From: Chelativorans salis | GTDB taxonomy: Bacteria; Pseudomonadota; Alphaproteobacteria; Rhizobiales; Rhizobiaceae | Reading direction: 5' to 3' | Assembly (NCBI RefSeq): GCF_025336525.1 | Contig: NZ_JAOCZP010000001.1 | Location: 372,001 to 436,000, forward strand | DNA length: 64,000 bases | In this document: one piece after another, positions 1 to 64,000 of the stretch | Numbering within the stretch: position 1 is the stretch's first letter | How the letters are laid out: every line of letters starts with the position of its first letter | Position numbers and translations under genes: made by a program | The notes under the pieces: model-generated | Told to the model about the DNA's origin: nothing | What the model saw: the letters and a program-made list of their open reading frames with translations, nothing else | The model's database searches: none

Positions 1-110
1 CCGATCGGTTCTTCCGTGGCGGGATCCACGGACGTGATCCAGTCGTCGCCGGAGCTTCTGACCAGCTCTCCGCCGATCAACAGCTGTTTTTGCGAAACGA
101 TGGCTCTCAA
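1..110 (-). CDS. Aldehyde dehydrogenase, N-terminal fragment (cut by window edge)
   Basis: About 36 codons of a minus-strand gene that runs off the left edge. The translation from a TTG start at 108-110 contains LLIGGELVRSSGDDW followed by a DPATEE stretch, the usual opening of NAD(P)-dependent aldehyde dehydrogenases, which oxidise an aldehyde to an acid. A strong ribosome-binding site (GAGGAGGG on the minus strand, 117-124) sits about 6 bases before the TTG, and no ATG fits. It lies downstream of the TRAP transporter on the same strand, so it may end the aldolase-TRAP operon. Catalytic residues are outside the window, so the substrate class is unknown. Confidence 0.75.
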   Translation of the reverse strand, partial: MRAIVSQKQLLIGGELVRSSGDDWITSVDPATEEPI

Positions 111-223
111 GGTCTGCCCTCCTCACATGACGGTCGCCGGCACCGTGGGCCCGGTTGGAAAACGTCCGCCGTACGCTCGGACCGCGGCGTCCCCGGCCCT
201 GTGTCAAAGATATGCATGTGCCC

Positions 224-2107
224 CTACGCCTTGGCGTCCGCCGCTCGCGCGGCCGGGCCAAACTGCCCCGCCAATCCCAGCAGAACCACGATGAATCCGG
301 CCGCCTCGACCAGGATCGCCATAGGGAACAGGCTTCCGGGGATCATGCAGGCGATACCGCCTGCAATACACGCAAGGCGGGACAAATACCCGAGGTTCCG
401 ACGCAGAAATCCCACGGCGCCTACCAATACCGCGAATATGCCGACCACCGCCGAAATCGACGCATGGAGGGTCTCCAGAGCGGACTCCCCGCGCATCAGA
501 AGCTCGGGGGCTGCGACAAACAGGAACGGCACGATATACGCCACCCAGGCAAAGCGCATCGACGTCCACGACGTGCGCCAAGGGTCCGCCTTCGCGATAT
601 TCGCCGCGGCAAAGGAGGCGAGCGCCACAGGTGGCGTCACCATCGACAGCAGGCCGAAATAGAGAATGAACATGTGCGCAGCGACGGGTTCTATCCCCAC
701 TTCGACCAACGGCGGTCCGATAAGCGTCGCCAACAGAACGTAGACGCCCACCGTCGGCATTCCCATGCCGAGGATGATATTGAGGGCCGCCGCCGCCAGC
801 AGCAGCAGCACGACACTTCCACCCGTTATCGAAATCAGGCCCTGGGTGATGCTGAAAGATATGCCGGTCAGGTTGAGCACCCCGATCACGATCCCCGCCG
901 CGGCCGTGATGACCAGGATTTCCTTGCTGGCATCTCCGGTTTCGACAAACCCGCGCACAATTGTCCCCAATCCCGGGCGCTTGCCCCTGTAACCGCGGAA
1001 GAAGCCTACGGCGAGCAGCACCACGATCGCCGAAAGCGCAGCGACTTCGGGACGCATATTCAGCTGGAACAGGCCGAAGAAGATCGCCCCGAACGGCAAT
1101 AGGAAGTGCCAGCCCTCGGCGAACGTCTTGCCGAAATTCGGGATTTCCTGCGATGCTTCGGCATTCAACCGACGCTTGCCGGCAAGAAGATCCACCTGCA
1201 CAAAAAGCGACCCGAAATAGAGGAAGCAGGGAATGATGCTGGCGGCGACGACAGTTGAATAGGGTATCGCCAGAAACTCGGCCATCAGGAACGCCGTTGC
1301 CCCCAGGACCGGTGGCATCAGCTGTCCGCCGGTTGAGGCGACCGCCTCGATGGCTCCCGCTTCCCTGGGCCGGTATCCGGCACGTTCCATCAACGGAATG
1401 GTGACGACGCCGGTGGATACGACATTGCCCACGGCCGAACCCGAAACCGTTCCGAACAGCGCAGATGCCAGGATCGAGACCTTGGCCTCTCCACCACGGA
1501 ATCGCGCCATTAGAGAAGAGGCGAGGTCGGTGAAGAACGTCGCGCCGCCGAACAGGACGAGCAACCGCCCGAAAAGGATATAGGGCAGAACGATAGATAT
1601 CGCGACCTTGAGCGGCGCGCCCAGAATCCCGTTCGGGTCCCCCCCGAGGTAGAGCGCGACGCGCGGTATACCGTATTCGCGGATCGCAAACGGTTCAGGC
1701 AACAGGTAACCGAAGAACGCATAGGCGATGAAGCCCGTAACGACAGCGAATATCCCCAAACCCGAAGTAAGGTACAGGGCCGAAACCGTGAACACGATGA
1801 GCGTCCCGGTGACCATGGACAGCCCAAGCGGGCGCATGGCGATCTGCACCGAGATGGTTGCGAAGATCGAGGCGATATAGATTGTCAGGCCGACAGCCGC
1901 CAGCGCCAGGGCCCGGAACGCCCAGCGCGCTATTACCGGTCGTGACGGCTTGTCCTGATCCAGGAAAACGAGTGCGACGGCAAGGCCGAGCGCAACGGCA
2001 AGCAGTTGTTCGGTGAAGAACGCCAATCCCAGTCGGCTCGGCACATTCAGCGCCCAGCCTACCGCAGCGATCACCAACGACGCCTGCATTAAGGATTTCA
2101 GGTACAT
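224..2107 (-). CDS. TRAP transporter fused permease (DctQM type, TAXI family)
   Basis: A 627-residue, very hydrophobic inner-membrane protein. It joins the small DctQ-like and large DctM-like subunits of a tripartite ATP-independent periplasmic transporter, the fused form that pairs with TAXI binding proteins. Conserved DctM blocks are visible: GSAVGNVVSTG (about 223-233) and GGQLMPPVLG (about 260-269). The protein imports organic acids using an ion gradient. Its partner binding protein lies immediately upstream (stop at 2159), and an aldehyde dehydrogenase and a class II aldolase flank the pair on the same strand. The substrate cannot be read from sequence; an aromatic or hydroxy acid is an inference from the neighbours. 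Confidence 0.9.
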   Translation of the reverse strand: MYLKSLMQASLVIAAVGWALNVPSRLGLAFFTEQLLAVALGLAVALVFLDQDKPSRPVIARWAFRALALAAVGLTIYIASIFATISVQIAMRPLGLSMVTGTLIVFTVSALYLTSGLGIFAVVTGFIAYAFFGYLLPEPFAIREYGIPRVALYLGGDPNGILGAPLKVAISIVLPYILFGRLLVLFGGATFFTDLASSLMARFRGGEAKVSILASALFGTVSGSAVGNVVSTGVVTIPLMERAGYRPREAGAIEAVASTGGQLMPPVLGATAFLMAEFLAIPYSTVVAASIIPCFLYFGSLFVQVDLLAGKRRLNAEASQEIPNFGKTFAEGWHFLLPFGAIFFGLFQLNMRPEVAALSAIVVLLAVGFFRGYRGKRPGLGTIVRGFVETGDASKEILVITAAAGIVIGVLNLTGISFSITQGLISITGGSVVLLLLAAAALNIILGMGMPTVGVYVLLATLIGPPLVEVGIEPVAAHMFILYFGLLSMVTPPVALASFAAANIAKADPWRTSWTSMRFAWVAYIVPFLFVAAPELLMRGESALETLHASISAVVGIFAVLVGAVGFLRRNLGYLSRLACIAGGIACMIPGSLFPMAILVEAAGFIVVLLGLAGQFGPAARAADAKA

Positions 2108-2132
2108 ATTCCGGCTTCCCTGGAAAAATGAA

Positions 2133-2149
2133 GGCGGCGCCTGGCCGCC
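2133..2149 (-). terminator. Intercistronic GC hairpin between TRAP binding protein and permease
   Basis: GGCGGC pairs with GCCGCC across a 5-base loop. On the minus strand it is followed within a few bases by a T-rich stretch (CATTTTT). It lies in the 51-base gap between the binding-protein stop and the permease start, where a partial terminator or RNA-stabilising hairpin would let the binding protein be made in excess over the permease. The structure is seen; the function is inferred. Confidence 0.4.
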
Positions 2150-2158
2150 CTCAAGAGA

Positions 2159-3112
2159 TCAACGAAGACCGAGCCTGGAATAGACCTCGAGTGCGGCCGG
2201 GTGCCAGGGAAGACCGGTTACGTCGTCCGCCATGTTCTGCGGGTCAAAATCCTGGTTGATGCGTGCGGCGCGAACCTTGTCCGGATTCTCGTAGAGCGCC
2301 AGGATGATCTTTTCCACGACATCGTCAGGCGTATCGGCATTGACGGACAGCACCTGGTTGAAGGCGTAGACATTGAGCTCCTCCGAAACGCCGACGATAT
2401 TATCTTCGGGCCCGACCTGCATGATTTCCGACGTCGGCGAAACTTCCTTGAGCCGCGCCACCGCTTCGTCGCTGGGGTCGAGGTTGAGGAAGCGGATGCC
2501 GCCAACCGATGCGTCAATTTCCTTCATCTTGCCGGCGCGCAGGGCAAAAAAGCCTACTTCGATGTTCCCGGCCATGTACTCATCGCCCCCTGCGCTGACC
2601 GAGGGCACCAGAACCGGCTGCATATCGTCGATGCTCAGGCCCAAATTGGCGAGTATGGCGCCGGAATCAGTTTTCAGTGATGGCTGGGCCGTGAATCCCC
2701 AACCAAATGTCTTGCCCTTGATATCCTCGGGCGAGTTGATCGGTGAATCCGCCGCCACAAAGATACCGATCGGCGTCGAGAACAGGCGTGCGATGATCCG
2801 CACGTTTTCCATCTTCGTCCCGCCGAAGTACTCAGCCCCCACGATCGCGCCTGTCACGTCAGGCGCACCGCCTGCCCACAGGTCGATTTCACCAGAGTTG
2901 AGCAGCGGAAGAATTGATCCGGACCCACCATAGGATTCGAGATTGATATCGAGTCCGCTCTCGCTGAGCACCGCAGCCAAGGCGGTATTGACCCCATAGT
3001 TTTGCGAGCCCTGCTGGCCAGCGCCCATGACCAGCGACTGGCCCAGGGCCGGAACGGCCATCGCCGCGACGACCACCAACGATCCCAACAGCTTTTTGAG
3101 CAACGGTTTCAT
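2159..3112 (-). CDS. TAXI-family TRAP transporter solute-binding protein
   Basis: A 317-residue periplasmic binding protein from the ATG at 3110-3112. The N-terminus is a clear signal peptide (MKPLLKKLLGSLVVVAAMA, then VPALGQS). The mature part begins LVMGAGQQGSQNYGVNTALA and continues with the SYGGSGSILPLLNSGEIDLW block typical of TAXI proteins. The longest frame starts 33 codons earlier, but that extension is basic and non-signal-like, and GGAGGA stands 6-8 bases before the chosen ATG. It delivers substrate to the fused permease downstream. The class II aldolase gene upstream on the same strand suggests one transport-plus-catabolism operon. Confidence 0.9.
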   Translation of the reverse strand: MKPLLKKLLGSLVVVAAMAVPALGQSLVMGAGQQGSQNYGVNTALAAVLSESGLDINLESYGGSGSILPLLNSGEIDLWAGGAPDVTGAIVGAEYFGGTKMENVRIIARLFSTPIGIFVAADSPINSPEDIKGKTFGWGFTAQPSLKTDSGAILANLGLSIDDMQPVLVPSVSAGGDEYMAGNIEVGFFALRAGKMKEIDASVGGIRFLNLDPSDEAVARLKEVSPTSEIMQVGPEDNIVGVSEELNVYAFNQVLSVNADTPDDVVEKIILALYENPDKVRAARINQDFDPQNMADDVTGLPWHPAALEVYSRLGLR

Positions 3113-3310
3113 TCCATATCCTCCCATTTTCGGTTTCATTTCATGTGGCTTGAACCGATCGTCTCGCCATCTCATTGCTCCCGTCCAAAGTTTACGGTTC
3201 AACCGCCGCACTCGTTCGAGCCAAAAGCGGCAATTGCGGCCCCTATGATGCCGGTGCCGCCGGCCACAATCGTTTCGCCCTTTCCATGGCTGTTCCTCAG
3301 ATCCGCGATG

Positions 3311-4135
3311 CTAGAGGCCCGCGAATCCCGCGCGCGCCAGCCAATAGTCCCAGGCCCGGTCGAGCGCCATGTCGCCCAGGAGCATCTTGCTTGATTTATC
3401 GATCTCGCCGTCTGTCAGGTATTTCACCTCGCCTAGCTGCCGCGTTACCTGGATCAGTTCCGCATTGTCGCGCAGGCCGATCGAGATCATGATGACGGCC
3501 TTGATGCTTTCCGCGGCGCAGACGCAGCCATGGCCGCGCAGCAGTGCGACGCGATTCCCGCCCAGCGCGCCCGACAGGGAGCGGCCCATCTCCATTGTGT
3601 CCACGAGCATGTTGGTGTCGCCGAATTCGTCCTGGCTGTCCCAGCGGCCGAATTCTTTGCCGATCACGCTGGCCATGTGGAACATCGGCCTCAGTGAGAC
3701 GTCGGACATCGTGAACGGGACCACGGACCGCGCGTGGTGATGCGTGACCGAATTGACGTCTGGCCGATCCATGTAGATGGCACCGTGGATGTGGCGCTCG
3801 GCGTACGGTCTGCGGGGATCGTTGCCGACGAGTTCTCCATCCAGCGTGTATTCGAATATATCGCCGCGTGTCACATTCGCGGGGCTGCGCGAGCGGGAGA
3901 TGAAGTAGCGCTCCGGATCAAGCGGGTGCCGGATGCTGACATGGCCGAAATCGTCGATGATATTCTCACGCGCAAGGATCCGGTTGGCAAGCACGAGCTG
4001 TGTCACAGCGAGCTCGACGACGTCATCCCTTATTGCAGTTGCCGTCACGCCAACTTCTCCATTTGCCGGAGTCTCCTGCACGAGTTGCGTCACGACGTGC
4101 TCTACGAAGTCCTCTTTCATCCCAGTTGCCGTCAC
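3311..4135 (-). CDS. Class II aldolase/adducin family protein with duplicated N-terminus
   Basis: A 274-residue cytoplasmic enzyme of the zinc-dependent class II aldolase/adducin fold, which includes fuculose-phosphate aldolase and hydroxyaromatic-acid decarboxylases. The core shows FGHVSIRHP (about 64-72), the metal-binding THHHARS motif and a later RGHG histidine. The GTG start has GGAGGG upstream. The first 50 residues hold an imperfect repeat: TATGMKEDFVEHVVTQLV, then 29 residues on TATAIRDDVVELAVTQLV, mirrored in the DNA at 3992-4050 and 4079-4137. The second copy also carries a Shine-Dalgarno-like GGAGAAG and a GTG, so translation might start there (at 4050). Next to a TRAP transporter, an aldehyde dehydrogenase and a ring hydroxylase, a decarboxylase role on an aromatic acid is plausible but unproven. 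Confidence 0.8.
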   Translation of the reverse strand: MTATGMKEDFVEHVVTQLVQETPANGEVGVTATAIRDDVVELAVTQLVLANRILARENIIDDFGHVSIRHPLDPERYFISRSRSPANVTRGDIFEYTLDGELVGNDPRRPYAERHIHGAIYMDRPDVNSVTHHHARSVVPFTMSDVSLRPMFHMASVIGKEFGRWDSQDEFGDTNMLVDTMEMGRSLSGALGGNRVALLRGHGCVCAAESIKAVIMISIGLRDNAELIQVTRQLGEVKYLTDGEIDKSSKMLLGDMALDRAWDYWLARAGFAGL

Positions 4136-4231
4136 GCTCTCCCTCCTCTTGTCGGAGCCAGAGGATAGGTTGTCCTAGCATAGCGGTTCCAATATACATT
4201 TTGGCCTCACTCATAGCCTTAAGGGTATGCA

Positions 4232-5179
4232 ATGCGGTCGCTCGTCTCCCAGCTATCGATCCACAAACTGGAAGTGCTCTGCACCGTGGTCGAGCTGAAT
4301 GGCTTCTCGCGCGCGGCGCAGAAGCTGAACATCACGCAGCCGGTCGTCTCGGCGCACATCAAGGCGCTGACGGACAAGTTTGACGTCCCGCTCATCGTTA
4401 AGGCTGGACGGCGGATTGAGCTGACCGAGGATGGCGAGCGGGTCTATCGCTGGGCGCGCGATCTCGTCAGCCGCACGCGCGAGATCGAGCGCGAGATTTC
4501 GGACAGCCAGAAGGGCGTCGTCGGCCGCGCTTCCGTGGGAGCATCCATGACGATCGGCTCCTATGTCCTGCCGGCCCTGGTCACCGAATTCCAGCGCGCC
4601 CATCCGCTAGGAGAGATATCCGTCCAATCCTACAATCCGATGGCCGCCATGGACGCCATCCATAGCGGAGCGTGCGACTTCTCCTTCACAATCATAGACC
4701 CGCGCCAAGACATGCGGGGGCTCCATGCCGAGGCGATCGCGTCCGACGACCTCATCCTCGTCACTTCCGAACGCGTTCCCGCGCTAGAAGGACCGCCGAC
4801 GCCGGACATCATCTCAGGCCTGCCCTTCGTCAGTGCCCAATGGGGCATGCCTCGTCGCGAGATCGAGGAAAACCTGCTCGAACGCTACGGCATACGGCGG
4901 CGCAGCATCATCCTCGAGTTCGGCCATGCGGAATCGCTCAAGCAGGCGGTTCGAGCGGGCGCCGGATACGCCTTCGTCTTCCGCTCGTCGCTGCGGGGCG
5001 AGCTGAAGTCGAGCCTGCTGCGCGAGGTCGAAACCCCCGGCATGAGCCTGAAGGTGCCGGTCTACTTCGTGCGCCGGCCGAACAAGAGGCTGTCGAGCTT
5101 CCAGCAACGGCTGGTGGACTTCTTGGTCGACGAGATCACCGCGCAGCTCGAAGGCCACCCCCCGGCCGTCGGGCCGTGA
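4232..5179 (+). CDS. LysR-family transcriptional regulator
   Basis: A 315-residue regulator. The N-terminal winged helix-turn-helix is plain (KLEVLCTVVELNGFSRAAQKLNITQPVVSAHIKAL, quoted in parts: NGFSRAAQKLNITQPVVSAH). It is followed by an effector-binding domain beginning near GVVGRASVGASMTIGSYVLP. AAGGG at 4221-4225 precedes the ATG. It is transcribed away from the class II aldolase-TRAP operon across a 96-base gap, the usual layout for a LysR protein controlling its divergent neighbour. The likely inducer is the transported acid or an intermediate. It ends 14 bases from the convergent mobA-like gene. Confidence 0.92.
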   Translation: MRSLVSQLSIHKLEVLCTVVELNGFSRAAQKLNITQPVVSAHIKALTDKFDVPLIVKAGRRIELTEDGERVYRWARDLVSRTREIEREISDSQKGVVGRASVGASMTIGSYVLPALVTEFQRAHPLGEISVQSYNPMAAMDAIHSGACDFSFTIIDPRQDMRGLHAEAIASDDLILVTSERVPALEGPPTPDIISGLPFVSAQWGMPRREIEENLLERYGIRRRSIILEFGHAESLKQAVRAGAGYAFVFRSSLRGELKSSLLREVETPGMSLKVPVYFVRRPNKRLSSFQQRLVDFLVDEITAQLEGHPPAVGP

Positions 5180-5193
5180 TCGAGCGCTCCACC

Positions 5194-7146
5194 TTAGACC
5201 TCTTGGAGCTCGCGCATCGCATCCCTGCCCGCCGCCGGCAGCATAAACCCGTCGAAGAAGGCCGCCAGCTGGTCGTGCGCGTCGAGTGGCAGCACGTGCG
5301 CCACGTACTGGTCCGGACGAACCACCACGAGGCAACCGGGCTCGCGATCGATGCCTCGGAGATCGAATATGTCCCGGCCTTGACTGAGGTCGGCGCAGAA
5401 CATCTTTTCGTAGTCGACCAGCCCAAGCCGTCCCTTGCGCGGCCGCAGGAGCGCCGGCATGCGTTCGATGGCCAGGTCGCGGAAGTGCTGCTGGAACACG
5501 GCGCGGAAATCGATGACCGAATCGATGTCCGCGTCCCGGCGCGTGAACCGGCGTAGCGGCGAAGCTTCGGACTCCGATAGGAAACGGCAGAGTTCGATGA
5601 GGCCCCCGCCTTCCGCTGCTGCGTCCCCGCCGCCGCAGAATGCGAACACGCGCCAACGCGCGTCGGCCTTCACGACATGGCCCAGCTCCATCGGCTTGCC
5701 GTCAGCCAGCCGGATAACCGGCGCGGAGTGGAAGCGCGCACCGATCTCGAAGCCGGAGGCGAGCGACTGCCATTGCCCGTCGCCCGTCAGTGCCGAGGGC
5801 GCGTAGCGAACCGACATCCCTGCCGTGTAGCGGCCGTGCTCGATGAAGTAGCGCTGGAACTTGGGCGTGTCCCCATTGTCGGCCGCCCCGTCCTTGGGGC
5901 GTTCGCTTATGATGCGAGCCCATTCCTTGTCGAACTCGATCAGGTCCTTCGCGACCGCCCGCCGCTCGGCCGAATAACTGTGGAGGATATCGGGCGGGCA
6001 CAGGCCCCTCAGGACCGATACCAGTTTCCAGCCAAGATTGAAGGCGTCGCCCATCGAGACGTTCATCCCCTGGCCAGCCTTCGGGCTATGCGTATGGCAG
6101 GCGTCGCCTGCGATGAAGACATGCGGCAGGCGCGTCGAACGCCCTGCCGGCGGCACGTCATCGAACTTGTCGGTGAGGCGCTGGCCGATCTCGTAGACCG
6201 ACCACCACACCACCTCCTTCACATCGATCGACCACGGGCGGAAGATGCGTTGTGTGGCGGCGATCAGATGGTCGACGGTGATGGTGCGGTTGGCGACGCG
6301 TTCGCCGTCGGCCAGCTTGTCGAGTTCGATATAGAGCCGCACGAGATATCCGCCCTCGCGCGGAATGATGATGATGTTGCCCTCGCCAGCCGACTGGATG
6401 AGCGTCTTGAAACGGATGTCGGGGAAGTCGGTCACGGCCAGCACGTCCATGACACCCCAGGCATGGTTGGCGGAGTCACCCTTGAGTGTCAGGCCGATCG
6501 ACCTGCGCACGGCGCTGCGTGCGCCGTCGCAACCGACCACGTAGCGCGCGCGCAACGTGACCACTTCGTCACCCTGGTCGGCTCCGACGGGCTCGAGCCT
6601 GACCGTGACCGGATGGTCGCCGCCAGCGGGGTCGACATCCAGATCCACGAGCTGCAGCGCGTAGTCCGGTTCCAGCCGCGACGGCGCGTTGCGCATCACC
6701 TCGAGATACATGTCATGCACGCGCGCCTGGTTGAGGATGACGTGCGGCATTTCCGACAGCCCGTCCTCCACATCCTGCACCCTTCCGCTACGAACGATGT
6801 GGTCGGTTCGCCCGGCATCTGGCTTCCAGAAGGTCGTCTCGTTGACCCAATAGCCCTGCTTCAGCACCTTCTCCGCAAAGCCGAATGCGTTGAACATCTC
6901 CATTGAGCGGCAGGAGATGCCGTCGGCCTGACCCCGCTCCAGCGGCTCGGGCCGGCGCTCGACGATGCGCGTGCTGATTTCAGGAAAAGCCGCGAGCTGT
7001 GCAGCGAGCGTAAGGCCTGCGGGCCCACTGCCAACGATCAGAACATCGACCGCTTCAGGCAGGCTGCTGCCCGGCACCTGGTGTCCGGGTGCCGCCGGCA
7101 GCACCTCGGGATCGCCTGGGTGGAAGCCGTTCAGGTGGTACTGCAC
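5194..7146 (-). CDS. mobA: FAD-dependent aromatic monooxygenase, 3-hydroxybenzoate 4-monooxygenase type
   Basis: About 650 residues from a GTG at 7144-7146. The N-terminus VQYHLNGFHPGDPEVLPAAP resembles that recalled for MobA of Comamonas, which hydroxylates 3-hydroxybenzoate to protocatechuate using NADPH and O2. FAD-binding motifs are present: VDVLIVGSGPAGLTLAAQL (GxGxxG), VGCDGARSAVRRSIG (DG motif) and FIAGDACHTHSPKAGQGMN (GD motif). A C-terminal thioredoxin-like domain, as in phenol hydroxylases, fills roughly the last 170 residues. GGAGGA sits 8 bases before the GTG. The longer frame would start at an ATG inside the operator at 7170-7187, so it was rejected. A related phenolic substrate remains possible. 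Confidence 0.8.
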   Translation of the reverse strand: MQYHLNGFHPGDPEVLPAAPGHQVPGSSLPEAVDVLIVGSGPAGLTLAAQLAAFPEISTRIVERRPEPLERGQADGISCRSMEMFNAFGFAEKVLKQGYWVNETTFWKPDAGRTDHIVRSGRVQDVEDGLSEMPHVILNQARVHDMYLEVMRNAPSRLEPDYALQLVDLDVDPAGGDHPVTVRLEPVGADQGDEVVTLRARYVVGCDGARSAVRRSIGLTLKGDSANHAWGVMDVLAVTDFPDIRFKTLIQSAGEGNIIIIPREGGYLVRLYIELDKLADGERVANRTITVDHLIAATQRIFRPWSIDVKEVVWWSVYEIGQRLTDKFDDVPPAGRSTRLPHVFIAGDACHTHSPKAGQGMNVSMGDAFNLGWKLVSVLRGLCPPDILHSYSAERRAVAKDLIEFDKEWARIISERPKDGAADNGDTPKFQRYFIEHGRYTAGMSVRYAPSALTGDGQWQSLASGFEIGARFHSAPVIRLADGKPMELGHVVKADARWRVFAFCGGGDAAAEGGGLIELCRFLSESEASPLRRFTRRDADIDSVIDFRAVFQQHFRDLAIERMPALLRPRKGRLGLVDYEKMFCADLSQGRDIFDLRGIDREPGCLVVVRPDQYVAHVLPLDAHDQLAAFFDGFMLPAAGRDAMRELQEV

Positions 7147-7169
7147 GATGGGGTTCCTCCGAGGCTCAT

Positions 7170-7187
7170 TGATAAGACGACTTATCA
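7170..7187. promoter_or_regulatory. MarR-type operator between mobA and its regulator
   Basis: TGATAAG-ACGA-CTTATCA is an inverted repeat with perfect 7-base arms and a 4-base spacer. It lies in the divergent gap, 24 bases upstream of the monooxygenase GTG and about 97 bases upstream of the regulator ATG. The size and position fit a MarR dimer that represses mobA and perhaps itself. Confidence 0.65.
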
Positions 7188-7283
7188 TATGCGCACACTT
7201 ACGCTTGCGTCAAGAACGATATGACGTCACATCATTTTTGTGTTAGGCCTTGTGTCTACGGCAATCTTGGGACGCGAGGACGG

Positions 7284-7742
7284 ATGCGAGAGCAAAGTGG
7301 CACTGTCAGTTCGAACCTGCCGGGCCACTTCATCCGGCGTCTGCACCAACTCTCTACCCAGGTTTTCATGCAGCGGGTTCAGGAGGCTGGACACAACCTG
7401 ACCCCGGTCCAGTTCGCGGCTCTCGACGCGCTGCGGCATCGTCCGGGCGTAGATCAGGCCGGTCTGGCCGATATGATCGCCAAGGACCGCGCGACAGCTG
7501 GCGCCGTCGTCGACCGGCTGCGCCAGAAGGGATTGATCGAACGCGCCGTCAACCGCAGGGACAAGCGGGCCAGAGAACTGACGCTGACGTCCGACGGCGA
7601 GGCCATCCTTGCTGCGGTCACTCCCGTCGTGGTGCAGCTCCAGAGGGAGATCCTTCCCGGTCTCGATGACTCCGAGTACCGGCAGTTCATTGAACTTGCC
7701 GCCAAGGCCGTGAAAGCAACAGGGCTGCGGGGTGCAAGCTGA
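7284..7742 (+). CDS. mobR: MarR-family transcriptional regulator, MobR-like
   Basis: A 152-residue winged-helix regulator. The core LTPVQFAALDALRHRPGVDQ, the recognition region DMIAKDRATAGAVVDRLRQK and the wing RRDKRARELTLTSDG are all recognisable. The ATG at 7284 with GAGGA upstream is preferred to the frame-opening codon at 7221, which would add 21 residues of unlikely composition. It is transcribed away from the mobA-like gene across an operator-like palindrome. In Comamonas a MarR protein (MobR) represses mobA and responds to 3-hydroxybenzoate; I infer the same pairing here. Confidence 0.85.
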   Translation: MREQSGTVSSNLPGHFIRRLHQLSTQVFMQRVQEAGHNLTPVQFAALDALRHRPGVDQAGLADMIAKDRATAGAVVDRLRQKGLIERAVNRRDKRARELTLTSDGEAILAAVTPVVVQLQREILPGLDDSEYRQFIELAAKAVKATGLRGAS

Positions 7743-7869
7743 CATGCGAACCGCAATCTGCGCATCCAATCCCGAAGAGCGGCAAGACCCCGCGTTCATC
7801 GGGAACGCGCCCTCGCCGGCAAGAAGACCATCTGGCGCCAGATCGATTGCAAGGTCTGCCAGCGCCCGG

Positions 7870-7950
7870 CCGCACTTCTGCCTTCTTGATCCAGCTCTCG
7901 GCATCGCCCGGGCGGGACGCGAAACCGCGCTTGGCCGCACGACCAGTCAT
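7870..7950 (-). pseudogene. Possible remnant of a mobile-element ribbon-helix-helix gene
   Basis: A short minus-strand stretch reads MTGRAAKRGFASRPGDAESW then IKKAEV before the frame loses sense. It resembles, from memory, the opening of small DNA-binding proteins encoded beside parA on rhizobial plasmids and integrative elements. The rest of such a protein (about 100 residues) is not recognisable below 7870. It overlaps the premature stop of the integrase remnant. This is a weak call, supported mainly by context. Confidence 0.25.
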
Positions 7951-8480
7951 GGCACGATGGCGAAACCGTAAACCTGCTTGATAATGTCGCGGACATGGAT
8001 GGCAGTCGCCGGCGCGCCGCGATCCTTCACCTTGTGACAGAGCGTCCGCACATCCTCGGGCGTGATCTCGGTCAGCAGCCGGTTCTTCCATGCCGGCAGG
8101 ATATCGCGATCGAAGATCGTCTTGCGCATGGATCGCGTGCTCTCGGCCATGCGAGCCTCTCTCAGCCAGCGCCTGCCCACCTCCTTGAAACTCGCCGCAG
8201 GTGTCAGCCGCCGCTTCTTGCGCTGCTTCTCGAGAGCCGGGGATTCCCTTCCGCCACCAGCTTCCTTGCGGCCGTGCATCGGTTTCGGGCTTCGGACAGG
8301 CCGATGCCGTCCGGACCGTAGCGCCCATGGTCAACGTTTCGCGGCGATCGTTGAGACGGTAGTCGTACCGGAAGGTAATCAACCCCGATGGCGCCACGAC
8401 AACTACATACCGTCACGATCCGACAGCTTATACAATTTCTCTTTTGGTTTCAGTTTCTTAAGAGCGAGATCGGTTAGCAT
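7950..8480 (-). pseudogene. int: Tyrosine recombinase (P4-type integrase), truncated and frameshifted
   Basis: From an ATG at 8478-8480 the minus strand encodes MLTDLALKKLKPKEKLYKLS then DRDGM and a TAG, the standard start of a DUF4102-type phage integrase. The reading continues in other frames: YVVVVAPSGLITFRYDYRLN with RRETLTMG, then RYGPDGIGLSEARNRCTAAR, then SPALEKQRKKRR and FKEVGRRWLREARMAESTRS up to IHVRDIIKQVYGFAI. At least three frameshifts are needed. The sequence ends after the core-binding domain, so the whole catalytic domain with its Arg-His-Arg-Tyr residues is missing. Intact relatives have about 400 residues. The gene is dead. It lies 317 bases from the 3' end of guaA, a known island insertion site. 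Confidence 0.85.
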
Positions 8481-8681
8481 CGTAAAGGCCTTTTCGACGT
8501 CAAGCACCCGGTCGAATGGCCTATTTTTACCGTCACACGAAATACCGTCAAGCCGTTCGCATTTCACCTTAATATCAGCATGTTAGGTGAAAAATAGATG
8601 CATTGCTTGGCGCTGCGGTGCCGACGGTATTTGAAAAGCGGCTCGTTGGCGGAAATCCAAATACCGTCAGCCTTACCGTCA
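8408..8681 (+). repeat. Direct repeats TACCGTCA, probable integrase arm-binding sites
   Basis: The octamer TACCGTCA occurs five times in the same orientation: 8408-8415, 8528-8535, 8543-8550, 8662-8669 and 8674-8681. A one-mismatch inverted copy lies near 8623-8630. Four copies fall between the integrase start and the guaA 3' end, in comparatively AT-rich DNA. Paired short direct repeats between an integrase gene and its attachment core are the normal arrangement of arm-type sites. Nothing else is visible in 8481-8796. Confidence 0.6.
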
Positions 8682-8796
8682 AATGGTCTCGCTTTGAGGC
8701 GATAGGCCTCGATAGATAGCGATGGCTTTCTAGTTTAATTTCAATTAGATAGGATAGTTTTGCGATTGACCGCGAAACGTCTTGAAGGACGCCGGG

Positions 8797-10359
8797 TCAC
8801 TCCCACTCGATCGTCCCCGGCGGCTTGCTCGTCACGTCGTAAACGACGCGGTTGATGCCCTTTACCTCGTTGATGATACGAGTCGCGGCACGGCCCAGGA
8901 ATTCCATGTCGTAGTGGTAGAAGTCGGCCGTCATGCCGTCGACCGAGGTGACGGCGCGGAGCGCGCAGACATATTCATAGGTGCGGCCGTCGCCCATGAC
9001 GCCGACCGTCTGCACGGGAAGGAGGACGGCGAAGGCTTGCCAGATGGCGTCGTAGAGGCCGGCTTTGCGGATCTCGTCGAGGTAGATCGCGTCCGCCGCG
9101 CGCAGGATGTCGAGCTTTTCACGGGTTACGCCGCCGGGGCAGCGGATGGCGAGGCCGGGACCGGGGAAGGGATGGCGGCCGATGAAACGGTCGGGCAGGC
9201 CGAGCTCCTTGCCCAGCGCCCGCACCTCGTCCTTGAAGAGCTCGCGCAGCGGCTCGACCAGGCTCATCTTCATGCGCTCGGGCAGGCCGCCGACATTGTG
9301 GTGCGATTTGATGGTGACGGAGGGGCCGCCGGTGAAGGAGACGCTCTCGATCACGTCTGGATATAGCGTGCCCTGGACAAGGAAGTCCGCGCCGCCCAGC
9401 TTTTTCGCCTCGTCCTCGAAGACCTCGATGAAGAGGCGGCCGATAGTCTTTCGCTTCTTCTCGGGATCCACCTCGCCCTCGAGCGCACCGATGAAACGGT
9501 CGGAGGCGTCGACGAGGATGAGCGGGACATTGTAATGGCCGCGGAACATCTCCACCACTTCGGCGGCCTCGTTCTTGCGCATCAGACCGTGGTCGACGAG
9601 GATGCAGGTGAGCTGCTCCCCGACGGCCTCGTGGGTGAGAAGGGCTGCGACGGAGGAATCGACGCCGCCCGAAAGCGCGCAGATCACCTTGCCGGAGCCC
9701 ACCTGCCGGCGGATCGCCTCGACCGCCTGCTCGCGATAGGCGGCCATCGTCCAGTCGCCGGCAAGGCCGGCAATCTTGTGCACGAAGTTGGAAAGGAGCC
9801 TCGCGCCGTCTGGCGTGTGCACCACTTCTGGATGGAACTGGACGCCGTAATATTTGCGGGCTTCGTCGGCGATCGCCGCAAAGGGCGCGCCGGAAGACGT
9901 TCCCACCACCTTGAAACCTGGCGGGATGGCGGTCACCCGGTCGCCGTGGCTCATCCACACCTGGTGGCGCGTGCCGGGCGCCCACACGCCTTCGAAAAGC
10001 GCGCAATCCTCCTCGACCTCCAGGAAGGCGCGGCCGAACTCGCGGTGGTCGCTGCCCTCCACCTTGCCGCCGAGCTGGGCGCACATGGTCTGCTCGCCGT
10101 AGCAGATGCCGAGCACCGGCAGGCCGGTTTCGAAAACGATGTCGGGTGCGCGGGGGCTACCGATGTCGACGGTCGAGGCGGGACTGCCCGACAGGATCAC
10201 CGCCTTGGGCTTGAGGCGCTTGAACGCTTCCTCCGCGGACTGGAAAGGCGTGATCTCGGAGTAGACGCCGGCCTCGCGCACGCGGCGCGCGATGAGCTGC
10301 GTGACCTGGCTGCCGAAGTCGACGATGAGGACGGTGTCGGGATGGGTCGTGATACTCAT
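8797..10359 (-). CDS. guaA: GMP synthase (glutamine-hydrolysing)
   Basis: A 520-residue cytoplasmic enzyme that aminates XMP to GMP with glutamine and ATP, the last step of guanine nucleotide synthesis. The N-terminal glutamine amidotransferase shows the nucleophile block [10 protein letters not shown] (about 90-100) and the His-Glu pair in [11 protein letters not shown]. The ATP pyrophosphatase domain has the SGGVDSS P-loop (about 230). The C-terminal dimerisation domain ends in KPPGTIEWE, as in nearly all GuaA proteins. The length is normal. The 3' end is intact although a degenerate integrase lies beside it, as expected when an element restores the gene end on insertion. guaB lies 6.6 kb away and is not in the same operon. 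Confidence 0.98.
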
Positions 10360-10712
10360 GGCGAGCCTTTAATGAAGGAAGCGATTCAGCGCAACGGGTC
10401 AGCGGGTGTTTTGCCGGAATCTTTCTTCGTGTCCATCTGCCGGGCTCCCGAGTGCCGCTGGGAAAGGACGGTTCTTGCCCGTGCTGTCTCGAAGTAGATG
10501 AGGGACGCGCGCCATCGTCACCACGCCCGCCGAAGCGTGGGGGCCAGGCTGCCGCCATCGACCCGCCGCCCCTTCATCGGCGCCAGACGGCTGAGCACGA
10601 AAGCACGATGCATCGTACGATAATATTTCGGCCTCGATTCCCGTGCACCGTCTACAACAGCCATGCGCTCGATCGATGACGGAAATGGGACGCAGCGTCG
10701 CCTGTCGCGTCT
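10360..10712. other. Intergenic region, 353 bases, no gene recognised
   Basis: This stretch should hold the guaA promoter at its left end. Open frames crossing it are shadows without family motifs. Two overlapping 10-base palindromes (CGATGCATCG and ATCGTACGAT) lie near 10609-10625, just beyond the HxlR gene's 3' end; their role is unknown. Confidence 0.5.
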
Positions 10713-11054
10713 CTACGACCGGCACAAGAGCTCGAATTGGTCGAGGATCACGACGACCTTGCGCCCCCGCTCGGTCAGCACATATCGCACGGTCCGGGGG
10801 AAGCCCGCCTCTTCAATCCGCTCGATGAGCCCTCGCCCGGTCAAGTCATCCAATCGTTCGGACAATACTTTCGGACGCACCCCAACAAGCTGGTCCTCTA
10901 ATTCTCCGAACCGGCGCGGTCCTTCCTTTAGGTGCCACAGGATGAGTGCGCACCAGCGATGCCCCAGAAAGGCAAGCCAGTCCTCGACCGGACAGTCGCA
11001 CGCATGTCGTGGCCCGGGACGCTCCATATCGGTGATGGTGGTGGTGTTATCCAT
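10713..11054 (-). CDS. HxlR-family transcriptional regulator
   Basis: A 113-residue winged-helix protein. HxlR features are clear: CDCPVEDWLAFLGHRWCALI at the N-terminus (conserved Cys and the GHRW block), LWHLKEGPRRFGEL, and RPKVLSERLDDLTGRGLIER. The ATG at 11052-11054, preceded by a purine-rich AGGGGAAACG, is favoured over a start 18 codons earlier. Proteins of this family sense electrophiles, oxidants or small metabolites. It is divergent from the SnoaL-like gene, 118 bases away, which is its likely target. Confidence 0.88.
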   Translation of the reverse strand: MDNTTTITDMERPGPRHACDCPVEDWLAFLGHRWCALILWHLKEGPRRFGELEDQLVGVRPKVLSERLDDLTGRGLIERIEEAGFPRTVRYVLTERGRKVVVILDQFELLCRS

Positions 11055-11172
11055 GGCTCGTTTCCCCTGCGATAGTACCCCCCATGCGGATACGGCGTGG
11101 CTACCCATTAGGTGAGCACCGCACGCGTATGTTCAAGTACCTGCATCTGACCATGCAAACCGATGAGGCATC

Positions 11173-11556
11173 ATGTTCACCGCTACCAAACCCGAAGACA
11201 TGAATCCGACTTTCGCGCGCGCCTTCAACAGTCGCGACATCGAGAACTTGATGGCGCTCTATGAACAGCGGGCCCAGCTCCGGGCTGATGAAACCGGCCG
11301 GACTCATACCGGGCATGCGGCGATCCGTGCCGAACTGACGGCGCTGCTCCAAGCACCGGGCACTATGACCTCCCGCAACAACTTTTGCTTGGTGTTCGAG
11401 GATATCGCCTTGCTGCGGGCAGATTGGATGCTGGAACACGGGGGCCAGACCATTGCCTCAGGTAGTTCGGCCGAGATCGTTCGTCGTCAGGATGACGGAC
11501 GCTGGCTCTACATCGTGGACCATGCGATGGGAGCGAGCTTGCCTGCCATTACATGA
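11173..11556 (+). CDS. SnoaL-like / NTF2-fold protein (DUF4440 type)
   Basis: A 127-residue single-domain protein of the NTF2-like cone fold. Features are FARAFNSRDIENLMALYEQR (helix 1 region), GHAAIRAELTALL and the terminal strand pair RRQDDGRWLYIVDHA. Members include small isomerases, hydrolases and proteins of unknown role annotated SgcJ/EcaC. There is no signal peptide and no obvious catalytic dyad. GAGG stands shortly before the ATG. It is divergent from an HxlR regulator, so expression may respond to a stress compound. The function is unknown. Confidence 0.75.
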   Translation: MFTATKPEDMNPTFARAFNSRDIENLMALYEQRAQLRADETGRTHTGHAAIRAELTALLQAPGTMTSRNNFCLVFEDIALLRADWMLEHGGQTIASGSSAEIVRRQDDGRWLYIVDHAMGASLPAIT

Positions 11557-11842
11557 GGCAGTTTGCCCGGCCAGCATTTCGCTCCGACTTTGGCTCGCGG
11601 TGACCGAAGCGCTCCCTGCAGGCCGTGCCTGAGAACACCGCCTACTGATAATACGACGAGATGGATAGAGATTTGCCGGAATACGCCTTGCCGCCCGAAA
11701 TCCTTCAGCGCAGATGCCAAAGTCCGGGACCTGTAGACGTCGGCTCCCGGCGCTTTTTGCCCGTTCAGGTCCAGGGGCGTGAACACGAACTTTCCACCCA
11801 CAGCCGAAATTCAAGCTGAGACACCGGCCGGCGTCGGGCTTT

Positions 11843-12301
11843 TCAGCCCTCGATGTCCCGCCGGCCGACGACGCTCATCATGGTGCCGGTCATGGTGGCG
11901 ATCAGTTTTGCCTCGCCTTCACCGTCATAGGCATAGGCCTGGCCGTCGGCGACGATGATGGTGCGGCCGGGCTTGGTGACCGTGCCGCGGAAAAGGAAGC
12001 GCTCTCCCCTACCCGGCGCCAGGAGGTTTACCTTGAACTCGATCGTCAGCACGCCGGCATCGGCCGGCATCAGCGAATAGGCGGCGTAGCCGCAGGCCGA
12101 ATCGAGCGCCATGGAGATGACGCCGGCGTGCAGGAAACCGTGCTGCTGGGTAAAGCGCTGCGCATAGGGCATCTCGATCTCGACGACGCCGGGCGTGACC
12201 ACGGTCAGCCTGGCGCCGATGGTCTCCATCGCCCTTTGACGGGCAAAGCTGGTGCGCACCCGCGCCTCGAAGTCCCCCTCGGCAAACCGTCGTTCCGCCA
12301 T
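11843..12301 (-). CDS. PaaI-family acyl-CoA thioesterase (hotdog fold)
   Basis: A 152-residue hotdog protein. The active-site segment QQHGFLHAGVISMALDSACG matches the HGG/HxGxxxxLxD(E/S) pattern of the PaaI and YdiI group, with Asp as the likely base. The following strand motif LTIEFKVNLLAPGRGE is also family-typical. Such enzymes hydrolyse aromatic or medium-chain acyl-CoA. The length is normal. It is the last gene of a minus-strand pair, separated from the upstream RNA methyltransferase by a palindromic repeat array, so it is probably transcribed on its own. Confidence 0.85.
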   Translation of the reverse strand: MAERRFAEGDFEARVRTSFARQRAMETIGARLTVVTPGVVEIEMPYAQRFTQQHGFLHAGVISMALDSACGYAAYSLMPADAGVLTIEFKVNLLAPGRGERFLFRGTVTKPGRTIIVADGQAYAYDGEGEAKLIATMTGTMMSVVGRRDIEG

Positions 12302-12361
12302 CGTCTTCTTCCTTGTCGGCAGACATGCTTATGGCAAAGCGGGCGGTGATGGGCAATGCAG

Positions 12362-12524
12362 AGGCGGCTGATTGGAAAACCGGCTTCCGCTTTTCCTGGA
12401 ACTGCTCTCTTTGCCTTGCCGCAGTTCCGGACGGAAAACCGGTTCCCACTTTTCCTGGAATTGCTCTCTTTGCCTTGCCGCAATTCCGGACGGAAAACCG
12501 GTTCCCACTTTTCCTGGAATTGCT
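12362..12524. repeat. Tandem palindromic intergenic repeat, about 59-base period, 3 copies
   Basis: Two near-identical units (12421-12464 and 12480-12524) read GCAATTCCGGACGGAAAACC, then GGTTCCCACTTTTCCTGGAATTGC in two parts, and are joined by a CTCTCTTTGCCTTGCC spacer. A diverged first unit starts near 12362. Each unit can fold into a hairpin because its ends (GCAATTCC / GGAATTGC) are complementary, as are the inner GGAAAACC / GGTTCCCACTTTTCC parts. A solitary copy is at 35859-35902. This family is scattered between genes in rhizobial genomes. Here it fills the gap between the thioesterase and the RNA methyltransferase. Confidence 0.85.
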
Positions 12525-12525
12525 T

Positions 12526-13818
12526 CTAGCGGCGCTCGAAGGCGGAGAAATAGAAGCCATCCGTGCCGGTGACTGCCGGTGTGAGCATGATGCCGTCATT
12601 CTCCTCGATGTGCGCGGCCTGCGGATGGGCGGGAAAGCGCTCCTGCCAGATGGCGCGGTGGTCGAGGGGGTGGAAGGCGGGTGCGCGCTCGATGAAGGCC
12701 CGCGCCTGGTCGACATTCTCCTCCCGGAAAATGGAACAGGTGATGTAGGCAAGCCGCCCGCCCGGCTTCACGTAGCGACTCGCGGTATCGAGGATAGCCA
12801 TCTGTTCTATCTGGCGCGCCTCGAGCTGCTGCGGCGTCAGGCGCCATTTGGCGTCCGGCCGGCGGCGCCAGGTGCCGGAGCCGGTACAGGGAGCGTCGAC
12901 GATGACGAGATCCATCTGGCCTTCGAGGCGGGCGAGCGCTTCGTCCTCTGCAATCACCTGCACGTTGCGGCAGCCTGCCCGTTTCAGGCGGTCGAAGATC
13001 GGCGCGAGGCGTTGGCGGTCGGCATCGTAGGCGTGGATCTGGCCGCGATTTTCCATCATCGCGGCCATGGCGAGCGTCTTGCCGCCGGCACCGGCGCAGA
13101 AGTCGAGCACCTGGCGGCCGGGAGCCGCCCCAGCAAGCTCGGCGACGATCTGCGAACCCTCGTCCTGCACCTCGAACCAGCCCTTGCGGAACGCCGGCTC
13201 GGCCTGCACGTTGGGATGCCGTCCGTCGCCCGCGACCGGGGGGACGCGCATGCCGTTGGTTGCGATACGTGCTGCCTCGGCCCCCGTGCGGGCAAGGGCG
13301 GCGAGAACCTTCTGCTTCTCCACTTTCAGCGTGTTGGCACGCATGTCGAGCGGCGGCCGGTCGGCAAGGGCGGCGCACTCCTCCACCCACACTTCGCCGA
13401 AGGCCCGGGCTGCCAGCGGCTCGCACCATTCCGGCACATTGGCGCGGGCGGCATCCGGAAGGGGCTGGCCGAGGCGCGCGCGGAGGCTCGCAAGCTCCGC
13501 CTCGTCGAGCGGCGGCGGGGCGAAGCGGTCTTCGGTGAAGGCGCTATCGAGCGCCTCCGTTCCGCCGCCGTTTTCCAGGAGATACCCGCCGAAAACGAGG
13601 GAACGCGGCGTGTCGGCATCGAAAAGCCAGCTTGCGGCGCGGCGGCGGCGCAGGCCGTCATAGACGAAGTTGCCGATGGCTGCGCGGTCGCCGGCGCCGG
13701 CGAACCGGTGCGACAGGCCCCAGTCCCGCATGGCATCCGCGGCGGGGCGATGACGTTTTTCGATGTCGTGGAGAATGTCGATGGCTGCTGCCAGCCTGCC
13801 GCCGAGGCGCATGATCAT
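12526..13818 (-). CDS. RsmB/NOP-family RNA (cytosine-5) methyltransferase
   Basis: A 430-residue SAM-dependent rRNA m5C methyltransferase of the RsmB group. The N-terminal about 140 residues resemble the NusB-like RNA-binding part. The Rossmann methyltransferase core shows VLDFCAGAGGKTLAMAAMM (SAM motif I), then VDAPCTGSGTWRRRPDAKW with one active cysteine, and YITCSIFREENVDQ with the second. Both cysteines needed by this family are present, so it should be active. An alternative ATG two codons in is equally possible. Rhizobia carry two or three paralogues, so assignment to 16S C967 specifically is uncertain. Confidence 0.9.
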   Translation of the reverse strand: MIMRLGGRLAAAIDILHDIEKRHRPAADAMRDWGLSHRFAGAGDRAAIGNFVYDGLRRRRAASWLFDADTPRSLVFGGYLLENGGGTEALDSAFTEDRFAPPPLDEAELASLRARLGQPLPDAARANVPEWCEPLAARAFGEVWVEECAALADRPPLDMRANTLKVEKQKVLAALARTGAEAARIATNGMRVPPVAGDGRHPNVQAEPAFRKGWFEVQDEGSQIVAELAGAAPGRQVLDFCAGAGGKTLAMAAMMENRGQIHAYDADRQRLAPIFDRLKRAGCRNVQVIAEDEALARLEGQMDLVIVDAPCTGSGTWRRRPDAKWRLTPQQLEARQIEQMAILDTASRYVKPGGRLAYITCSIFREENVDQARAFIERAPAFHPLDHRAIWQERFPAHPQAAHIEENDGIMLTPAVTGTDGFYFSAFERR

Positions 13819-13983
13819 TGCCTTTTTCGGTTTACCCGTCGTGCGGTGTTGCTAGGGCCTGTGGGTGCGCGAGGCAAGGTCTAGTTTCGCAAGGGTGCGG
13901 CCATGAATCTTCGGGCCGGTCGGGTGCCGGCTTTTCATTCTTGAAAAACGCTTTGCGGAATCAGCCCTTCTGGTCATCGCGTC

Positions 13984-14022
13984 CCCGGTGAGATGGTCGG
14001 CCGACGTCGCGCGATCACCGGG
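13984..14022. repeat. Inverted repeat upstream of the aldo/keto reductase
   Basis: CCCGGTGA (13984-13991) pairs with TCACCGGG (14015-14022) across a 23-base loop, with further pairing of the flanking GTC and GAC. It lies 44 bases before the ATG of the plus-strand reductase gene, so it would be in or near the 5' leader. It could be an operator or a leader hairpin; no function is known. Confidence 0.35.
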
Positions 14023-14065
14023 AGGACGTTAGCGGCGCGAACAATCGTACAGGAAGAGGGATGTC

Positions 14066-15082
14066 ATGCCTTTAAGCACCATTTCCGCGACCAGCCGCAG
14101 ACCGTTGGGACGCTCCGGCCTTTCAGCCGGCGCCATCGGACTGGGTGGTTGGGCGATCGGAGGACATTTCATTTTTGAGGGAAAGCCGGACGGCTGGGGC
14201 GAGATTGACGACGAACAGTCGATCCGCGCCATCCACCTTGCGCTCGAGATGGGCGCATCGCTTATCGATACCGCCGATGCCTACGGGACCGGGCACAGCG
14301 AAGAGGTGATCGGCCGGGCGCTCGCCGGGCGAAGAGGCGATGCGACTATCGCTACCAAATTCGGCTTCACCTATGACCGGGCGGCGCGCACGCTGCTCGG
14401 TATGGACGTCAGCCCTTCCTACATCGAAAAGGCGTGCTCGGCGTCGCTGCAGCGTCTTCGCACCGATCAGATCGACCTTTATCAAATCCATGTGGGAGAC
14501 CTGACAGACGACCAGGCGGATGCGGCGGGTGAGGCGCTGGAAAGGCTGGCGGAGAAAGGCGCCATCCGTTTCTGGGGCTGGAGCACGGACAATGCCGCGG
14601 CCGCGGAGCGGATGTTGAAGTTTCCGCATTTCGTTGCGGTTCAGCAGGAACTGAACGTCTTTACGGACGGGCCCGACATGCTGGCGATGTGCGAGGAAAA
14701 CAATCTCGCCAGCCTAAACCGGTCGCCGCTGGCGATGGGGTTCCTCACGGGCAAGTTCGCCGCCGATGCGCATATGCCTTCGAGCGAGGTGCGCGGTGCC
14801 GGCCATGGGTGGGTCAGGTTCTTTCAGAACGGGCGGCCGGACCCGGATTATCTCCGGCGGCTGGAGGCGGTGCGCGAACTGCTGCAGACCGGCGGCAGGA
14901 CGCTGGCGCAGGGGGCCCTGGGCTGGATCCTTGCCCGTTCGCCCGCGACTTTTCCGATCCCCGGCTTCAAGACCGAGGCGCAGGTGCGCGAAAATGTCGG
15001 CGCGATGGAGAAGGGGCCGTTGCCGGCAGCGGTCATGGCGGAGATCGATCAGGTGCTGAAGCGCGAGGCCGTGCTGACGTAG
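14066..15082 (+). CDS. Aldo/keto reductase
   Basis: A 338-residue NADPH-dependent (beta/alpha)8 oxidoreductase. The catalytic tetrad is visible: Asp and Tyr in LIDTADAYGTGHSEE, Lys in ATKFGFTYD, and His in LYQIHVGD. The C-terminal cofactor segment ILARSPATFPIPGFKTEAQV is typical. AGGAAGAGGG lies before the ATG. The gene stands alone, followed by a rho-independent terminator. The substrate is unknown; the family reduces sugar aldehydes, pyridoxal and other carbonyls. Confidence 0.9.
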   Translation: MPLSTISATSRRPLGRSGLSAGAIGLGGWAIGGHFIFEGKPDGWGEIDDEQSIRAIHLALEMGASLIDTADAYGTGHSEEVIGRALAGRRGDATIATKFGFTYDRAARTLLGMDVSPSYIEKACSASLQRLRTDQIDLYQIHVGDLTDDQADAAGEALERLAEKGAIRFWGWSTDNAAAAERMLKFPHFVAVQQELNVFTDGPDMLAMCEENNLASLNRSPLAMGFLTGKFAADAHMPSSEVRGAGHGWVRFFQNGRPDPDYLRRLEAVRELLQTGGRTLAQGALGWILARSPATFPIPGFKTEAQVRENVGAMEKGPLPAAVMAEIDQVLKREAVLT

Positions 15083-15121
15083 GCGCAGGCTATCGAGCCG
15101 GAGCCGCTCATAATCCCCTAT

Positions 15122-15154
15122 CCCTCCTGTGCTTGCCGAAGGAGGGCATTTTTC
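15122..15154 (+). terminator. Rho-independent terminator after the aldo/keto reductase
   Basis: CCCTCCT (15122-15128) and AGGAGGG (15140-15146) form a 7-base stem with an 11-base loop, followed by CATTTTT. It lies 39 bases past the reductase stop and upstream of oxyR. Confidence 0.65.
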
Positions 15155-15243
15155 GACCGCGAGCAGGATCCATCCCGTGATTCTTTCCCGCGTTCATCAT
15201 AATCTGCAATTGCCTTTCATATTCTCCCTGATAACTTCCCCTT

Positions 15244-16143
15244 ATGTTACGGGTAACCCTTCGTCAGATGCAGTATTTCGAACGGCTGGCAGAGCAGCTG
15301 CATTTCGGGCGCGCGGCTGAGGCGGCCGGCGTCACCCAGCCGGCCCTTTCCGCGCAGATCGCCGAGATGGAGGGGCAGCTTGGCTACAAGCTGTTCGAGC
15401 GCGGTGGCGGCACGGTGCGGCTGACGGCGGAAGCGCAGGCGCTGCGCCCGCGCATCGCCCGCATCCTGGCGGAAGTGGAGGACCTGGAGAGTGTGGCGCG
15501 CCGGGGCCGGAAGGTGCTGGAAGGGCGTTTCCGGCTGGGCGTCATCCCGACGGTGGCGCCCTATCTGCTGCCGCATCTGCTTCCTCTCCTCAAGAGGCGC
15601 TTTCCGGCGCTGCGGATCGAGGTGCGCGAGGCCGTGACCGCAACTTTACTGGAGGAGACCAGCAACGGCCGGTTGGACGGCGTGATCGCCGCCGAGCCGC
15701 TGGACGAGCCGCGGCTTCAGAGCACGGCACTTTTCGAGGACCGCTTCTTCCTCGCCGTACCGGAGGAAGAAGCCGAGCGCATCGCTCCGCCGGTGGCTCA
15801 GGAAAGCATGGCGCTGGAGCGGCTGATGCTCCTGGAGGATGGCCACTGCATGCGCGCCCAGGCGCTCGCCGTTTGCGGTATGGTCAAGCCCGTCACCATG
15901 GCGAGCTTCGGCGCCACGAGCCTCGCCACCCTCCTGCATATGGTCTCGCACGGCCTCGGCGTGACGCTGATACCGGAGATGGCGCGGAAGGCGGCGGAGC
16001 TTCTGCCCGGCGTGCGCGTCCTGCCTTTCGTCGAGCCCGGACCATCGCGCACAATCTGCCTTGCTTGGCGCAAGACGAACCCGCGGCAGGCAGACTTTTC
16101 CGCGCTCAGCGAAGCAATCGAAGATTCCCACTACGCCGCGTAG
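15244..16143 (+). CDS. oxyR: OxyR-type LysR regulator (peroxide sensor)
   Basis: A 299-residue LysR protein. The HTH is FGRAAEAAGVTQPALSAQIA. The segment LLEDGHCMRAQALAVCGM aligns with the redox loop of OxyR (E. coli Cys199 and Cys208) with both cysteines at the same nine-residue spacing, and the SLATLLHMVSHGLGVTLIP stretch also fits. In E. coli these cysteines form a disulfide on reaction with H2O2 and switch the protein to an activator of catalase and peroxidase genes. No catalase gene is adjacent; the next gene is an aquaporin on the same strand. The sequence match to OxyR is strong, but the regulon cannot be seen. Confidence 0.85.
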   Translation: MLRVTLRQMQYFERLAEQLHFGRAAEAAGVTQPALSAQIAEMEGQLGYKLFERGGGTVRLTAEAQALRPRIARILAEVEDLESVARRGRKVLEGRFRLGVIPTVAPYLLPHLLPLLKRRFPALRIEVREAVTATLLEETSNGRLDGVIAAEPLDEPRLQSTALFEDRFFLAVPEEEAERIAPPVAQESMALERLMLLEDGHCMRAQALAVCGMVKPVTMASFGATSLATLLHMVSHGLGVTLIPEMARKAAELLPGVRVLPFVEPGPSRTICLAWRKTNPRQADFSALSEAIEDSHYAA

Positions 16144-16148
16144 AAAAG

Positions 16149-16197
16149 CTGCACAAGTTGTCTGTGCAGTTGCTTTCAACGAGAAGTTGGTGAAAGC
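16149..16197 (+). terminator. Two consecutive hairpins between oxyR and aqpZ
   Basis: CTGCACA (16149-16155) pairs with TGTGCAG (16163-16169). GCTTTCA (16172-16178) pairs with TGAAAGC (16191-16197), helped by inner AAC/GTT. They begin six bases after the oxyR stop and end 36 bases before the aquaporin start. The first could end oxyR transcription or both could shape the aqpZ leader; there is no long T-run. Confidence 0.4.
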
Positions 16198-16233
16198 TCG
16201 ATAGGCAAACGCAATTGCGGGGTGATTCGCATC

Positions 16234-16941
16234 ATGAAAGCTTATACCGCAGAACTGTTCGGCACCTTTTGCCTTGTCTTCATCGGCTGTTCGAGCGTTG
16301 TTCTCGGCGGCTTCGGGGATCTTATCCCGACGGGCGGCGCAGTGGGTATCGCGCTGGCCTTCGGCATCGCCGTGGTGGCGATGGCCTATGCGGTCGGTCC
16401 TATCTCGGGCGCGCACCTCAACCCGGCCGTCACCCTCGGCGTCTATCTTGCCGGCCGTCTGCCGGCGAAGGAGGTCCTGCCCTACATGGTCGCCCAGGTG
16501 ATCGGCGGCATCATCGGCGCCCTCGTATTGTGGCTCATCGCCTCCGGCTCCGCTGCGGGCGCGCCCGCCAACCTGGCGGCGAACGGATGGAGCAACTACA
16601 CCACCGGCGCCGCATTCATTGCCGAGGTAGTGGCGACCTTCGTCTTCGTCATGGTTATCCTCGGCGTGACGTCGGAGAAGCATGGTACCGTCATGGCGGG
16701 GCTTGCCATCGGCCTGACGCTGACGGCGATCCACATATGCCTCATCGCCGTCACGGGGACCTCGGTGAACCCGGCACGCTCCATCGGGCCGGCGCTGTTC
16801 TCCGGCGGCGCGGCGATCGGCCAGTTATGGCTCTTCATCGTCGCCCCGCTCATCGGCGGCGCCATTGCCGGCTTTCTCTACAAGGCGGGTGTGTTCGAGG
16901 AGACGGGTAGCACCAGGACGATGGAAAAGGCGAAGGCCTGA
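16234..16941 (+). CDS. aqpZ: Aquaporin Z-type water channel
   Basis: A 235-residue inner-membrane protein of the MIP family with six transmembrane helices. The two pore loops carry HLNPAVTLG (about 60-70) and SVNPARSIGPAL (about 180), the two NPA motifs, and the second NPA is followed by the Arg of the selectivity filter. The length fits water-selective AqpZ rather than the longer glycerol facilitators. The start was placed at ATG 16234 (MKAYTAELFGTFCLVF) because it aligns with AqpZ; a GTG four codons upstream opens the same frame. It lies downstream of oxyR and is followed by a strong terminator. Some aquaporins also pass H2O2. Confidence 0.93.
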   Translation: MKAYTAELFGTFCLVFIGCSSVVLGGFGDLIPTGGAVGIALAFGIAVVAMAYAVGPISGAHLNPAVTLGVYLAGRLPAKEVLPYMVAQVIGGIIGALVLWLIASGSAAGAPANLAANGWSNYTTGAAFIAEVVATFVFVMVILGVTSEKHGTVMAGLAIGLTLTAIHICLIAVTGTSVNPARSIGPALFSGGAAIGQLWLFIVAPLIGGAIAGFLYKAGVFEETGSTRTMEKAKA

Positions 16942-16948
16942 ACAGACG

Positions 16949-16985
16949 AAGAGGCCCTGGACTTTCCGGGGCCTCTTACTTTTTG
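16949..16985. terminator. Bidirectional terminator between aqpZ and guaB
   Basis: AGAGGCCC pairs with GGGCCTCT across a loop near 16958-16968, followed by a T-rich run to 16985. It lies in the 48-base gap between convergent aqpZ and guaB and can serve both. Confidence 0.8.
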
Positions 16986-16989
16986 GCGC

Positions 16990-18534
<1,545 letters not shown>

Positions 18535-18686
18535 CTAAGGGGGAGAACGGGCTGCCTCAATGTGATTCCCTTTCAGGATTGGCGCTGGCTCGTACCACGT
18601 CCGTGAGGCGTTGAAAAGATGGCCGGTTACGGCAATGGTGTGCGGGCATTGATTAAAATCGATTCCAGCAGGCAAGGGGGCATACA

Positions 18687-19796
18687 ATGAACGATGCGTC
18701 GCGAGTGATTCCCGCGGGGGGCAATCCGCAGGACCGGCACACCGAGACCTTTTCCTTCACCGGCAGGGCCGGCGAATACTTCGGTATCTGGATCGTCAAC
18801 ATCCTTCTGACGATCGTCACGCTCGGCATCTATTCAGCCTGGGCGAAAGTCCGCCGGCAGCGCTATTTCTACGGCAATACCGAGCTTGCCGGGCGCAGCT
18901 TTGACTACCACGCGCGGGGACTGCAGATCCTCATCGGCCGGATCGTCGTTCTTGTGGCGCTGATCATTTACGCTGTCTTGCCGTACATATTCGCCTACGC
19001 GAACATGTTCGTCATATACACGGTGGCAAACCTGATCCTGCCCTTTCTTCTGCTGGCGGCCATGCCGTGGCTCATCAAGCGGGGCTTGCGCTTCAACGCG
19101 CGCGTGACCAGCTACCGCAATGTCCGCCTCGACTTTCACGGCGGCTATTGGGGCGCTTTCGTGGCCTATCTCATCGGCCCCTTCCTCGCCACGCTTACGC
19201 TTGGCATACTGGCGCCTCTCGCCTCGCGCTGGATGTGGCGCTACACGCTCGGCAATGTCAGCTATGGTGGGCGTAAGGTGGCCTGCGAGCCGCAGCTGAA
19301 AGCGCTCTACAGTCAGTGGTGGATGCCTGCGCTTCTGGTGCTCCTCGGCGTTGCACCGCTTACGGTGCTGGGCCTTGGCTTGTTCGGCTGGGCGAGCAGC
19401 GGCCTGGCGACGGTCAACGAGAACACCGTTACGACCGCGGTCTTTCTCGTCTTCCTCGCGCTGATGGCAATCTACGGCTTTGCCGGACTGTTCTACCGCG
19501 CGGGCGTGCGCAATGTCGCCTTCAACGCCGCGGTGTTCGACGGGCGGCACGAATTCGCCTCACGGCTCGGGCGGCGGCGCTATACATGGATCGCCATCTC
19601 GAACTTCCTGGCGACAATCTTCTCGCTCGGCTTCGCCCGGCCTTGGGCGGCGGTGCGGATGGCGCGCTATGTGGCCTCGGCCACGGCAGTCACCGTCAGC
19701 GGCTCGCTTGACGACTATCTGAACGAGGTCGAGCAGACCGGACCGGCAATCGGCGCCGAATATATGGATATGGAAGGCTTCGACTTTGGGCTCTGA
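18687..19796 (+). CDS. YjgN/DUF898-family membrane protein
   Basis: A 369-residue integral membrane protein of the YjgN (DUF898) family with about six to eight hydrophobic segments. The repeated family blocks are seen twice: LTIVTLGIYSAWAKVRRQRY with FYGNTELAGRSFDYHARG, and later FSLGFARPWAAVRMARYVAS with the final SLDDYL. AGGGGG lies before the ATG. Its stop overlaps the TTG start of the M48 metalloprotease, so the two are translationally coupled. The function of YjgN proteins is not established; the coupled protease suggests an envelope role. Confidence 0.88.
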   Translation: MNDASRVIPAGGNPQDRHTETFSFTGRAGEYFGIWIVNILLTIVTLGIYSAWAKVRRQRYFYGNTELAGRSFDYHARGLQILIGRIVVLVALIIYAVLPYIFAYANMFVIYTVANLILPFLLLAAMPWLIKRGLRFNARVTSYRNVRLDFHGGYWGAFVAYLIGPFLATLTLGILAPLASRWMWRYTLGNVSYGGRKVACEPQLKALYSQWWMPALLVLLGVAPLTVLGLGLFGWASSGLATVNENTVTTAVFLVFLALMAIYGFAGLFYRAGVRNVAFNAAVFDGRHEFASRLGRRRYTWIAISNFLATIFSLGFARPWAAVRMARYVASATAVTVSGSLDDYLNEVEQTGPAIGAEYMDMEGFDFGL

Positions 19797-20844
19797 CAGG
19801 CCGCGCCTTGTCATTTCCGGTCAATGGCACCCGCCCGGATCGAGCCGGGCGGAGGCGGCGCGCTTCACGTCCGCCGATGGCGTGGCCACGGCGAAAGGCG
19901 CAGAAGGCGGGGAGACACTTGCGGAGGGCGCCGTCTCCGGCCTCTCGGTTTCGAACCGTGTCGGCCGAATCCCGCGCCGGATCACCTTTGCGGACGGGAG
20001 CGTTTTCGAGACGGATGACAACGATGCCATCGACCGCTGGCTCAAGGCGCATCGCGGATGGCGGGTGGGGTTCGTGCACGGGCTGGAGCGCTTCCATCCG
20101 CGGCTTATCCTGCTGGTGGCGGTGGTGGCCGTGCTGTGCGTGGGGCTTTACCGCTATGCCCTGCCGATCGCGGTGGAGGTGGCGGTTGCAGTGACGCCGC
20201 CCGCCGCCCCGCGCCTTATGGGCCAGAGCGCGCTTGCCTCCCTCGACCAGACGGTGCTCGCCCCCTCGCAACTTGAGGGGCAAAGGCGCCAGGCGATCAC
20301 GTCGGATTTCCGCACACTTGCCGAGCTCACGCCCGGAGGCGCGGATGCCTTCGACCTGCAATTCCGCCGCGGCGGGGTGATCGGACCCAATGCCTTCGCA
20401 CTTCCCGACGGCACGATCGTGCTGACTGACGAACTCGTGCGGCTTGCGCGCGACGAAGACGCAGTGCTCGGCGTGCTCGCCCATGAGATTGGGCATGTGG
20501 TGCACAAGCACAGCCTGCGCCGCCTCTACCGGGCAGCCGGGATCACGACGCTGATCATGTTCATCGGCGGCGACATCGGCTCGGGCATGGAAGAGGTGCT
20601 TGTCCAGGGCGCGGGCCTGATGACGCTTTCCTATTCGCGCGACCAGGAGAGCGAGGCCGACCGCTACAGCGTCGAACTGATGGCGAAGGCGGGGCGGGAG
20701 CCGGCCGGCCTGGCGCGCCTCTTCGACGTGCTGCGTGAGAACTACGGTGATGACGACCGCAACGATTTCTTCTCCACGCATCCGACAACGCCCGACCGCA
20801 TCGAAGACATCCGGCGCCATGCGGCGGAGGTTGGCGCGCGATAG
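19786..20844 (+). CDS. M48-family metallopeptidase, membrane-anchored
   Basis: A 352-residue protein with a C-terminal M48 zinc protease domain. The zinc motif is LAHEIGHVVHKHSLRRLYR (about 230-245), and the third ligand is in SRDQESEADRYSVELM. The N-terminal half is a non-catalytic region followed by one transmembrane segment (LILLVAVVAVLCVGLYRYAL, about 105-125), so the protease domain is probably periplasmic. It starts at a TTG overlapping the end of the DUF898 gene, and no better start was found. The family (HtpX, LoiP, BepA) handles envelope protein quality control. Confidence 0.87.
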   Translation: MGSDRPRLVISGQWHPPGSSRAEAARFTSADGVATAKGAEGGETLAEGAVSGLSVSNRVGRIPRRITFADGSVFETDDNDAIDRWLKAHRGWRVGFVHGLERFHPRLILLVAVVAVLCVGLYRYALPIAVEVAVAVTPPAAPRLMGQSALASLDQTVLAPSQLEGQRRQAITSDFRTLAELTPGGADAFDLQFRRGGVIGPNAFALPDGTIVLTDELVRLARDEDAVLGVLAHEIGHVVHKHSLRRLYRAAGITTLIMFIGGDIGSGMEEVLVQGAGLMTLSYSRDQESEADRYSVELMAKAGREPAGLARLFDVLRENYGDDDRNDFFSTHPTTPDRIEDIRRHAAEVGAR

Positions 20845-20850
20845 GCGCAC

Positions 20851-21369
20851 TCATGTGTGCTGGCTGGTATGGCCCTCGGGTTCAAATGCCGGAGCAAATT
20901 TCAGCTCGCCGCGCGGTGCGGGACCGGAGAATACGATCCACTGGACGTAGCTCCGGTCCAGATTCCCGTACGATAGCTGACCGTCACTTTCGAAGCCCAC
21001 GCGGCTGTAGATGTCGGGGCTGCCGATCAACGCACAACCACGAGCGCCGCGCTCCTTGAGCATTTCCAAACCAGTCAGGATCAGCGCTCTTCCGATACCC
21101 CGCCGCTGCATCTCCGGCCGTACCGAAACCGGCCCTAGACCGAACCAGTTGTTATGGATGCCGTCGATGGTGACTGGAGAGAGTGCGATGTGGCCTAAGA
21201 TTGCCCCGTCCTTTTCGGCCACCAACGATAACGTCAGGTCGCCAGACGCCCGTAGAGATCTGATTATTGGAGCTTCCGATCCGTCGCTGAATGCCATCGG
21301 TTCGAAAGCCGACAATGTCAGGCTGTGGATGGCGTCTTCATCGCCAGGACGTTCGTTTCGGATCAGCAA
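20851..21369 (-). CDS. GNAT-family N-acetyltransferase
   Basis: A 172-residue acetyltransferase. The acetyl-CoA loop is in MQRRGIGRALILTGLEMLKE (the R-x-x-G-x-A signature), preceded by the strand GPVSVRPE and followed by GCALIGSPDIYSRVGFE. This last block is like the YhbS group of GNAT proteins. The start appears to be a TTG at 21367-21369 with GAGG upstream. It is convergent with the M48 gene, with only six bases between stops. The substrate is unknown. Confidence 0.85.
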   Translation of the reverse strand: MLIRNERPGDEDAIHSLTLSAFEPMAFSDGSEAPIIRSLRASGDLTLSLVAEKDGAILGHIALSPVTIDGIHNNWFGLGPVSVRPEMQRRGIGRALILTGLEMLKERGARGCALIGSPDIYSRVGFESDGQLSYGNLDRSYVQWIVFSGPAPRGELKFAPAFEPEGHTSQHT

Positions 21370-21563
21370 TCTCGGCCTCGTTCGTATAGTCCTCCATTCT
21401 AATTTTACATTTCCCAGTTTGCCAACACAGCGCTAACGAAGCCGCCTGGCAAGCTTACCTTCCATGTCACCCCGCCTTTGACATCCCCGTCCTTTCGGCC
21501 GATATGGTGCGTGCCGGCTTGCCTCCCGGGCCGCCGATCTTCTGAACCAACCGGTCGCTGCCT

Positions 21564-22979
21564 GTGAATCGCTCGCTTCCGCTGATCCTCGCCGTCGCGC
21601 TCTTCATGGAGCAGATGGATTCGACCGTCATCGCCACCTCGCTGCCGGCGATCGCGGCGGATATCGGGACCAGCCCGGTGACGCTGAAGCTGGCACTGAC
21701 GACCTATCTGGTGGCGCTTGCCATCTTCATTCCCGTCAGCGGCTGGATGGCCGACCGGTTCGGTGCGAAGCGGGTGTTTGCGCTCGCCATCGGTGTGTTC
21801 GTTGTCGGTTCGGTCGCCTGCGCTGTTTCGGATTCGCTGTTCGCCTTCGTCATGGCGCGCTTCGTGCAGGGCATGGGCGGAGCGATGATGACGCCGGTGG
21901 GGCGGCTGGTGCTTGTGCGGGCGACGCCGAAGAACCAGCTCGTCTCCGCCATGGCCTGGCTCACCGTGCCGGCGCTTGTCGGCCCCCTTGTCGGGCCGCC
22001 GGTCGGCGGCTTCATCACCACCTATTTTTCCTGGCACTGGATTTTTCTCATCAATGTGCCGATCGGGCTTTTGGGCATCTTCTTCTCCGGCCGCGTGCTG
22101 CCGGAGTTCGAACCGCAGGAGAATGAAAGGCTGGATGTCAGGGGCTTCGTTCTGTCGGGGTTCGCTGCCTCCGGTGTGGTGTTCGGCCTGTCGGTCATCA
22201 GCCTGCCGGCGCTGCCGCCGGCGGTTGGGCTGGCGACGGTGATGGCGGGAATGGCGATAGCGTGGCTTTATGTGCGCCACGCGCGGCGGGCGGAGCGGCC
22301 GATCCTCGACCTCAGGCTGTTTTCCAACCGCGCCTTCCGCTCAGCGATCATCGGCGGCTCGCTGTTCCGCATCGGCGCGGGGGCGGTGCCGTTTCTCTTA
22401 CCGCTGATGTTCCAGATCGGCTTCGGGCTGACGCCCTTCCAGTCCGGCATGCTCACCTTCTCATCGGCGCTTGGCGCCATCGCCATGAAGTTCATCGCCA
22501 GCGCCACGCTGCGCGCCGGCGGCTTTCGCCTGGTGCTGGTGCTGGCGGCCGTCCTCGGCAGCGCGCTGATCGCCGCCAACGCGCTGTTCACACCGGCAAC
22601 GCCGCCCGGCGCCATCATCGCCGTCTTGATGGCGGCGGGCTTCTTCCGCTCGCTCTTCTTCACCTCGGCCAATGCGCTGGTCTTCGCCGAGATCGGCGAG
22701 CGGCAGGCGAGCCAGGCGACAGCCATCGCCGCGGCCAGCCAGCAGATCAGCATCGCGCTCGGCGTGGCGGTGGGCGCCGGCATCCTGGAGGCGACGACCT
22801 ATGTGACAGGTGCGCCGCTCGGCCTCGACGCCTTCGCCAACGCCTTCATGGTCGTCGCCATGCTGACGGCGCTCGCCGCCCTGCCCTTCATCCGGCTGCC
22901 GGCCGACACGGGCAACGCAGTCTCGGGGCACCGGCGCCGGCGCATGAAGGACGAGGAGCAGGCACTGCCGGCGGAGTGA
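21564..22979 (+). CDS. MFS transporter, DHA2 (EmrB-like) drug exporter
   Basis: A 471-residue inner-membrane major facilitator with about 14 helices. MEQMDSTVIATSLPAIAADI at the N-terminus is the D1-type motif of DHA2 exporters. The GWMADRFGAKRVFALAIGVF loop is motif A, and MTPVGRLVLVR plus GPLVGPPVGGFITTYFSWHW is motif C and its follow-on. It should export drugs or organic solutes by proton antiport. It starts at a GTG with little leader. No MFP (EmrA) partner or regulator is adjacent; the next gene is convergent rlmE. Confidence 0.9.
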   Translation: MNRSLPLILAVALFMEQMDSTVIATSLPAIAADIGTSPVTLKLALTTYLVALAIFIPVSGWMADRFGAKRVFALAIGVFVVGSVACAVSDSLFAFVMARFVQGMGGAMMTPVGRLVLVRATPKNQLVSAMAWLTVPALVGPLVGPPVGGFITTYFSWHWIFLINVPIGLLGIFFSGRVLPEFEPQENERLDVRGFVLSGFAASGVVFGLSVISLPALPPAVGLATVMAGMAIAWLYVRHARRAERPILDLRLFSNRAFRSAIIGGSLFRIGAGAVPFLLPLMFQIGFGLTPFQSGMLTFSSALGAIAMKFIASATLRAGGFRLVLVLAAVLGSALIAANALFTPATPPGAIIAVLMAAGFFRSLFFTSANALVFAEIGERQASQATAIAAASQQISIALGVAVGAGILEATTYVTGAPLGLDAFANAFMVVAMLTALAALPFIRLPADTGNAVSGHRRRRMKDEEQALPAE

Positions 22980-22983
22980 GCGC

Positions 22984-23688
22984 TCAGCCCTCGCCCCTGA
23001 AGCCCTTGGCGAGAAGATAGAGCTCCACCGACTCGCCGCGCGAGGCAGGCGGCTTGACGTGGTGGACGGAGCGGAAATTGCGCTTCAGCATGGCGAGGAG
23101 GTCCGTCCCGGCGCCACCCTGGAAGGTCTTGGCGAGAAAGTGGCCGCCGGGCCTCAGCACGTTCACCGCGAAATCCGCTGCCGCCTCGCACAGGTGCATG
23201 GTGCGCAGATGGTCGGTGCGGCGGTGGCCGGTGGTGGGGGCGGCCATGTCGGACAGCACCACGTCGGGCGGGCCGCCCAGCACGTCGATGAGGCGGTCCG
23301 GCGCATCGTCGTCGAGGAAATCAGTCTTGAGAATTGCCGCGCCGAGCACCGGGTCCATCTCCAGATAGTCGATGCCGACGACGCTGGGGTTCTGCGGATC
23401 CGATTTTACGCGGGCCGCCGCCACCTGGCACCAGCCGCCGGGGGCGGCACCCAGATCGATGACCTTCATGCCCGGCGCCAGGATGTGATGCTTGTCGTCG
23501 ATCTCGGTGAGCTTGTAGGCGGCGCGCGAGCGCATGCCTTCCTGCGTGGCGCGCTGCACATAAGGATCGTTCAGATGCCGCTCCAGCCAGCGGCGCGAGG
23601 AGTTCTTCAGGCCCCGCTTTTTCTTCACCCGCGTCTTCAGCGCACGGGCGCCGCTGCCGGGCTTGCCCTCCTTTTTCACGCCGGCCAT
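22984..23688 (-). CDS. rlmE: 23S rRNA 2'-O-ribose methyltransferase RlmE (FtsJ)
   Basis: A 234-residue SAM-dependent enzyme that methylates U2552 of 23S rRNA during late large-subunit assembly. The core shows [20 protein letters not shown] (catalytic Lys region), [16 protein letters not shown] (SAM motif I), [19 protein letters not shown] (catalytic Asp) and [11 protein letters not shown] (catalytic Lys). The ATG at 23686-23688 gives the usual basic N-terminus. The longer frame reaching 23943 is overlap with the preceding gene. It overlaps the end of the Ppx/GppA gene by 13 bases on the same strand and so is co-transcribed with it. Confidence 0.95.
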
Positions 23689-25052
23689 GCCCCAACGCGC
23701 TTGCGGCGGCGCCACACCCCGTCGCGCGCCATCATTTCGCTGAGCATGCCTTCGCGCAGGCCCCGGTCGGCAACGCGCAGGCGCTCGGCCGGCCAGTGGC
23801 GGCGGATCGCCTCTAGGATAGCGCAGCCGGCAAGCACCAGGTCTGCCCGCTCGGAGCCGATACAGGGGTTGGCCTTGCGCTCGTCGAAGCTCCAGCCGAG
23901 GATGGTCTCGATCATGCGGTCGATGCTGTCGCGCTCCATCCACAGCCCGTCGACGCGGCGGCGGTCATAGCGCTTCAGCCCGAGATGAACGCCGGCCAGC
24001 GTGGTGACGGTGCCGGATGTGCCCAACAGATGGAACCGGGCAGTCGAGGCGACATGCGCCAGCCGGCCGCCACCGTCGAAGCGCGACAGCATGAGGGTGA
24101 CCTCGTTGACCATCGCTTCAAAGCTTTCGCGCGTGACGACGCGGCCGCCGAAGCGCTCGGCCAGCGAGACGACGCCGACGGGCAGCGATGTCCAGGAGAC
24201 GATGTGGTCGGCAAGCCGCGGCGTGCGGTGGCGTGACAGGTCGACCAGGGCGATCTCCGAGGAGCCGCCGCCGATGTCGAACAGCACGAGGCCGTCGGTC
24301 TCGCGCGTCACCAGCGAGCTGCAGCCGGAGACGGCGAGCCTGGCTTCCGTCTGGCGGTCGATCACCTCCAGGGCAAGCCCCGTCTCCCGCTGCACACGGT
24401 CGAGGAAGTCTCCACCGTTCTCGGCCGAGCGACAGGCCTCGGTGGCGATCATGCGCACGCCGCTGAGCCGCCAGCCGGCAAGCTTTTCCGCGCACACGGC
24501 GAGCGCGTCCACGGCGCGGTCCATGGCCGGTTGGCTCAACCGCCCGCTCGCCGTCAGCCCCTCACCCAGCCGGACGATGCGCGAGAAGGCATCGACGACG
24601 CGGAAGCGGCCGGGCCGGCCTGGCGTCGCCACCAGCAGGCGGCAATTGTTGGTGCCAAGATCGAGCGCGGCATAAAGCGTCTGCGAAGTGCCATTGAAGC
24701 CGTTCCGCGGCGTATAGGTCCCGCCACCCGTTTGCCGCGGCTCTCCGAGAGACGGAACCGGCGCCTTGGCCCCCGGTTCCGGAGCAACCGGGGCTTGTTG
24801 CGCAGGGCGCCCTTCGCCATCGCGAACGAAAACGCGGCGCCCGCGCTTTCTCCTGCGCTTGCGCTTCGGCTTCCTCGGCCCGTCGCCCGCGAAGCCCGCG
24901 GCCGGAGCCAATGCCGGCTCCCGCCCGTTCACAGTCACGCCGCCCCCCACCGAGACGTGATCGCCAACACACTCCGCGACCGGTGGCGCGTCACATTCCT
25001 CGTGGTCGTCCACCGCATTTCCTTCCGCGCCGCGCGCGCCGAAATGGCGCAC
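23676..25052 (-). CDS. Ppx/GppA-family exopolyphosphatase / pppGpp phosphohydrolase
   Basis: A 458-residue ASKHA-fold phosphatase. The P-loop-like [17 protein letters not shown] (about 125-141) and [17 protein letters not shown] are the family's two phosphate motifs, with the catalytic Glu in [13 protein letters not shown]. Relatives of about 300-340 residues split chain-end phosphate from polyphosphate or convert pppGpp to ppGpp. This copy has an extra 120-residue N-terminus that is low in hydrophobics and very basic ([13 protein letters not shown] near 60), probably disordered and RNA- or polyphosphate-binding. The start (GTG at 25052) is uncertain. Overlap with rlmE suggests a link to ribosome assembly or stringent control. 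Confidence 0.85.
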
Positions 25053-25271
25053 CAGCAGGCGCTCGACACTTATGTTGGCGACAGACTAGCAGCGGTGCGA
25101 CCTTTGACCAAGAGCCGGCCACGAAGAAATGGCCGCCGTGCTCCCGGTGCAACTGTGGTGCGGGCGCGAAGAGGAACAATCGCGATTTGAAAACGCCGAC
25201 GGGGTTGACTATTAAAGGGGCATGGCTAAATAGCTTGGCCCGCGCAACCGCCACGCGGCGAAGCGGCATGC

Positions 25272-25345
25272 TGGGGAATAGTTTAACGGTAGAACAGCGG
25301 ACTCTGACTCCGTCGGTCCTGGTTCGAATCCAGGTTCCCCAGCCA
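25272..25345 (+). tRNA. tRNA-Gln, anticodon CUG
   Basis: A 74-base cloverleaf. The acceptor stem TGGGGAA (25272-25278) pairs with TTCCCCA (25335-25341), then G and the encoded CCA end. The D arm contains GTTTAACGGTAGAAC, the anticodon arm is GCGGA-CTCTGAC-TCCGT with CTG at the anticodon, and the T arm contains GGTTCGAATCC. Anticodon CUG reads CAG glutamine codons. The intact 3' CCA is encoded. No integrase is adjacent. Confidence 0.95.
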
Positions 25346-25664
25346 ACCACCTTCCCGAATTCGCTGCTTCGCGGCAACGACGACGACAACCGCGGCAATC
25401 CTGGTAACGAGAAGAGCGTCGGTTCGGCCGACGAGAGGCCTGGACCTCGCGCGCCTAGCGACTTCGGCCCGACCGGCAGCTTCGGCAAAGGCGACGCCAG
25501 AGGAAACGCCGGTGGTCAAGGCAACCGCGACGATGCGACTGCCAAGAAAGCAGCCAGAACCAATGGTGTCGATAGCCGCGAAAGATGGTTGCGATATAAA
25601 CCGAGCGGTTCGGAAGGCCTTTTTGGACAGTCGCTGCTATCGGCTCTAGGATAGCGGGCGTGCC
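25346..25664. other. Intergenic region, 319 bases, no gene recognised
   Basis: Between tRNA-Gln and the PagL-like gene. An open frame crosses it on the plus strand from the tRNA, but its translation is low-complexity (Gly, Asn, Asp, Arg rich) and has no start signal, so it was not called. Part must be the promoter of the downstream gene. Confidence 0.5.
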
Positions 25665-26333
25665 ATGATTCGGGGGGATTCGTTGAGCGGAACCAGGCTC
25701 TTTCTTGCCGTGGCCCTGCTGGCGGTGTCGGTTGGCGTTGGCAACGCGGGTGATGGTGAGCCGTTCCTGTATTTCGCGACGCAGGATCCGTTCGTCAGCC
25801 CCGAAGCACCGGCGGCGAAGAACGATGTCCACATGTTCGGCGGTGTCTTTGCCGAGAGGTCGTTCGGCAGCGTCATGCGGTTCTGGGATGCCGAATATAC
25901 TAGCAACTACATGATCGGCGGGGTCTACGGCCGGGATTTTCATGAGCTTGGGGCGGGCTTTGTTCTTGGCGGAGTGGCGGGCGCGGCACTCCGCTTCGGC
26001 GAGAACGACGATACCAGCGGCGAAATCTGGGCGGGAGTAAGGATCCGTCACCACGGCCTGGTCATTGGCGACCTGGCGATTGCGCCGGGGCTGACGTTGG
26101 GTTTCAGCGCGGTCACCAGCCCGACCGAGATCGAACGAGAGCGCGAGATTCGATATGGCGGCGACGCCACTCTGCTAGGCTTTGCCGGACCGGAGATGGC
26201 GTTCCGGTTGCGGCAGGCTCCGAATGTCGAACTCGTCTATCAGCTTCACCACAGGTCCGGCAGCAACGGGCTGTTCGGCGACCTCGGCGAAGGGTCCAAC
26301 GCCAATACCATTGGCCTTCGCTACCGGTTCTAA
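25665..26333 (+). CDS. Acyloxyacyl hydrolase / PagL-like lipid A deacylase
   Basis: A 222-residue secreted protein. The N-terminus is a signal peptide (LFLAVALLAVSVGVGNAG) and the rest has the alternating pattern of an eight-strand outer-membrane barrel ending in aromatic RYRF. Near the C-terminus VELVYQLHHRSGSNGLFGDL matches the HxS catalytic motif of PagL-type enzymes that remove a 3-O-linked acyl chain from lipid A. The start could also be the TTG at 25683. The gene converges on iolB, with stop codons overlapping. The activity is inferred from the motif only. Confidence 0.7.
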   Translation: MIRGDSLSGTRLFLAVALLAVSVGVGNAGDGEPFLYFATQDPFVSPEAPAAKNDVHMFGGVFAERSFGSVMRFWDAEYTSNYMIGGVYGRDFHELGAGFVLGGVAGAALRFGENDDTSGEIWAGVRIRHHGLVIGDLAIAPGLTLGFSAVTSPTEIEREREIRYGGDATLLGFAGPEMAFRLRQAPNVELVYQLHHRSGSNGLFGDLGEGSNANTIGLRYRF

Positions 26334-27145
26334 CCGTTGCCGCTGTCTCGCTGAAAAATCCAATCGTGGTCCGGGTGGTTCTTGAAGCGCCAGGCACGAC
26401 GGGGGCCGGCCATGACGTTGAGATAATACATTTCGTAGCCATAGGGCGCGCCGCAGGGGTGGTGGCCGCGCGGAACGAGGACGACGTCATGGTTGGAGAC
26501 GGCGATTGACTCGTCGAGTTCGCCGTCCTCGGTGAAGATGCGCTGAAAGCCGAAGCCTTTGGCGGGGTTCAGGCGGTGGTAGTAGGTCTCCTCGAGATAA
26601 GTCATCTCGGGGTAGTTATCCTCGTCGTGCCGGTGCGGCGGATAGGACGACCAGTTGCCCTGGGGAGTGTAGACCTCGGTGACCAGCAGACTGTCAGCGA
26701 CATCGCGCTCTTCCATGGCGATGGCGTGGATATAGCGTGTGTTGGCGCCCTTGCCGCGCTCGGCAAGGGAGATACCGGCAGGGCCGATCACCTGGGCCTC
26801 GTGGCCGCCCTTGCCTGGAGCGGTGCAGACGGCGAGCGTGCAGTCAGTGGTTGCCGTCGCGGTCCAGCGGGAGCCGTTGGGGATGTAGACGGCATGGGGT
26901 GGCAGGCGCTCGAAGACATCCATGCGCTCGCCCAGCTCGCCGAATTTCTTATTCTCCGAGGCAATCTCGGCCTTGCCCTCCACGAGCACCAGGATGACCT
27001 CGGTATCGCCCGTCTCCTCCATTGCCGTCTCACCGGCTTTCAGACGGTAGAGACCGAAGCCGACGTAGCCCCAGCCAGCACTTCGCGGCGTGATGTCGTG
27101 CACCTTGCCGGCACTGCCGGCGGGCCTGACCAGGAGTTTCGACAT
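26330..27145 (-). CDS. iolB: 5-deoxy-glucuronate isomerase
   Basis: A 271-residue bicupin enzyme of inositol breakdown. It converts 5-deoxy-glucuronate to 2-deoxy-5-keto-gluconate. Metal-binding and signature blocks are visible: SSYPPHRHDEDNYPEMTYLE, then VVLVPRGHHPCGAPYGYEMY with its conserved terminal NVMAG. The ATG at 27143-27145 has AGGAGA upstream and aligns with the family; the longer frame adds 38 unlikely residues. It is the last gene of the iolC-D-E-DUF3329-B operon and ends against the PagL-like gene. Confidence 0.95.
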   Translation of the reverse strand: MSKLLVRPAGSAGKVHDITPRSAGWGYVGFGLYRLKAGETAMEETGDTEVILVLVEGKAEIASENKKFGELGERMDVFERLPPHAVYIPNGSRWTATATTDCTLAVCTAPGKGGHEAQVIGPAGISLAERGKGANTRYIHAIAMEERDVADSLLVTEVYTPQGNWSSYPPHRHDEDNYPEMTYLEETYYHRLNPAKGFGFQRIFTEDGELDESIAVSNHDVVLVPRGHHPCGAPYGYEMYYLNVMAGPRRAWRFKNHPDHDWIFQRDSGNG

Positions 27146-27155
27146 GGCTCGTCTC

Positions 27156-27353
27156 CTACTTCGTGTGGGTGTCGGGGCGATAGTTGATGAGCAGCGCCCA
27201 GGCGCAATAGACGCCGACGCCGCCGAAGAGGGCACCCCAGAAGGGCGAGGCCGAGGCAAACTCGAACGCCGCCCAGCCGAGGCAGACGGCGACGATGGCT
27301 ACCCGCCGCCAGAGGGGGCGGAAGAAGGGATGATCGGCGTCGAAAAGCTGCAT
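27156..27353 (-). CDS. DUF3329-like small membrane protein in the iol operon
   Basis: A 65-residue protein: MQLFDADHPFFRPLWRRVAI followed by two hydrophobic stretches (AIVAVCLGWAAFEFA and FWGALFGGVGVYCAWALLI), so probably a two-helix inner-membrane protein with cytoplasmic ends. Small proteins with the same DxDHPFFRPLWRR opening are encoded beside iol genes in other rhizobia, from memory under DUF3329. It sits between iolE (22 bases) and iolB (10 bases), clearly in the operon. No function is known. Confidence 0.8.
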   Translation of the reverse strand: MQLFDADHPFFRPLWRRVAIVAVCLGWAAFEFASASPFWGALFGGVGVYCAWALLINYRPDTHTK

Positions 27354-27375
27354 GATGCTCCGATATATCCCGCGG

Positions 27376-28275
27376 CTACGACCGGTCCAGCCCTGCAGCC
27401 CTGGCCGCGGCCTTGAGCGCGTCCAGGCCCATGGACTGATATTTTACGGGATCGGCCTTCCCCGGATCCTGCTCGGCCTCGATGACGAGCCAGCCATCGT
27501 AGCCGTGTTCGGCAGCGACCTTCAATACCGGCTCGAACTCGAGCGCGCCTTCCGGATCGCCGGGCACGGTGAAGACGCCGCGCCTGACGCCTTCGAGGAA
27601 GGAAAGCCCCTCCTCTTCCACCTGGCGCCTGATCGCCGGCCGCACGTTCTTGGCATGGAAATGGCCTACCCGGTCCATATACGTGCGGGCGAGTTCGACC
27701 GGATCCGAGCCGCCGAACCAGGCGTGGCCGACGTCGAGGAGCAGCTTGGTGGCGGGGCCCGTGCCGGCCATCAGGCGACCGATCTCGTGGCGGGTCTGGA
27801 CGATGGTGCCCATGTGATGGTGGTAGACGAGATCGATCCCCTGCCCTGCGCAATACTCGGCGATGGCCTCGACACCGGCGCAGAATTTCGGCCAATCGCC
27901 CTCGGCCAGCACCGGCTTGTCCTTAAGCGGCACCGCTTCGTTGCCATGGATGGCGTTGGAGGTCTCGCAGACGACGCAGACCTTGCAGCCATTCGCCTTC
28001 AGCATGTCGAGATGCGGCTGGATGGCGCGCTTTTCCGTCTCTATGTCGTTGACGAGCAGGTTCAGGGAGTGCCAGCCGGAGATGAAGAGGAGGCCGTGGG
28101 CGGCCAGCACCTTCTTCAGCTCCTCTCCGTCGGAGGGCATCTTGTGGCCCTTCTCGATGCCGGAAAAGCCGATTGCGGCGGCCTCGCGCAGGCACTGCTC
28201 CAGCGGGATGTGGGCGCCTATTGTCTGGTCGTCGTCGTTGGACCATGCGATGGGGTTGGTGCCGTAGCGGATCAT
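27376..28275 (-). CDS. iolE: Myo-inosose-2 dehydratase
   Basis: A 299-residue TIM-barrel enzyme that dehydrates 2-keto-myo-inositol to 3D-trihydroxycyclohexane-1,2-dione. The start [20 protein letters not shown] and the block [20 protein letters not shown] are diagnostic of IolE. The metal-binding region [20 protein letters not shown] and [20 protein letters not shown] follow. The length is normal. The ATG follows the iolD stop directly (TGA-ATG), so the two are translationally coupled. Confidence 0.96.
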
Positions 28276-30099
28276 TCAGCGCCTCTCCTTGAGCGCGGCT
28301 TCGTAGCCTGCGCGGGCTTTCTTTACCTGGTCGCGTTCCGACACCTCGGGCACGGCCACATCCCACCAGTGGCCGCCGGCCTCGGTGGAGGGATAGGGGT
28401 CGGTGTCGATGACGACGACGAAGGGGCCTTCGGCCTGGCGCGCACGCGCCAGCGCCTCCTCCAGTTCACCAATGGAGCCTGCCTTCTCCGCATGGGCGCC
28501 CATGGAGGCGGCGTGAGCGACGAAGTCGATCTGCGAGGGGTTCACGTGCTGGGCGTGGTCCAAGAGGTTGTTGAACTCAGCACCGCCGGTGGCCATCTGC
28601 AGCCGGTTGATGCAGCCATAGCCGCGGTTATCCGTGATGACGACGGTGATCTTGACGCCCATCATCGCTGCCGTGGCAAGCTCCGAGTTCATCATCATGT
28701 AAGAGCCGTCGCCGACCATGACGACCACGTCGCGGTCGGGCTCGGCCATCTTGATGCCCATGCCGCCGGCGATCTCGTAGCCCATGCAGGAATAGCCGTA
28801 TTCCATGTGGTAGGAGCCGGGGCGGCCGGCCTTCCACAGCTTGTGCAGCTCGCCGGGCATGGTGCCGGCCGCACACATGACCACCGTGTTCTCGCGCGCC
28901 GCGCGCTGCACGGCGCCGATCACCTGCATGTCGGTGGGAAGCGCGTTGGTGACCTCGGGCGCCGCGGTCACGGCGTCGGCGGCGGCGAACCAGTCCGCCT
29001 TCAGCTTCGGGGCCGGTGGATCGAACCGCTTCTCGCCCAAGGCGCGCCACAGCGCCTCCAAGCCGACACATGCATCCGCGCAAAGAGGCGTCGCGCCATG
29101 CTTGACCGCGTCATACGCATTGACATTCAGGCTGATGAGCTTGCGCCCCGGCTGCGAAAAGAGTGACCACGAGCCGGTGGTGAAATCCTGGAACCGGGTG
29201 CCGACGCCGATGACAACGTCGGCCTCGGCGCAGCGCGCGTTGGCGCTGGACGAGCCGGTCACGCCAACCGGGCCGAGATTGAGCGGGTGGTCCCAGGGCA
29301 ACGCCGATTTGCCGGCCTGGGTTTCCACCACCGGGATCTGATGGGCCTCGACGAAAAACTTGAAGGCCTCGTGGGCATGGGAATAGTGGACGCCGCCGCC
29401 AGCGACGATGACAGGTGCCTTGGCGGCGGCGATGATCTTCGCCGCCTCCTCGACCTCGACCGGGTCGGGCTGGACGCGGCGCATGCGCCAGACCTTCGGC
29501 TCGAAGAATCTTTCCGGCCAGTCGTAGGCCTCCGCCTGCACGTCCTGACAGAAGGCGAGCGTGACGGGGCCACAGTCGGCGGGGTCGGTCATGGTGCGGA
29601 AGGCGCGGGGCAGCGCGGTCAGAAGCTGCTCCGGCCGCGTGATGCGGTCGAAATAGCGCGAGACGGGGCGGAAGCAGTCGTTGACGCTGACAGTGCCGTC
29701 GGAAAAATTCTCCACTTGCTGCAAGACCGGGTCCGGCCCGCGATTCGCGAAGACGTCGCCGGGCATGAAGAGCACCGGCAGGCGGTTGACATGTGCAAGA
29801 GCTGCCGCCGTGACCATATTGGTGGCGCCGGGGCCGATGGAGGAGGTAACGGCCATGGCCCGCTTGCGATGGAGCTGCTTGGCATAGGCGATTGCCGCGT
29901 GGGCCATCGACTGCTCGTTGTGGCCGCGATAGGTGGGCAGCTTGTCACGCACGGCATAAAGCGCCTCGCCGAGGGCAGCGACATTGCCGTGGCCGAAGAT
30001 CGCCCATACGCCGGCGATGAAGGGTTCGCCGTCCTCGTTCATCTGTGCCGCCAGATAGCGTGTCGCAGCCTGAGCGGCGGTCAACCTGATCGTCTTCAT
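28276..30099 (-). CDS. iolD: 3D-(3,5/4)-trihydroxycyclohexane-1,2-dione hydrolase
   Basis: A 607-residue thiamine-diphosphate enzyme that opens the inositol-derived ring to 5-deoxy-glucuronate. The activating Glu is in RGHNEQSMAHAAIA. The ThDP motif runs from VMVGDGSYMMMNSELATAA to VVITDNRGYGCINRL. The central domain has PVIVAGGGVHYSHAHEA. The start is the ATG at 30097-30099 (MKTIRLTAAQAATRYLAAQM), preceded by GAGGGAGGG and overlapping the iolC stop as ATGA. The frame could open 15 codons earlier, but those residues overlap iolC and do not align. Confidence 0.96.
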   Translation of the reverse strand: MKTIRLTAAQAATRYLAAQMNEDGEPFIAGVWAIFGHGNVAALGEALYAVRDKLPTYRGHNEQSMAHAAIAYAKQLHRKRAMAVTSSIGPGATNMVTAAALAHVNRLPVLFMPGDVFANRGPDPVLQQVENFSDGTVSVNDCFRPVSRYFDRITRPEQLLTALPRAFRTMTDPADCGPVTLAFCQDVQAEAYDWPERFFEPKVWRMRRVQPDPVEVEEAAKIIAAAKAPVIVAGGGVHYSHAHEAFKFFVEAHQIPVVETQAGKSALPWDHPLNLGPVGVTGSSSANARCAEADVVIGVGTRFQDFTTGSWSLFSQPGRKLISLNVNAYDAVKHGATPLCADACVGLEALWRALGEKRFDPPAPKLKADWFAAADAVTAAPEVTNALPTDMQVIGAVQRAARENTVVMCAAGTMPGELHKLWKAGRPGSYHMEYGYSCMGYEIAGGMGIKMAEPDRDVVVMVGDGSYMMMNSELATAAMMGVKITVVITDNRGYGCINRLQMATGGAEFNNLLDHAQHVNPSQIDFVAHAASMGAHAEKAGSIGELEEALARARQAEGPFVVVIDTDPYPSTEAGGHWWDVAVPEVSERDQVKKARAGYEAALKERR

Positions 30100-32012
30100 G
30101 CGGCCCTCCCTCGTTTCGCCCGCGCGCGGTCCCACACCTCGCACAGGGCGCGGTATTTCTCTGCCATTGTGGCGACGGCCTCCTGGTCGCCGATCTCGCC
30201 GGCCAGCCAGCGGCGCGCGGCGTCGGCGAAGATGGTGCGGCCGACGGCGAAGCCTTTCACAAGATCGAAGCCGGCTGCAACCGCAAAACTCTCCTCAAGC
30301 TCGGCCGCCGGCGCGTCAAGTCCCAGGACGACGATGCCGCGCGTATAGGGGTCGTTGCGGGTGATGGCGCCGCAAGCGCTCTCCCACGCCTTCCCGGAGG
30401 TCATCGGCTCAAGCTTCCACCAGTCGGGATAAACGCCGATCTCGTAGAAGCGTTCGATGACCGCGGCGGCGGTCTCATCATCGACGGCGCGCACCTTGGA
30501 GGGAATGATCTCCAGAAGCATCTCCAGCCCGTTGCGGCGGCTGGCGGCGAAGAGCCTTTTCACCACGTCCTCCTGGCGCGCCTTCACTTCGGCGTCATCG
30601 TCGGGGTGATAGAAGCACAGGACCTTGACTACGTGCTCCAGCGGCCATTCGACGAGGCCGCCGAAGTCGGGTCCAATCTCCTGCTCCAGTTTGAGGGGGC
30701 GCGAGCCCGGCCATTCGACCGGCCGGCCGATCCACAAGCCGCTGCCGGCCGCCCGGTAGAGCGCTTCGCGGCCATGTCGGCCGTCGCAGAGGATGCCGTG
30801 GCCGTGCTTGCCGCCAGCTACCTGCCGCGCCGCCTCCAGGCACAGCACCTTGAACGCGCCGATGCGCTCATGCGGCACGCCTGCGGCGTCCGCCATCTCC
30901 TCGAGCTGCATTCGGTGGTCGAAGGCGAAGACGCGCATTTCCTGCCAGTCGCCCTTGCGGTTGGTCGACCAGTGCACCTGCTCCAGAGCCGCGTCCTTGC
31001 GCAGGGCGCGGTTCTTGATGCCGGTGCGGAAGAAATACTGCAGTTCCTCCCACGAGGGATAGGCCGGCGTGCAGCCGTGACGTGAGACGGCAAAGGCACC
31101 GCAGGCGTTGGCGTATTTCAGTGTCGTGGGCCAGTCCTCGCCGGTAAGCCAACCCTTCAGGAGCCCGGCCATGAAGCCGTCGCCGGCGCCGAGCACGTTG
31201 AAGACCTCGATGGGAAAGTACTCGCCCGCCTCGCCCTCGTCCAACGTGTCGGGGATGGCGCCGGTGAAGGCGGAAGCGCCCATCGGGCCGCGCTTGCACA
31301 CCAGCACGGCGTCCGTGAGGCGGCGCACGGTGCACAGCGCTTGAATAGTGTTGGTGGAGCCGCCGGCGATGTGGAACTCTTCCTCCGTGCCGACAATCAG
31401 GTCGAAAAGCGGGAGCGTCTTCTGGAGCTTGGCGGTCACCCGCTCGGATTCGATGAAGCGGCTTTCGCCGGCGCCGTGGCCGGCGAGGCCCCAGAGATTG
31501 GGACGGTAGTCGATGTCGAGCGCCGTCTTGGCGCCGCTCTCGCGCGCCAGCTTCAACGCCTTCAGGACGGCGGCTTCCGTGCGCGGGTGCGACAAGTGTG
31601 TGCCGGTGGCGCACACGCAGCCCGCTTCTGCAATGAAAGCGAGATCGATATCGTCTTCCTCTAGCGCCATGTCGGCGCAGTTCTCGCGGTAGAAGATGAG
31701 CGGGAACTGCTCCTGGTCGCGGATGCCCAGCAGCACGAGCGCGGTCAGCCGTTCCGGGTCGGTCTTCACGCCGCGCACGTCGACGCCCTCGCGCTCGAGC
31801 TCCTCGCGGATGAAGCGGCCCATGTGCTCGTCGCCGACGCGCGTGATCAGCGCCGACTTCAGCCCCAGGCGCGCGGCACCGGCGGCGATGTTCGTGGGCG
31901 AGCCGCCGATATATTTGTTGAAGGAGGCCATATCCTCCAGCCGCCCGCCGACCTGCGCGCCGTAAAGATCGACCGACGAACGGCCGATGGTGATGACGTC
32001 GAGGGGCTTCAT
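30096..32012 (-). CDS. iolC: 5-dehydro-2-deoxygluconokinase fused to a DUF2090 domain
   Basis: A 638-residue two-domain protein. Residues 1-330 are a PfkB-type sugar kinase: PLDVITIGRSSVDLYGAQVG, GGSPTNIAAGAARLG, and FNVLGAGDGFMAGLLKGWL with the catalytic Asp in GAGDGF. It phosphorylates 2-deoxy-5-keto-gluconate. Residues about 335-638 are a DUF2090 TIM-barrel (VFAFDHRMQLEEMADAAG), which by homology to aldolases may split the kinase product (the IolJ step). The fused form is common in proteobacteria and could explain the lack of a separate iolJ here. It is the first gene of the iolCDE operon, with GGAA-N6-TTCC upstream. Confidence 0.94.
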   Translation of the reverse strand: MKPLDVITIGRSSVDLYGAQVGGRLEDMASFNKYIGGSPTNIAAGAARLGLKSALITRVGDEHMGRFIREELEREGVDVRGVKTDPERLTALVLLGIRDQEQFPLIFYRENCADMALEEDDIDLAFIAEAGCVCATGTHLSHPRTEAAVLKALKLARESGAKTALDIDYRPNLWGLAGHGAGESRFIESERVTAKLQKTLPLFDLIVGTEEEFHIAGGSTNTIQALCTVRRLTDAVLVCKRGPMGASAFTGAIPDTLDEGEAGEYFPIEVFNVLGAGDGFMAGLLKGWLTGEDWPTTLKYANACGAFAVSRHGCTPAYPSWEELQYFFRTGIKNRALRKDAALEQVHWSTNRKGDWQEMRVFAFDHRMQLEEMADAAGVPHERIGAFKVLCLEAARQVAGGKHGHGILCDGRHGREALYRAAGSGLWIGRPVEWPGSRPLKLEQEIGPDFGGLVEWPLEHVVKVLCFYHPDDDAEVKARQEDVVKRLFAASRRNGLEMLLEIIPSKVRAVDDETAAAVIERFYEIGVYPDWWKLEPMTSGKAWESACGAITRNDPYTRGIVVLGLDAPAAELEESFAVAAGFDLVKGFAVGRTIFADAARRWLAGEIGDQEAVATMAEKYRALCEVWDRARAKRGRAA

Positions 32013-32151
32013 CAAATCACTCCTCCCTGATCGATGCGCATTCCGGATCGGCGAGAGACCGCCGCCACGTGGCGGCTTCGCTTCCTCTAGCAGCTCGCGC
32101 CTTCCGCCTCACGGACGTGGCCAAGAGCCGCTGGCGCGTTCAAGCCATTAT

Positions 32152-32165
32152 GGAAGATATGTTCC
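32152..32165. promoter_or_regulatory. IolR operator upstream of iolC
   Basis: GGAA-GATATG-TTCC matches the GGAA-N6-TTCC motif described for the RpiR-type repressor IolR of Sinorhizobium meliloti. It lies 140 bases upstream of the iolC start, in the gap between iolR and iolC, and extends to the palindrome TGGAA-N6-TTCCA. It should control the iolCDE-DUF3329-iolB operon. Confidence 0.75.
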
Positions 32166-32184
32166 ATTTTTCACTCAAGATCAA

Positions 32185-33018
32185 TCATGGAATTCCATTT
32201 TTCCGGGCGCGATTGGCCGTGCCCACGGCGACGACCAGAGCTACGGCGAGCGAAAGTGTTGCCGAAAGCGAGCGGAAATCGCCGAAGTCGGCTTCCGAGA
32301 CTGTGAGGAGCAGCGGTGTGACCGGGCGCAGGGGGCTCGCCAGCGAGTCGGTGATGGCCACCACCTTGGCGCCGGCGCGCGCGCCGGCCTCGGCCAGCGC
32401 CACCGTCTCCGGCGAATAGGGGGCGAAGGTAATGGCGATCACGGCATCGCCCTCGCGGATCGCATGGCGGCTGTCGAGATTCCCGACGCTGTCGTGCAGC
32501 ATGGTCGGCACATTCATCTTCTCGAAGGCGTAGGCAAGGTAGGAGGCGACGGAGAAGGCGCGGCGCATGCCGACGATGTGCACCATGTTCGCCTCCGACA
32601 GCGCCTTGATGGCCGTATCGAGGGCGCGCGGGTCGAGCGTCTTGGCGAGGTTTTCGAGCGACAGCCGCCCCGCCTCGACGAATTCGGCGAGAAGCGCGGA
32701 AGGGCTACCGGCCCCGCTCTCGCGCAGCTTTTCCAGGCGCGTGGCATAGTCCGGCCAGTTTTGCGCATAGGAATCGCGGAACAGGCGCTGCATCTGCGAG
32801 AAGCCGGAGAAGCCCAGAACCTGGCAGAAGCGCATGAAGGCTGACGGCTGGACACCGGCCCCCTCCGACATCTCCGCCACCGTCGAGACGGCGACGCGGT
32901 CCGGGTTGGCCGCCACATACTCGGCGCACTGTCTGAGCCGCTTCGGCAGGCCGTCCGAGACCTCGAGGATGCGGTCGAGCAACTCCTCTATACTTGCCGG
33001 TGCCGAGCGTGCATCCAT
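32185..33018 (-). CDS. iolR: RpiR/MurR-family repressor of inositol catabolism
   Basis: A 277-residue regulator with an N-terminal RpiR HTH (VSTVAEMSEGAGVQPSAFMR with FCQVLGFSGFSQMQ) and a C-terminal SIS sugar-binding domain (MVHIVGMRRAFSVASYLAYA and AIREGDAVIAITFAPYSPET). It precedes iolCDE in the order seen in S. meliloti (iolRCDEB), where IolR represses the pathway until an inositol intermediate relieves it. Matching operator motifs lie both upstream of this gene and upstream of iolC, which supports autoregulation. Confidence 0.92.
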   Translation of the reverse strand: MDARSAPASIEELLDRILEVSDGLPKRLRQCAEYVAANPDRVAVSTVAEMSEGAGVQPSAFMRFCQVLGFSGFSQMQRLFRDSYAQNWPDYATRLEKLRESGAGSPSALLAEFVEAGRLSLENLAKTLDPRALDTAIKALSEANMVHIVGMRRAFSVASYLAYAFEKMNVPTMLHDSVGNLDSRHAIREGDAVIAITFAPYSPETVALAEAGARAGAKVVAITDSLASPLRPVTPLLLTVSEADFGDFRSLSATLSLAVALVVAVGTANRARKNGIP

Positions 33019-33070
33019 GTGTCGTCTTTCCGTCAGCCCTAGAGAAAATTCTCCCGATGCTATCGCGCTT

Positions 33071-33084
33071 GGAATAAAAATTCC
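33071..33084. promoter_or_regulatory. IolR operator upstream of iolR
   Basis: GGAA-TAAAAA-TTCC is a second exact GGAA-N6-TTCC match, 53 bases upstream of the iolR ATG and just beyond the 3' end of the iolG-like gene. It probably mediates autorepression of iolR. Confidence 0.72.
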
Positions 33085-33097
33085 ACTGTCAGCAGCG

Positions 33098-34102
33098 CTA
33101 TGCCAGAACCTCCGAAACCTTTACCGCCCGCCCTTCCTTCAGCGAGCGGTAGGCGGCGTCGGCCAGTGCCAGCGCCTTCAGCCCGTCGTCGCCCGAGGGA
33201 GAAGCAGTCTTCCCGCCGCCGATCGCCTCGATAAACGCCGCCATCTCGGCCGCATACGCTTCGGTGTAGCGGGTCATGAAGAAGTCGTGCAGGGGCGGCC
33301 TCGTGAACCCCTCGCCCGTGGCGATCTCTATCGATACCGGCCGCTGGTTCTCCGCCGAGATCGCGCCCTTCTCGCCAAGCACCTCGATGCGCTGGTCATA
33401 GCCGTAGGTGGCGCGGCGCGAGTTGGAGATGGCGCATTGCTTGCCGGAGGCCGTGGCAAGCACTACCGACACACTGTCGTGGTCGCCCAGTTCGCCGATC
33501 TCCGGGTCGACCAGAACAGAGGCCGTCGCGAAGACCGTGTCCGGCTCCTCGCCCAGAAGGAACCGCGCCATATCAAAATCGTGGATCGTCATGTCGCGCA
33601 GGATGCCGCCCGATGATTTGATATAGGTCGCCGGCGGCGGTCCCGGATCACGCGAGGTGATCTGCACCATCTCGACCTTACCGATGCTGCCCTCGTCAAT
33701 GGCCGCACGCACGGCTGAAAAATGCGGGTCGAAGCGGCGGTTGAAGCCGACCATGAGCGTGGTGCCGGTCTCCTCCACCACCTTCAGGCAGGCCTTCACG
33801 CGGCCAAGGTCAAGGTCGATGGGCTTCTCGCAGAAAACCGCCTTGCCGGCGCGCGCGAAGCGCTCGATCAGGTCGGCGTGCGTGTCGGTGGGCGTGCAAA
33901 CCACCACGGCATCGATGTCGTTGGCCGTCTCGATCTCGTCGATCGTGCGCACCGCGCAGCCGTATGTGACCGCGATGGCCTGAGCGGCCTCTGCAAAGGC
34001 ATCGGCAACCGCCACGAGCTTGGCGTCCGCATTACCGGAGATGGCGCGGGCGTGCACCTTGCCGATGCGCCCGGCGCCCAAAAGAGCAAATTTTACGGTC
34101 AT
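33098..34102 (-). CDS. iolG: Inositol 2-dehydrogenase (Gfo/Idh/MocA family)
   Basis: A 334-residue NAD-dependent dehydrogenase. The Rossmann motif is FALLGAGRIGKVHARAISG, the catalytic-lysine motif is VFCEKPIDLDLGRVKA, and the conserved SSGGILRDMTIHDFDMARFL (Asp and His of the active site) is present. It aligns with rhizobial myo-inositol dehydrogenase IdhA/IolG, which oxidises inositol to 2-keto-inositol as the first step. It stands upstream of iolR on the same strand, with AGGAAG before the ATG. Closely related enzymes act on scyllo- or chiro-inositol, so the exact isomer is uncertain. Confidence 0.88.
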   Translation of the reverse strand: MTVKFALLGAGRIGKVHARAISGNADAKLVAVADAFAEAAQAIAVTYGCAVRTIDEIETANDIDAVVVCTPTDTHADLIERFARAGKAVFCEKPIDLDLGRVKACLKVVEETGTTLMVGFNRRFDPHFSAVRAAIDEGSIGKVEMVQITSRDPGPPPATYIKSSGGILRDMTIHDFDMARFLLGEEPDTVFATASVLVDPEIGELGDHDSVSVVLATASGKQCAISNSRRATYGYDQRIEVLGEKGAISAENQRPVSIEIATGEGFTRPPLHDFFMTRYTEAYAAEMAAFIEAIGGGKTASPSGDDGLKALALADAAYRSLKEGRAVKVSEVLA

Positions 34103-34152
34103 TGGTGTTCTTCCTGTTTCGCCTCAAGGGGCAGACGAGCGTTCGCTAGAGC

Positions 34153-34932
34153 CTATTCAGGATAGGCGCCGGCGACGTTCTGATCGCAGTCGATAATCGC
34201 GCCGGTTAGCACGCCCGATTCCGGTGACAAAAGATAGGTGGCGAGCGGCGCGACCTGGGCGGGCTTCACCAACTGCCCGAAGGGTTGCGCGGCTTCCGCC
34301 CTTTCCAGCCAGTCGTTGGGTGCGTCGTGAAAGCGCTTCTGGGTGACGTCCTCGCCAGGCGTATCCATCCAGCCGCAAGCGATGGCGTTGCAGCGTATGC
34401 GGTCGCGGCGATGCGCCTGCGCGGTGTTTTTCGTGATGTTGGCGAGAGCTGCCTTGGAAGCCGAATACGGCGCCAGATAGGATTGGCCGCAATGGATGAC
34501 CATGGAGACGATGTTGACGATGGAGGCCGCGATGCGGTGCTCGAGCGCCTGACGCACGAAGGCTTGCATGGTGAAGAAGGGTCCGCGCGCATTGATGTCC
34601 ATCAGTTTGGCCCAGACTTCCGGTGTCGTATCGAGCAGGGTTCCCCGGTCGCAGCTAGCGGCCGAATTGACCAGCGCGTTGAGCGGCCCGATAAGTCCGC
34701 CGGCCTTGTCGATGGCCGCCTGACATTCGTCGACGTTGCCGAGATCGGCAGCGATGAAGTGCGCCTCGCAGCCGAGCTTGGCAAGGTCGGCAACCGCGTG
34801 CTCGCCCTTTTTCCGGTCACGGCCGGTTATGACAACGACCGGACTTCCTTCCGCAGCGAGCTGCCGCGCGATAGCGAGCCCCAGCCCCTGGGTGCCGCCG
34901 ATAATGACAGCACGTGTGTCTTTGTTGCACAT
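34153..34932 (-). CDS. Short-chain dehydrogenase/reductase
   Basis: A 259-residue classical SDR. The cofactor motif is AVIIGGTQGLGLAIARQLAA (TGxxxGxG with the first Thr as Gly), a catalytic Ser is in NIVSMVIHCGQ, and YSASKAALAN is the YxxxK motif. It lies 50 bases upstream of iolG and downstream of the ABC transporter on the same strand, so it probably acts in the same polyol pathway, for example oxidising another inositol isomer or an amino- or methoxy-inositol. The substrate is not readable from sequence. Confidence 0.88.
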   Translation of the reverse strand: MCNKDTRAVIIGGTQGLGLAIARQLAAEGSPVVVITGRDRKKGEHAVADLAKLGCEAHFIAADLGNVDECQAAIDKAGGLIGPLNALVNSAASCDRGTLLDTTPEVWAKLMDINARGPFFTMQAFVRQALEHRIAASIVNIVSMVIHCGQSYLAPYSASKAALANITKNTAQAHRRDRIRCNAIACGWMDTPGEDVTQKRFHDAPNDWLERAEAAQPFGQLVKPAQVAPLATYLLSPESGVLTGAIIDCDQNVAGAYPE

Positions 34933-34954
34933 GGCAAACCCGCTTGCGCGAACC

Positions 34955-34990
34955 CAAACAAAGCCCGGCGACGCCGCGACGCCGCCGGGC
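34955..34990 (-). terminator. Terminator after the inositol-region ABC ATPase
   Basis: GCCCGGC (34963-34969) and GCCGGGC (34984-34990) pair across a GC-rich loop. On the minus strand they are followed by TTTGTTT. It lies 13 bases beyond the ATPase stop, before the SDR gene. Confidence 0.6.
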
Positions 34991-35002
34991 AGTTGGGGAG
35001 GA

Positions 35003-35782
35003 TCAGATATAGCTCGCGTTCTCGTGGACGCCGGTCTTCACGCCGGTGATCAGCGAGACGACCTCGTTGCCGTCGGTCTTGTCGGCCTCCAGCATGCCGG
35101 CGATCCTGCCGCGGCGGAACACCCAGATCTTGTCAACCAAGTTGAAGACCTGACGCAGATTGTGGCTGACAAGGATCAGCGGGATGCCCTGCTTCTTCAG
35201 ACCGCGGATAATGTTCTCGACCTGCGTCGTCTCCTGCACGCCGAGTGCGGCCGTCGGCTCGTCCATGATGATGAGCTTGGAGGCGAAGCTGGCGGCACGG
35301 GAGATCGCCACGCACTGGCGCTGGCCGCCCGACATGTTGGCGATGCTGTTGCGCAGGTTGGGAATTTTCACGCCCGTCCGCTCCAGCGCTTCCATCGAGT
35401 TCTTGTACATCTTCTTCTCGTTCAGGAAGCTGAAGGGCCCGAGGTTGAAATAGGTCTCCTCGCGGCCGAGGAAGATGTTGGACGGCACGTCGAGGTCGTC
35501 AGCAAGCGCCAGGTTCTGGAACACCGCCTCGATGCCGAAGTCGCGCGCGTCGATGGGGCTGTTGAAGGCCACCTCCTTACCGCCGAAGAAGATCTTGCCC
35601 GCCGTCGGCTGCTCGACACCAGTGATCTGGCGCACGAAGGTGGACTTGCCGGCACCGTTGTCGCCCACGATGGCCACGTGCTCGCCCTCATGGAGGGTGA
35701 AGTCGGCATCCTCGAGCGCATGCACGCCGCCGTAGTATTTGGTCAGACCTTCGGTCTTCAGGACAATGCCGTCATTCGCCAT
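35003..35782 (-). CDS. Sugar ABC transporter ATP-binding protein (ribose/fructose type)
   Basis: A 259-residue ATPase with a single nucleotide-binding domain, as in FrcA, not the doubled form of RbsA/MglA. Walker A is GDNGAGKSTFVRQI, the signature is NMSGGQRQCVAISRAA, Walker B is LIIMDEPTAALG and the H-loop is ILVSHNLRQVF. It energises import through the permease encoded upstream. GGAGG precedes the ATG. A solitary palindromic repeat (35859-35902) lies between it and the permease gene. Confidence 0.93.
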   Translation of the reverse strand: MANDGIVLKTEGLTKYYGGVHALEDADFTLHEGEHVAIVGDNGAGKSTFVRQITGVEQPTAGKIFFGGKEVAFNSPIDARDFGIEAVFQNLALADDLDVPSNIFLGREETYFNLGPFSFLNEKKMYKNSMEALERTGVKIPNLRNSIANMSGGQRQCVAISRAASFASKLIIMDEPTAALGVQETTQVENIIRGLKKQGIPLILVSHNLRQVFNLVDKIWVFRRGRIAGMLEADKTDGNEVVSLITGVKTGVHENASYI

Positions 35783-35858
35783 TTTATCCTCCCACTTTCC
35801 TGCCGGGATCGGATCATCGCTTCACGGAGTCGATGATCCAATACACCTTTTCTTTGTC

Positions 35859-35902
35859 GCAATTCCGGACGGAAAACCGATTCCCACCTTCCCTGGAATT
35901 GC
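35859..35902. repeat. Solitary copy of the palindromic intergenic repeat
   Basis: GCAATTCCGGACGGAAAACC followed by GATTCCCACCTTCCCTGGAATTGC in two parts; the same unit as the array at 12362-12524 with three or four changes. It sits in the 120-base gap between the permease and ATPase genes, inside the operon, and is transcribed with it. Confidence 0.85.
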
Positions 35903-35903
35903 T

Positions 35904-36947
35904 CTATCGCGCACTGGTGCGGTATCTCTGGCGGTACACGTCGGCCACCACGGCGGCGACGATGATCGCGCCCATGATCATCTCCTGGTAGTAGGCACTC
36001 AGCCTCAGGAAGGTGAAGCCGGAAATGATGACGCCGAAGATGGCGGCACCGATAACCGTGCCGACAATCGAGCCGCGGCCGCCCGAGAGCGACACGCCGC
36101 CGATGACGGCCATGGCGATCGCCTGCAGTTCGTACATGGTGCCCATGCCAGCCTGCGCCGTGAGGCCGCGGGCGGCGATGACGATGCCGGCCAACGAGGC
36201 CAGCATGCCGGCAATCGCGTACACCATGATCAGATGCCGCTCGACGCTGATGCCGGAGACCCTTGCCGCGCTCTCGTTGGAGCCAATGGCATAGGTGTGC
36301 TTGCCGTAGACGGTGTATTTCAGCGCCACGTGGAAAAGCAGGGCAATTGCCAGGAAGATGAAGACCGGCGTCATACCCTGGCCGATGGCGGCGAAGCTGT
36401 CGGTGGGGAAAGAGACCGGCTGGCCCCGGGTGTACCACTTGGCGGCGCCGCGCGCGGTGACCATCATGCCCAGCGTGGCGATGAAGGGCGGGATCCGCGT
36501 ATAGGCGATCAGCGCGCCGTTGATTAGGCCGGCTCCCAGCCCGACACCCAGGCCGATAAGCACGGGGATGATGACCGGCAGGTCCGTAAGGTTGGGATAG
36601 ACGGCGCGCGGATAGGTGCTCACCTGGGCAAAACTCATGGCGACCATGGCCGTCAAGCCGACGATGGAGCCCGATGAAAGGTCGATGCCGCCGGTGATGA
36701 TCACCTGCGTCACGCCGATGGCGATGATGCCCACCACCGCGACCTGGAGAATGATGATGCTGAGACGCTGAGCGTTGAACAGGAAGCTCTGCCCCTGGAA
36801 AACCCAGCCGAGAATCTCGAAGATGAGCGCGATGCCGACAAGCCCCATAAGCGCATTCAGCTCATGAGAGCGCTGCCGCTTTCCGCCTTCAACCGTTGCC
36901 GGCGCGGCAACCGGTTCCGCCTGATTTGTCACCGTTCCTTCGGTCAT
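35904..36947 (-). CDS. Sugar ABC transporter permease (RbsC/FrcC type)
   Basis: A 347-residue inner-membrane permease with about eight to ten helices. The family segment GGIDLSSGSIVGLTAMVAMS, the cytoplasmic loop GSNESAARVSGISVERHLIM and IGGVSLSGGRGSIVGTVIGA are characteristic. The first ATG (36954-36956) touches its own GGAGGT, so the ATG three codons later (36945-36947), nine bases from the same site, is the more likely start. It works with the adjacent ATPase and binding protein. A sugar, inositol or rhizopine substrate is expected for this subfamily. Confidence 0.92.
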   Translation of the reverse strand: MTEGTVTNQAEPVAAPATVEGGKRQRSHELNALMGLVGIALIFEILGWVFQGQSFLFNAQRLSIIILQVAVVGIIAIGVTQVIITGGIDLSSGSIVGLTAMVAMSFAQVSTYPRAVYPNLTDLPVIIPVLIGLGVGLGAGLINGALIAYTRIPPFIATLGMMVTARGAAKWYTRGQPVSFPTDSFAAIGQGMTPVFIFLAIALLFHVALKYTVYGKHTYAIGSNESAARVSGISVERHLIMVYAIAGMLASLAGIVIAARGLTAQAGMGTMYELQAIAMAVIGGVSLSGGRGSIVGTVIGAAIFGVIISGFTFLRLSAYYQEMIMGAIIVAAVVADVYRQRYRTSAR

Positions 36948-37005
36948 GACGGCCATACCTCCCTTGGCGGGCGTGCCGGCTTTGGGCCGGCCGCCGTCTG
37001 GTCGT

Positions 37006-37039
37006 GGGGGGGGGGGGGGGGGGCCCCCCCCCCCCCCCC
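37006..37039. other. Homopolymer block G18-C16 between binding protein and permease genes
   Basis: Eighteen G (37006-37023) run directly into sixteen C (37024-37039), flanked by GTC and GAC. The block is almost perfectly self-complementary. It lies in the 112-base gap between the ABC binding-protein stop and the permease start. Nothing else in the window resembles it. It may be an assembly or base-calling artefact over a strong GC hairpin, or a true intercistronic stem-loop. Confidence 0.8.
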
Positions 37040-37059
37040 GACAGCTCAGCCTAAGCGTG

Positions 37060-38004
37060 TCAGTTCATGCTCGTGAACTTTTCCATGTTCTCGGGCGTGA
37101 CGAGCTGGAAGGGAATATACACCTTCTGGTCGACCTCTTCGCCGCGCACGAGCTTCAGCGCCGTGTCGACCGCGCCCTTGCCCTGGCCCGCCGCATCCTG
37201 GAACACGGTCACGTCGAGATCGCCGGCGGCCATGGCGGCCAGCGCATCCTGGGTGGCGTCGACACCGCCGACCAGCATCTCGTCCATGGAAATGCCGGCA
37301 GCCTTCATGGACTGGATGGCGCCGATAGCCATCTCGTCATTGTTGGAGACAAGCGCGTCGAACTCGAGACCCGCCGAGAGCCAGTTGGTCATCAGGTCGG
37401 CGGCCTCGGTGCGATTCCAATTGGCCGTCTGCTCCTCGACGATCTCCATGAAAGAGCATTCGTCCGTGGCGATCACGTCATGGATGTCCTGGGTGCGCTG
37501 ACGGGCGGCCTGGTTGGACAGCTCACCCATCATGACGACGATCTTGGCGCCGTCGCCCTTGCCCTGCTCCTTAAGGAGACGGCAGATCTCCTGCGTCTCC
37601 AAGGTGCCGGACTCACGCTCATCGGAAGCCACAAAGGCCTGGTTCTCGGGTAGCTCATCAACATTCACCGGCTCGCGGTTGACATAGACCAGCGGTACGC
37701 CGGCATCCGCAGCCGCCTTGGTCATGGCGACCGTGGCGTCGGTGTCGACCGGGTTTACGATCACCGCGTCGACGCCGGAGGCGATGAAGTTCTGGATCTG
37801 GTTGAGCTGCTTGCCGACGTCGTTCTGCGCGTCTTCGACCTGCAGTTCAACGTCGTCCATCTCGTCGGCGTAGTCCTGCATGCCGTTGCGTAGCACGGTA
37901 AGGAAGTTGTCGTCGAACAGCGCCATGGAGACACCGATCGTTTCGGCAAAGGCCGACGTCGTCATCAGCGCCGAAACGGCAGCGCCCAACAAAAGCTTTT
38001 TCAT
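37060..38004 (-). CDS. Sugar-binding protein of ABC transporter (RbsB/MocB type)
   Basis: A 314-residue periplasmic protein. MKKLLLGAAVSALMTTSAFA is a typical signal peptide. The mature protein starts ETIGVSMALFDDNFLTVLRN, with FIASGVDAVIVNPVDTDATV and EFDALVSNNDEMAIGAIQSM, the standard blocks of the ribose/galactose binding family (Peripla_BP_4). The ATG at 38002-38004 has GGAGGAG upstream. Among relatives is the rhizopine-binding MocB. The position beside an IolI-like isomerase and a LacI regulator, opposite the moc-like operon, suggests an inositol-type ligand. Confidence 0.92.
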   Translation of the reverse strand: MKKLLLGAAVSALMTTSAFAETIGVSMALFDDNFLTVLRNGMQDYADEMDDVELQVEDAQNDVGKQLNQIQNFIASGVDAVIVNPVDTDATVAMTKAAADAGVPLVYVNREPVNVDELPENQAFVASDERESGTLETQEICRLLKEQGKGDGAKIVVMMGELSNQAARQRTQDIHDVIATDECSFMEIVEEQTANWNRTEAADLMTNWLSAGLEFDALVSNNDEMAIGAIQSMKAAGISMDEMLVGGVDATQDALAAMAAGDLDVTVFQDAAGQGKGAVDTALKLVRGEEVDQKVYIPFQLVTPENMEKFTSMN

Positions 38005-38234
38005 CAGATTGCTCCTCCACACGATGGGTGTCCGGTAGCACCCCCTGTTTGGCCGGAATCCCCTTAGCGGGAATCTTTGCGAGAATTTCCAGTGGCTTGC
38101 ACACCGGGAGCGCGGCGCATTCCGCGCCTCCTCCCTCCTGGAAATAGAACATCACCACCGTTCTACCATCGATATAAAATATTTATTCCATTTTCTGCCG
38201 CCACGTCAAGGCGTATTCCGTTTTCTCGTTCGTT

Positions 38235-39068
38235 TCATGCCGCCCGGCGGCGCGATTGCGCCGTGATATGATCCATGCTGCTGGCGAGCGCGACGCGGAG
38301 ATCGGGCAACCTGTGGACGGCCTCCGAGAACGGCTCGAATGACAGCGGCCCCTCATAGCCGGCGGCGAGAAGTGCTGCGATCTGGCCGGTATTGTCGAGC
38401 CGGTCGTGCTCGTCGACGAGAACGCGATGGCCGTCGCGCATTTCGGCGGTGGCGATGGCGCCGTCGGTGACGCCGGAGATATGCATAAGGCCGGTATGGG
38501 CGGCAAAAAGCGCCCTTTCGCCGGCCAGATGATGATGGAACGTATCATGGACGATGCGGAAGGTGTCGCCGGCGCCAAGGGCGTCGATCGCCTCCACCGC
38601 CTCGGATTTGTAGCGTAGCGAGGAGGTCTCGAAGCCGAGCGGCTCCACGAGGCCGGCAATCCCGTTCTCGGCCAGAATCGGCCGCAGCGCCTTCAGCGCA
38701 ATGCGCAGGTTCGCCTGGCGCTCGCCATTCGCCCGGCCCGTGCCGTCGTTGGCGGGCACCAGCACCAGGGCCTCCGCCCCGCACGCCTTCGCATAGGCGA
38801 TAAGCGCGCGCGCCTCTTCCTCGCGCGCCTCGTCCCAGGCGTTGAAGCGCTGCAGCGCGTTGATGGAAAGGATGCGCAAGCCGCGCGCGGCGGCGGCCTG
38901 GGCGACCGCCGCCGGCTCCGTGCCGTCGGCAATGGCGGTGCCGGCGATGTCGTTGCGGATTTCGACGCCGGTTGCGCCGAGCCTCCTGGCCAGGACGAAG
39001 AAGTCGGGAATGGAAAGACCTGGTGCGCACATGTGATTGAGCGCGAAAGCAGGGATGTCTGACGTCAT
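38235..39068 (-). CDS. TIM-barrel sugar isomerase, IolI-like
   Basis: A 277-residue AP-endonuclease-2-fold protein. It begins MTSDIPAFALNHMCAPGLSI and continues with GATGVEIRNDI, LRILSINALQRFNAWDEARE and FRIVHDTFHHHLAGE. These parallel the metal and substrate residues of inosose isomerase IolI of Bacillus, which interconverts 2-keto-myo- and 1-keto-D-chiro-inositol. Such an activity would let chiro-inositol enter the iol route. GAGGAT precedes the ATG; the longer frame adds 12 residues. It is encoded between the LacI regulator and the ABC binding protein. The isomerase role is an inference from modest similarity. Confidence 0.72.
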   Translation of the reverse strand: MTSDIPAFALNHMCAPGLSIPDFFVLARRLGATGVEIRNDIAGTAIADGTEPAAVAQAAAARGLRILSINALQRFNAWDEAREEEARALIAYAKACGAEALVLVPANDGTGRANGERQANLRIALKALRPILAENGIAGLVEPLGFETSSLRYKSEAVEAIDALGAGDTFRIVHDTFHHHLAGERALFAAHTGLMHISGVTDGAIATAEMRDGHRVLVDEHDRLDNTGQIAALLAAGYEGPLSFEPFSEAVHRLPDLRVALASSMDHITAQSRRRAA

Positions 39069-39176
39069 GATGGAATCCTCCTTGGCGGGCCGAACGGCGG
39101 CCACCGCCTGTGGGCATGAGGATGATCAGCGGACCGCGAGCGGTCAACGCAATCCTGCGAGTAAATCCATCATTTG

Positions 39177-39203
39177 TGATAGATTCTTATCGGAATCCTA
39201 TCA
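39177..39203. promoter_or_regulatory. Inverted repeat, candidate LacI-type operator
   Basis: TGATAG-ATTC at the left and GAAT-C-CTATCA at the right form a near-perfect inverted repeat over 27 bases. It lies between the stop of the LacI gene and the start of the isomerase gene, about 110 bases upstream of the latter. The words TGATA/TATCA recur in the LacI-desaturase intergenic region (TGATAATGATCTATCA, 40254-40269), so both may bind the same regulator. Confidence 0.45.
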
Positions 39204-39210
39204 TCAAGCA

Positions 39211-40242
39211 TCACAAACTTTCCGGTACATGCAGCGCCGGCGTCAGGAATAGCTGGCCCGGCGTCTCCGACGGGCCGTCGCGCACCGCGCTTGCCATGTG
39301 GTCCAGCAGCGTGCGGCAGAGAGTGGGGAGCGGCGTGGCGATGGCGGCGACGATCAGATGTTCCTGAAGGGCGGCGGCCGAATCCTGCGTCAGCTCGTTG
39401 ACGACGACCGAGGGCAGCGGATCGGGCGGCTCATCGCGGAGTGCCGCGATCGCGCCCTCCATGCCGCCGCCGGCGACATAGAAGCCGACGATGTCGGGGT
39501 ATCGGTCGAGCAGGTTCAGCGTTGCTTCGTATGTGACCTGCCGGGTCTCCAGATTGACCAGCGTCTCCAGGATCTCGAACTGTGGCGCAAATTCGCGGAA
39601 GTAGCTGCGGAAGCCGGTTTCGCGCAGCTCGTGCCCGTGCCAGCGGTGGCTGCCGACGAAAACCGCCACCTTGCCGACTTTCGGCGCCGTACGCGAGATA
39701 AGCCAAGCGGCCGTGCGCCCGACCTTCAGATTGTTCAAGCCCACATAGCTTTCACGCACCCCTTGGGCGAAGTCGGACAGCAGCGAGAAGACAGGCTTGC
39801 CGCTGGCTTTCAATGCACTCACGGCCTGCGTCACGGTGTGATGATCGAGACTGGTGGCGGCGACAGCCTGCGCGCGCTGACCGAGCGCCTCCAGCCGCTC
39901 AGCCACCTCCACCGGCGTCTGGCTTTTCACATACTCGACATGCGCGTTGACACGAACGCCCGTGGTTGCCCCGGCCGCCTCCTGCAGAGCCTTTCCGAAG
40001 GCCTGGTAGAAGGGCTGCGCCTCCTTCTGCAGGAGGAAGGCGAAGTCCATCTTCGGCAGGTCGGCGGTGATGCGCTGGTGGATGAGTGCGGCGGCGTGAT
40101 AGCCGATTTCGCTTGCCGCCTCGTAGACCCGGCGCGCCGTCTCCTCGCGGACGCGGTGGCGGCCATTCAAGACCCGATCGACGGTGGCGACGCTGACACC
40201 GGCCTCTCTTGCCAGATCGGCGATGGTCGGACGGCGGCCCAT
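39211..40242 (-). CDS. LacI-family transcriptional regulator
   Basis: A 343-residue regulator. RPTIADLAREAGVSVATVDR then VLNGRHRVREETARRVYEAA is the LacI HTH and hinge. The periplasmic-binding-like ligand domain has EYVKSQTPVEVAERLEALGQ and PDIVGFYVAGGGMEGAIAAL. AAGGGGG precedes the ATG. It is divergent from the MocD-like gene and upstream of the isomerase and ABC importer on its own strand, so it is well placed to control both sides in response to an inositol or rhizopine-type compound. Confidence 0.92.
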   Translation of the reverse strand: MGRRPTIADLAREAGVSVATVDRVLNGRHRVREETARRVYEAASEIGYHAAALIHQRITADLPKMDFAFLLQKEAQPFYQAFGKALQEAAGATTGVRVNAHVEYVKSQTPVEVAERLEALGQRAQAVAATSLDHHTVTQAVSALKASGKPVFSLLSDFAQGVRESYVGLNNLKVGRTAAWLISRTAPKVGKVAVFVGSHRWHGHELRETGFRSYFREFAPQFEILETLVNLETRQVTYEATLNLLDRYPDIVGFYVAGGGMEGAIAALRDEPPDPLPSVVVNELTQDSAAALQEHLIVAAIATPLPTLCRTLLDHMASAVRDGPSETPGQLFLTPALHVPESL

Positions 40243-40253
40243 CGAACCCCCTT

Positions 40254-40269
40254 TGATAATGATCTATCA
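40254..40269. promoter_or_regulatory. Palindromic site between the LacI gene and the moc-like operon
   Basis: TGATAATGATCTATCA has TGATA/TATCA ends and lies 12 bases upstream of the LacI ATG and about 110 upstream of the desaturase-like gene. A perfect 10-base palindrome, AATCATGATT, follows nearby (about 40278-40287), and a TGATAG lies beyond it. These are candidate operators for the divergent promoters; the exact site is not settled. Confidence 0.4.
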
Positions 40270-40377
40270 GGAAATCTAATCATGATTTGATGGAAAATGA
40301 TAGAAAAAATTGCATTCGGCTTGAGGACTCTCACGCCTATGCGTAGCATCAAGGTCATCGGAGGAGGTGCTAGAGAG

Positions 40378-41454
40378 ATGGCCAAACGCGATTACAGCCT
40401 TACCGGACCGAACGCCAGCCGCGCCGTCGAAACCGGCCTCGCCTCGGCAGAGTGGTATCACACGGACGTGTCCCGCAAGGAGATGAAGGCGCTGATGAAG
40501 CGCAGCGACGGGCCGGCCATCCGCGACACCATCATCTGGCTCGGCGCCACGGTTCTGTTCGCCGTCGCGGCCATCTGGCTGTGGCCGTCCCTCTGGTCGA
40601 TCCCCTTCTTCCTCGCCTATGGCGTGCTCTACGGCTCGGCCGGCGATTCACGCTGGCACGAATGCGGCCACGGCACTGCCTTCAAGACGCGCTGGATGAA
40701 CGACGCGGTCTACCAGATCGCCTCGTTCACCATGATGCGCAATCCGGTGACCTGGCGCTGGAGCCATGCGCGCCACCACACCGACACGATCATCGTCGGC
40801 AGGGATCCGGAGATCGTCGCCATGCGGCCGCCGGACCTCCTGCGCCTGGCGCTCAACTTCTTCGGCATTCTCGACGTCTGGCATGCCGTGGTCGACATGG
40901 TGCGCAATGCGGCCGGTGTCATCAGCGCCGAGGAGAAGACATTTGTCCCGGAACAGGAGCAGCCGAAGGCAATCCGCATCGCCCGCATCTGGGTGGCGAT
41001 CTACGCCGCCACGGCGGCGGCCGCGGTCTATACCGGCTCAATCCTCCCCTTCCTCATCATCGGCGGCCCGCGGCTGTACGGCGCCTGGCACCATGTGATG
41101 ACGGGACTTCTGCAGCACGGCGGGCTCGCGGAGGACGTGACCGACCACCGGCTCAACAGCCGCACGGTCTACATGAACCCGGTCAGCCGCTTCATCTACT
41201 GGAACATGAACTACCACGTGGAGCACCACATGTTTCCCATGGTGCCCTACCACACGCTGCCGAAGCTGCACGAAATGATCAAGCACGACCTGCCGGCGCC
41301 GAACACGTCGATCCTTGACGGCTACCGCGAGATGCTTCCCGCGTTCCTGCGGCAGCTACGCTACGAGGACTACTTCATCAAGCGCGAGTTGCCGCCGACG
41401 GCGAAGCCATACCGGGCCGAGTTCCACGACGTGGCACCGCAGGCGGCGGAATAA
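40378..41454 (+). CDS. MocD-like di-iron oxygenase (fatty acid desaturase superfamily)
   Basis: A 358-residue membrane-bound di-iron enzyme. The three histidine boxes are present: DSRWHECGHGTAF (HxxxH), WSHARHHTDT (HxxHH) and YHVEHHMFPMV (HxxHH). Hydrophobic helices lie between them. GGAGGAGG at 40360-40367 precedes the ATG; the longer frame adds 27 residues. It heads an operon with a Rieske ferredoxin and a flavin reductase, exactly the mocDEF set that in Rhizobium leguminosarum removes the O-methyl group of 3-O-methyl-scyllo-inosamine. I infer an oxidative demethylase. A true fatty-acid desaturase is less likely given the electron-transfer partners and the neighbouring inositol genes. Confidence 0.85.
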   Translation: MAKRDYSLTGPNASRAVETGLASAEWYHTDVSRKEMKALMKRSDGPAIRDTIIWLGATVLFAVAAIWLWPSLWSIPFFLAYGVLYGSAGDSRWHECGHGTAFKTRWMNDAVYQIASFTMMRNPVTWRWSHARHHTDTIIVGRDPEIVAMRPPDLLRLALNFFGILDVWHAVVDMVRNAAGVISAEEKTFVPEQEQPKAIRIARIWVAIYAATAAAAVYTGSILPFLIIGGPRLYGAWHHVMTGLLQHGGLAEDVTDHRLNSRTVYMNPVSRFIYWNMNYHVEHHMFPMVPYHTLPKLHEMIKHDLPAPNTSILDGYREMLPAFLRQLRYEDYFIKRELPPTAKPYRAEFHDVAPQAAE

Positions 41455-41476
41455 CAAGCAACCAAGGAGGCAAGAC

Positions 41477-41791
41477 ATGTCCGAATGGGTGGACGCGTGC
41501 GCCGTCGACGATGTGGAGGAAGAGGACCTGATCCGCTTCGACTATGACGGGAAGACCTTCGCCATCTATCGCAGCCCGGACGACGACTTCTTCGCCACGG
41601 ACGGGATCTGCACACACGAGCATGCGTTTCTCGCCGACGGGCTGGTGATGGACTACATCATCGAGTGCCCGAAGCATAACGGCCGCTTCGACTACCGTAC
41701 CGGCGAAGCCAAGGGCGCTCCCGTCTGCGTTGACCTGAAGACTTATCCCGTCAAGGTAGAGGACGGCCGCGTCTTCATCGACGTGGCGTGA
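41477..41791 (+). CDS. MocE-family Rieske [2Fe-2S] ferredoxin
   Basis: A 104-residue soluble ferredoxin. The cluster ligands are in GICTHEHAFLADG (C-x-H) and IIECPKHNGRFDYRTG (C-x-x-H), 17 residues apart, as in Rieske oxygenase ferredoxins. AAGGAGG lies 7 bases before the ATG, which is 22 bases after the MocD-like stop. It should carry electrons from the MocF-like reductase to the MocD-like oxygenase. The start differs from the longest frame, which overlaps the oxygenase gene. Confidence 0.93.
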   Translation: MSEWVDACAVDDVEEEDLIRFDYDGKTFAIYRSPDDDFFATDGICTHEHAFLADGLVMDYIIECPKHNGRFDYRTGEAKGAPVCVDLKTYPVKVEDGRVFIDVA

Positions 41792-41796
41792 GCGCC

Positions 41797-42990
41797 ATGG
41801 GCGACATTCTCATCATCGGTGCAGGCGAATGTGGCGTGCGCGCCGCCTTCGCGCTGCGCGAGGCGGGGCACGAGGGCGGCATCACGCTGATCGGCGCGGA
41901 GCCGCACCTGCCATACGAGCGCCCGCCTCTTTCCAAGACCGCGCCGACGGCGCCGAAGGTCATCGCCGAGGAGGCGCGCTATGCGGAGGCCGAGATCGCG
42001 CTGGTGCGCGGCAGCCGTGTGGCAAGCATCGATCGCGCGGAAAGGCGCGTGCGGCTTTCTGACGGCAGCGCCCTTCCCTACGACAAGCTCCTTCTCGCCA
42101 CCGGTGCGCGGGCACGCCGTTTTCCCGGCATGGAAGCGGCGTTAACACTCCGCAGCCTTGATGACGCGCGCAGTATCCTCGACGCGCTCGGCCCCGGCCT
42201 TAAGCTCGCCATCATCGGCGGCGGCTTCATTGGACTTGAGCTTGCCGCCACCGCGCGGAAGCTGGGCGCCGAGGTCACCGTGGTCGAAGCGGCCGAGCGG
42301 CTGATGGCGCGCATCGTGCCGGCGGAGATCGCGGAAGCGGTGGCCGGGCGCCACCGGACAGAGGATGTCGAACTGATCCTTGGAACGGGGGTGGCCGAGG
42401 TGCGGGAAAACAGCATCACCCTTGCCGATGGGCGCGTGATCGAGGCCGATATGGTGGTGGCCGGCGTCGGTGCGGAGCCGGAGACGCGGCTGGCCGCGGA
42501 GGCCGGGCTCGAGATTGCCAACGGCATCGTCGTCGATGGTCGGCTCGCCACCAGCGATCCTCACATCTTCGCCGCCGGCGACTGCTGCTCCTTCCCCCTC
42601 AATAGTGCGCGCGTGCGGCTGGAAAGCTGGCGCTGTGCGCAGGACCAGGGAGCGCATGCGGCCCGCGCCATGCTAGGCTGCGAGGACGCCTATGCCCGCG
42701 TGCCCTGGTTCTGGTCCGATCAGTACGATCTCACTTTGCAGGTGGCGGGCTTGCCCGACCCATCGCTCGGCCATGTCCGCCGCGATCTCGGCGACGGCGC
42801 CTTCATCCTATTCCAGCAAGACGACACCGGACGCCTCGTCTTTGCGAGCGGAGTGGGGAGCGGCAATGCCGTCGCCAAGGATATCAGGCTCGCTGAGATG
42901 ATCATAGAAAAAGGCATCAGGCCGGACCCGGCGCAGTTGAAGGATCCGGCGGTCAATTTAAAAACGGTTTTGAAGGGGGTGCCGGCATGA
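41797..42990 (+). CDS. MocF-like FAD-dependent ferredoxin reductase
   Basis: A 397-residue flavoprotein of the Rieske-reductase class. FAD site: GDILIIGAGECGVRAAFALR and LPYERPPLSK. NAD(P)H site: LAIIGGGFIGLELAATARKL. Second FAD site: HIFAAGDCCSFPL. The C-terminal reductase domain begins near WFWSDQYDLTLQVAGLPDPS. A GTG three codons upstream (41788) overlapping the ferredoxin stop is an alternative start. It passes electrons from NAD(P)H to the MocE-like ferredoxin. Its stop overlaps the ATG of the next gene (ATGA). Confidence 0.93.
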   Translation: MGDILIIGAGECGVRAAFALREAGHEGGITLIGAEPHLPYERPPLSKTAPTAPKVIAEEARYAEAEIALVRGSRVASIDRAERRVRLSDGSALPYDKLLLATGARARRFPGMEAALTLRSLDDARSILDALGPGLKLAIIGGGFIGLELAATARKLGAEVTVVEAAERLMARIVPAEIAEAVAGRHRTEDVELILGTGVAEVRENSITLADGRVIEADMVVAGVGAEPETRLAAEAGLEIANGIVVDGRLATSDPHIFAAGDCCSFPLNSARVRLESWRCAQDQGAHAARAMLGCEDAYARVPWFWSDQYDLTLQVAGLPDPSLGHVRRDLGDGAFILFQQDDTGRLVFASGVGSGNAVAKDIRLAEMIIEKGIRPDPAQLKDPAVNLKTVLKGVPA

Positions 42991-43790
42991 AGAGGCCCAA
43001 CAGGAAGACCATTGCGGACCTGCGCGCGCTGCGCGGCCGGCGCCAGCTTGCCATGCTGCGCGTGGAAACGTTGGAAGAGGCCGAGGCGGCGGAGCGGGCG
43101 GAGATCGACATGGTGTCGGTACCGCCCTCCATGATGCTCGACCCCGCCTTCCGGGAGGTCGCGCCCACCGTCTTCGCCGTCCCCGGCGACAACTTCTTCG
43201 AGATCGGTACGACCGACGATTTCATCCGCTGGGCTTTCCGCCTCTATAAGGCGGGGGCGGACGCCGTCTACTGCTCGGCCGGCACGGAGACCGTCCGCCG
43301 GCTCGCCGAGGAGGGTATTCCCGTTTGCGGCCATGTCGGCCTCATCCCCTCCAAGGCCACCTGGACCGGCGGCTTCAAGGCCGTCGGCAAGACGTTTGAG
43401 ACGGCGCAACTCGTCTGGAGCCAGGTCAAGGCGCTGGAGGAAGCCGGGGCGTTTGCGGCGGAGATCGAGGTAGTGCCGGAGGCGATCGCCAGCGAGATTT
43501 CCAAGCGCACCTCTCTCTTCATGATCTCCATGGGCGCCGGCGCCGGCTGCGATGCGCAGTATCTCTTCTCCGATGACGTGCTGGGCGCCAACACAAGCCA
43601 TGTGCCGCGCCACGCCAAGACCTACCGCAACTTCGCCGCCGAATACGCCCGCCTGCAGGCGGAGCGCATCGGCGCCTATCGCGAATTCGCCGACGACGTG
43701 CGCTCAGGCGCCTACCCGCAGGCCGGGCACAAGGTGGAGGCGGACGGGGAAACAGTCTCCCGCTTCCGTGATTGGCTGGAGGCGCAATAG
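42987..43790 (+). CDS. PanB-like protein (ketopantoate hydroxymethyltransferase superfamily, altered active site)
   Basis: A 267-residue TIM-barrel protein. EEGIPVCGHVGLIPSKATWT with GGFKAVGKT and FSDDVLGANTSHVPRHAKTY match PanB in order. The catalytic glutamate aligns (EIEVVPEAIA with PanB LECVP). However, the metal-ligand GDS motif is replaced by SVPPSMM, the second Asp region by FAVPGDN, and the keto-acid-binding Lys (PanB VKIEGG) by VYCSAG. It is therefore unlikely to make ketopantoate. PanB transfers a hydroxymethyl from methylene-tetrahydrofolate, so in an operon with a demethylase and PurU a folate C1-handling role is attractive. GAAGGGGG precedes the ATG. Confidence 0.75.
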   Translation: MKRPNRKTIADLRALRGRRQLAMLRVETLEEAEAAERAEIDMVSVPPSMMLDPAFREVAPTVFAVPGDNFFEIGTTDDFIRWAFRLYKAGADAVYCSAGTETVRRLAEEGIPVCGHVGLIPSKATWTGGFKAVGKTFETAQLVWSQVKALEEAGAFAAEIEVVPEAIASEISKRTSLFMISMGAGAGCDAQYLFSDDVLGANTSHVPRHAKTYRNFAAEYARLQAERIGAYREFADDVRSGAYPQAGHKVEADGETVSRFRDWLEAQ

Positions 43791-43846
43791 GGGATAGATA
43801 CACCTGAACCCGCGCCTCGTCCTCCAGCACCTACCGAGACCAGCCC

Positions 43847-44707
43847 ATGAGCGAAAAGACCTTCGACATCAATCTCTCCTGCGAGGACCGGCCGGGCATT
43901 GTCTCCGCCGTCACCACCGAGCTTGCCGCGCTCGGCGCCAACATCGCCGAGTCGAACCAGTTTTGGGACCGGCAGACCAACCGCTTCTTCATGCGCATTT
44001 CGTTCACCACGCCCGACGGCGTGGAGCGCGACGCGATTGCCCGCGCGCTGGAGCCGGCCATCGCCCGCTTCGACATGAAGACAGCGCTCGCCAATCGCTC
44101 GCGGCGGCCGAAAATCATCATCATGATCTCGAAATTCGACCACGCGCTTCTCCACCTCCTCTACCAGATCCGCGTCGGCTGGCTCGACGCCGAGGTGGTC
44201 GCCATCGTCTCCAACCACGAGGATTCTCGACGGACGGCAGAGGCGGAGGACATCCCCTATCACCACTGGCCCGTGACCAGGGAGAACAAGGCCGAGCAGG
44301 AGGAGAGGCTGCTTGCGCTGGTAAAGGAGACGGGTGCCGACCTCGTTGTGCTAGCCCGCTATATGCAGGTGCTCTCCAATGAATTGTCGAATCGGCTCTT
44401 CGGCAAGATCATCAACATCCACCACTCCTTCCTGCCAAGCTTCAAGGGGGCAAAACCCTATCACCAGGCGCATGAGCGCGGGGTGAAGCTCATCGGCGCC
44501 ACGGCGCACTACGTGACGCCGGACCTCGACGAGGGGCCGATCATCGAGCAGGAGACGGAGCGGGTGACGCATGCCATGAGCGCGGAGGATTTCGTGGCGG
44601 CGGGGCGGGATATCGAAAGCCGCGTGCTGGCGCGGGCGGTGAAGCTGCACCTGGAAAGCCGGGTGATGCTCAACGGGCACAAGACGGTGGTGTTCGCGAA
44701 GGGGTAG
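43847..44707 (+). CDS. purU: Formyltetrahydrofolate deformylase
   Basis: A 286-residue enzyme releasing formate and tetrahydrofolate from 10-formyl-THF. An N-terminal ACT domain (INLSCEDRPGIVSAVTTELA, residues about 8-80) precedes the formyltransferase-type catalytic domain. The active-site Asn and His are in INIHHSFLPSFKGAKPYHQA, and the Asp is in THYVTPDLDEGPII-like AHYVTPDLDEGPIIEQE. The length is normal. It lies 56 bases after the PanB-like gene on the same strand. PurU homologues accompany demethylating systems in rhizobia, where they dispose of C1 units; the placement here supports that role. Confidence 0.95.
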   Translation: MSEKTFDINLSCEDRPGIVSAVTTELAALGANIAESNQFWDRQTNRFFMRISFTTPDGVERDAIARALEPAIARFDMKTALANRSRRPKIIIMISKFDHALLHLLYQIRVGWLDAEVVAIVSNHEDSRRTAEAEDIPYHHWPVTRENKAEQEERLLALVKETGADLVVLARYMQVLSNELSNRLFGKIINIHHSFLPSFKGAKPYHQAHERGVKLIGATAHYVTPDLDEGPIIEQETERVTHAMSAEDFVAAGRDIESRVLARAVKLHLESRVMLNGHKTVVFAKG

Positions 44708-44739
44708 AGGGGCAGTATGCTGCCGCCCCCAAACACTCC

Positions 44740-45747
44740 TCACCCAATCTCGATTTCGCACCAATGCCGATACGGCCGCTCCGGCGTCACCACCGGGTTC
44801 GGGAAATGCGGATTGTTGATGGCGTCGGGGAAATTCTGATCTTCCAGGCACAGGCCCCCGAAGCGCGGATAGTGGCGCCCGGCGAGCCCGGGAACGGGAA
44901 TGCTCATCATTCCGCCGGTGTAGACCTGCAGCCCCGGCTGATCCGTCTTCAGGGTCAGCGTCAGAGAGCCGTCCGGCGCCGCAACGGTCGCCACGGGCAG
45001 GGAGGGATCGCGGCCCGTATCGAGCACGAGATTGAAGTCGTAGGCGATGGGATCGCCTGTCTCGTCACTCAAGCGGCGCGGCGCACGGAAATCGAGAGGG
45101 GTGCCGACAACAGGCTTGATCTCGCCGGTCGGGATCAGCCCCTCGCCCAGCACCGTATAGGCGCCGGCAGGGACCTGAAGCGTGTGGCCGCCGATATCGC
45201 CCTCGTCCACCAGGTTGAAGTAGTTGTGCTGGACGATGTTGACCGGTGTCGGCTGGTCGGTCTCGGCTGAAAAGTCGATGCGCAGCGCATTGCCGGTGAG
45301 CCGGTAGGTGACGGCGATGTCGAGCCGACCCGGATATCCCATCTCTCCGTCCGGACTGGTGAGCGACAGGCGCACCGCCTGCTTGTCCAGCACCTCCATG
45401 TCCCACACCTGCCGGCCGATGCCCCTTGGGCCCCCATGCAGGTGGTTCGGCCCCTCGTTCGCCGGAAGGCGGTATTCCCGCCCGTCGAGCACGAAGCGTG
45501 AGCCGCTTATGCGGTTCGCCACGCGGCCGCAGATGGCGCCGAAGGAAGGACTGTGATCGGGATAGTCCTCGATGCGGTCGAAGCCCAGCACGACCGAACG
45601 CATGCCGCCCGCGACCGGAACCTGCCAGTCGCGGATTACGGCGCCATAGCTGATAACAGCGATCTTGACGCCAGTGGCACTTTCAAGCGTCGTCTCCAGA
45701 ACGTCGCGCCCTTCATAGGTGCCGATCTTTTTCAATTCGTCCGTCAT
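44740..45747 (-). CDS. galM: Aldose 1-epimerase (galactose mutarotase)
   Basis: A 335-residue beta-sandwich enzyme interconverting alpha and beta anomers of aldoses. The catalytic His residues are in NEGPNHLHGGPRGIGRQVWD and NIVQHNYFNLVDEGD, and the catalytic Glu in GLCLEDQNFPDAINNPHFP. The length is normal. It is encoded 54 bases after the LacI regulator on the same strand, so both genes form a small unit divergent from the sugar importer at 47 kb. It probably prepares imported aldose for that pathway's dehydrogenases. Confidence 0.94.
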   Translation of the reverse strand: MTDELKKIGTYEGRDVLETTLESATGVKIAVISYGAVIRDWQVPVAGGMRSVVLGFDRIEDYPDHSPSFGAICGRVANRISGSRFVLDGREYRLPANEGPNHLHGGPRGIGRQVWDMEVLDKQAVRLSLTSPDGEMGYPGRLDIAVTYRLTGNALRIDFSAETDQPTPVNIVQHNYFNLVDEGDIGGHTLQVPAGAYTVLGEGLIPTGEIKPVVGTPLDFRAPRRLSDETGDPIAYDFNLVLDTGRDPSLPVATVAAPDGSLTLTLKTDQPGLQVYTGGMMSIPVPGLAGRHYPRFGGLCLEDQNFPDAINNPHFPNPVVTPERPYRHWCEIEIG

Positions 45748-45801
45748 CGTCCCCTCACATATCCGAAGCAGGAAGAGGAATCGGCGAGAATGGGGCCGCC
45801 G

Positions 45802-46842
45802 TCAATACGGCACCAACGGAGCTGCCGGCCCGGAGCTCTGGCGGGCCACCAGTTCCACCGGCAGTACCTCATGCACGGCGGGTGCAGCCACCATGCCGGT
45901 GCCGATACGCTCGATGAGCAGCTTGGCGGCCTCGGCGCCGATATCGTTGCGCGGCTGATGGATGGTCGTGAGCGGCGGGATGAAGCGGCGGGCGATGTCG
46001 ATGTCGTCGAAGCCGACCACCGACACATCCCGCGGCACGGAATAGCCCTCCATGCTCAGTTCCGAGATGAAGCCGCAGGCCATCTGGTCACTGGCGCAGA
46101 AGACGGCCGTCGGCCTCTCCTGAAGCGCCAGCCACGCCCGCGCCGCCGCGACGCCCGACTGAAGCGAGAAGTCACCGTCGAAAAACCACTCCGGAACGAT
46201 CTGAAGGCCGAGTTCCTTCAAGGCAGCGCGGGTGCCCTGGAGCCGTGCGCTTGTCAGCACGTTGCCCTGCGGGCCCCGCACGTGGCCGATGCGGCGGTGG
46301 CCCAGGTTGTGAAGATGACGGACGGCCATGGCCGCGCCTGCGGCATTGTCGATCACCACCTTGGAGAACAGGCCGCCGGCCATCCATTCGCAGGCGAAAA
46401 CGATCGGCGGCAGGCCGTTGGATCCGTCCAGCCGCTCCAGCAGCGCACGCGGAAGGGAGCCGTCGAGCGAGATCAGGCCGTCGGCACGGGTGTTGTGAAG
46501 GTAGGTGAAGAGCTGCCCTTCCTCGGCATGCGGCTGCTTGGTGTCGACGATCAGCACGGAGAAGCCGGCCGGGGCAGCAACATGCTCTATGCCGGCCAGG
46601 ATGCGCGAGAAGAAGGGGTTGCCGAGGTCGGGCACCATGACGACGATGGCACCGGTGCGCCGCCGCCTCAGATTCCGCGCCGTCAGATTAATCTGGTAGC
46701 CGGTGCGGCGGACAGCATCGAAGACCGCCTCACGCGTCGCCTCGGAGACGACGGAAGGGGTGCTGATTGCCCGGCTGACGGTCGCGGTCGACACCCCCGC
46801 AAGCCGGGCTATATCCTGAATATTTGGCGTCTTTCTTTCCAA
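45802..46842 (-). CDS. LacI-family repressor of the adjacent sugar-use cluster
   Basis: A 346-residue regulator with the HTH NIQDIARLAGVSTATVSRAI, the hinge RRTGYQINLTARNLRRRRTG and a typical ligand domain (VMVPDLGNPFFSRILAGIEH, and PRDVSVVGFDDIDIARRFIP). It is divergent from the ABC binding-protein gene. Two copies of a TGTAATCGATTACA-type palindrome lie in the shared gap, the size and symmetry expected for a LacI operator pair. The likely inducer is a sugar imported by the neighbouring system. Confidence 0.93.
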   Translation of the reverse strand: MERKTPNIQDIARLAGVSTATVSRAISTPSVVSEATREAVFDAVRRTGYQINLTARNLRRRRTGAIVVMVPDLGNPFFSRILAGIEHVAAPAGFSVLIVDTKQPHAEEGQLFTYLHNTRADGLISLDGSLPRALLERLDGSNGLPPIVFACEWMAGGLFSKVVIDNAAGAAMAVRHLHNLGHRRIGHVRGPQGNVLTSARLQGTRAALKELGLQIVPEWFFDGDFSLQSGVAAARAWLALQERPTAVFCASDQMACGFISELSMEGYSVPRDVSVVGFDDIDIARRFIPPLTTIHQPRNDIGAEAAKLLIERIGTGMVAAPAVHEVLPVELVARQSSGPAAPLVPY

Positions 46843-46898
46843 TGGCCCTATTTCATCCGAATCACGAAAAAAATAATTGGTTCACATGGGAAAAAGGG

Positions 46899-46904
46899 TT
46901 GACA
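46899..46904 (+). promoter_or_regulatory. Candidate -35 box of the sugar-cluster promoter
   Basis: TTGACA is a perfect -35 hexamer 142 bases before the binding-protein ATG. No clear -10 lies at 17 bases; AAGCTA (46923-46928, 18-base spacing) is the nearest option. The first LacI-type palindrome begins four bases after it, so a bound repressor would block polymerase. Confidence 0.4.
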
Positions 46905-46931
46905 CCCCTGCCACTGCAAATCAAGCTAGTA

Positions 46932-46945
46932 TGTAATCGATTACA
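46932..46945. promoter_or_regulatory. LacI-type operator 1
   Basis: TGTAATCGATTACA is a perfect 14-base palindrome with the central CG expected for LacI-family sites. It lies in the divergent gap between the LacI gene and the ABC operon. Confidence 0.8.
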
Positions 46946-46964
46946 AATTGCAGGATCAAGCGAT

Positions 46965-46978
46965 TTTAATCGATTACA
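46965..46978. promoter_or_regulatory. LacI-type operator 2
   Basis: TTTAATCGATTACA differs from operator 1 at two end positions. The two centres are 33 bases apart, about three helical turns, so two dimers would sit on the same face of the DNA. Confidence 0.75.
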
Positions 46979-47045
46979 TCGGCGTGGAGGTCGATGTGTC
47001 TGGTTTTCGGGTCCAGCCCTGGACATCCGAACGGGAGGAAAAGAA

Positions 47046-48278
47046 ATGAAGTCTTTCAAAGCATTCTTGACTGCATCCACATTTCTAGGGGCCATTACGG
47101 CGGCGCAAGCCACCGATCTTGAGGTCACCCACTGGTGGACGTCCGGCGGCGAGTCCGCGGCCGTGGCCGAGTTCGCCAAGGCATTCGACGCCACAGGAAA
47201 CAAGTGGGTCGACGGCGCCATCGCGGGCGGCGGCAGCACGGCCCGGCCGATCATGATCAGCCGCATTACCGGCGGCGATCCGATGGGTGCGACGCAGTTC
47301 AACCATGGCCGGCAGGCCGAGGAACTGGTCGAGGCCGGTCTCATGCGGGATTTGACCGACGTCGCCGAATCCGAGGGCTGGGCCGACGTGATCGCGGCGC
47401 CGTCGCTGCTCGAGAGTTGCACGCTCGACGGCAAGATTTATTGCGTGCCGGTCAACATCCACTCCTGGCAGTGGCTCTGGCTGTCGAACAAGGCGTTCGA
47501 GGATGCGGGAATCCCGGTCCCGACCAACTGGGACGAGTTCGTGGCCGCAGCGCCGAAGCTGCGCGAGGCGGGCAAGGTGCCGCTGGCGATGGGCGGGCAG
47601 CCCTGGCAGCGCTCCGGTGCTTTCAACGTGCTCATGAACGCGCTCGGCGGTAAGGATCTGACCCTCAAGGTCTATCAGGACAAGGACGCCGAGGCCGCAG
47701 CGGGACCGGAAGTGGCCAAGATATTCGCCGCCGCCGCAGATGCGCGGGAAATGGCCCAGGGCTCCAACGTGCAGGACTGGAACCAGGCCACGAACATGGT
47801 GATCACCGATCAGGCGGGCGGCCAGATCATGGGTGACTGGGCGCAGGGCGAGTTCCAGGTCGCGGGCGAGGTTGCAGGTGAGGACTACACCTGCCTACCC
47901 GGGCTCGGGGTCAACGAGATCATCTCCACCGACGGCGACGCGTTCTACTTCCCCGTTATCGATGACGAGGCGCAGAGCAAGGCGCAAGAGGAACTGGCCT
48001 CCGTCATGTTCGACGCCAAGACGCAGGTCGCCTTCAACCTCAAGAAGGGTTCGCTGCCGATCCGCGCGGATGTCGATCTCGACGCAGCCAACGACTGCAT
48101 GAAGAAGGGACTGACGATCCTTGCCGAGGGCGGCGTCGTCACCTCGGTGAACCAGCTGGTAAGCCCCGACACCAACACGCAGATCGAGGGGCTGATGACC
48201 GAGTTCTTCAGCGACACGAACATCACCCCTGAAGACGCGCAGGCGCGCTTCGCCGAAATCATCGCCAACGCCGACTGA
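47046..48278 (+). CDS. Carbohydrate ABC transporter substrate-binding protein
   Basis: A 410-residue periplasmic protein of the extracellular solute-binding family 1. MKSFKAFLTASTFLGAITAA then QAT is a signal peptide, and the mature start TDLEVTHWWTSGGESAAVAE is typical of glucose/mannose or oligosaccharide binders. Further blocks are GKIYCVPVNIHSWQWLWLSN and MGDWAQGEFQVAG. GGAGGAAAAGAA precedes the ATG at 47046; the longer frame starting at 46824 crosses the operators and was rejected. It is the first gene of the importer and is followed by an intercistronic hairpin. Confidence 0.94.
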   Translation: MKSFKAFLTASTFLGAITAAQATDLEVTHWWTSGGESAAVAEFAKAFDATGNKWVDGAIAGGGSTARPIMISRITGGDPMGATQFNHGRQAEELVEAGLMRDLTDVAESEGWADVIAAPSLLESCTLDGKIYCVPVNIHSWQWLWLSNKAFEDAGIPVPTNWDEFVAAAPKLREAGKVPLAMGGQPWQRSGAFNVLMNALGGKDLTLKVYQDKDAEAAAGPEVAKIFAAAADAREMAQGSNVQDWNQATNMVITDQAGGQIMGDWAQGEFQVAGEVAGEDYTCLPGLGVNEIISTDGDAFYFPVIDDEAQSKAQEELASVMFDAKTQVAFNLKKGSLPIRADVDLDAANDCMKKGLTILAEGGVVTSVNQLVSPDTNTQIEGLMTEFFSDTNITPEDAQARFAEIIANAD

Positions 48279-48296
48279 CGCCGCGATGACCTGACT

Positions 48297-48321
48297 GACC
48301 GCCGGACACGCTCCGGCGGTC
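48297..48321 (+). terminator. Intercistronic hairpin after the sugar-binding protein gene
   Basis: GACCGCCGGA pairs perfectly with TCCGGCGGTC across a 5-base loop. It lies 18 bases past the stop and 38 before the permease ATG. There is no T-run, so it probably protects the upstream mRNA or only partly terminates. Confidence 0.6.
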
Positions 48322-48359
48322 ATCCACACACAATCGGCACACCCCGGGGGAGACGTCGC

Positions 48360-49256
48360 ATGCCGTCCACTCGTCCGAACCAGCTTTTCCGGAACCTCAA
48401 CGCGAAGATTGCATCGATCCCGATGATCCTGACTGCCGTCGTGGTCTTCCTTGGCGGCACGGTGTGGACCGTCGTTTACTCCTTCACCGATTCCAAGCTC
48501 CTGCCGCGCATGCGCTGGGTGGGCTTAGATCAGTACGAGCGGCTCTGGAACACCAGCCGCTGGCTGATCTCGATCGAAAATCTGCTGATCTTCGGCATCC
48601 TGGTGCTTATCTTCAGCCTAGTCATCGGCTTCGTGCTTGCGGCGCTGCTCGACCAGAAGATCCGCTTCGAGGACACCTTCAGGACGATTTTCCTCTACCC
48701 CTTCGCGCTCTCTTTCATCGTCACCGGGCTCGTCTGGCAGTGGCTGCTGAACCCCGACTTCGGCGTGCAGAGTGTCATCCGCAGCCTTGGCTTCGAAAAC
48801 TTCAACTTCGATCCCCTCTACAACGCCGACATCGTTATCTACGGCATCCTGATCGCCGCGCTCTGGCAGGGCACCGGCCTCGTCATGGTGCTGATGCTCG
48901 CGGGACTGCGCGGCATTGACGAAGACATATGGAAGGCTGCCCGCGTCGATGGCATTCCGATGTGGAAGACCTACCTCTTCATCGTCATCCCGATGATGCG
49001 ACCAATCTTCATTACGACGCTGGTGATCATCACGACCGGCATCGTCAAGGTTTACGACCTCGTGGTCGCTCAAACCGGCGGGGGCCCCGGCATCGCCTCG
49101 GAGGTGCCCGCGAAGTATGTCTACGACATGATGTTCCTGAGCCAGAACCTCGGCCAGGGATTTGCGGCTTCGACCATAATGCTGCTGACTGTCATGATTG
49201 TCGTTATCCCCTGGGCCTATCTCGAATTCGGCGGAAAGGGGAAACGTCATGGCTGA
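48360..49256 (+). CDS. Sugar ABC transporter permease 1 (MalF-like)
   Basis: A 298-residue inner-membrane permease with about six helices. The EAA loop reads LRGIDEDIWKAARVDGIPMW, the contact site for the ATPase. LYPFALSFIVTGLVWQWLLN and the final GQGFAASTIMLLTVMIVVIP are also typical. The next permease starts inside its last codons, so translation is coupled. Confidence 0.94.
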   Translation: MPSTRPNQLFRNLNAKIASIPMILTAVVVFLGGTVWTVVYSFTDSKLLPRMRWVGLDQYERLWNTSRWLISIENLLIFGILVLIFSLVIGFVLAALLDQKIRFEDTFRTIFLYPFALSFIVTGLVWQWLLNPDFGVQSVIRSLGFENFNFDPLYNADIVIYGILIAALWQGTGLVMVLMLAGLRGIDEDIWKAARVDGIPMWKTYLFIVIPMMRPIFITTLVIITTGIVKVYDLVVAQTGGGPGIASEVPAKYVYDMMFLSQNLGQGFAASTIMLLTVMIVVIPWAYLEFGGKGKRHG

Positions 49257-50190
49257 CGTGGGTTTGATAGATCATGCCGGCACAGACGCCCGTGTGGATT
49301 CCAAAGCGCTGGAAGGGCCGCGAGGCGCCCGCCCGCGCCGCGTGCTCTCCCGCCGCAACATTATCCTCTACGGCACGCTCTTCGTCGTCGCGGCCTACTA
49401 TCTTCTGCCCCTTTACGTGATGGTCGTCACCTCACTGAAAGGCATGCCGGAGATCCGCCTCGGCAACGTCTTCTCCCCACCAATGGAGATCACCTTCGAG
49501 CCATGGGTGAAGGCCTGGGCCACCGCCTGCACGGGGCTCAATTGCGACGGCCTTTCGCGCGGCTTCTGGAATTCGGTCAGGATCACGATCCCCTCGGTCA
49601 TCCTGTCCATCGCCATCGCTTCGGTAAACGGCTACGCGCTTTCCCTATGGCGCTTCAAGGGTGCCAATCTCTTCTTCACGATTCTCATCGTCGGCGCCTT
49701 CATCCCCTACCAGGTGATGCTCTATCCGATTGTCATCATCCTGCGTGAAATGGGTATCTACGGGACGCTGACCGGTCTGGTTCTGGTCCACACGATCTTC
49801 GGCATGCCGATCCTGACGCTTCTGTTCCGAAACTATTTCGCTTCGGTGCCTGAAGAGCTGTTCAAGGCTGCGCGCGTCGACGGCGCGGGCTTCTGGGGCA
49901 TCTATTTCAAGATCATGCTGCCGATGAGCCTGCCCATCTTCGTCGTCGCCATGATCCTGCAGGTGACGGGCATCTGGAACGACTTCCTGTTCGGCGTGGT
50001 CTACACCAAACCCGGTGTCTACCCGATGACCGTCCAGCTCAACAACATCGTCAACTCCGTGCAGGGGGTGAAGGAATACAACGTCAATATGGCGGCCACG
50101 ATCATCACTGGTCTGGTGCCGCTGATCGTCTATTTCGCCTCCGGAAAACTGTTTGTCCGCGGCATCGCCGCCGGCGCCGTGAAGGGATGA
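49249..50190 (+). CDS. Sugar ABC transporter permease 2 (MalG-like)
   Basis: A 313-residue permease. The ATG at 49249 overlaps the previous stop by 8 bases. After a polar N-terminus of about 45 residues it has six helices and the EAA loop VPEELFKAARVDGAGFWGIY. The insert between the first two helices (GLNCDGLSRGFWNSVRITIP) is the usual MalG-type start of the transport domain. It pairs with permease 1; the ATPase gene follows three bases later. Confidence 0.94.
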   Translation: MADVGLIDHAGTDARVDSKALEGPRGARPRRVLSRRNIILYGTLFVVAAYYLLPLYVMVVTSLKGMPEIRLGNVFSPPMEITFEPWVKAWATACTGLNCDGLSRGFWNSVRITIPSVILSIAIASVNGYALSLWRFKGANLFFTILIVGAFIPYQVMLYPIVIILREMGIYGTLTGLVLVHTIFGMPILTLLFRNYFASVPEELFKAARVDGAGFWGIYFKIMLPMSLPIFVVAMILQVTGIWNDFLFGVVYTKPGVYPMTVQLNNIVNSVQGVKEYNVNMAATIITGLVPLIVYFASGKLFVRGIAAGAVKG

Positions 50191-50193
50191 TCC

Positions 50194-51282
<1,089 letters not shown>

Positions 51283-51469
51283 GGCGGAGGGGATTGGGTG
51301 AGATCAAGATGATTGGAGAACCGGGCGCGACAGGGCGCCGTCATTGTCATTTAGCCAGACCTGCATAGCAACATCGCACGACGCGGTCCGACACCCACTG
51401 CCTTGGCTTCTTCCGGCCAAAGATTCCAATTGGACATCCTTCCAAGGCTGCCAAACTTAGGAGAACTCC

Positions 51470-52219
51470 ATGACCAGCTTTTCCTACCAGCTCTATTCCT
51501 CCCGCGAATTCCCACCCCTTTCCGACACGCTCAAGATGCTCAAGAAGCTGGGCTACGCCCAGGTCGAAGGCTATGGGGGTGTCTATGGTGACCTCCCTGC
51601 CCTCAAGTCAGCGCTATCGGAAACGGGTCTTGTCATGGCGTCGGGCCATTTCGGCCTGGACGCTCTGGAGAACGAACCGGACCAAGTGCTGGAACTCGCC
51701 CGCACCGTGGGCATGAAGGCCGTCTACTGCCCGTTCCTGATGCCCGACCAGCGTCCGGAGGATGCCGCCGGCTATGCCCGCTTCGGAGAGCGGCTGCAGA
51801 AGGCAGGTGAGCCGTTGGTGAAGACCGGCCTGACTTTCGGCTGGCATAACCACGACTTCGAGTTCCGCGCGCTGCCGGATGGTGCCATCCCGCAGGCCGA
51901 GATCTTCAAGGGGGGTCCGGATCTTTCCTGGGAAGCCGACATCGCCTGGATCGTGCGCGGCGGCGCCGACCCCCTCGCATGGATCGACAGCCATGGCGAC
52001 CGCATCTCGGCCGTTCACGTCAAGGACATCGCGCCGGCGGGCGAGAATGCCGACGAGGACGGCTGGGCCGATGTCGGCACGGGCACCATGGACTGGAAAG
52101 CGATCATGGACGCCGTACGGCAGAGGACGAAGGCTCAGCTCTTCATCATGGAGCATGACAAGCCGAGCGACCACGAGCGTTTCGCACGCCGGTCGATCGA
52201 AAACGCGAGCAAGTTTTAA
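51470..52219 (+). CDS. TIM-barrel sugar phosphate isomerase/epimerase-like protein
   Basis: A 249-residue AP-endonuclease-2-fold protein. MLKKLGYAQVEGYGGVYGDL, LTFGWHNHDFEFRAL and SWEADIAWIVRGGADPLAWI show the barrel's metal-binding His, Glu and Asp positions, and VHVKDIAPAGEN is the C-terminal conserved block. AGGAGA precedes the ATG. Relatives act on keto-sugars, either as isomerases or as lyases and hydratases for 3-keto-glycosides. A Gfo/Idh dehydrogenase follows 14 bases later, so the two probably act in sequence. Confidence 0.85.
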   Translation: MTSFSYQLYSSREFPPLSDTLKMLKKLGYAQVEGYGGVYGDLPALKSALSETGLVMASGHFGLDALENEPDQVLELARTVGMKAVYCPFLMPDQRPEDAAGYARFGERLQKAGEPLVKTGLTFGWHNHDFEFRALPDGAIPQAEIFKGGPDLSWEADIAWIVRGGADPLAWIDSHGDRISAVHVKDIAPAGENADEDGWADVGTGTMDWKAIMDAVRQRTKAQLFIMEHDKPSDHERFARRSIENASKF

Positions 52220-52233
52220 ACGAGGTTTGGAAT

Positions 52234-53382
52234 ATGGCTAAGAGACTTGGAGTGGGGATCATCGGCTGCGGCAACATCTCCGCGGCCTATATGCGGCTTT
52301 CGCCGCTTTTCCGCGGCATCGAGATCCGCGCCTGCGCCGACGTTAACCCCGAGGCCGCGCGCCTGCGCGCCGAGGAGTTCAACCTGCGCCAGGAGACGGT
52401 GGAGGGGCTGCTTTCCGCCGACGACATCGACATCGTCGTCAACCTGACGATCCCCGCCGCGCACTACGAGGTGTCGAAGAAAGCGATCGAAGCCGGCAAG
52501 CACGTCTATTCGGAAAAGCCGTTCGTGCTTTCGGTAGAGGAAGGCAAGGCGCTGGCCGCTCTTGCCGCCGAGAAGGGCGTGCGCGTCGGCTCCGCGCCGG
52601 ACACGTTCCTGGGCGGCGCGCACCAGCTTGCCCGTCATGTCATCGATACCGGCGCCATCGGCAAGATCGTCAGCGGCACCTGCCACGTGATGAGCCACGG
52701 CATGGAGCACTGGCACCCCAATCCGGACTTCTTCTTCAAGCCCGGCGCCGGCCCGGTGCTCGACATCGGCCCCTACTACATCACCAACCTGGTCCAGCTC
52801 ATCGGCCCGGTGAAGCGCGTCGCGGCACTGGCCTCCATTCCGACCAAGGAGCGCATCATCCTGTCGGAGCCGCGCAAGGGCGAGAAGATCAACGTCGAGA
52901 CGCCCACCACGATCCACGCCGTCATGGAATTCAAGAGCGGTGCCATCGTCACGCTGGGCGCAAGCTGGGATGTCTGGCATCATAAGCATGCGAACATGGA
53001 GCTTTACGGCGAGAAGGGCTCGCTGCACGTTCCCGATCCCAACTTCTTCGGCGGCGACCTCGTCGTCACCGACGAGGTGGAAATCGTCGACGTGCCGCGC
53101 TGGGAGCACCCGCTGAGTGTCATCAACCAGGAAGGCCGGGACGGCAAGGGGCTGGCCAACTATCGCGCCGCCGGCCTTGCCGACATGGCCATCGGCATTC
53201 TGGAGGGACGCCCGCACCGCTGCTCGCTGGAGATGTCGCTACACGCCATCGACGTGATGACGTCGATCCTGACGTCCGGCGAGACGGGCGGCTTCGTCGA
53301 ACTGACGACGACCTGCGAGCGCCCCGCCGCCCTCGATATCGAGGCGGCGCGAACGTTGCTGGCGGAAAAGGAGTTTGCATGA
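52234..53382 (+). CDS. Gfo/Idh/MocA-family oxidoreductase (sugar dehydrogenase)
   Basis: A 382-residue NAD(P)-dependent enzyme. The Rossmann motif is GVGIIGCGNISAAYMRL, the catalytic-lysine motif is HVYSEKPFVLSVEEGKALAA, and the active-site GPVLDIGPYYITNLVQLIGP includes the conserved Asp and Tyr/His position. The C-terminal half is the usual alpha/beta substrate domain. It should oxidise a hydroxyl of the imported sugar. It overlaps the aldo/keto reductase start by four bases (ATGA). Confidence 0.9.
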   Translation: MAKRLGVGIIGCGNISAAYMRLSPLFRGIEIRACADVNPEAARLRAEEFNLRQETVEGLLSADDIDIVVNLTIPAAHYEVSKKAIEAGKHVYSEKPFVLSVEEGKALAALAAEKGVRVGSAPDTFLGGAHQLARHVIDTGAIGKIVSGTCHVMSHGMEHWHPNPDFFFKPGAGPVLDIGPYYITNLVQLIGPVKRVAALASIPTKERIILSEPRKGEKINVETPTTIHAVMEFKSGAIVTLGASWDVWHHKHANMELYGEKGSLHVPDPNFFGGDLVVTDEVEIVDVPRWEHPLSVINQEGRDGKGLANYRAAGLADMAIGILEGRPHRCSLEMSLHAIDVMTSILTSGETGGFVELTTTCERPAALDIEAARTLLAEKEFA

Positions 53383-54425
53383 GCTGGCAGCCAGCCGCAG
53401 ACCGTTACGAGAAAATGCAATACCGGCGTTGCGGCCGGTCCGGCCTGAAGCTGCCGGCCGTCTCGCTCGGGCTTTGGCACAATTTCGGTCACGACCGCCC
53501 GCATGAACTGAAGCAGGCTCTCTGCCGCAAGGCGTTCGATCTGGGCATCACCCATTTCGATCTCGCCAACAATTACGGTCCCCCGCCCGGCAAGGCGGAG
53601 GAGGCCTTCGGCGAAATCCTGCGCACGGACTTCACCGGCTTGCGTGACGAGATCGTCGTCTCCTCCAAGGCCGGCTACGGCATGTGGCCGGGACCCTACG
53701 GCGAGTGGGGCAGCCGCAAATACCTTGTCGCGAGCTGCGACCAGAGCCTGAAGCGGCTGGGCCTCGACTATGTCGATATCTTCTATTCCCATCGCTTCGA
53801 CCCGGATACGCCGCTTGAAGAGACGATGATGGCGCTCGACCACATCGTGCGCTCGGGCCGCGCGCTTTACGTCGGCATCTCCTCCTACAATTCCCAGCGC
53901 ACGCGCGAGGCGGCCGCCATCCTGAAGGAACTCGGCACCCCCTGCCTCATCCACCAGCCCAGCTATTCGATGATCAACCGTTGGGTGGAAGAGGACACGC
54001 TGCTCGACACGCTGGACGACTTCGGCATCGGCTCCATCGTCTTCTCGCCGCTGGCGCAAGGCATGCTGACGGACAAGTACCTCGGCGGCATTCCGGAGGA
54101 GAGCCGCGCCGCGCAGGGAAAGTCCCTGCGGCAGGAATTCCTCAACGAGAAGACGCTTTCCAACATCTCGGCCCTCAACGACATCGCCAAGCGTCGCGGC
54201 CAGACGCTGGCGCAGATGGCGCTTGCCTGGGTGCTGCGCGGCGGCCGCGTCACCTCAGCACTCATCGGCGCCAGCCGGCCAAGCCAGGTGGAGGACTGCG
54301 TGCGCGCGCTCGACAATCCGGATTTCACGCAAGAGGAGCTGGCGGAGATCGACAAGTATGCGCGCGAGGCCGACATCAACCTTTGGGCGGCTTCGGCGGA
54401 GCGGAAGGGGCCACAGCGGAAATGA
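53379..54425 (+). CDS. Aldo/keto reductase, YghZ-like (L-glyceraldehyde 3-phosphate reductase type)
   Basis: A 348-residue (beta/alpha)8 reductase. Catalytic residues are Asp and Tyr in FDLANNYGPPPGKAEEAFGE, Lys in VVSSKAGYGMWPGPYGEWGS and His in DIFYSHRFDPDTPLEE. These blocks are specific to the AKR14/YghZ group, which reduces L-glyceraldehyde 3-phosphate and aldoses with NADPH. It overlaps the genes on both sides. In this operon it may reduce an aldehyde formed from the sugar. Confidence 0.9.
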   Translation: MSWQPAADRYEKMQYRRCGRSGLKLPAVSLGLWHNFGHDRPHELKQALCRKAFDLGITHFDLANNYGPPPGKAEEAFGEILRTDFTGLRDEIVVSSKAGYGMWPGPYGEWGSRKYLVASCDQSLKRLGLDYVDIFYSHRFDPDTPLEETMMALDHIVRSGRALYVGISSYNSQRTREAAAILKELGTPCLIHQPSYSMINRWVEEDTLLDTLDDFGIGSIVFSPLAQGMLTDKYLGGIPEESRAAQGKSLRQEFLNEKTLSNISALNDIAKRRGQTLAQMALAWVLRGGRVTSALIGASRPSQVEDCVRALDNPDFTQEELAEIDKYAREADINLWAASAERKGPQRK

Positions 54426-56023
54426 TCATCAATCCCATCCTGCCAGGCTTCAATCCCGACCCGTCCATCTGCCGGATGCACGAGGACTATTACATCGCCA
54501 CCTCGACCTTCGAGTGGTATCCCGGCGTGCAGATCCACCATTCCCGCGATCTCGTGAACTGGCGCCTCGCAAAGCGCCCGCTGGATCGCGCCAGCCAGCT
54601 CGACATGCGCGGCAACCCGGATTCCGGCGGCGTATGGGCCCCGTGCCTCTCCTACGCCGACGGGCTGTTCTGGCTGGTCTACACGGACGTCAAGCGCCTC
54701 GACGGCAACTTCAAGGATGCGCATAATTACATCGTGACGGCACCTGCCATCGAGGGGCCGTGGTCCGACCCCGTCTACGTCAACTCCTCCGGCTTCGACC
54801 CGTCGCTGTTCCACGACGACGGGCGCAAATGGTTCCTCAACATGGTGTGGAACCACCGCTCCAACTCCGTCGGCGGCAGCCCCAAGCATCCGGCCTTCGC
54901 CGGCATCCTCCTGCAGGAGTTCGATCCCAAGGCCGGCAGGCTCGTCGGCGAGGTCAAGAACGTCTTTACCGGCAGCGAACATGGCCTTGTGGAAGGTCCG
55001 CACCTCTTCAAGCGCGACGGCTGGTACTACATGACGGTGGCCGAGGGGGGCACCGGGTACGGCCACGCCGTCACCATGGCGCGCTCGCGCAACATCGACG
55101 GGCCTTACGAACTGCATCCGGACATCCATCTCTTCACCTCCAAGGACGCGCCGGAAGCCGAACTGCAGCGCGCCGGCCACGGCCAGGTGGTGGAGACCCC
55201 GGACGGTGCGGTCTATCACACGCATCTGTGCTCGCGCCCGCTCCCCGGCATCCGCCGCTCCCCGCTCGGCCGCGAGACGGCGATCCAGAAATGCGTGTGG
55301 AAGGAGGACGGCTGGCTCTACCCGGAGAGCGGGAGTCCCGTGCCGGCGGTGCGCGTCCCCTCTCCCTCCGACGTTGAGCCTCTGCCGCCCGAGCCCGTCG
55401 AACGCGTCTTCGACGGCGATGCCCTGCCCGACGAGTTCCAGTGGCTGCGCACGCCGCAGCCCGAGCGCATCTTCACCCTTACCGGCTCGGCGCTGAGGCT
55501 CATCGGTCGTGAATCCATCGGTAGCTGGTTCGAGCAGGCGCTGGTTGCCCGGCGGCAGGAGCACTGGCGCTACCGCGCCGAGACGCAACTCGACTTCCGC
55601 CCGACAACCTATCAGCAGGCTGCCGGCCTCACCGCCTATTACAACCGCCACAAGTTCCACTTCCTTGGCCTGACCTGGGACGAGAAGGCCGGCCGGTCGC
55701 TCACCATCCTGAGCTGCCCCGGCGAGTGGCCGGACGGGCGGCTCAAGTTTCCACTGGAAGAGCCGATCCCGCTGCCGACGGAAGGCCCGGTGAGCCTTGC
55801 CGCCGAGGTGAAGGAAGCTGAGCTGCGGTTCTTCTACAAGACCGACGGCGACTGGCAGGCTGTCGGCCCGGTGCTCGACGCCAGCGTGATCTCCGACGAG
55901 GGCGGGCGCGGCGAGCACGCCTCGTTCACCGGCGCCTTCGTCGGCATGATGTGCTTCGATACGAGCGGCAGTGCGCTGCCCGCCGACTTTTCCCGCTTCG
56001 CCTATGTTCCGGAGACGGGCTGA
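54422..56023 (+). CDS. Glycoside hydrolase family 43 (beta-xylosidase/arabinofuranosidase type)
   Basis: A 533-residue intracellular glycosidase with no signal peptide. The five-blade propeller carries the three GH43 acids: the base Asp in [16 protein letters not shown], the modulating Asp in [13 protein letters not shown], and the acid Glu in [22 protein letters not shown]-terminal beta-sandwich (from about 345, [20 protein letters not shown]) is like that of XynB3-type beta-xylosidases. The ATG at 54422 overlaps the reductase stop; the longer frame is overlap. It would trim xylo- or arabino-oligosaccharides brought in by the ABC importer. Confidence 0.9.
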
Positions 56024-56871
56024 TGGCGAGTTTTCTGGAGGTCTATGATTGCCGGACCAGGCAAAGTGATGTCTTATACGAGACAGAAGACATGATCGAA
56101 GCACCGAACTGGTCGCCCGACGGTCGCTTCCTTGTCTTCAACGGCGACGGCCTTCTTTATCGGCTCGACGTCGCCGAAGATGCCGAGCCGCGGCGCATCG
56201 ACACCGGCTTCGCTGTCAACTGCAACAACGACCACGGTATTTCGCCCGACGGCACGAGGCTCGCCATCAGCGACAAGACGGAGGCAGGCGTTTCCTGCAT
56301 CTACACACTGCCCATTGAGGGCGGCACGCCACGCCGGGTGACGGAGGAGGTGCCCTCCTGGTGGCACGGCTGGTCGCCGGATGGCGAACGCCTAGCCTAT
56401 ACAGCCAAGCGCGGCGAGGCCTTCGATATCTACACGATCGGCGTTGAGGGCGGGGCCGAGACCCGCCTGACCGACGGCAGAGGCCATAATGACGGCCCCG
56501 ACTATACGCCTGACGGCGAATGGATCTGGTTCAACTCGAGCCGCAGCGGCACCGCACAGCTCTGGCGCATCCGCACCGATGGAAGCGGACTGGAGCAGAT
56601 GACCGACGACGAACGGGTGAACTGGTTTCCCCATCCCGCACCCGACGGCCGCACCGTGCTCTATCTTTCCTACGGGCGGGGGGTGGAAGGCCATCCGCGC
56701 GACCACGATGTGGAGCTGCGGCTGATGGACATCGACGGCGGCAACCGCCGCACGGAGGTCGAACTCTTCGGCGGACAGGGCTCGATCAACGTGCCCTGCT
56801 GGGCACCCGATGCGGGTGCCTTTGCCTATATCCGCTATTCGCGTGACAGCGCATCTGAAAAGGGAGGTTGA
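56023..56871 (+). CDS. TolB-like beta-propeller protein
   Basis: A 282-residue protein built of repeats with the SPDG signature: [15 protein letters not shown] (about 24-38), [56 protein letters not shown] and [14 protein letters not shown]. These make a six-bladed TolB/WD40-type propeller without a signal peptide, so it is cytoplasmic. Some relatives are oligogalacturonate lyase-like or bind sugar partners. The ATG overlaps the GH43 stop (TGATG). No catalytic function can be assigned. Confidence 0.8.
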
Positions 56872-56873
56872 AA

Positions 56874-57932
56874 ATGCCTAAGACGATGAAGGGACCAGCC
56901 ATCTTTCTGGCGCAGTTCGCAGGTGACGAGGCGCCGTTCAACACGCTGCCGAATATCGCCCGCTGGGCCGCCGGCCACGGCTACAAGGGCATCCAGATCC
57001 CGAGTTGGGACGGCCGCCTGTTCGATGTGAAAAAGGCCGCCGAGTCGAAGGAATATTGCGACGAGGTGAATGGCATTTGCGCCGACGCGGGGGTCGAGAT
57101 CACCGAGCTTTCGACGCATCTGCAAGGTCAGCTCGTCGCCACCCACCCGGCCTACGACCCGGCCTTCGACGCCTTCGCGCCCGAAAGCGTGCACAACGAT
57201 CCGAAGGCGCGCCAGGAGTGGGCGGTGGAGCAGGTGAAATACGCGGCAAAGGCCTCGCGAAATCTGGGGCTTGACGTGACGGTCTCCTTCTCCGGCGCGC
57301 TCGCCTTCCCCTACCTCTATCCCTGGCCGCAGCGCCCGGAGGGGCTGATCGATGAGGCCTTCACCGAGCTTGCCCGCCGCTGGAAGCCCATTTTCGACGC
57401 CTATGAGGACGAGGGCGTGGATGTTGCCTTCGAGCTGCATCCGGGCGAGGACCTGTTCGACGGCGCCACCTTCGAGATGTTCCTGGACAAGGTGGGCGGG
57501 CACAAGCGCTGCATGATCAACTATGATCCGTCGCATTTCCTCCTGCAGAAGCTCGATTATCTGGCCTTCATCGATATCTATCATGAGCGCATCTCGGCCT
57601 TCCACGTGAAGGATGCCGAGTTCAATCCCGACGGGCGCCAAGGCGTCTATTCGGGCTATCAGGGCTGGGTGAACCGTGCCGGCCGCTTCCGCTCGCTAGG
57701 CGACGGTCAGGTGGATTTCGTCGGCATCTTCTCGAAGCTTGCTCAGTATGACTACGATAGCTGGGCCGTGCTCGAATGGGAGTGCGCGCTGAAGCATCCC
57801 GAGCAGGGGGCGGCGGAAGGCGCGCCCTTCATCGCCGATCACATTATCCGTGTTACCGAAAAGGCGTTCGACGATTTCGCCGGCGGTGAGACCGACAGGG
57901 CTAAGCTGCGCAAGATGCTCGGCATTTCCTGA
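56874..57932 (+). CDS. TIM-barrel sugar phosphate isomerase/epimerase-like protein
   Basis: A 352-residue AP-endonuclease-2-fold protein, longer than the first paralogue at 51.5 kb. Barrel motifs: GYKGIQIPSWDGRLFDVKKA, VEITELSTHLQGQLVATHPA, VAFELHPGEDLFDGATFEMF, INYDPSHFLLQKLDYLAFID and FHVKDAEFNPDGRQGVYSGY. The Glu, Asp, His set for a divalent metal is intact. GGGAGG lies 8 bases before the ATG at 56874. It is paired with a Gfo/Idh gene 15 bases downstream. Homologues with this length occur beside 3-keto-sugar dehydrogenases; the role here is inferred. Confidence 0.85.
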   Translation: MPKTMKGPAIFLAQFAGDEAPFNTLPNIARWAAGHGYKGIQIPSWDGRLFDVKKAAESKEYCDEVNGICADAGVEITELSTHLQGQLVATHPAYDPAFDAFAPESVHNDPKARQEWAVEQVKYAAKASRNLGLDVTVSFSGALAFPYLYPWPQRPEGLIDEAFTELARRWKPIFDAYEDEGVDVAFELHPGEDLFDGATFEMFLDKVGGHKRCMINYDPSHFLLQKLDYLAFIDIYHERISAFHVKDAEFNPDGRQGVYSGYQGWVNRAGRFRSLGDGQVDFVGIFSKLAQYDYDSWAVLEWECALKHPEQGAAEGAPFIADHIIRVTEKAFDDFAGGETDRAKLRKMLGIS

Positions 57933-57947
57933 GACGAGGAGGCAAAT

Positions 57948-59138
57948 ATGGTTTCCGCATCCGCAAGTACAGAAGCTGCAAGCCCGGTGCGCCTCGGCAT
58001 GGTAGGCGGCGGCCAGGGCGCCTTCATCGGCGCCGTCCACCGCATGGCTGCCCGACTCGACGGACACTACACGCTTGTCGCCGGCGCGCTTTCTTCCGAC
58101 CCGGAGCGGGCGAAGGCGTCGGCGGCTGAGTTGGGCCTCGATCCGGAGCGTTCCTACGGCAGCTTCGAGGAGATGGCGCAAAAGGAGGGGGCGAGAAAGG
58201 ACGGCATCGAGGCCGTCAGCATCGTCACGCCCAACCACATGCACTATCCGGCGGCGAAGGTTTTCCTAGAAGCCGGCATCCACGTCATCTGTGACAAGCC
58301 GCTGACCTCGACCCTTAAGGACGCCAAGGCACTGGTGCAGGCCGTGGAGAAGAGCGGCAAGCTCTTCGTGCTCACCCACAACTATTCCGGCTATCCGATG
58401 ATACGCCAGGCGCGGCAGATGGTAAGCGAGGGCACGCTGGGCGAGATCGTGCTGGTGCAGGTGGAATATCCGCAGGACTGGCTGGCCGAGCCGATCGAGG
58501 AGACGGGCCAGAAGCAGGCCTCGTGGCGCACCGACCCGGCGCGTTCCGGCGCCGGCGGGGCCATCGGCGATATCGGCACCCATGCCTATCAACTCGCCAC
58601 TTTCGTGACGGGTCTGAAGGCGGAGAGTGTTGCGGCCGATCTCGACAGCTTCGTCTCCGGGCGGCGGCTCGACGACAATGCTCACGTCATGCTCCGCTTC
58701 GGCGCCAAGGGCGGCCGGCAGGCCAAGGGCACGATCTGGGTAAGCCAGGTCGCGCCAGGCAACGAGAACGGGCTGAAGCTACGGGTCTACGGCACCAAGG
58801 GCGGTCTTGAGTGGGTGCAAGCCGACCCGAACTACCTCTGGTACACGCCACTGGGCGAGCCGAAGCGGCTGATCACCCGCGGCGGTGCAGGCGCCAACGA
58901 GGCGGCGGCCGGCGTCACCCGCATCCCCGGCGGCCATCCGGAGGGATACTTGGAGGCTTTTGCCACGCTCTACACGGAGGCCGCCGGCGCCATCCGCAGC
59001 TTGCGAGGCGGCGGCAAGCAGCCGGAGGGCCTGATCCTGCCGACGGTGGAGGACGGGCTGGAGGGCATGCGCTTCATTCAGGCCTGCGTCACCTCCTCGC
59101 AGGCCGACGCGGCCTGGACGCGGCTTGAGGCCGTTTAA
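57948..59138 (+). CDS. Gfo/Idh/MocA-family oxidoreductase, second copy
   Basis: A 396-residue NAD(P)-dependent dehydrogenase. VRLGMVGGGQGAFIGAVHRM is the cofactor motif, VICDKPLTSTLKDAKALVQA the catalytic-lysine motif, and GAGGAIGDIGTHAYQLATFV the active-site Asp and His. The sequence is clearly distinct from the copy at 52.2 kb, so it should oxidise another position or sugar. GAGGAGG precedes the ATG. It is the last gene of the cluster, followed by a large hairpin. Confidence 0.9.
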   Translation: MVSASASTEAASPVRLGMVGGGQGAFIGAVHRMAARLDGHYTLVAGALSSDPERAKASAAELGLDPERSYGSFEEMAQKEGARKDGIEAVSIVTPNHMHYPAAKVFLEAGIHVICDKPLTSTLKDAKALVQAVEKSGKLFVLTHNYSGYPMIRQARQMVSEGTLGEIVLVQVEYPQDWLAEPIEETGQKQASWRTDPARSGAGGAIGDIGTHAYQLATFVTGLKAESVAADLDSFVSGRRLDDNAHVMLRFGAKGGRQAKGTIWVSQVAPGNENGLKLRVYGTKGGLEWVQADPNYLWYTPLGEPKRLITRGGAGANEAAAGVTRIPGGHPEGYLEAFATLYTEAAGAIRSLRGGGKQPEGLILPTVEDGLEGMRFIQACVTSSQADAAWTRLEAV

Positions 59139-59163
59139 GGCCGGTTCATAGGGGCTGGAGGTG

Positions 59164-59217
59164 CCTTCGCCCTACGTTGCCCCTCTCTGTCCTGCCGGAC
59201 AGAGGGGGGCGAAGACC
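59164..59217. terminator. Large bidirectional hairpin between convergent genes
   Basis: The core CTCTGTCC-TGCC-GGACAGAG (59185-59204) extends outward through C/G pairs to a stem of about 14 bases (59179-59210), and an outer CTTCGCC/GGCGAAG pairing adds more. It lies between the convergent Gfo/Idh and universal stress genes. The sequence CTCTGTCCTGCCGGACA also recurs as an intergenic repeat in rhizobial genomes, so it may be both a terminator and a repeat copy. Confidence 0.7.
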
Positions 59218-59243
59218 TCCGAGCCTACCGCCCCCAAATCGCC

Positions 59244-59669
59244 CTACCGCACCACCAGAACCGAAATCCCGGCATGGCGGACGACGCGGGCGGCGTTGGG
59301 GCCTAGGAGATAGTCCTCGGGGCCCGGCCGCATGGCTGACAGAACGATGAGGTCGGCCTTGACGACGTCGGCAAAGCGCAGGATTTCGCGGTAGATCGAG
59401 CCGTGACCGACGATGTGGCGGTACTTGATGTCGTCGGGCACGTGCTCCTTGGTGAAGGTGTGCAGCGCCTCGTTGGCGTGGTCGATCGCCTCCTGCTCGT
59501 GCTCTTTGGGGAAGAATCCGCCGACGATGGACATGCCGTAGTCGGGCACGACCGTCATCACATGCAGGCGGCTGCCGAAGGTTCGGGCATAGTCGATGGC
59601 CGTCCGGAGCGTGCGCACCTCGCTGTCGGCATGGCCAAGATCGATGGAAACGAGGATGTCCTTGTACAT
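59244..59669 (-). CDS. Universal stress protein (UspA family)
   Basis: A 141-residue cytoplasmic alpha/beta protein. DILVSIDLGHADSEVRTLRT opens the fold, and LLGPNAARVVRHAGISVLVV carries the G-x2-G-x9-G nucleotide-binding motif of ATP-binding members. It is encoded 12 bases after the TRAP permease on the same strand. In the TeaABC TRAP system the fused or adjacent UspA protein TeaD modulates transport, so a regulatory link to this transporter is likely. GGAGAT precedes the ATG. Confidence 0.9.
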   Translation of the reverse strand: MYKDILVSIDLGHADSEVRTLRTAIDYARTFGSRLHVMTVVPDYGMSIVGGFFPKEHEQEAIDHANEALHTFTKEHVPDDIKYRHIVGHGSIYREILRFADVVKADLIVLSAMRPGPEDYLLGPNAARVVRHAGISVLVVR

Positions 59670-59680
59670 GTTCTATCTCC

Positions 59681-62362
59681 TCACGCGGCGGCCGGCCTTG
59701 GCTTGGGATTGCCGGCCAGGGTGCCCCCGCGACGGCGCTGCAGGAAGGCCACAAGCGCCAGGATGAGAACGGCCGGGATGTAGAACACCTCGCGCGGCAT
59801 GCGCTCGGCGGCCACTTCCACGGCGGTGATCTGCACCGGCTCTTCGGCATAAAAGTCCATGTTGGACAGCGTCCGGCCGGCGAGACTGTTCATATCGAGC
59901 GGCTCGTCGAGGATAGTGGTGCCGTTCTCGATGCGAACGGGCAGGCCAATGGCCTCCTCGAAGCGTTCCTCGCCACTGGCACCCGCCTCGCCCAGGCTGA
60001 AGGCCATGGTGCGCTCCAGCATCTGGTCGGGGTTGTCGAAGTTCGGACCGCGAATGACGAGGCGCACCTGCGCGGCATCCGGTTCGCCCTCGACCGCCTC
60101 AAAGATGCGCTGCGGCTCCACCTGGTCGAAAGGCGGCTGCACGAGGTCGAGGAAGAAGCCCGGCCGCAGGAGCATGAAGGTGACCAAAAGCAGAGCAGCC
60201 GACTCCCACATGCGCGATTTCACCATGAAGAAGCCCTGCGTGGCGGCAGCGAAGATGAGCATGGCCACCGTCGCCAGACAGAATACCGAGACGGCGCCGA
60301 CGAAACCGACGTCGATCAGGAGCAGATCAGTGTTGAAGACGAAGATGAAGGGGAGCAGCACCGTCCTCAGCGAATAGAAGAAGGCGGTGAAGCCGGTCTT
60401 CAGCGGGTCGCCTCCCGAGACCGCTGCCGCCGCGAAAGAGGCAAGCCCCACCGGCGGCGTCACGTCGGCCATGATGCCGAAATAGAAGACGAACATGTGG
60501 GCGGCAATCAGCGGGATCAAAACGCCGTTGGCGGCGCCCAACTGCACGATAACCGGCGCCATCAGCGAGGAGACGACGATGTAGTTCGCCGTCGTCGGCA
60601 GGCCCATACCGAGCACCAGGCTGATCATCGCCGTGAAGACCAGGATCAGGAAGATATTGCCGCCCGACAGGAACTCCACGAACTCGGCCATCACCTGGCC
60701 GATACCCGTCAACGTGACCGTGCCGACGATGATGCCGGCGGCCGCGGTGGCGCAGGCGATGCCGATCATGTTGCGCGCGCCGGTGATCAGGCCGGCCATG
60801 AGATCAGAAAAGCCCTCGGCGAAGGCGGCGCGCTGCTCGGGCAATTGCAACCCGCGGAACACAGCCTTCATCGGCTTCTGGGTGAGGATGATGAAAATGA
60901 GCAGGAGCACCGCGTAGAATGCAGAGAGGCCGGGCGAGGATCGCTCGATCATCAGGAACCAGATGAGGACGACGAGGGGCAGAAGATAGTGCAGACCGGT
61001 CTTCAAGACCTCAGTCGCAATCGGCAACTCTACGACCGGAGCGTTCGGGTCATCCAGTTCCAGGTCGGGCGCGCGGGCCGCGTACCAGACGAGCCCCACA
61101 TAAACGCCAAGCATTGCCAGAATCAGCACCGGACCGGAAATGCCGGGGATAAGCCAGCGCACGAAGGCGATGCCGTAATAGATGAGGCCGGCGAGGATGA
61201 CGATCGAGGCGATGGTGATGCCGGCGCGCAGGAGCGCGATCGTCGCTGGATGCGTCTGGCGCTTTTCCAGCATCGGCATGTCGTTCTTCACTGCCTCCAG
61301 ATGCACCAGGTAGAGAAGCGCGATGTAGGAGATCACCGCCGGCAGGAAGGCGTGCTTGATGACCTGCAGGTAGGGGATGCCGACATACTCGACCATCAGG
61401 AAGGCGGCCGCACCCATGACAGGCGGCATGATCTGGCCATTGACGGAACTCGCCACCTCGACGGAGCCTGCTTTCTCCCGCGTGAATCCGACTCTCTTCA
61501 TGAGGGGGATAGTGAAGGTGCCGGTCGTCACCACGTTGGCGATGGAGGAGCCGGAGATGAGGCCTGTCATCATCGACGCGAGGACGGCGGCCTTGGCCGG
61601 CCCGCCTCGCAGGTGGCCGAGCAGCGCGAAGGCGAGCTTGATGAAAAAATTGCCGGCGCCCGCCCGGTCGAGCATGGAGCCGAACAAAACGAACAGGAAG
61701 ACGAAGGCCGACGAGACGCCGAGCGCGACGCCGAAGACGCCGTTGGGCGACAGCCACATCTGGTCCATGGCGCGTGGGAAGGAGGCGCCGCCCCAGCGGA
61801 TGATATCGGGAATAAGGGTCGAAGAGCCGAAGAAGACATAGCCGAGGAAGACAATCGCCACGATCATCAGCGGGGGACCGAGCGCGCGGCGGGTGGCTTC
61901 CAGGAGCAGCACCATGCCCATGCCGGCGACAATCAGATCCTGGGTTATGGGCAGGCCGGGCCGGCGGGCAAGGTCGCGATAGAAAACGAAGACATAAAGC
62001 GCGCATGCCGCCGCCAACAGCGCCAACACCCAGTCGAGCTTGGGAATGCGGTCACGCGGGCTGCGGGGGAAGGCCGGGAATGCCATGTAGGCAAGGAACA
62101 GGCCGAAGGCCAGATGGATGGCACGCGTCTGCGCGTCATTGAGGACGAGACCGAGCCCCGTCAGGCTCGACAGCATGAAGGGCAAGGGCGAGGCGATGTA
62201 GAGCTGGAAGAGCGACCAGCAGAGCGCCACGCCGGCAATGATGTAGCCCGAGGTTCCAGCAGGATCGCGCGCGCCCGTATCGGTGGAAGCGACGAGGTCC
62301 TGCAGGTCGTCATTGGCAAGCTGCGTTTGCGCACCCCCGGCGCCCTTGGTGTCTTCAGCCAT
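59681..62362 (-). CDS. TRAP transporter fused permease, long form (TAXI family)
   Basis: An 893-residue inner-membrane protein. A soluble N-terminus of about 40 residues precedes the DctQ-like helices, then the DctM domain with SGSSIANVVTTGTFTIPLMK, NGQIMPPVMGAAAFLMVEYV and later GMGLPTTANYIVVSSLMAPV. The last about 180 residues hold two helices around a periplasmic-looking domain (from VQPPFDQVEPQRIFEAVEGE). This is the long TAXI permease form, clearly different from the 627-residue permease at the left end. The binding protein is encoded upstream. Substrates of long forms may include C4-dicarboxylates or glutamate; none is certain. Confidence 0.93.
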   Translation of the reverse strand: MAEDTKGAGGAQTQLANDDLQDLVASTDTGARDPAGTSGYIIAGVALCWSLFQLYIASPLPFMLSSLTGLGLVLNDAQTRAIHLAFGLFLAYMAFPAFPRSPRDRIPKLDWVLALLAAACALYVFVFYRDLARRPGLPITQDLIVAGMGMVLLLEATRRALGPPLMIVAIVFLGYVFFGSSTLIPDIIRWGGASFPRAMDQMWLSPNGVFGVALGVSSAFVFLFVLFGSMLDRAGAGNFFIKLAFALLGHLRGGPAKAAVLASMMTGLISGSSIANVVTTGTFTIPLMKRVGFTREKAGSVEVASSVNGQIMPPVMGAAAFLMVEYVGIPYLQVIKHAFLPAVISYIALLYLVHLEAVKNDMPMLEKRQTHPATIALLRAGITIASIVILAGLIYYGIAFVRWLIPGISGPVLILAMLGVYVGLVWYAARAPDLELDDPNAPVVELPIATEVLKTGLHYLLPLVVLIWFLMIERSSPGLSAFYAVLLLIFIILTQKPMKAVFRGLQLPEQRAAFAEGFSDLMAGLITGARNMIGIACATAAAGIIVGTVTLTGIGQVMAEFVEFLSGGNIFLILVFTAMISLVLGMGLPTTANYIVVSSLMAPVIVQLGAANGVLIPLIAAHMFVFYFGIMADVTPPVGLASFAAAAVSGGDPLKTGFTAFFYSLRTVLLPFIFVFNTDLLLIDVGFVGAVSVFCLATVAMLIFAAATQGFFMVKSRMWESAALLLVTFMLLRPGFFLDLVQPPFDQVEPQRIFEAVEGEPDAAQVRLVIRGPNFDNPDQMLERTMAFSLGEAGASGEERFEEAIGLPVRIENGTTILDEPLDMNSLAGRTLSNMDFYAEEPVQITAVEVAAERMPREVFYIPAVLILALVAFLQRRRGGTLAGNPKPRPAAA

Positions 62363-62421
62363 TCGTTGTCCCCCTCGAGACAGTTATCGTTCTTGCGCGC
62401 CCCCAATCCGGCGAAGCGAAA

Positions 62422-62447
62422 AAGGGCGCCCGACGGGGGGCGCCCTT
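62422..62447 (-). terminator. Terminator-like hairpin between TAXI binding protein and permease
   Basis: AAGGGCGCCC pairs perfectly with GGGCGCCCTT (10 bases, 6-base loop). On the minus strand it is followed directly by TTTTT, making a near-canonical intrinsic terminator 15 bases after the binding-protein stop. Since the permease must still be transcribed, it is probably a leaky attenuator. Confidence 0.75.
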
Positions 62448-62461
62448 GTTGCGAAGGCTGC

Positions 62462-63442
62462 TTAGTTGAGCCAGCCCTTTTCCTGGTAGTACTTCTCCGC
62501 ACCCGGATGCACCGGCGCGGAATTGCCCTGGCTCACCATCTGCTCGGGCGTGAGGTTGGCAAGTGCCGGATGCAGGCCCTTGAAGTCCTCGAAATTATCG
62601 AACACCGACGAGACGAAGGTGTAGACGACATCCTCGGGAACATCGGCGGAGGTTACGACCGTCGCGCCGACGCCGAAGGTGTTCACGTCCTCATCCGTGC
62701 CACGGTACATGCCGCCGGGAATGACGGCCTTGAAGTAGTACGGATTGTTCTCCACCAGCGCATCGACCGCTTCTCCCTCGACCGGCACGATAATGCTGTC
62801 GCAGGTGGTGGTCGCCTCCTCGATAGCGCCTGCCGGATGGCCGACGGTGTAAGCGAAGGCGTCTATGTTGTTGTCGCAGAGCGCGGAGCTCTGTTCGGCC
62901 GGCGCAAGCTCAGCGGCGAGCGCAAAGTCGGAATTGGTCCAGCCCTTCTCGGCGATCAGCAGATCCATCAGCGCGCGCTGGCCGGAGCCGGGGTTGCCGA
63001 TGTTGACGCGCTTGCCCTTGAGATCGTCAAACTCGGAGATGCCGGAATCGGCGCGGGCCACGACGGTCAGCGGTTCGGGGTGGAGCGAGAAGACCGAGCG
63101 CAGGTTCTCATGCGCGCCGTCTTCGGCGAAATTCGCCTCGCCGTTGGCGGCATTGTACTGCACGTCCGACTGGACGACGCCGAATTCCAGATCGCCGCCT
63201 TTGATGGCGTTGACGTTGAACACCGAGCCGCCGGTGGATTCAACCGAGCAGCGGATGCCGTGCTCGCGGCGGGTCTGGTTCATCAGCCGGCAGATGGCAC
63301 CGCCTACGGGATAGTAGACGCCCGTGACGCCGCCCGTGCCGACCGATACGAAGCGCTGGTCCTGCGCCATCGCCGCTCCCGCCGACAGCGCGCCGAGCAT
63401 CGCTGCGGCAATGCCGAAGCCGAGAATCCGATTTGGTTTCAT
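62462..63442 (-). CDS. TAXI-family TRAP transporter solute-binding protein
   Basis: A 326-residue periplasmic protein with a signal peptide ([20 protein letters not shown] to AMAQ). The mature start [20 protein letters not shown] is the textbook TAXI opening, followed by [20 protein letters not shown] and [23 protein letters not shown] lies before the ATG. It feeds the 893-residue permease. It shares only family features with the TAXI protein at the left end, so the two systems carry different ligands. Confidence 0.94.
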
Positions 63443-63723
63443 ACTGCGTCTCCCTCTAAGTGCATTTTTCGCAACTCATTGCACGTCATTGTTTCCGGCC
63501 CATCCCGTTTTTCGGGGAGCCGCCCACCACCGGGCACTCACGTGCGGAATGCCCGGCCGGCCTTGCTGCGCAGCCCAGGCGAGGGAGCGTGAAATGTCCC
63601 CTCGCCCAAGTCAGTGGATAGACTGCGCAATTTGGCGGAAGATGCAACATATTGTTGTGCTGGCCCGCAGGCGACGCGCCGGCACTATGCTGCTTTCCTC
63701 CCATTGTTTCCCCTCCGCTTGTC

Positions 63724-64000
63724 TCAAATAGCTGCCGCGTCGACGGCCTCGCCGAGACGCTCGACGATCGTATCAGCCGTCTGCCGGTCCAGTATGAACG
63801 GCGGGGCGATGAGCACATGGTCGCCGCGCTTGCCATCGATGGTGCCGCCGGCGGGATAGACCATCAGGCCGCGTGCCATGGCCTCCTTCTTCACCCGCGC
63901 GTGGAGCTTTTTCGCCGGCTCGAACGGCTCCTTCGTCGATCGGTCGGCGACCAACTCCAGCCCCAGGAACAGCCCGCGTCCGCGGATGTCGCCGACATGG
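63724..64000 (-). CDS. Class III (PLP-dependent) aminotransferase, C-terminal fragment
   Basis: The last about 91 codons of a minus-strand gene that continues past the right edge. The end reads HVGDIRGRGLFLGLELVADR, then TVDGK-like GGTIDGKRGDHVLIAPPFIL and DTIVERLGEAVD, the usual C-terminal domain of omega-amino acid and ornithine-type aminotransferases. The PLP-binding lysine is outside the window. It is on the same strand as the TRAP genes, 281 bases upstream of the binding protein, so a shared unit is uncertain. Confidence 0.85.
   Translation of the reverse strand, partial: HVGDIRGRGLFLGLELVADRSTKEPFEPAKKLHARVKKEAMARGLMVYPAGGTIDGKRGDHVLIAPPFILDRQTADTIVERLGEAVDAAAI

Follow-up and report, generated by a model that had tools for sequence, protein, structure and literature searches.

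Five consecutive genes on the plus strand of the window (the whole stretch of 64,000 nucleotides of Chelativorans salis DNA that was analysed), at positions 40378-44707, encode a desaturase-type di-iron oxygenase, a Rieske ferredoxin, an FAD reductase, a PanB-superfamily protein (here called PanBL) and PurU (Table 1). All are present in the order given in an earlier note on this DNA, and the tight packing of the first four that it described is evident: a gap of 22 bases is followed by two 4-base overlaps, with 56 bases between PanBL and PurU. The genes for the LacI regulator, the IolI-like protein and the ABC importer are divergent from this set, and profile matches recover everything that the note had placed on that side, including the SDR, iolG and iolRCDE-B; IolG, IolC, IolD, IolE and IolB all pass their curated profile cut-offs. 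The five-gene order recurs in many genomes, which is more than chance would give. Scans for promoters and terminators showed no excess over shuffled sequence. On the other flank, a GalM gene occupies 44740-45747, on the strand opposite to the five genes.

Table 1. Features of the locus, with window coordinates and the basis of each assignment
Feature	Position	Strand	Basis
MocD-like di-iron oxygenase, 358 aa	40378..41454	+	PF00487, 125 bits; RBS; alignment of relatives
MocE-like Rieske ferredoxin	41477..41791	+	TIGR02377 above cut-off
MocF-like FAD ferredoxin reductase	41788..42990	+	PF07992, PF14759
PanB-like protein (PanBL)	42987..43790	+	PF02548 half match; PanB residues lost; AlphaFold2 fold
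PurU, formyl-THF deformylase	43847..44707	+	TIGR00655 and NF004684 above cut-off
LacI-family regulator, FixV-like	39211..40242	-	PF00356; M. ciceri homologues at 55% and 57%
Candidate operators TGATA-N6-TATCA (40254-40269) and TGATAGAA (40298-40305)	40254..40305		Intergenic recurrence of TGATAGAA
IolI-like TIM-barrel isomerase (Msi119-like)	38235..39104	-	PF01261; PDB 2q02/4hgx, 138.6 bits
ABC importer substrate-binding protein	37060..38022	-	PF13407
ABC importer permease	35904..36956	-	PF02653
ABC importer ATPase	35003..35782	-	PF00005
SDR oxidoreductase	34153..34932	-	NF004847, 349.7 (cut-off 240)
IolG inositol 2-dehydrogenase	33098..34102	-	TIGR04380, 424 (cut-off 355); PDB 4hkt, 544.6 bits
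IolR-type RpiR regulator	32185..33018	-	PF01418 and PF01380
IolC kinase/aldolase fusion	30096..32015	-	NF047869, 733 (cut-off 600)
IolD	28276..30144	-	TIGR04377, 929 (cut-off 715)
IolE	27376..28275	-	TIGR04379, 354 (cut-off 290)
IolB, limits of the ORF (actual start probably internal)	26330..27259	-	TIGR04378, 335 (cut-off 205)

The profile matches of the first three products agree with their earlier reading as a Moc-type oxygenase trio; MocE scores 175.4 against the TIGR02377 cut-off of 136.15. The open reading frame of MocD spans 40297-41454, and the preferred start is the ATG at 40378, which is preceded by GGAGGAGG; most close relatives align only from residue 19-31 of the long frame, in agreement with the later start. 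The His boxes HxxxH, HxxHH and HxxHH are recognisable by eye, and a sequence search found no PDB chain for MocD at E 0.01. Together with MocE and MocF, MocD would act as an O-demethylase. Demethylation of porphyran 6-O-methyl-galactose, in the available part of PMC10033563, is similar in being oxidative, in attacking a sugar methoxy group and in releasing formaldehyde; the enzyme there is, however, a P450, i.e., of another oxygenase family than MocD. Of 89 distinct intergenic stretches between LacI and MocD genes, 47 contain TGATAGAA, against a mean of 0.64 after shuffling; the TGATA/TATCA sites constitute a putative LacI operator.

PanBL scores 148.6 bits with PF02548 (family cut-off 28.7), the match being limited to profile positions 93-258, and it falls under both NCBIfam PanB cut-offs (133 versus 272, and 111 versus 207.55). 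PanB chains are the 28 best Foldseek matches of its AlphaFold2 model (pLDDT 93). It shares with PanB (1m3u, 3vav) the fold, the C-terminal half, and His136 and Glu181, which are kept in 105 of 105 PanBL relatives, and differs in the loss of Asp84, Lys112 and Glu114, kept in none of the 105; the Asp of the VGDS motif is likewise kept in none, over a stretch where the alignment is loose. We take the three lost residues to serve metal and keto-acid binding in PanB. Judged by its sequence, PanBL is not a PanB, and its naming as a pantothenate enzyme is a widespread misannotation.

Inositol-type neighbours of MocD are conserved across genera, as the note had it. A sample of 80 was taken from 100 places scoring above 240 bits for MocD, and the LacI/IolI/importer context was seen in 46 of 77 regions; LacI occurs in all 46, the binding protein in 34, an IolI-like gene in 32 and IolG in 21. 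Linkage to iol genes, set beforehand as a check, gave a mixed outcome: beside these counts, core iolC/D/B lies inside the fetched region (at most 20 kb) in only 6 of the 46, and 16 further regions have another dehydrogenase and isomerase set around MocD. Given this mixed picture, the demethylase looks like a multi-substrate module. PanBL is found in 34 of the 46 LacI-type regions, 11 of them with PurU as well, and is absent from 12, of which at least L099 ends at a contig edge; in Nitratireductor (L165), PurU directly follows MocF with no PanBL between them. PanBL is therefore not obligatory.

Among 80 named PanBL loci, 35 have the LacI/IolI/importer context and only 9 have PurU nearby. Eighteen PanBL regions are without a MocD of 50% identity. 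In eight of these a PF04116 hydroxylase gene lies inside a 9-kb limit, at distances up to 7.5 kb; two have a distant MocD (39-45%), and one (L202) has a Rieske oxygenase gene that overlaps PanBL. L203 has a weaker PF04116 match (33%, below the score rule), and in L206, a 3-kb contig, MocE alone is present. Elsewhere, a tandem PanBL adjoins PhyH (L295), iolB is followed by PanBL (L280), and PanBL and PurU face each other (L210). That some PanBL genes have a PF04116, Rieske or PhyH oxygenase for a neighbour rather than MocD suggests a common one-carbon product as the link. The idea that PanBL invariably sits beside an oxygenase was discarded, because five of the eighteen regions (L188, L189, L195, L198 and L200) have none among the part of their genes examined.

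The five-gene order is shared with rhizopine plasmid loci (S. meliloti, R. leguminosarum, R. lentis and Phyllobacterium; PMC10107442 and PMC6668481, both in part). In nine of nine opened loci the order is MocR-MocD-MocE-MocF-PanBL-PurU, with PanBL split over two frames in three of them, and in 5 further of 14 rhizopine records coordinates alone place PanBL some 2.9 kb away from MocR. A PanBL gene also follows SMb20817-SMb20820 in S. meliloti 1021. Thus, in rhizopine clusters mocDEF is succeeded by two additional genes, PanBL and purU, beyond those named in the portions of the literature at hand. Identities to the window proteins are 77% for MocD (83% over a piece in L167), 67-73% for MocE, 56-58% for MocF, about 67% for PanBL and 49-55% for PurU. 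In a quick tree, 8 rhizopine MocDs are placed among LacI-type MocDs. They occupy two places, but separate origins could not be upheld, since a single clade is not rejected (p-AU 0.499, on 101 of 112 rows with 11 long branches omitted), and we keep the claim to their lying among LacI-type MocDs.

We consider it fairly probable that this locus forms a unit for the breakdown of a non-aminated O-methyl-inositol, covering import, oxidative O-demethylation and transfer of the C1 unit to folate. The ribose-type ABC importer would take up the compound, and the LacI regulator would sense it and act at the TGATA/TATCA sites in the lacI-mocD intergenic stretch. Electrons would pass from NADH via MocF and MocE to MocD, which would hydroxylate the O-methyl group, freeing the ring and a C1 unit at the formaldehyde level. 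The IolI-like isomerase, SDR and IolG would convert the ring to an inosose, to be broken down by IolE, IolD, IolB and IolC, while the C1 unit would be attached to tetrahydrofolate, most likely with the aid of PanBL, then oxidised by FolD and released as formate by PurU. PurU, with a score of 336.8 against the TIGR00655 cut-off of 285.95, supports the C1 outlet proposed earlier, and the genome encodes FolD and two PurU proteins; a search of the genome gave no Fae match. It also encodes a glutathione formaldehyde dehydrogenase, so folate would not be the sole C1 route.

The partner genes point to a methyl-inositol, as the note had suggested, with pinitol, ononitol, sequoyitol and other methyl-inositols being indistinguishable at the sequence level; the rhizopine option in the same suggestion did not hold (see below). 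Pinitol and ononitol occur widely among legumes and accumulate in Lotus nodules (PMC8730688, in part), and in Rhizobium mesoamericanum mocDEF homologues and an importer are up in Mimosa exudate, of which pinitol is the top component (PMC5789663, in part). The literature sources at hand, in the parts available, describe no bacterial route for pinitol or ononitol demethylation. The locus offers a five-gene candidate for such a route, together with its regulator and a putative operator.

To our knowledge, the enzyme that charges folate with formaldehyde is still missing, and PanBL is a candidate. Our guess is that its retained half corresponds to the folate-binding half of PanB. That PanBL loads the C1 unit onto tetrahydrofolate, taking this step alone, is a serious possibility, if somewhat doubtful. 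A broader proposal is more tentative and on balance unlikely: PanBL would be the folate counterpart of Fae, a PanB descendant that lost the keto-acid site, passes C1, either from free formaldehyde or from the product of the oxygenase, to THF, and is carried by several unrelated oxidative demethylases; as a connected idea, LacI/FixV proteins would sense O-methyl-inositols. PanBL might instead act on a ring or hemiacetal intermediate, in keeping with its co-occurrence with inositol and sugar genes and the scarcity of PurU near it; we regard this as unlikely, though worth retaining, as PanBL is common to differing importer and dehydrogenase sets and its neighbours come from differing oxygenase families.

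A substrate other than inositol, namely an O-methyl sugar with the neighbouring GalM as part of the system, appears improbable. Four of the 46 regions have a GalM (at least 60%) close to MocD, a GalM-like gene (39-41%) comes directly after MocF in L081, L082 and L085, and type B MocD loci contain Gfo/Idh, TIM-barrel isomerase and DUF4432 genes; in the window, however, GalM is on the opposite strand, IolG exceeds its curated threshold, and the iol genes are immediate neighbours. PanB transfers a hydroxymethyl group, and its fold in PanBL would fit a metal-type aldolase joining formaldehyde and a keto acid, or a plain ketopantoate maker. Such activity is quite improbable against the loss of the three PanB residues and, in the loosely aligned stretch, the VGDS Asp, and against a separate true panB, then panC (panC by eye), elsewhere in the genome.

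Breakdown of the rhizopine 3-O-methyl-scyllo-inosamine, in which mocDEF is said to take part (Bahar, 1998, as cited in PMC10107442), would agree with the shared five-gene order and with the importer binding protein, which is 68-69% identical to those of the nine loci; the NF052284 model (42.3 versus 420 bits for the window protein) is non-discriminating, as the L167 rhizopine-locus binding protein is also unmatched at E 1e-20. The window differs from these loci, however, in having LacI rather than MocR control and an adjoining iol cluster with IolG, and in lacking a mocC-A-B-R set beside it. No MocR above the NF052281 cut-off was seen in the genome (best score 410 versus 650, with 5 of 45 first-look candidates scored), which makes rhizopine itself very unlikely, and on the genome search and neighbour genes it was set aside as the substrate. 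MocR-model matches do not always adjoin mocDEF: 15 match regions in the genome sample (13 above and 2 below the cut-off, some ending at contig edges) are without MocD or PanBL. Finally, a desaturase or plain ring hydroxylase role for MocD, suggested by its Pfam family, FA_desaturase, is most improbable given the precedent of rhizopine and the presence of PurU and a Rieske partner.

The window LacI regulator appears to be FixV-like: in a comparison that covered M. ciceri homologues, it is 57% identical to the one whose neighbour is an IolI-like gene, which fits the FixV described there in the available part of PMC3538637. Clusters linked to FixV in M. loti and M. ciceri share with the window the pair of LacI and TIM-barrel 'epimerase' and a LacI gene divergent from mocD; the main text of that source, as far as available, mentions no ketopantoate, hydroxymethyltransferase, panB, purU or formyltetrahydrofolate. 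FixV differs in controlling nifA2 in M. loti R7A, which it activates, possibly upon an inositol derivative (PMC3538637, in part). If LacI/FixV proteins sense O-methyl-inositols, plant pinitol or ononitol would act in the nodule as the signal for nifA2 of Mesorhizobium loti. The locus makes the ligand of FixV, the activator of nifA2, directly accessible to testing.

The five genes and the neighbours described in the earlier note are all present in the gene content of the window. From MocD (di-iron oxygenase; preferred start, ATG at 40378) through MocE (Rieske ferredoxin) and MocF (FAD reductase) to the PanB-like protein PanBL, the gaps are 22, -4 and -4 bases, as tight as had been claimed, and the formyl-THF deformylase PurU lies 56 bases further; MocE, PurU, IolG, IolC, IolD, IolE and IolB are backed by curated models. 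This catabolic module is genuine and conserved over a wide range of genomes, and only some of it has been described before. Gene context gives good support to O-methyl-inositols as the substrate class; the proposed PanBL step is both new and uncertain. The nearest relative among the best 80 of 563 confirmed PanBL loci is in Chelativorans sp. YIM 93263 (L209; identity to the window 90% in MocD, 89% in the importer binding protein and 85% in PanBL). Right behind PurU in this 5.66-Mb genome, GalM, a second LacI regulator and a family-1 solute-binding protein (44740-48278) form the start of another sugar-type cluster.

A search of 297 genomes of the family for MocD relatives gave 100 places above 240 bits, and regions of up to 20 kb were collected around 80 of them; MocD at 50% identity or more is found in 77 (exceptions, L138, L139 and L142). 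A scan of genome contigs with the PanBL alignment gave 563 confirmed loci, of which the top-scoring 80 were kept; the two sets share genomes, e.g., L065 and L208. Regions were typed by genes within 9 kb, with thresholds of our own choosing: type A has the window's LacI (at least 50%), IolI-like gene or binding protein nearby, and type B a different Gfo/Idh dehydrogenase, TIM-barrel isomerase or DUF4432 gene. The 77 MocD regions comprise 46 of type A, 16 of type B and 15 of neither. Type A regions contain LacI (46), MocE (46), MocF (44), PanBL (34), binding protein (34), IolI-like gene (32), IolG (21) and PurU (11), and PanBL is present in all 16 type B regions. The best 80 of 563 PanBL loci (type A, 35; type B, 34; neither, 11) include MocD in 74 cases and MocE in 72. 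In type B loci L143, L114, L119, L121 and L122 an aromatic amino acid lyase gene lies close to PanBL on the opposite strand. The model strain S. meliloti 1021 has a LacI-MocD-E-F-PanBL copy on pSymB (L163, 7893-12786), whose first four genes we take to be SMb20817-SMb20820, named LacI, mocD, mocE and mocF in passages of PMC11387232.

The rhizopine (L-3-O-MSI) regulator MocR leads the same set in S. meliloti RCAM1115 (L167), where it scores 756.5 against the curated cut-off of 650 and is followed by a frame-broken MocD, MocE, MocF, PanBL and PurU. With this MocR as query 14 plasmid records were matched; the order MocR-MocD-MocE-MocF-PanBL-PurU was seen in all nine rhizopine loci inspected (L167, L297-L304), and in the remaining five records, judged by coordinates only, PanBL lies about 2.9 kb from MocR. 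PanBL is also frame-broken in three of the nine (L300, L301, L302); these breaks and that of MocD may be either decay or sequencing error. No report of PanBL or PurU in rhizopine loci was found by searches of an open library of papers or in passages of PMC3538637, and on this basis both appear to be unreported there. Neither MocD nor PanBL was found within the regions retrieved around 15 other matches to the MocR model NF052281 (L173-L187; 13 over the cut-off, 2 under), and the model may take in regulators beyond demethylase loci.

In PanB, which binds Mg-ketoisovalerate, Asp84, Lys112 and Glu114 have roles in binding the metal and the keto acid. When 105 PanBL relatives were aligned with two PanB references, one from the window genome and one from E. 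coli, none of the relatives retains the PanB residue at Asp84 (Gly, Ala or Ser), Lys112 (Tyr in 100) or Glu114 (Ala or Ser in 91). All 105 retain His136 and Glu181; Asp209 is retained by 103 of them, and 103 carry Lys or Arg at position 151. The fold predicted for PanBL (pLDDT 93.1) has PanB as its top PDB matches, followed by the PEP mutase/isocitrate lyase superfamily. With those residues lost and a modelled fold of PanB type, PanBL is descended from PanB but should not be expected to bind Mg-ketoisovalerate in the PanB manner. Scores listed for a PanBL query across the order (297 genomes) split into 131-592 bits and at most 107 bits, the latter group being presumed to be true PanB. At E 1e-40, the family profile matched 27 of 337 genomes in the class sample (21 near full length) and 19 of 349 in the phylum sample, all 19 within the class of the window. 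A 1.6-Mb genome of this class has a tandem PanBL pair beside a PhyH-type dioxygenase gene on the opposite strand (L295, 2232-4783).

MocD at 50% identity or more is absent from 18 of 40 regions chosen by PanBL. Eight of the 18 (L158, L190-L194, L196, L197) have a PF04116 di-iron hydroxylase (at least 35%, within 9 kb), from adjoining PanBL up to 7.5 kb away; L203 has a weaker match (33%). A distant MocD is present in L199 (45%) and in L201 (39%), PanBL is overlapped by a Rieske oxygenase gene in L202, and L206 is a 3-kb contig that has PanBL with MocE. No oxygenase was seen among the genes examined in L188, L189, L195, L198 and L200. Elsewhere in the class, a MocD-type gene adjoins PanBL in L293, and the short stretches L294 and L296 showed no oxygenase. 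Importers and dehydrogenases accompanying PanBL also differ between types A and B. The common feature of oxygenase-linked PanBL loci is the one-carbon product, not the ring, and since importers, dehydrogenases and oxygenase families all vary around it, we propose a C1 role for PanBL. PanBL faces PurU in L210 (no oxygenase among the genes tested), and in Aminobacter aganoensis (L280, 310-9798) it lies directly behind iolB and closes a permease-iolG-C-D-E-B series (the few neighbouring genes examined include no oxygenase); both arrangements agree with a C1 role. The window genome encodes FolD, a second PurU and glutathione formaldehyde dehydrogenase, and gave no match to Fae.

Of 89 distinct intergenic stretches between LacI and MocD, 47 contain TGATAGAA or its complement (mean over 100 shuffles 0.64, highest count 4) and 26 contain TGATA-N4-7-TATCA (mean 0.09, highest count 1), although the shuffles overstate motif strength because these stretches share descent. 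A third TGATAGAA in the window, at 30607, is within iolC.

Candidate operator positions between LacI and MocD
Feature	Position	Sequence	Basis
Candidate operator TGATAGAA	40298	window	motif count
Candidate operator, TGATA-N-TATCA form	40254	window	motif count

M. ciceri WSM1271 has two close homologues of the window LacI. One (L305) is divergent from MocD and adjoins the same kind of binding protein; the other (L306) adjoins an IolI-like gene and a NodD-type gene, assigned by eye, and fits the fixV and msi119 homologue published for this strain. Passages of PMC3538637 describe that homologue, the activation of nifA2 by FixV in M. loti, with an inositol derivative possibly the cue, and FixV homologues adjoining mocDEF. 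Pinitol and ononitol accumulate in Lotus nodules, and pinitol is a substrate of a symbiosome transporter (passages of PMC8730688). A rhizopine sensor was challenged with pinitol and ononitol, and the activators named in the passages of PMC6668481 are only scyllo-inosamine and L-3-O-MSI. According to parts of PMC5789663, the mocDEF homologues of R. mesoamericanum rise 1.5-2.1-fold in Mimosa exudate, and a mocB-like importer rises 4-4.7-fold, which its authors viewed as possible rhizopine use; pinitol was the highest measured component of that exudate (145 uM vs 0.73 uM inositol).
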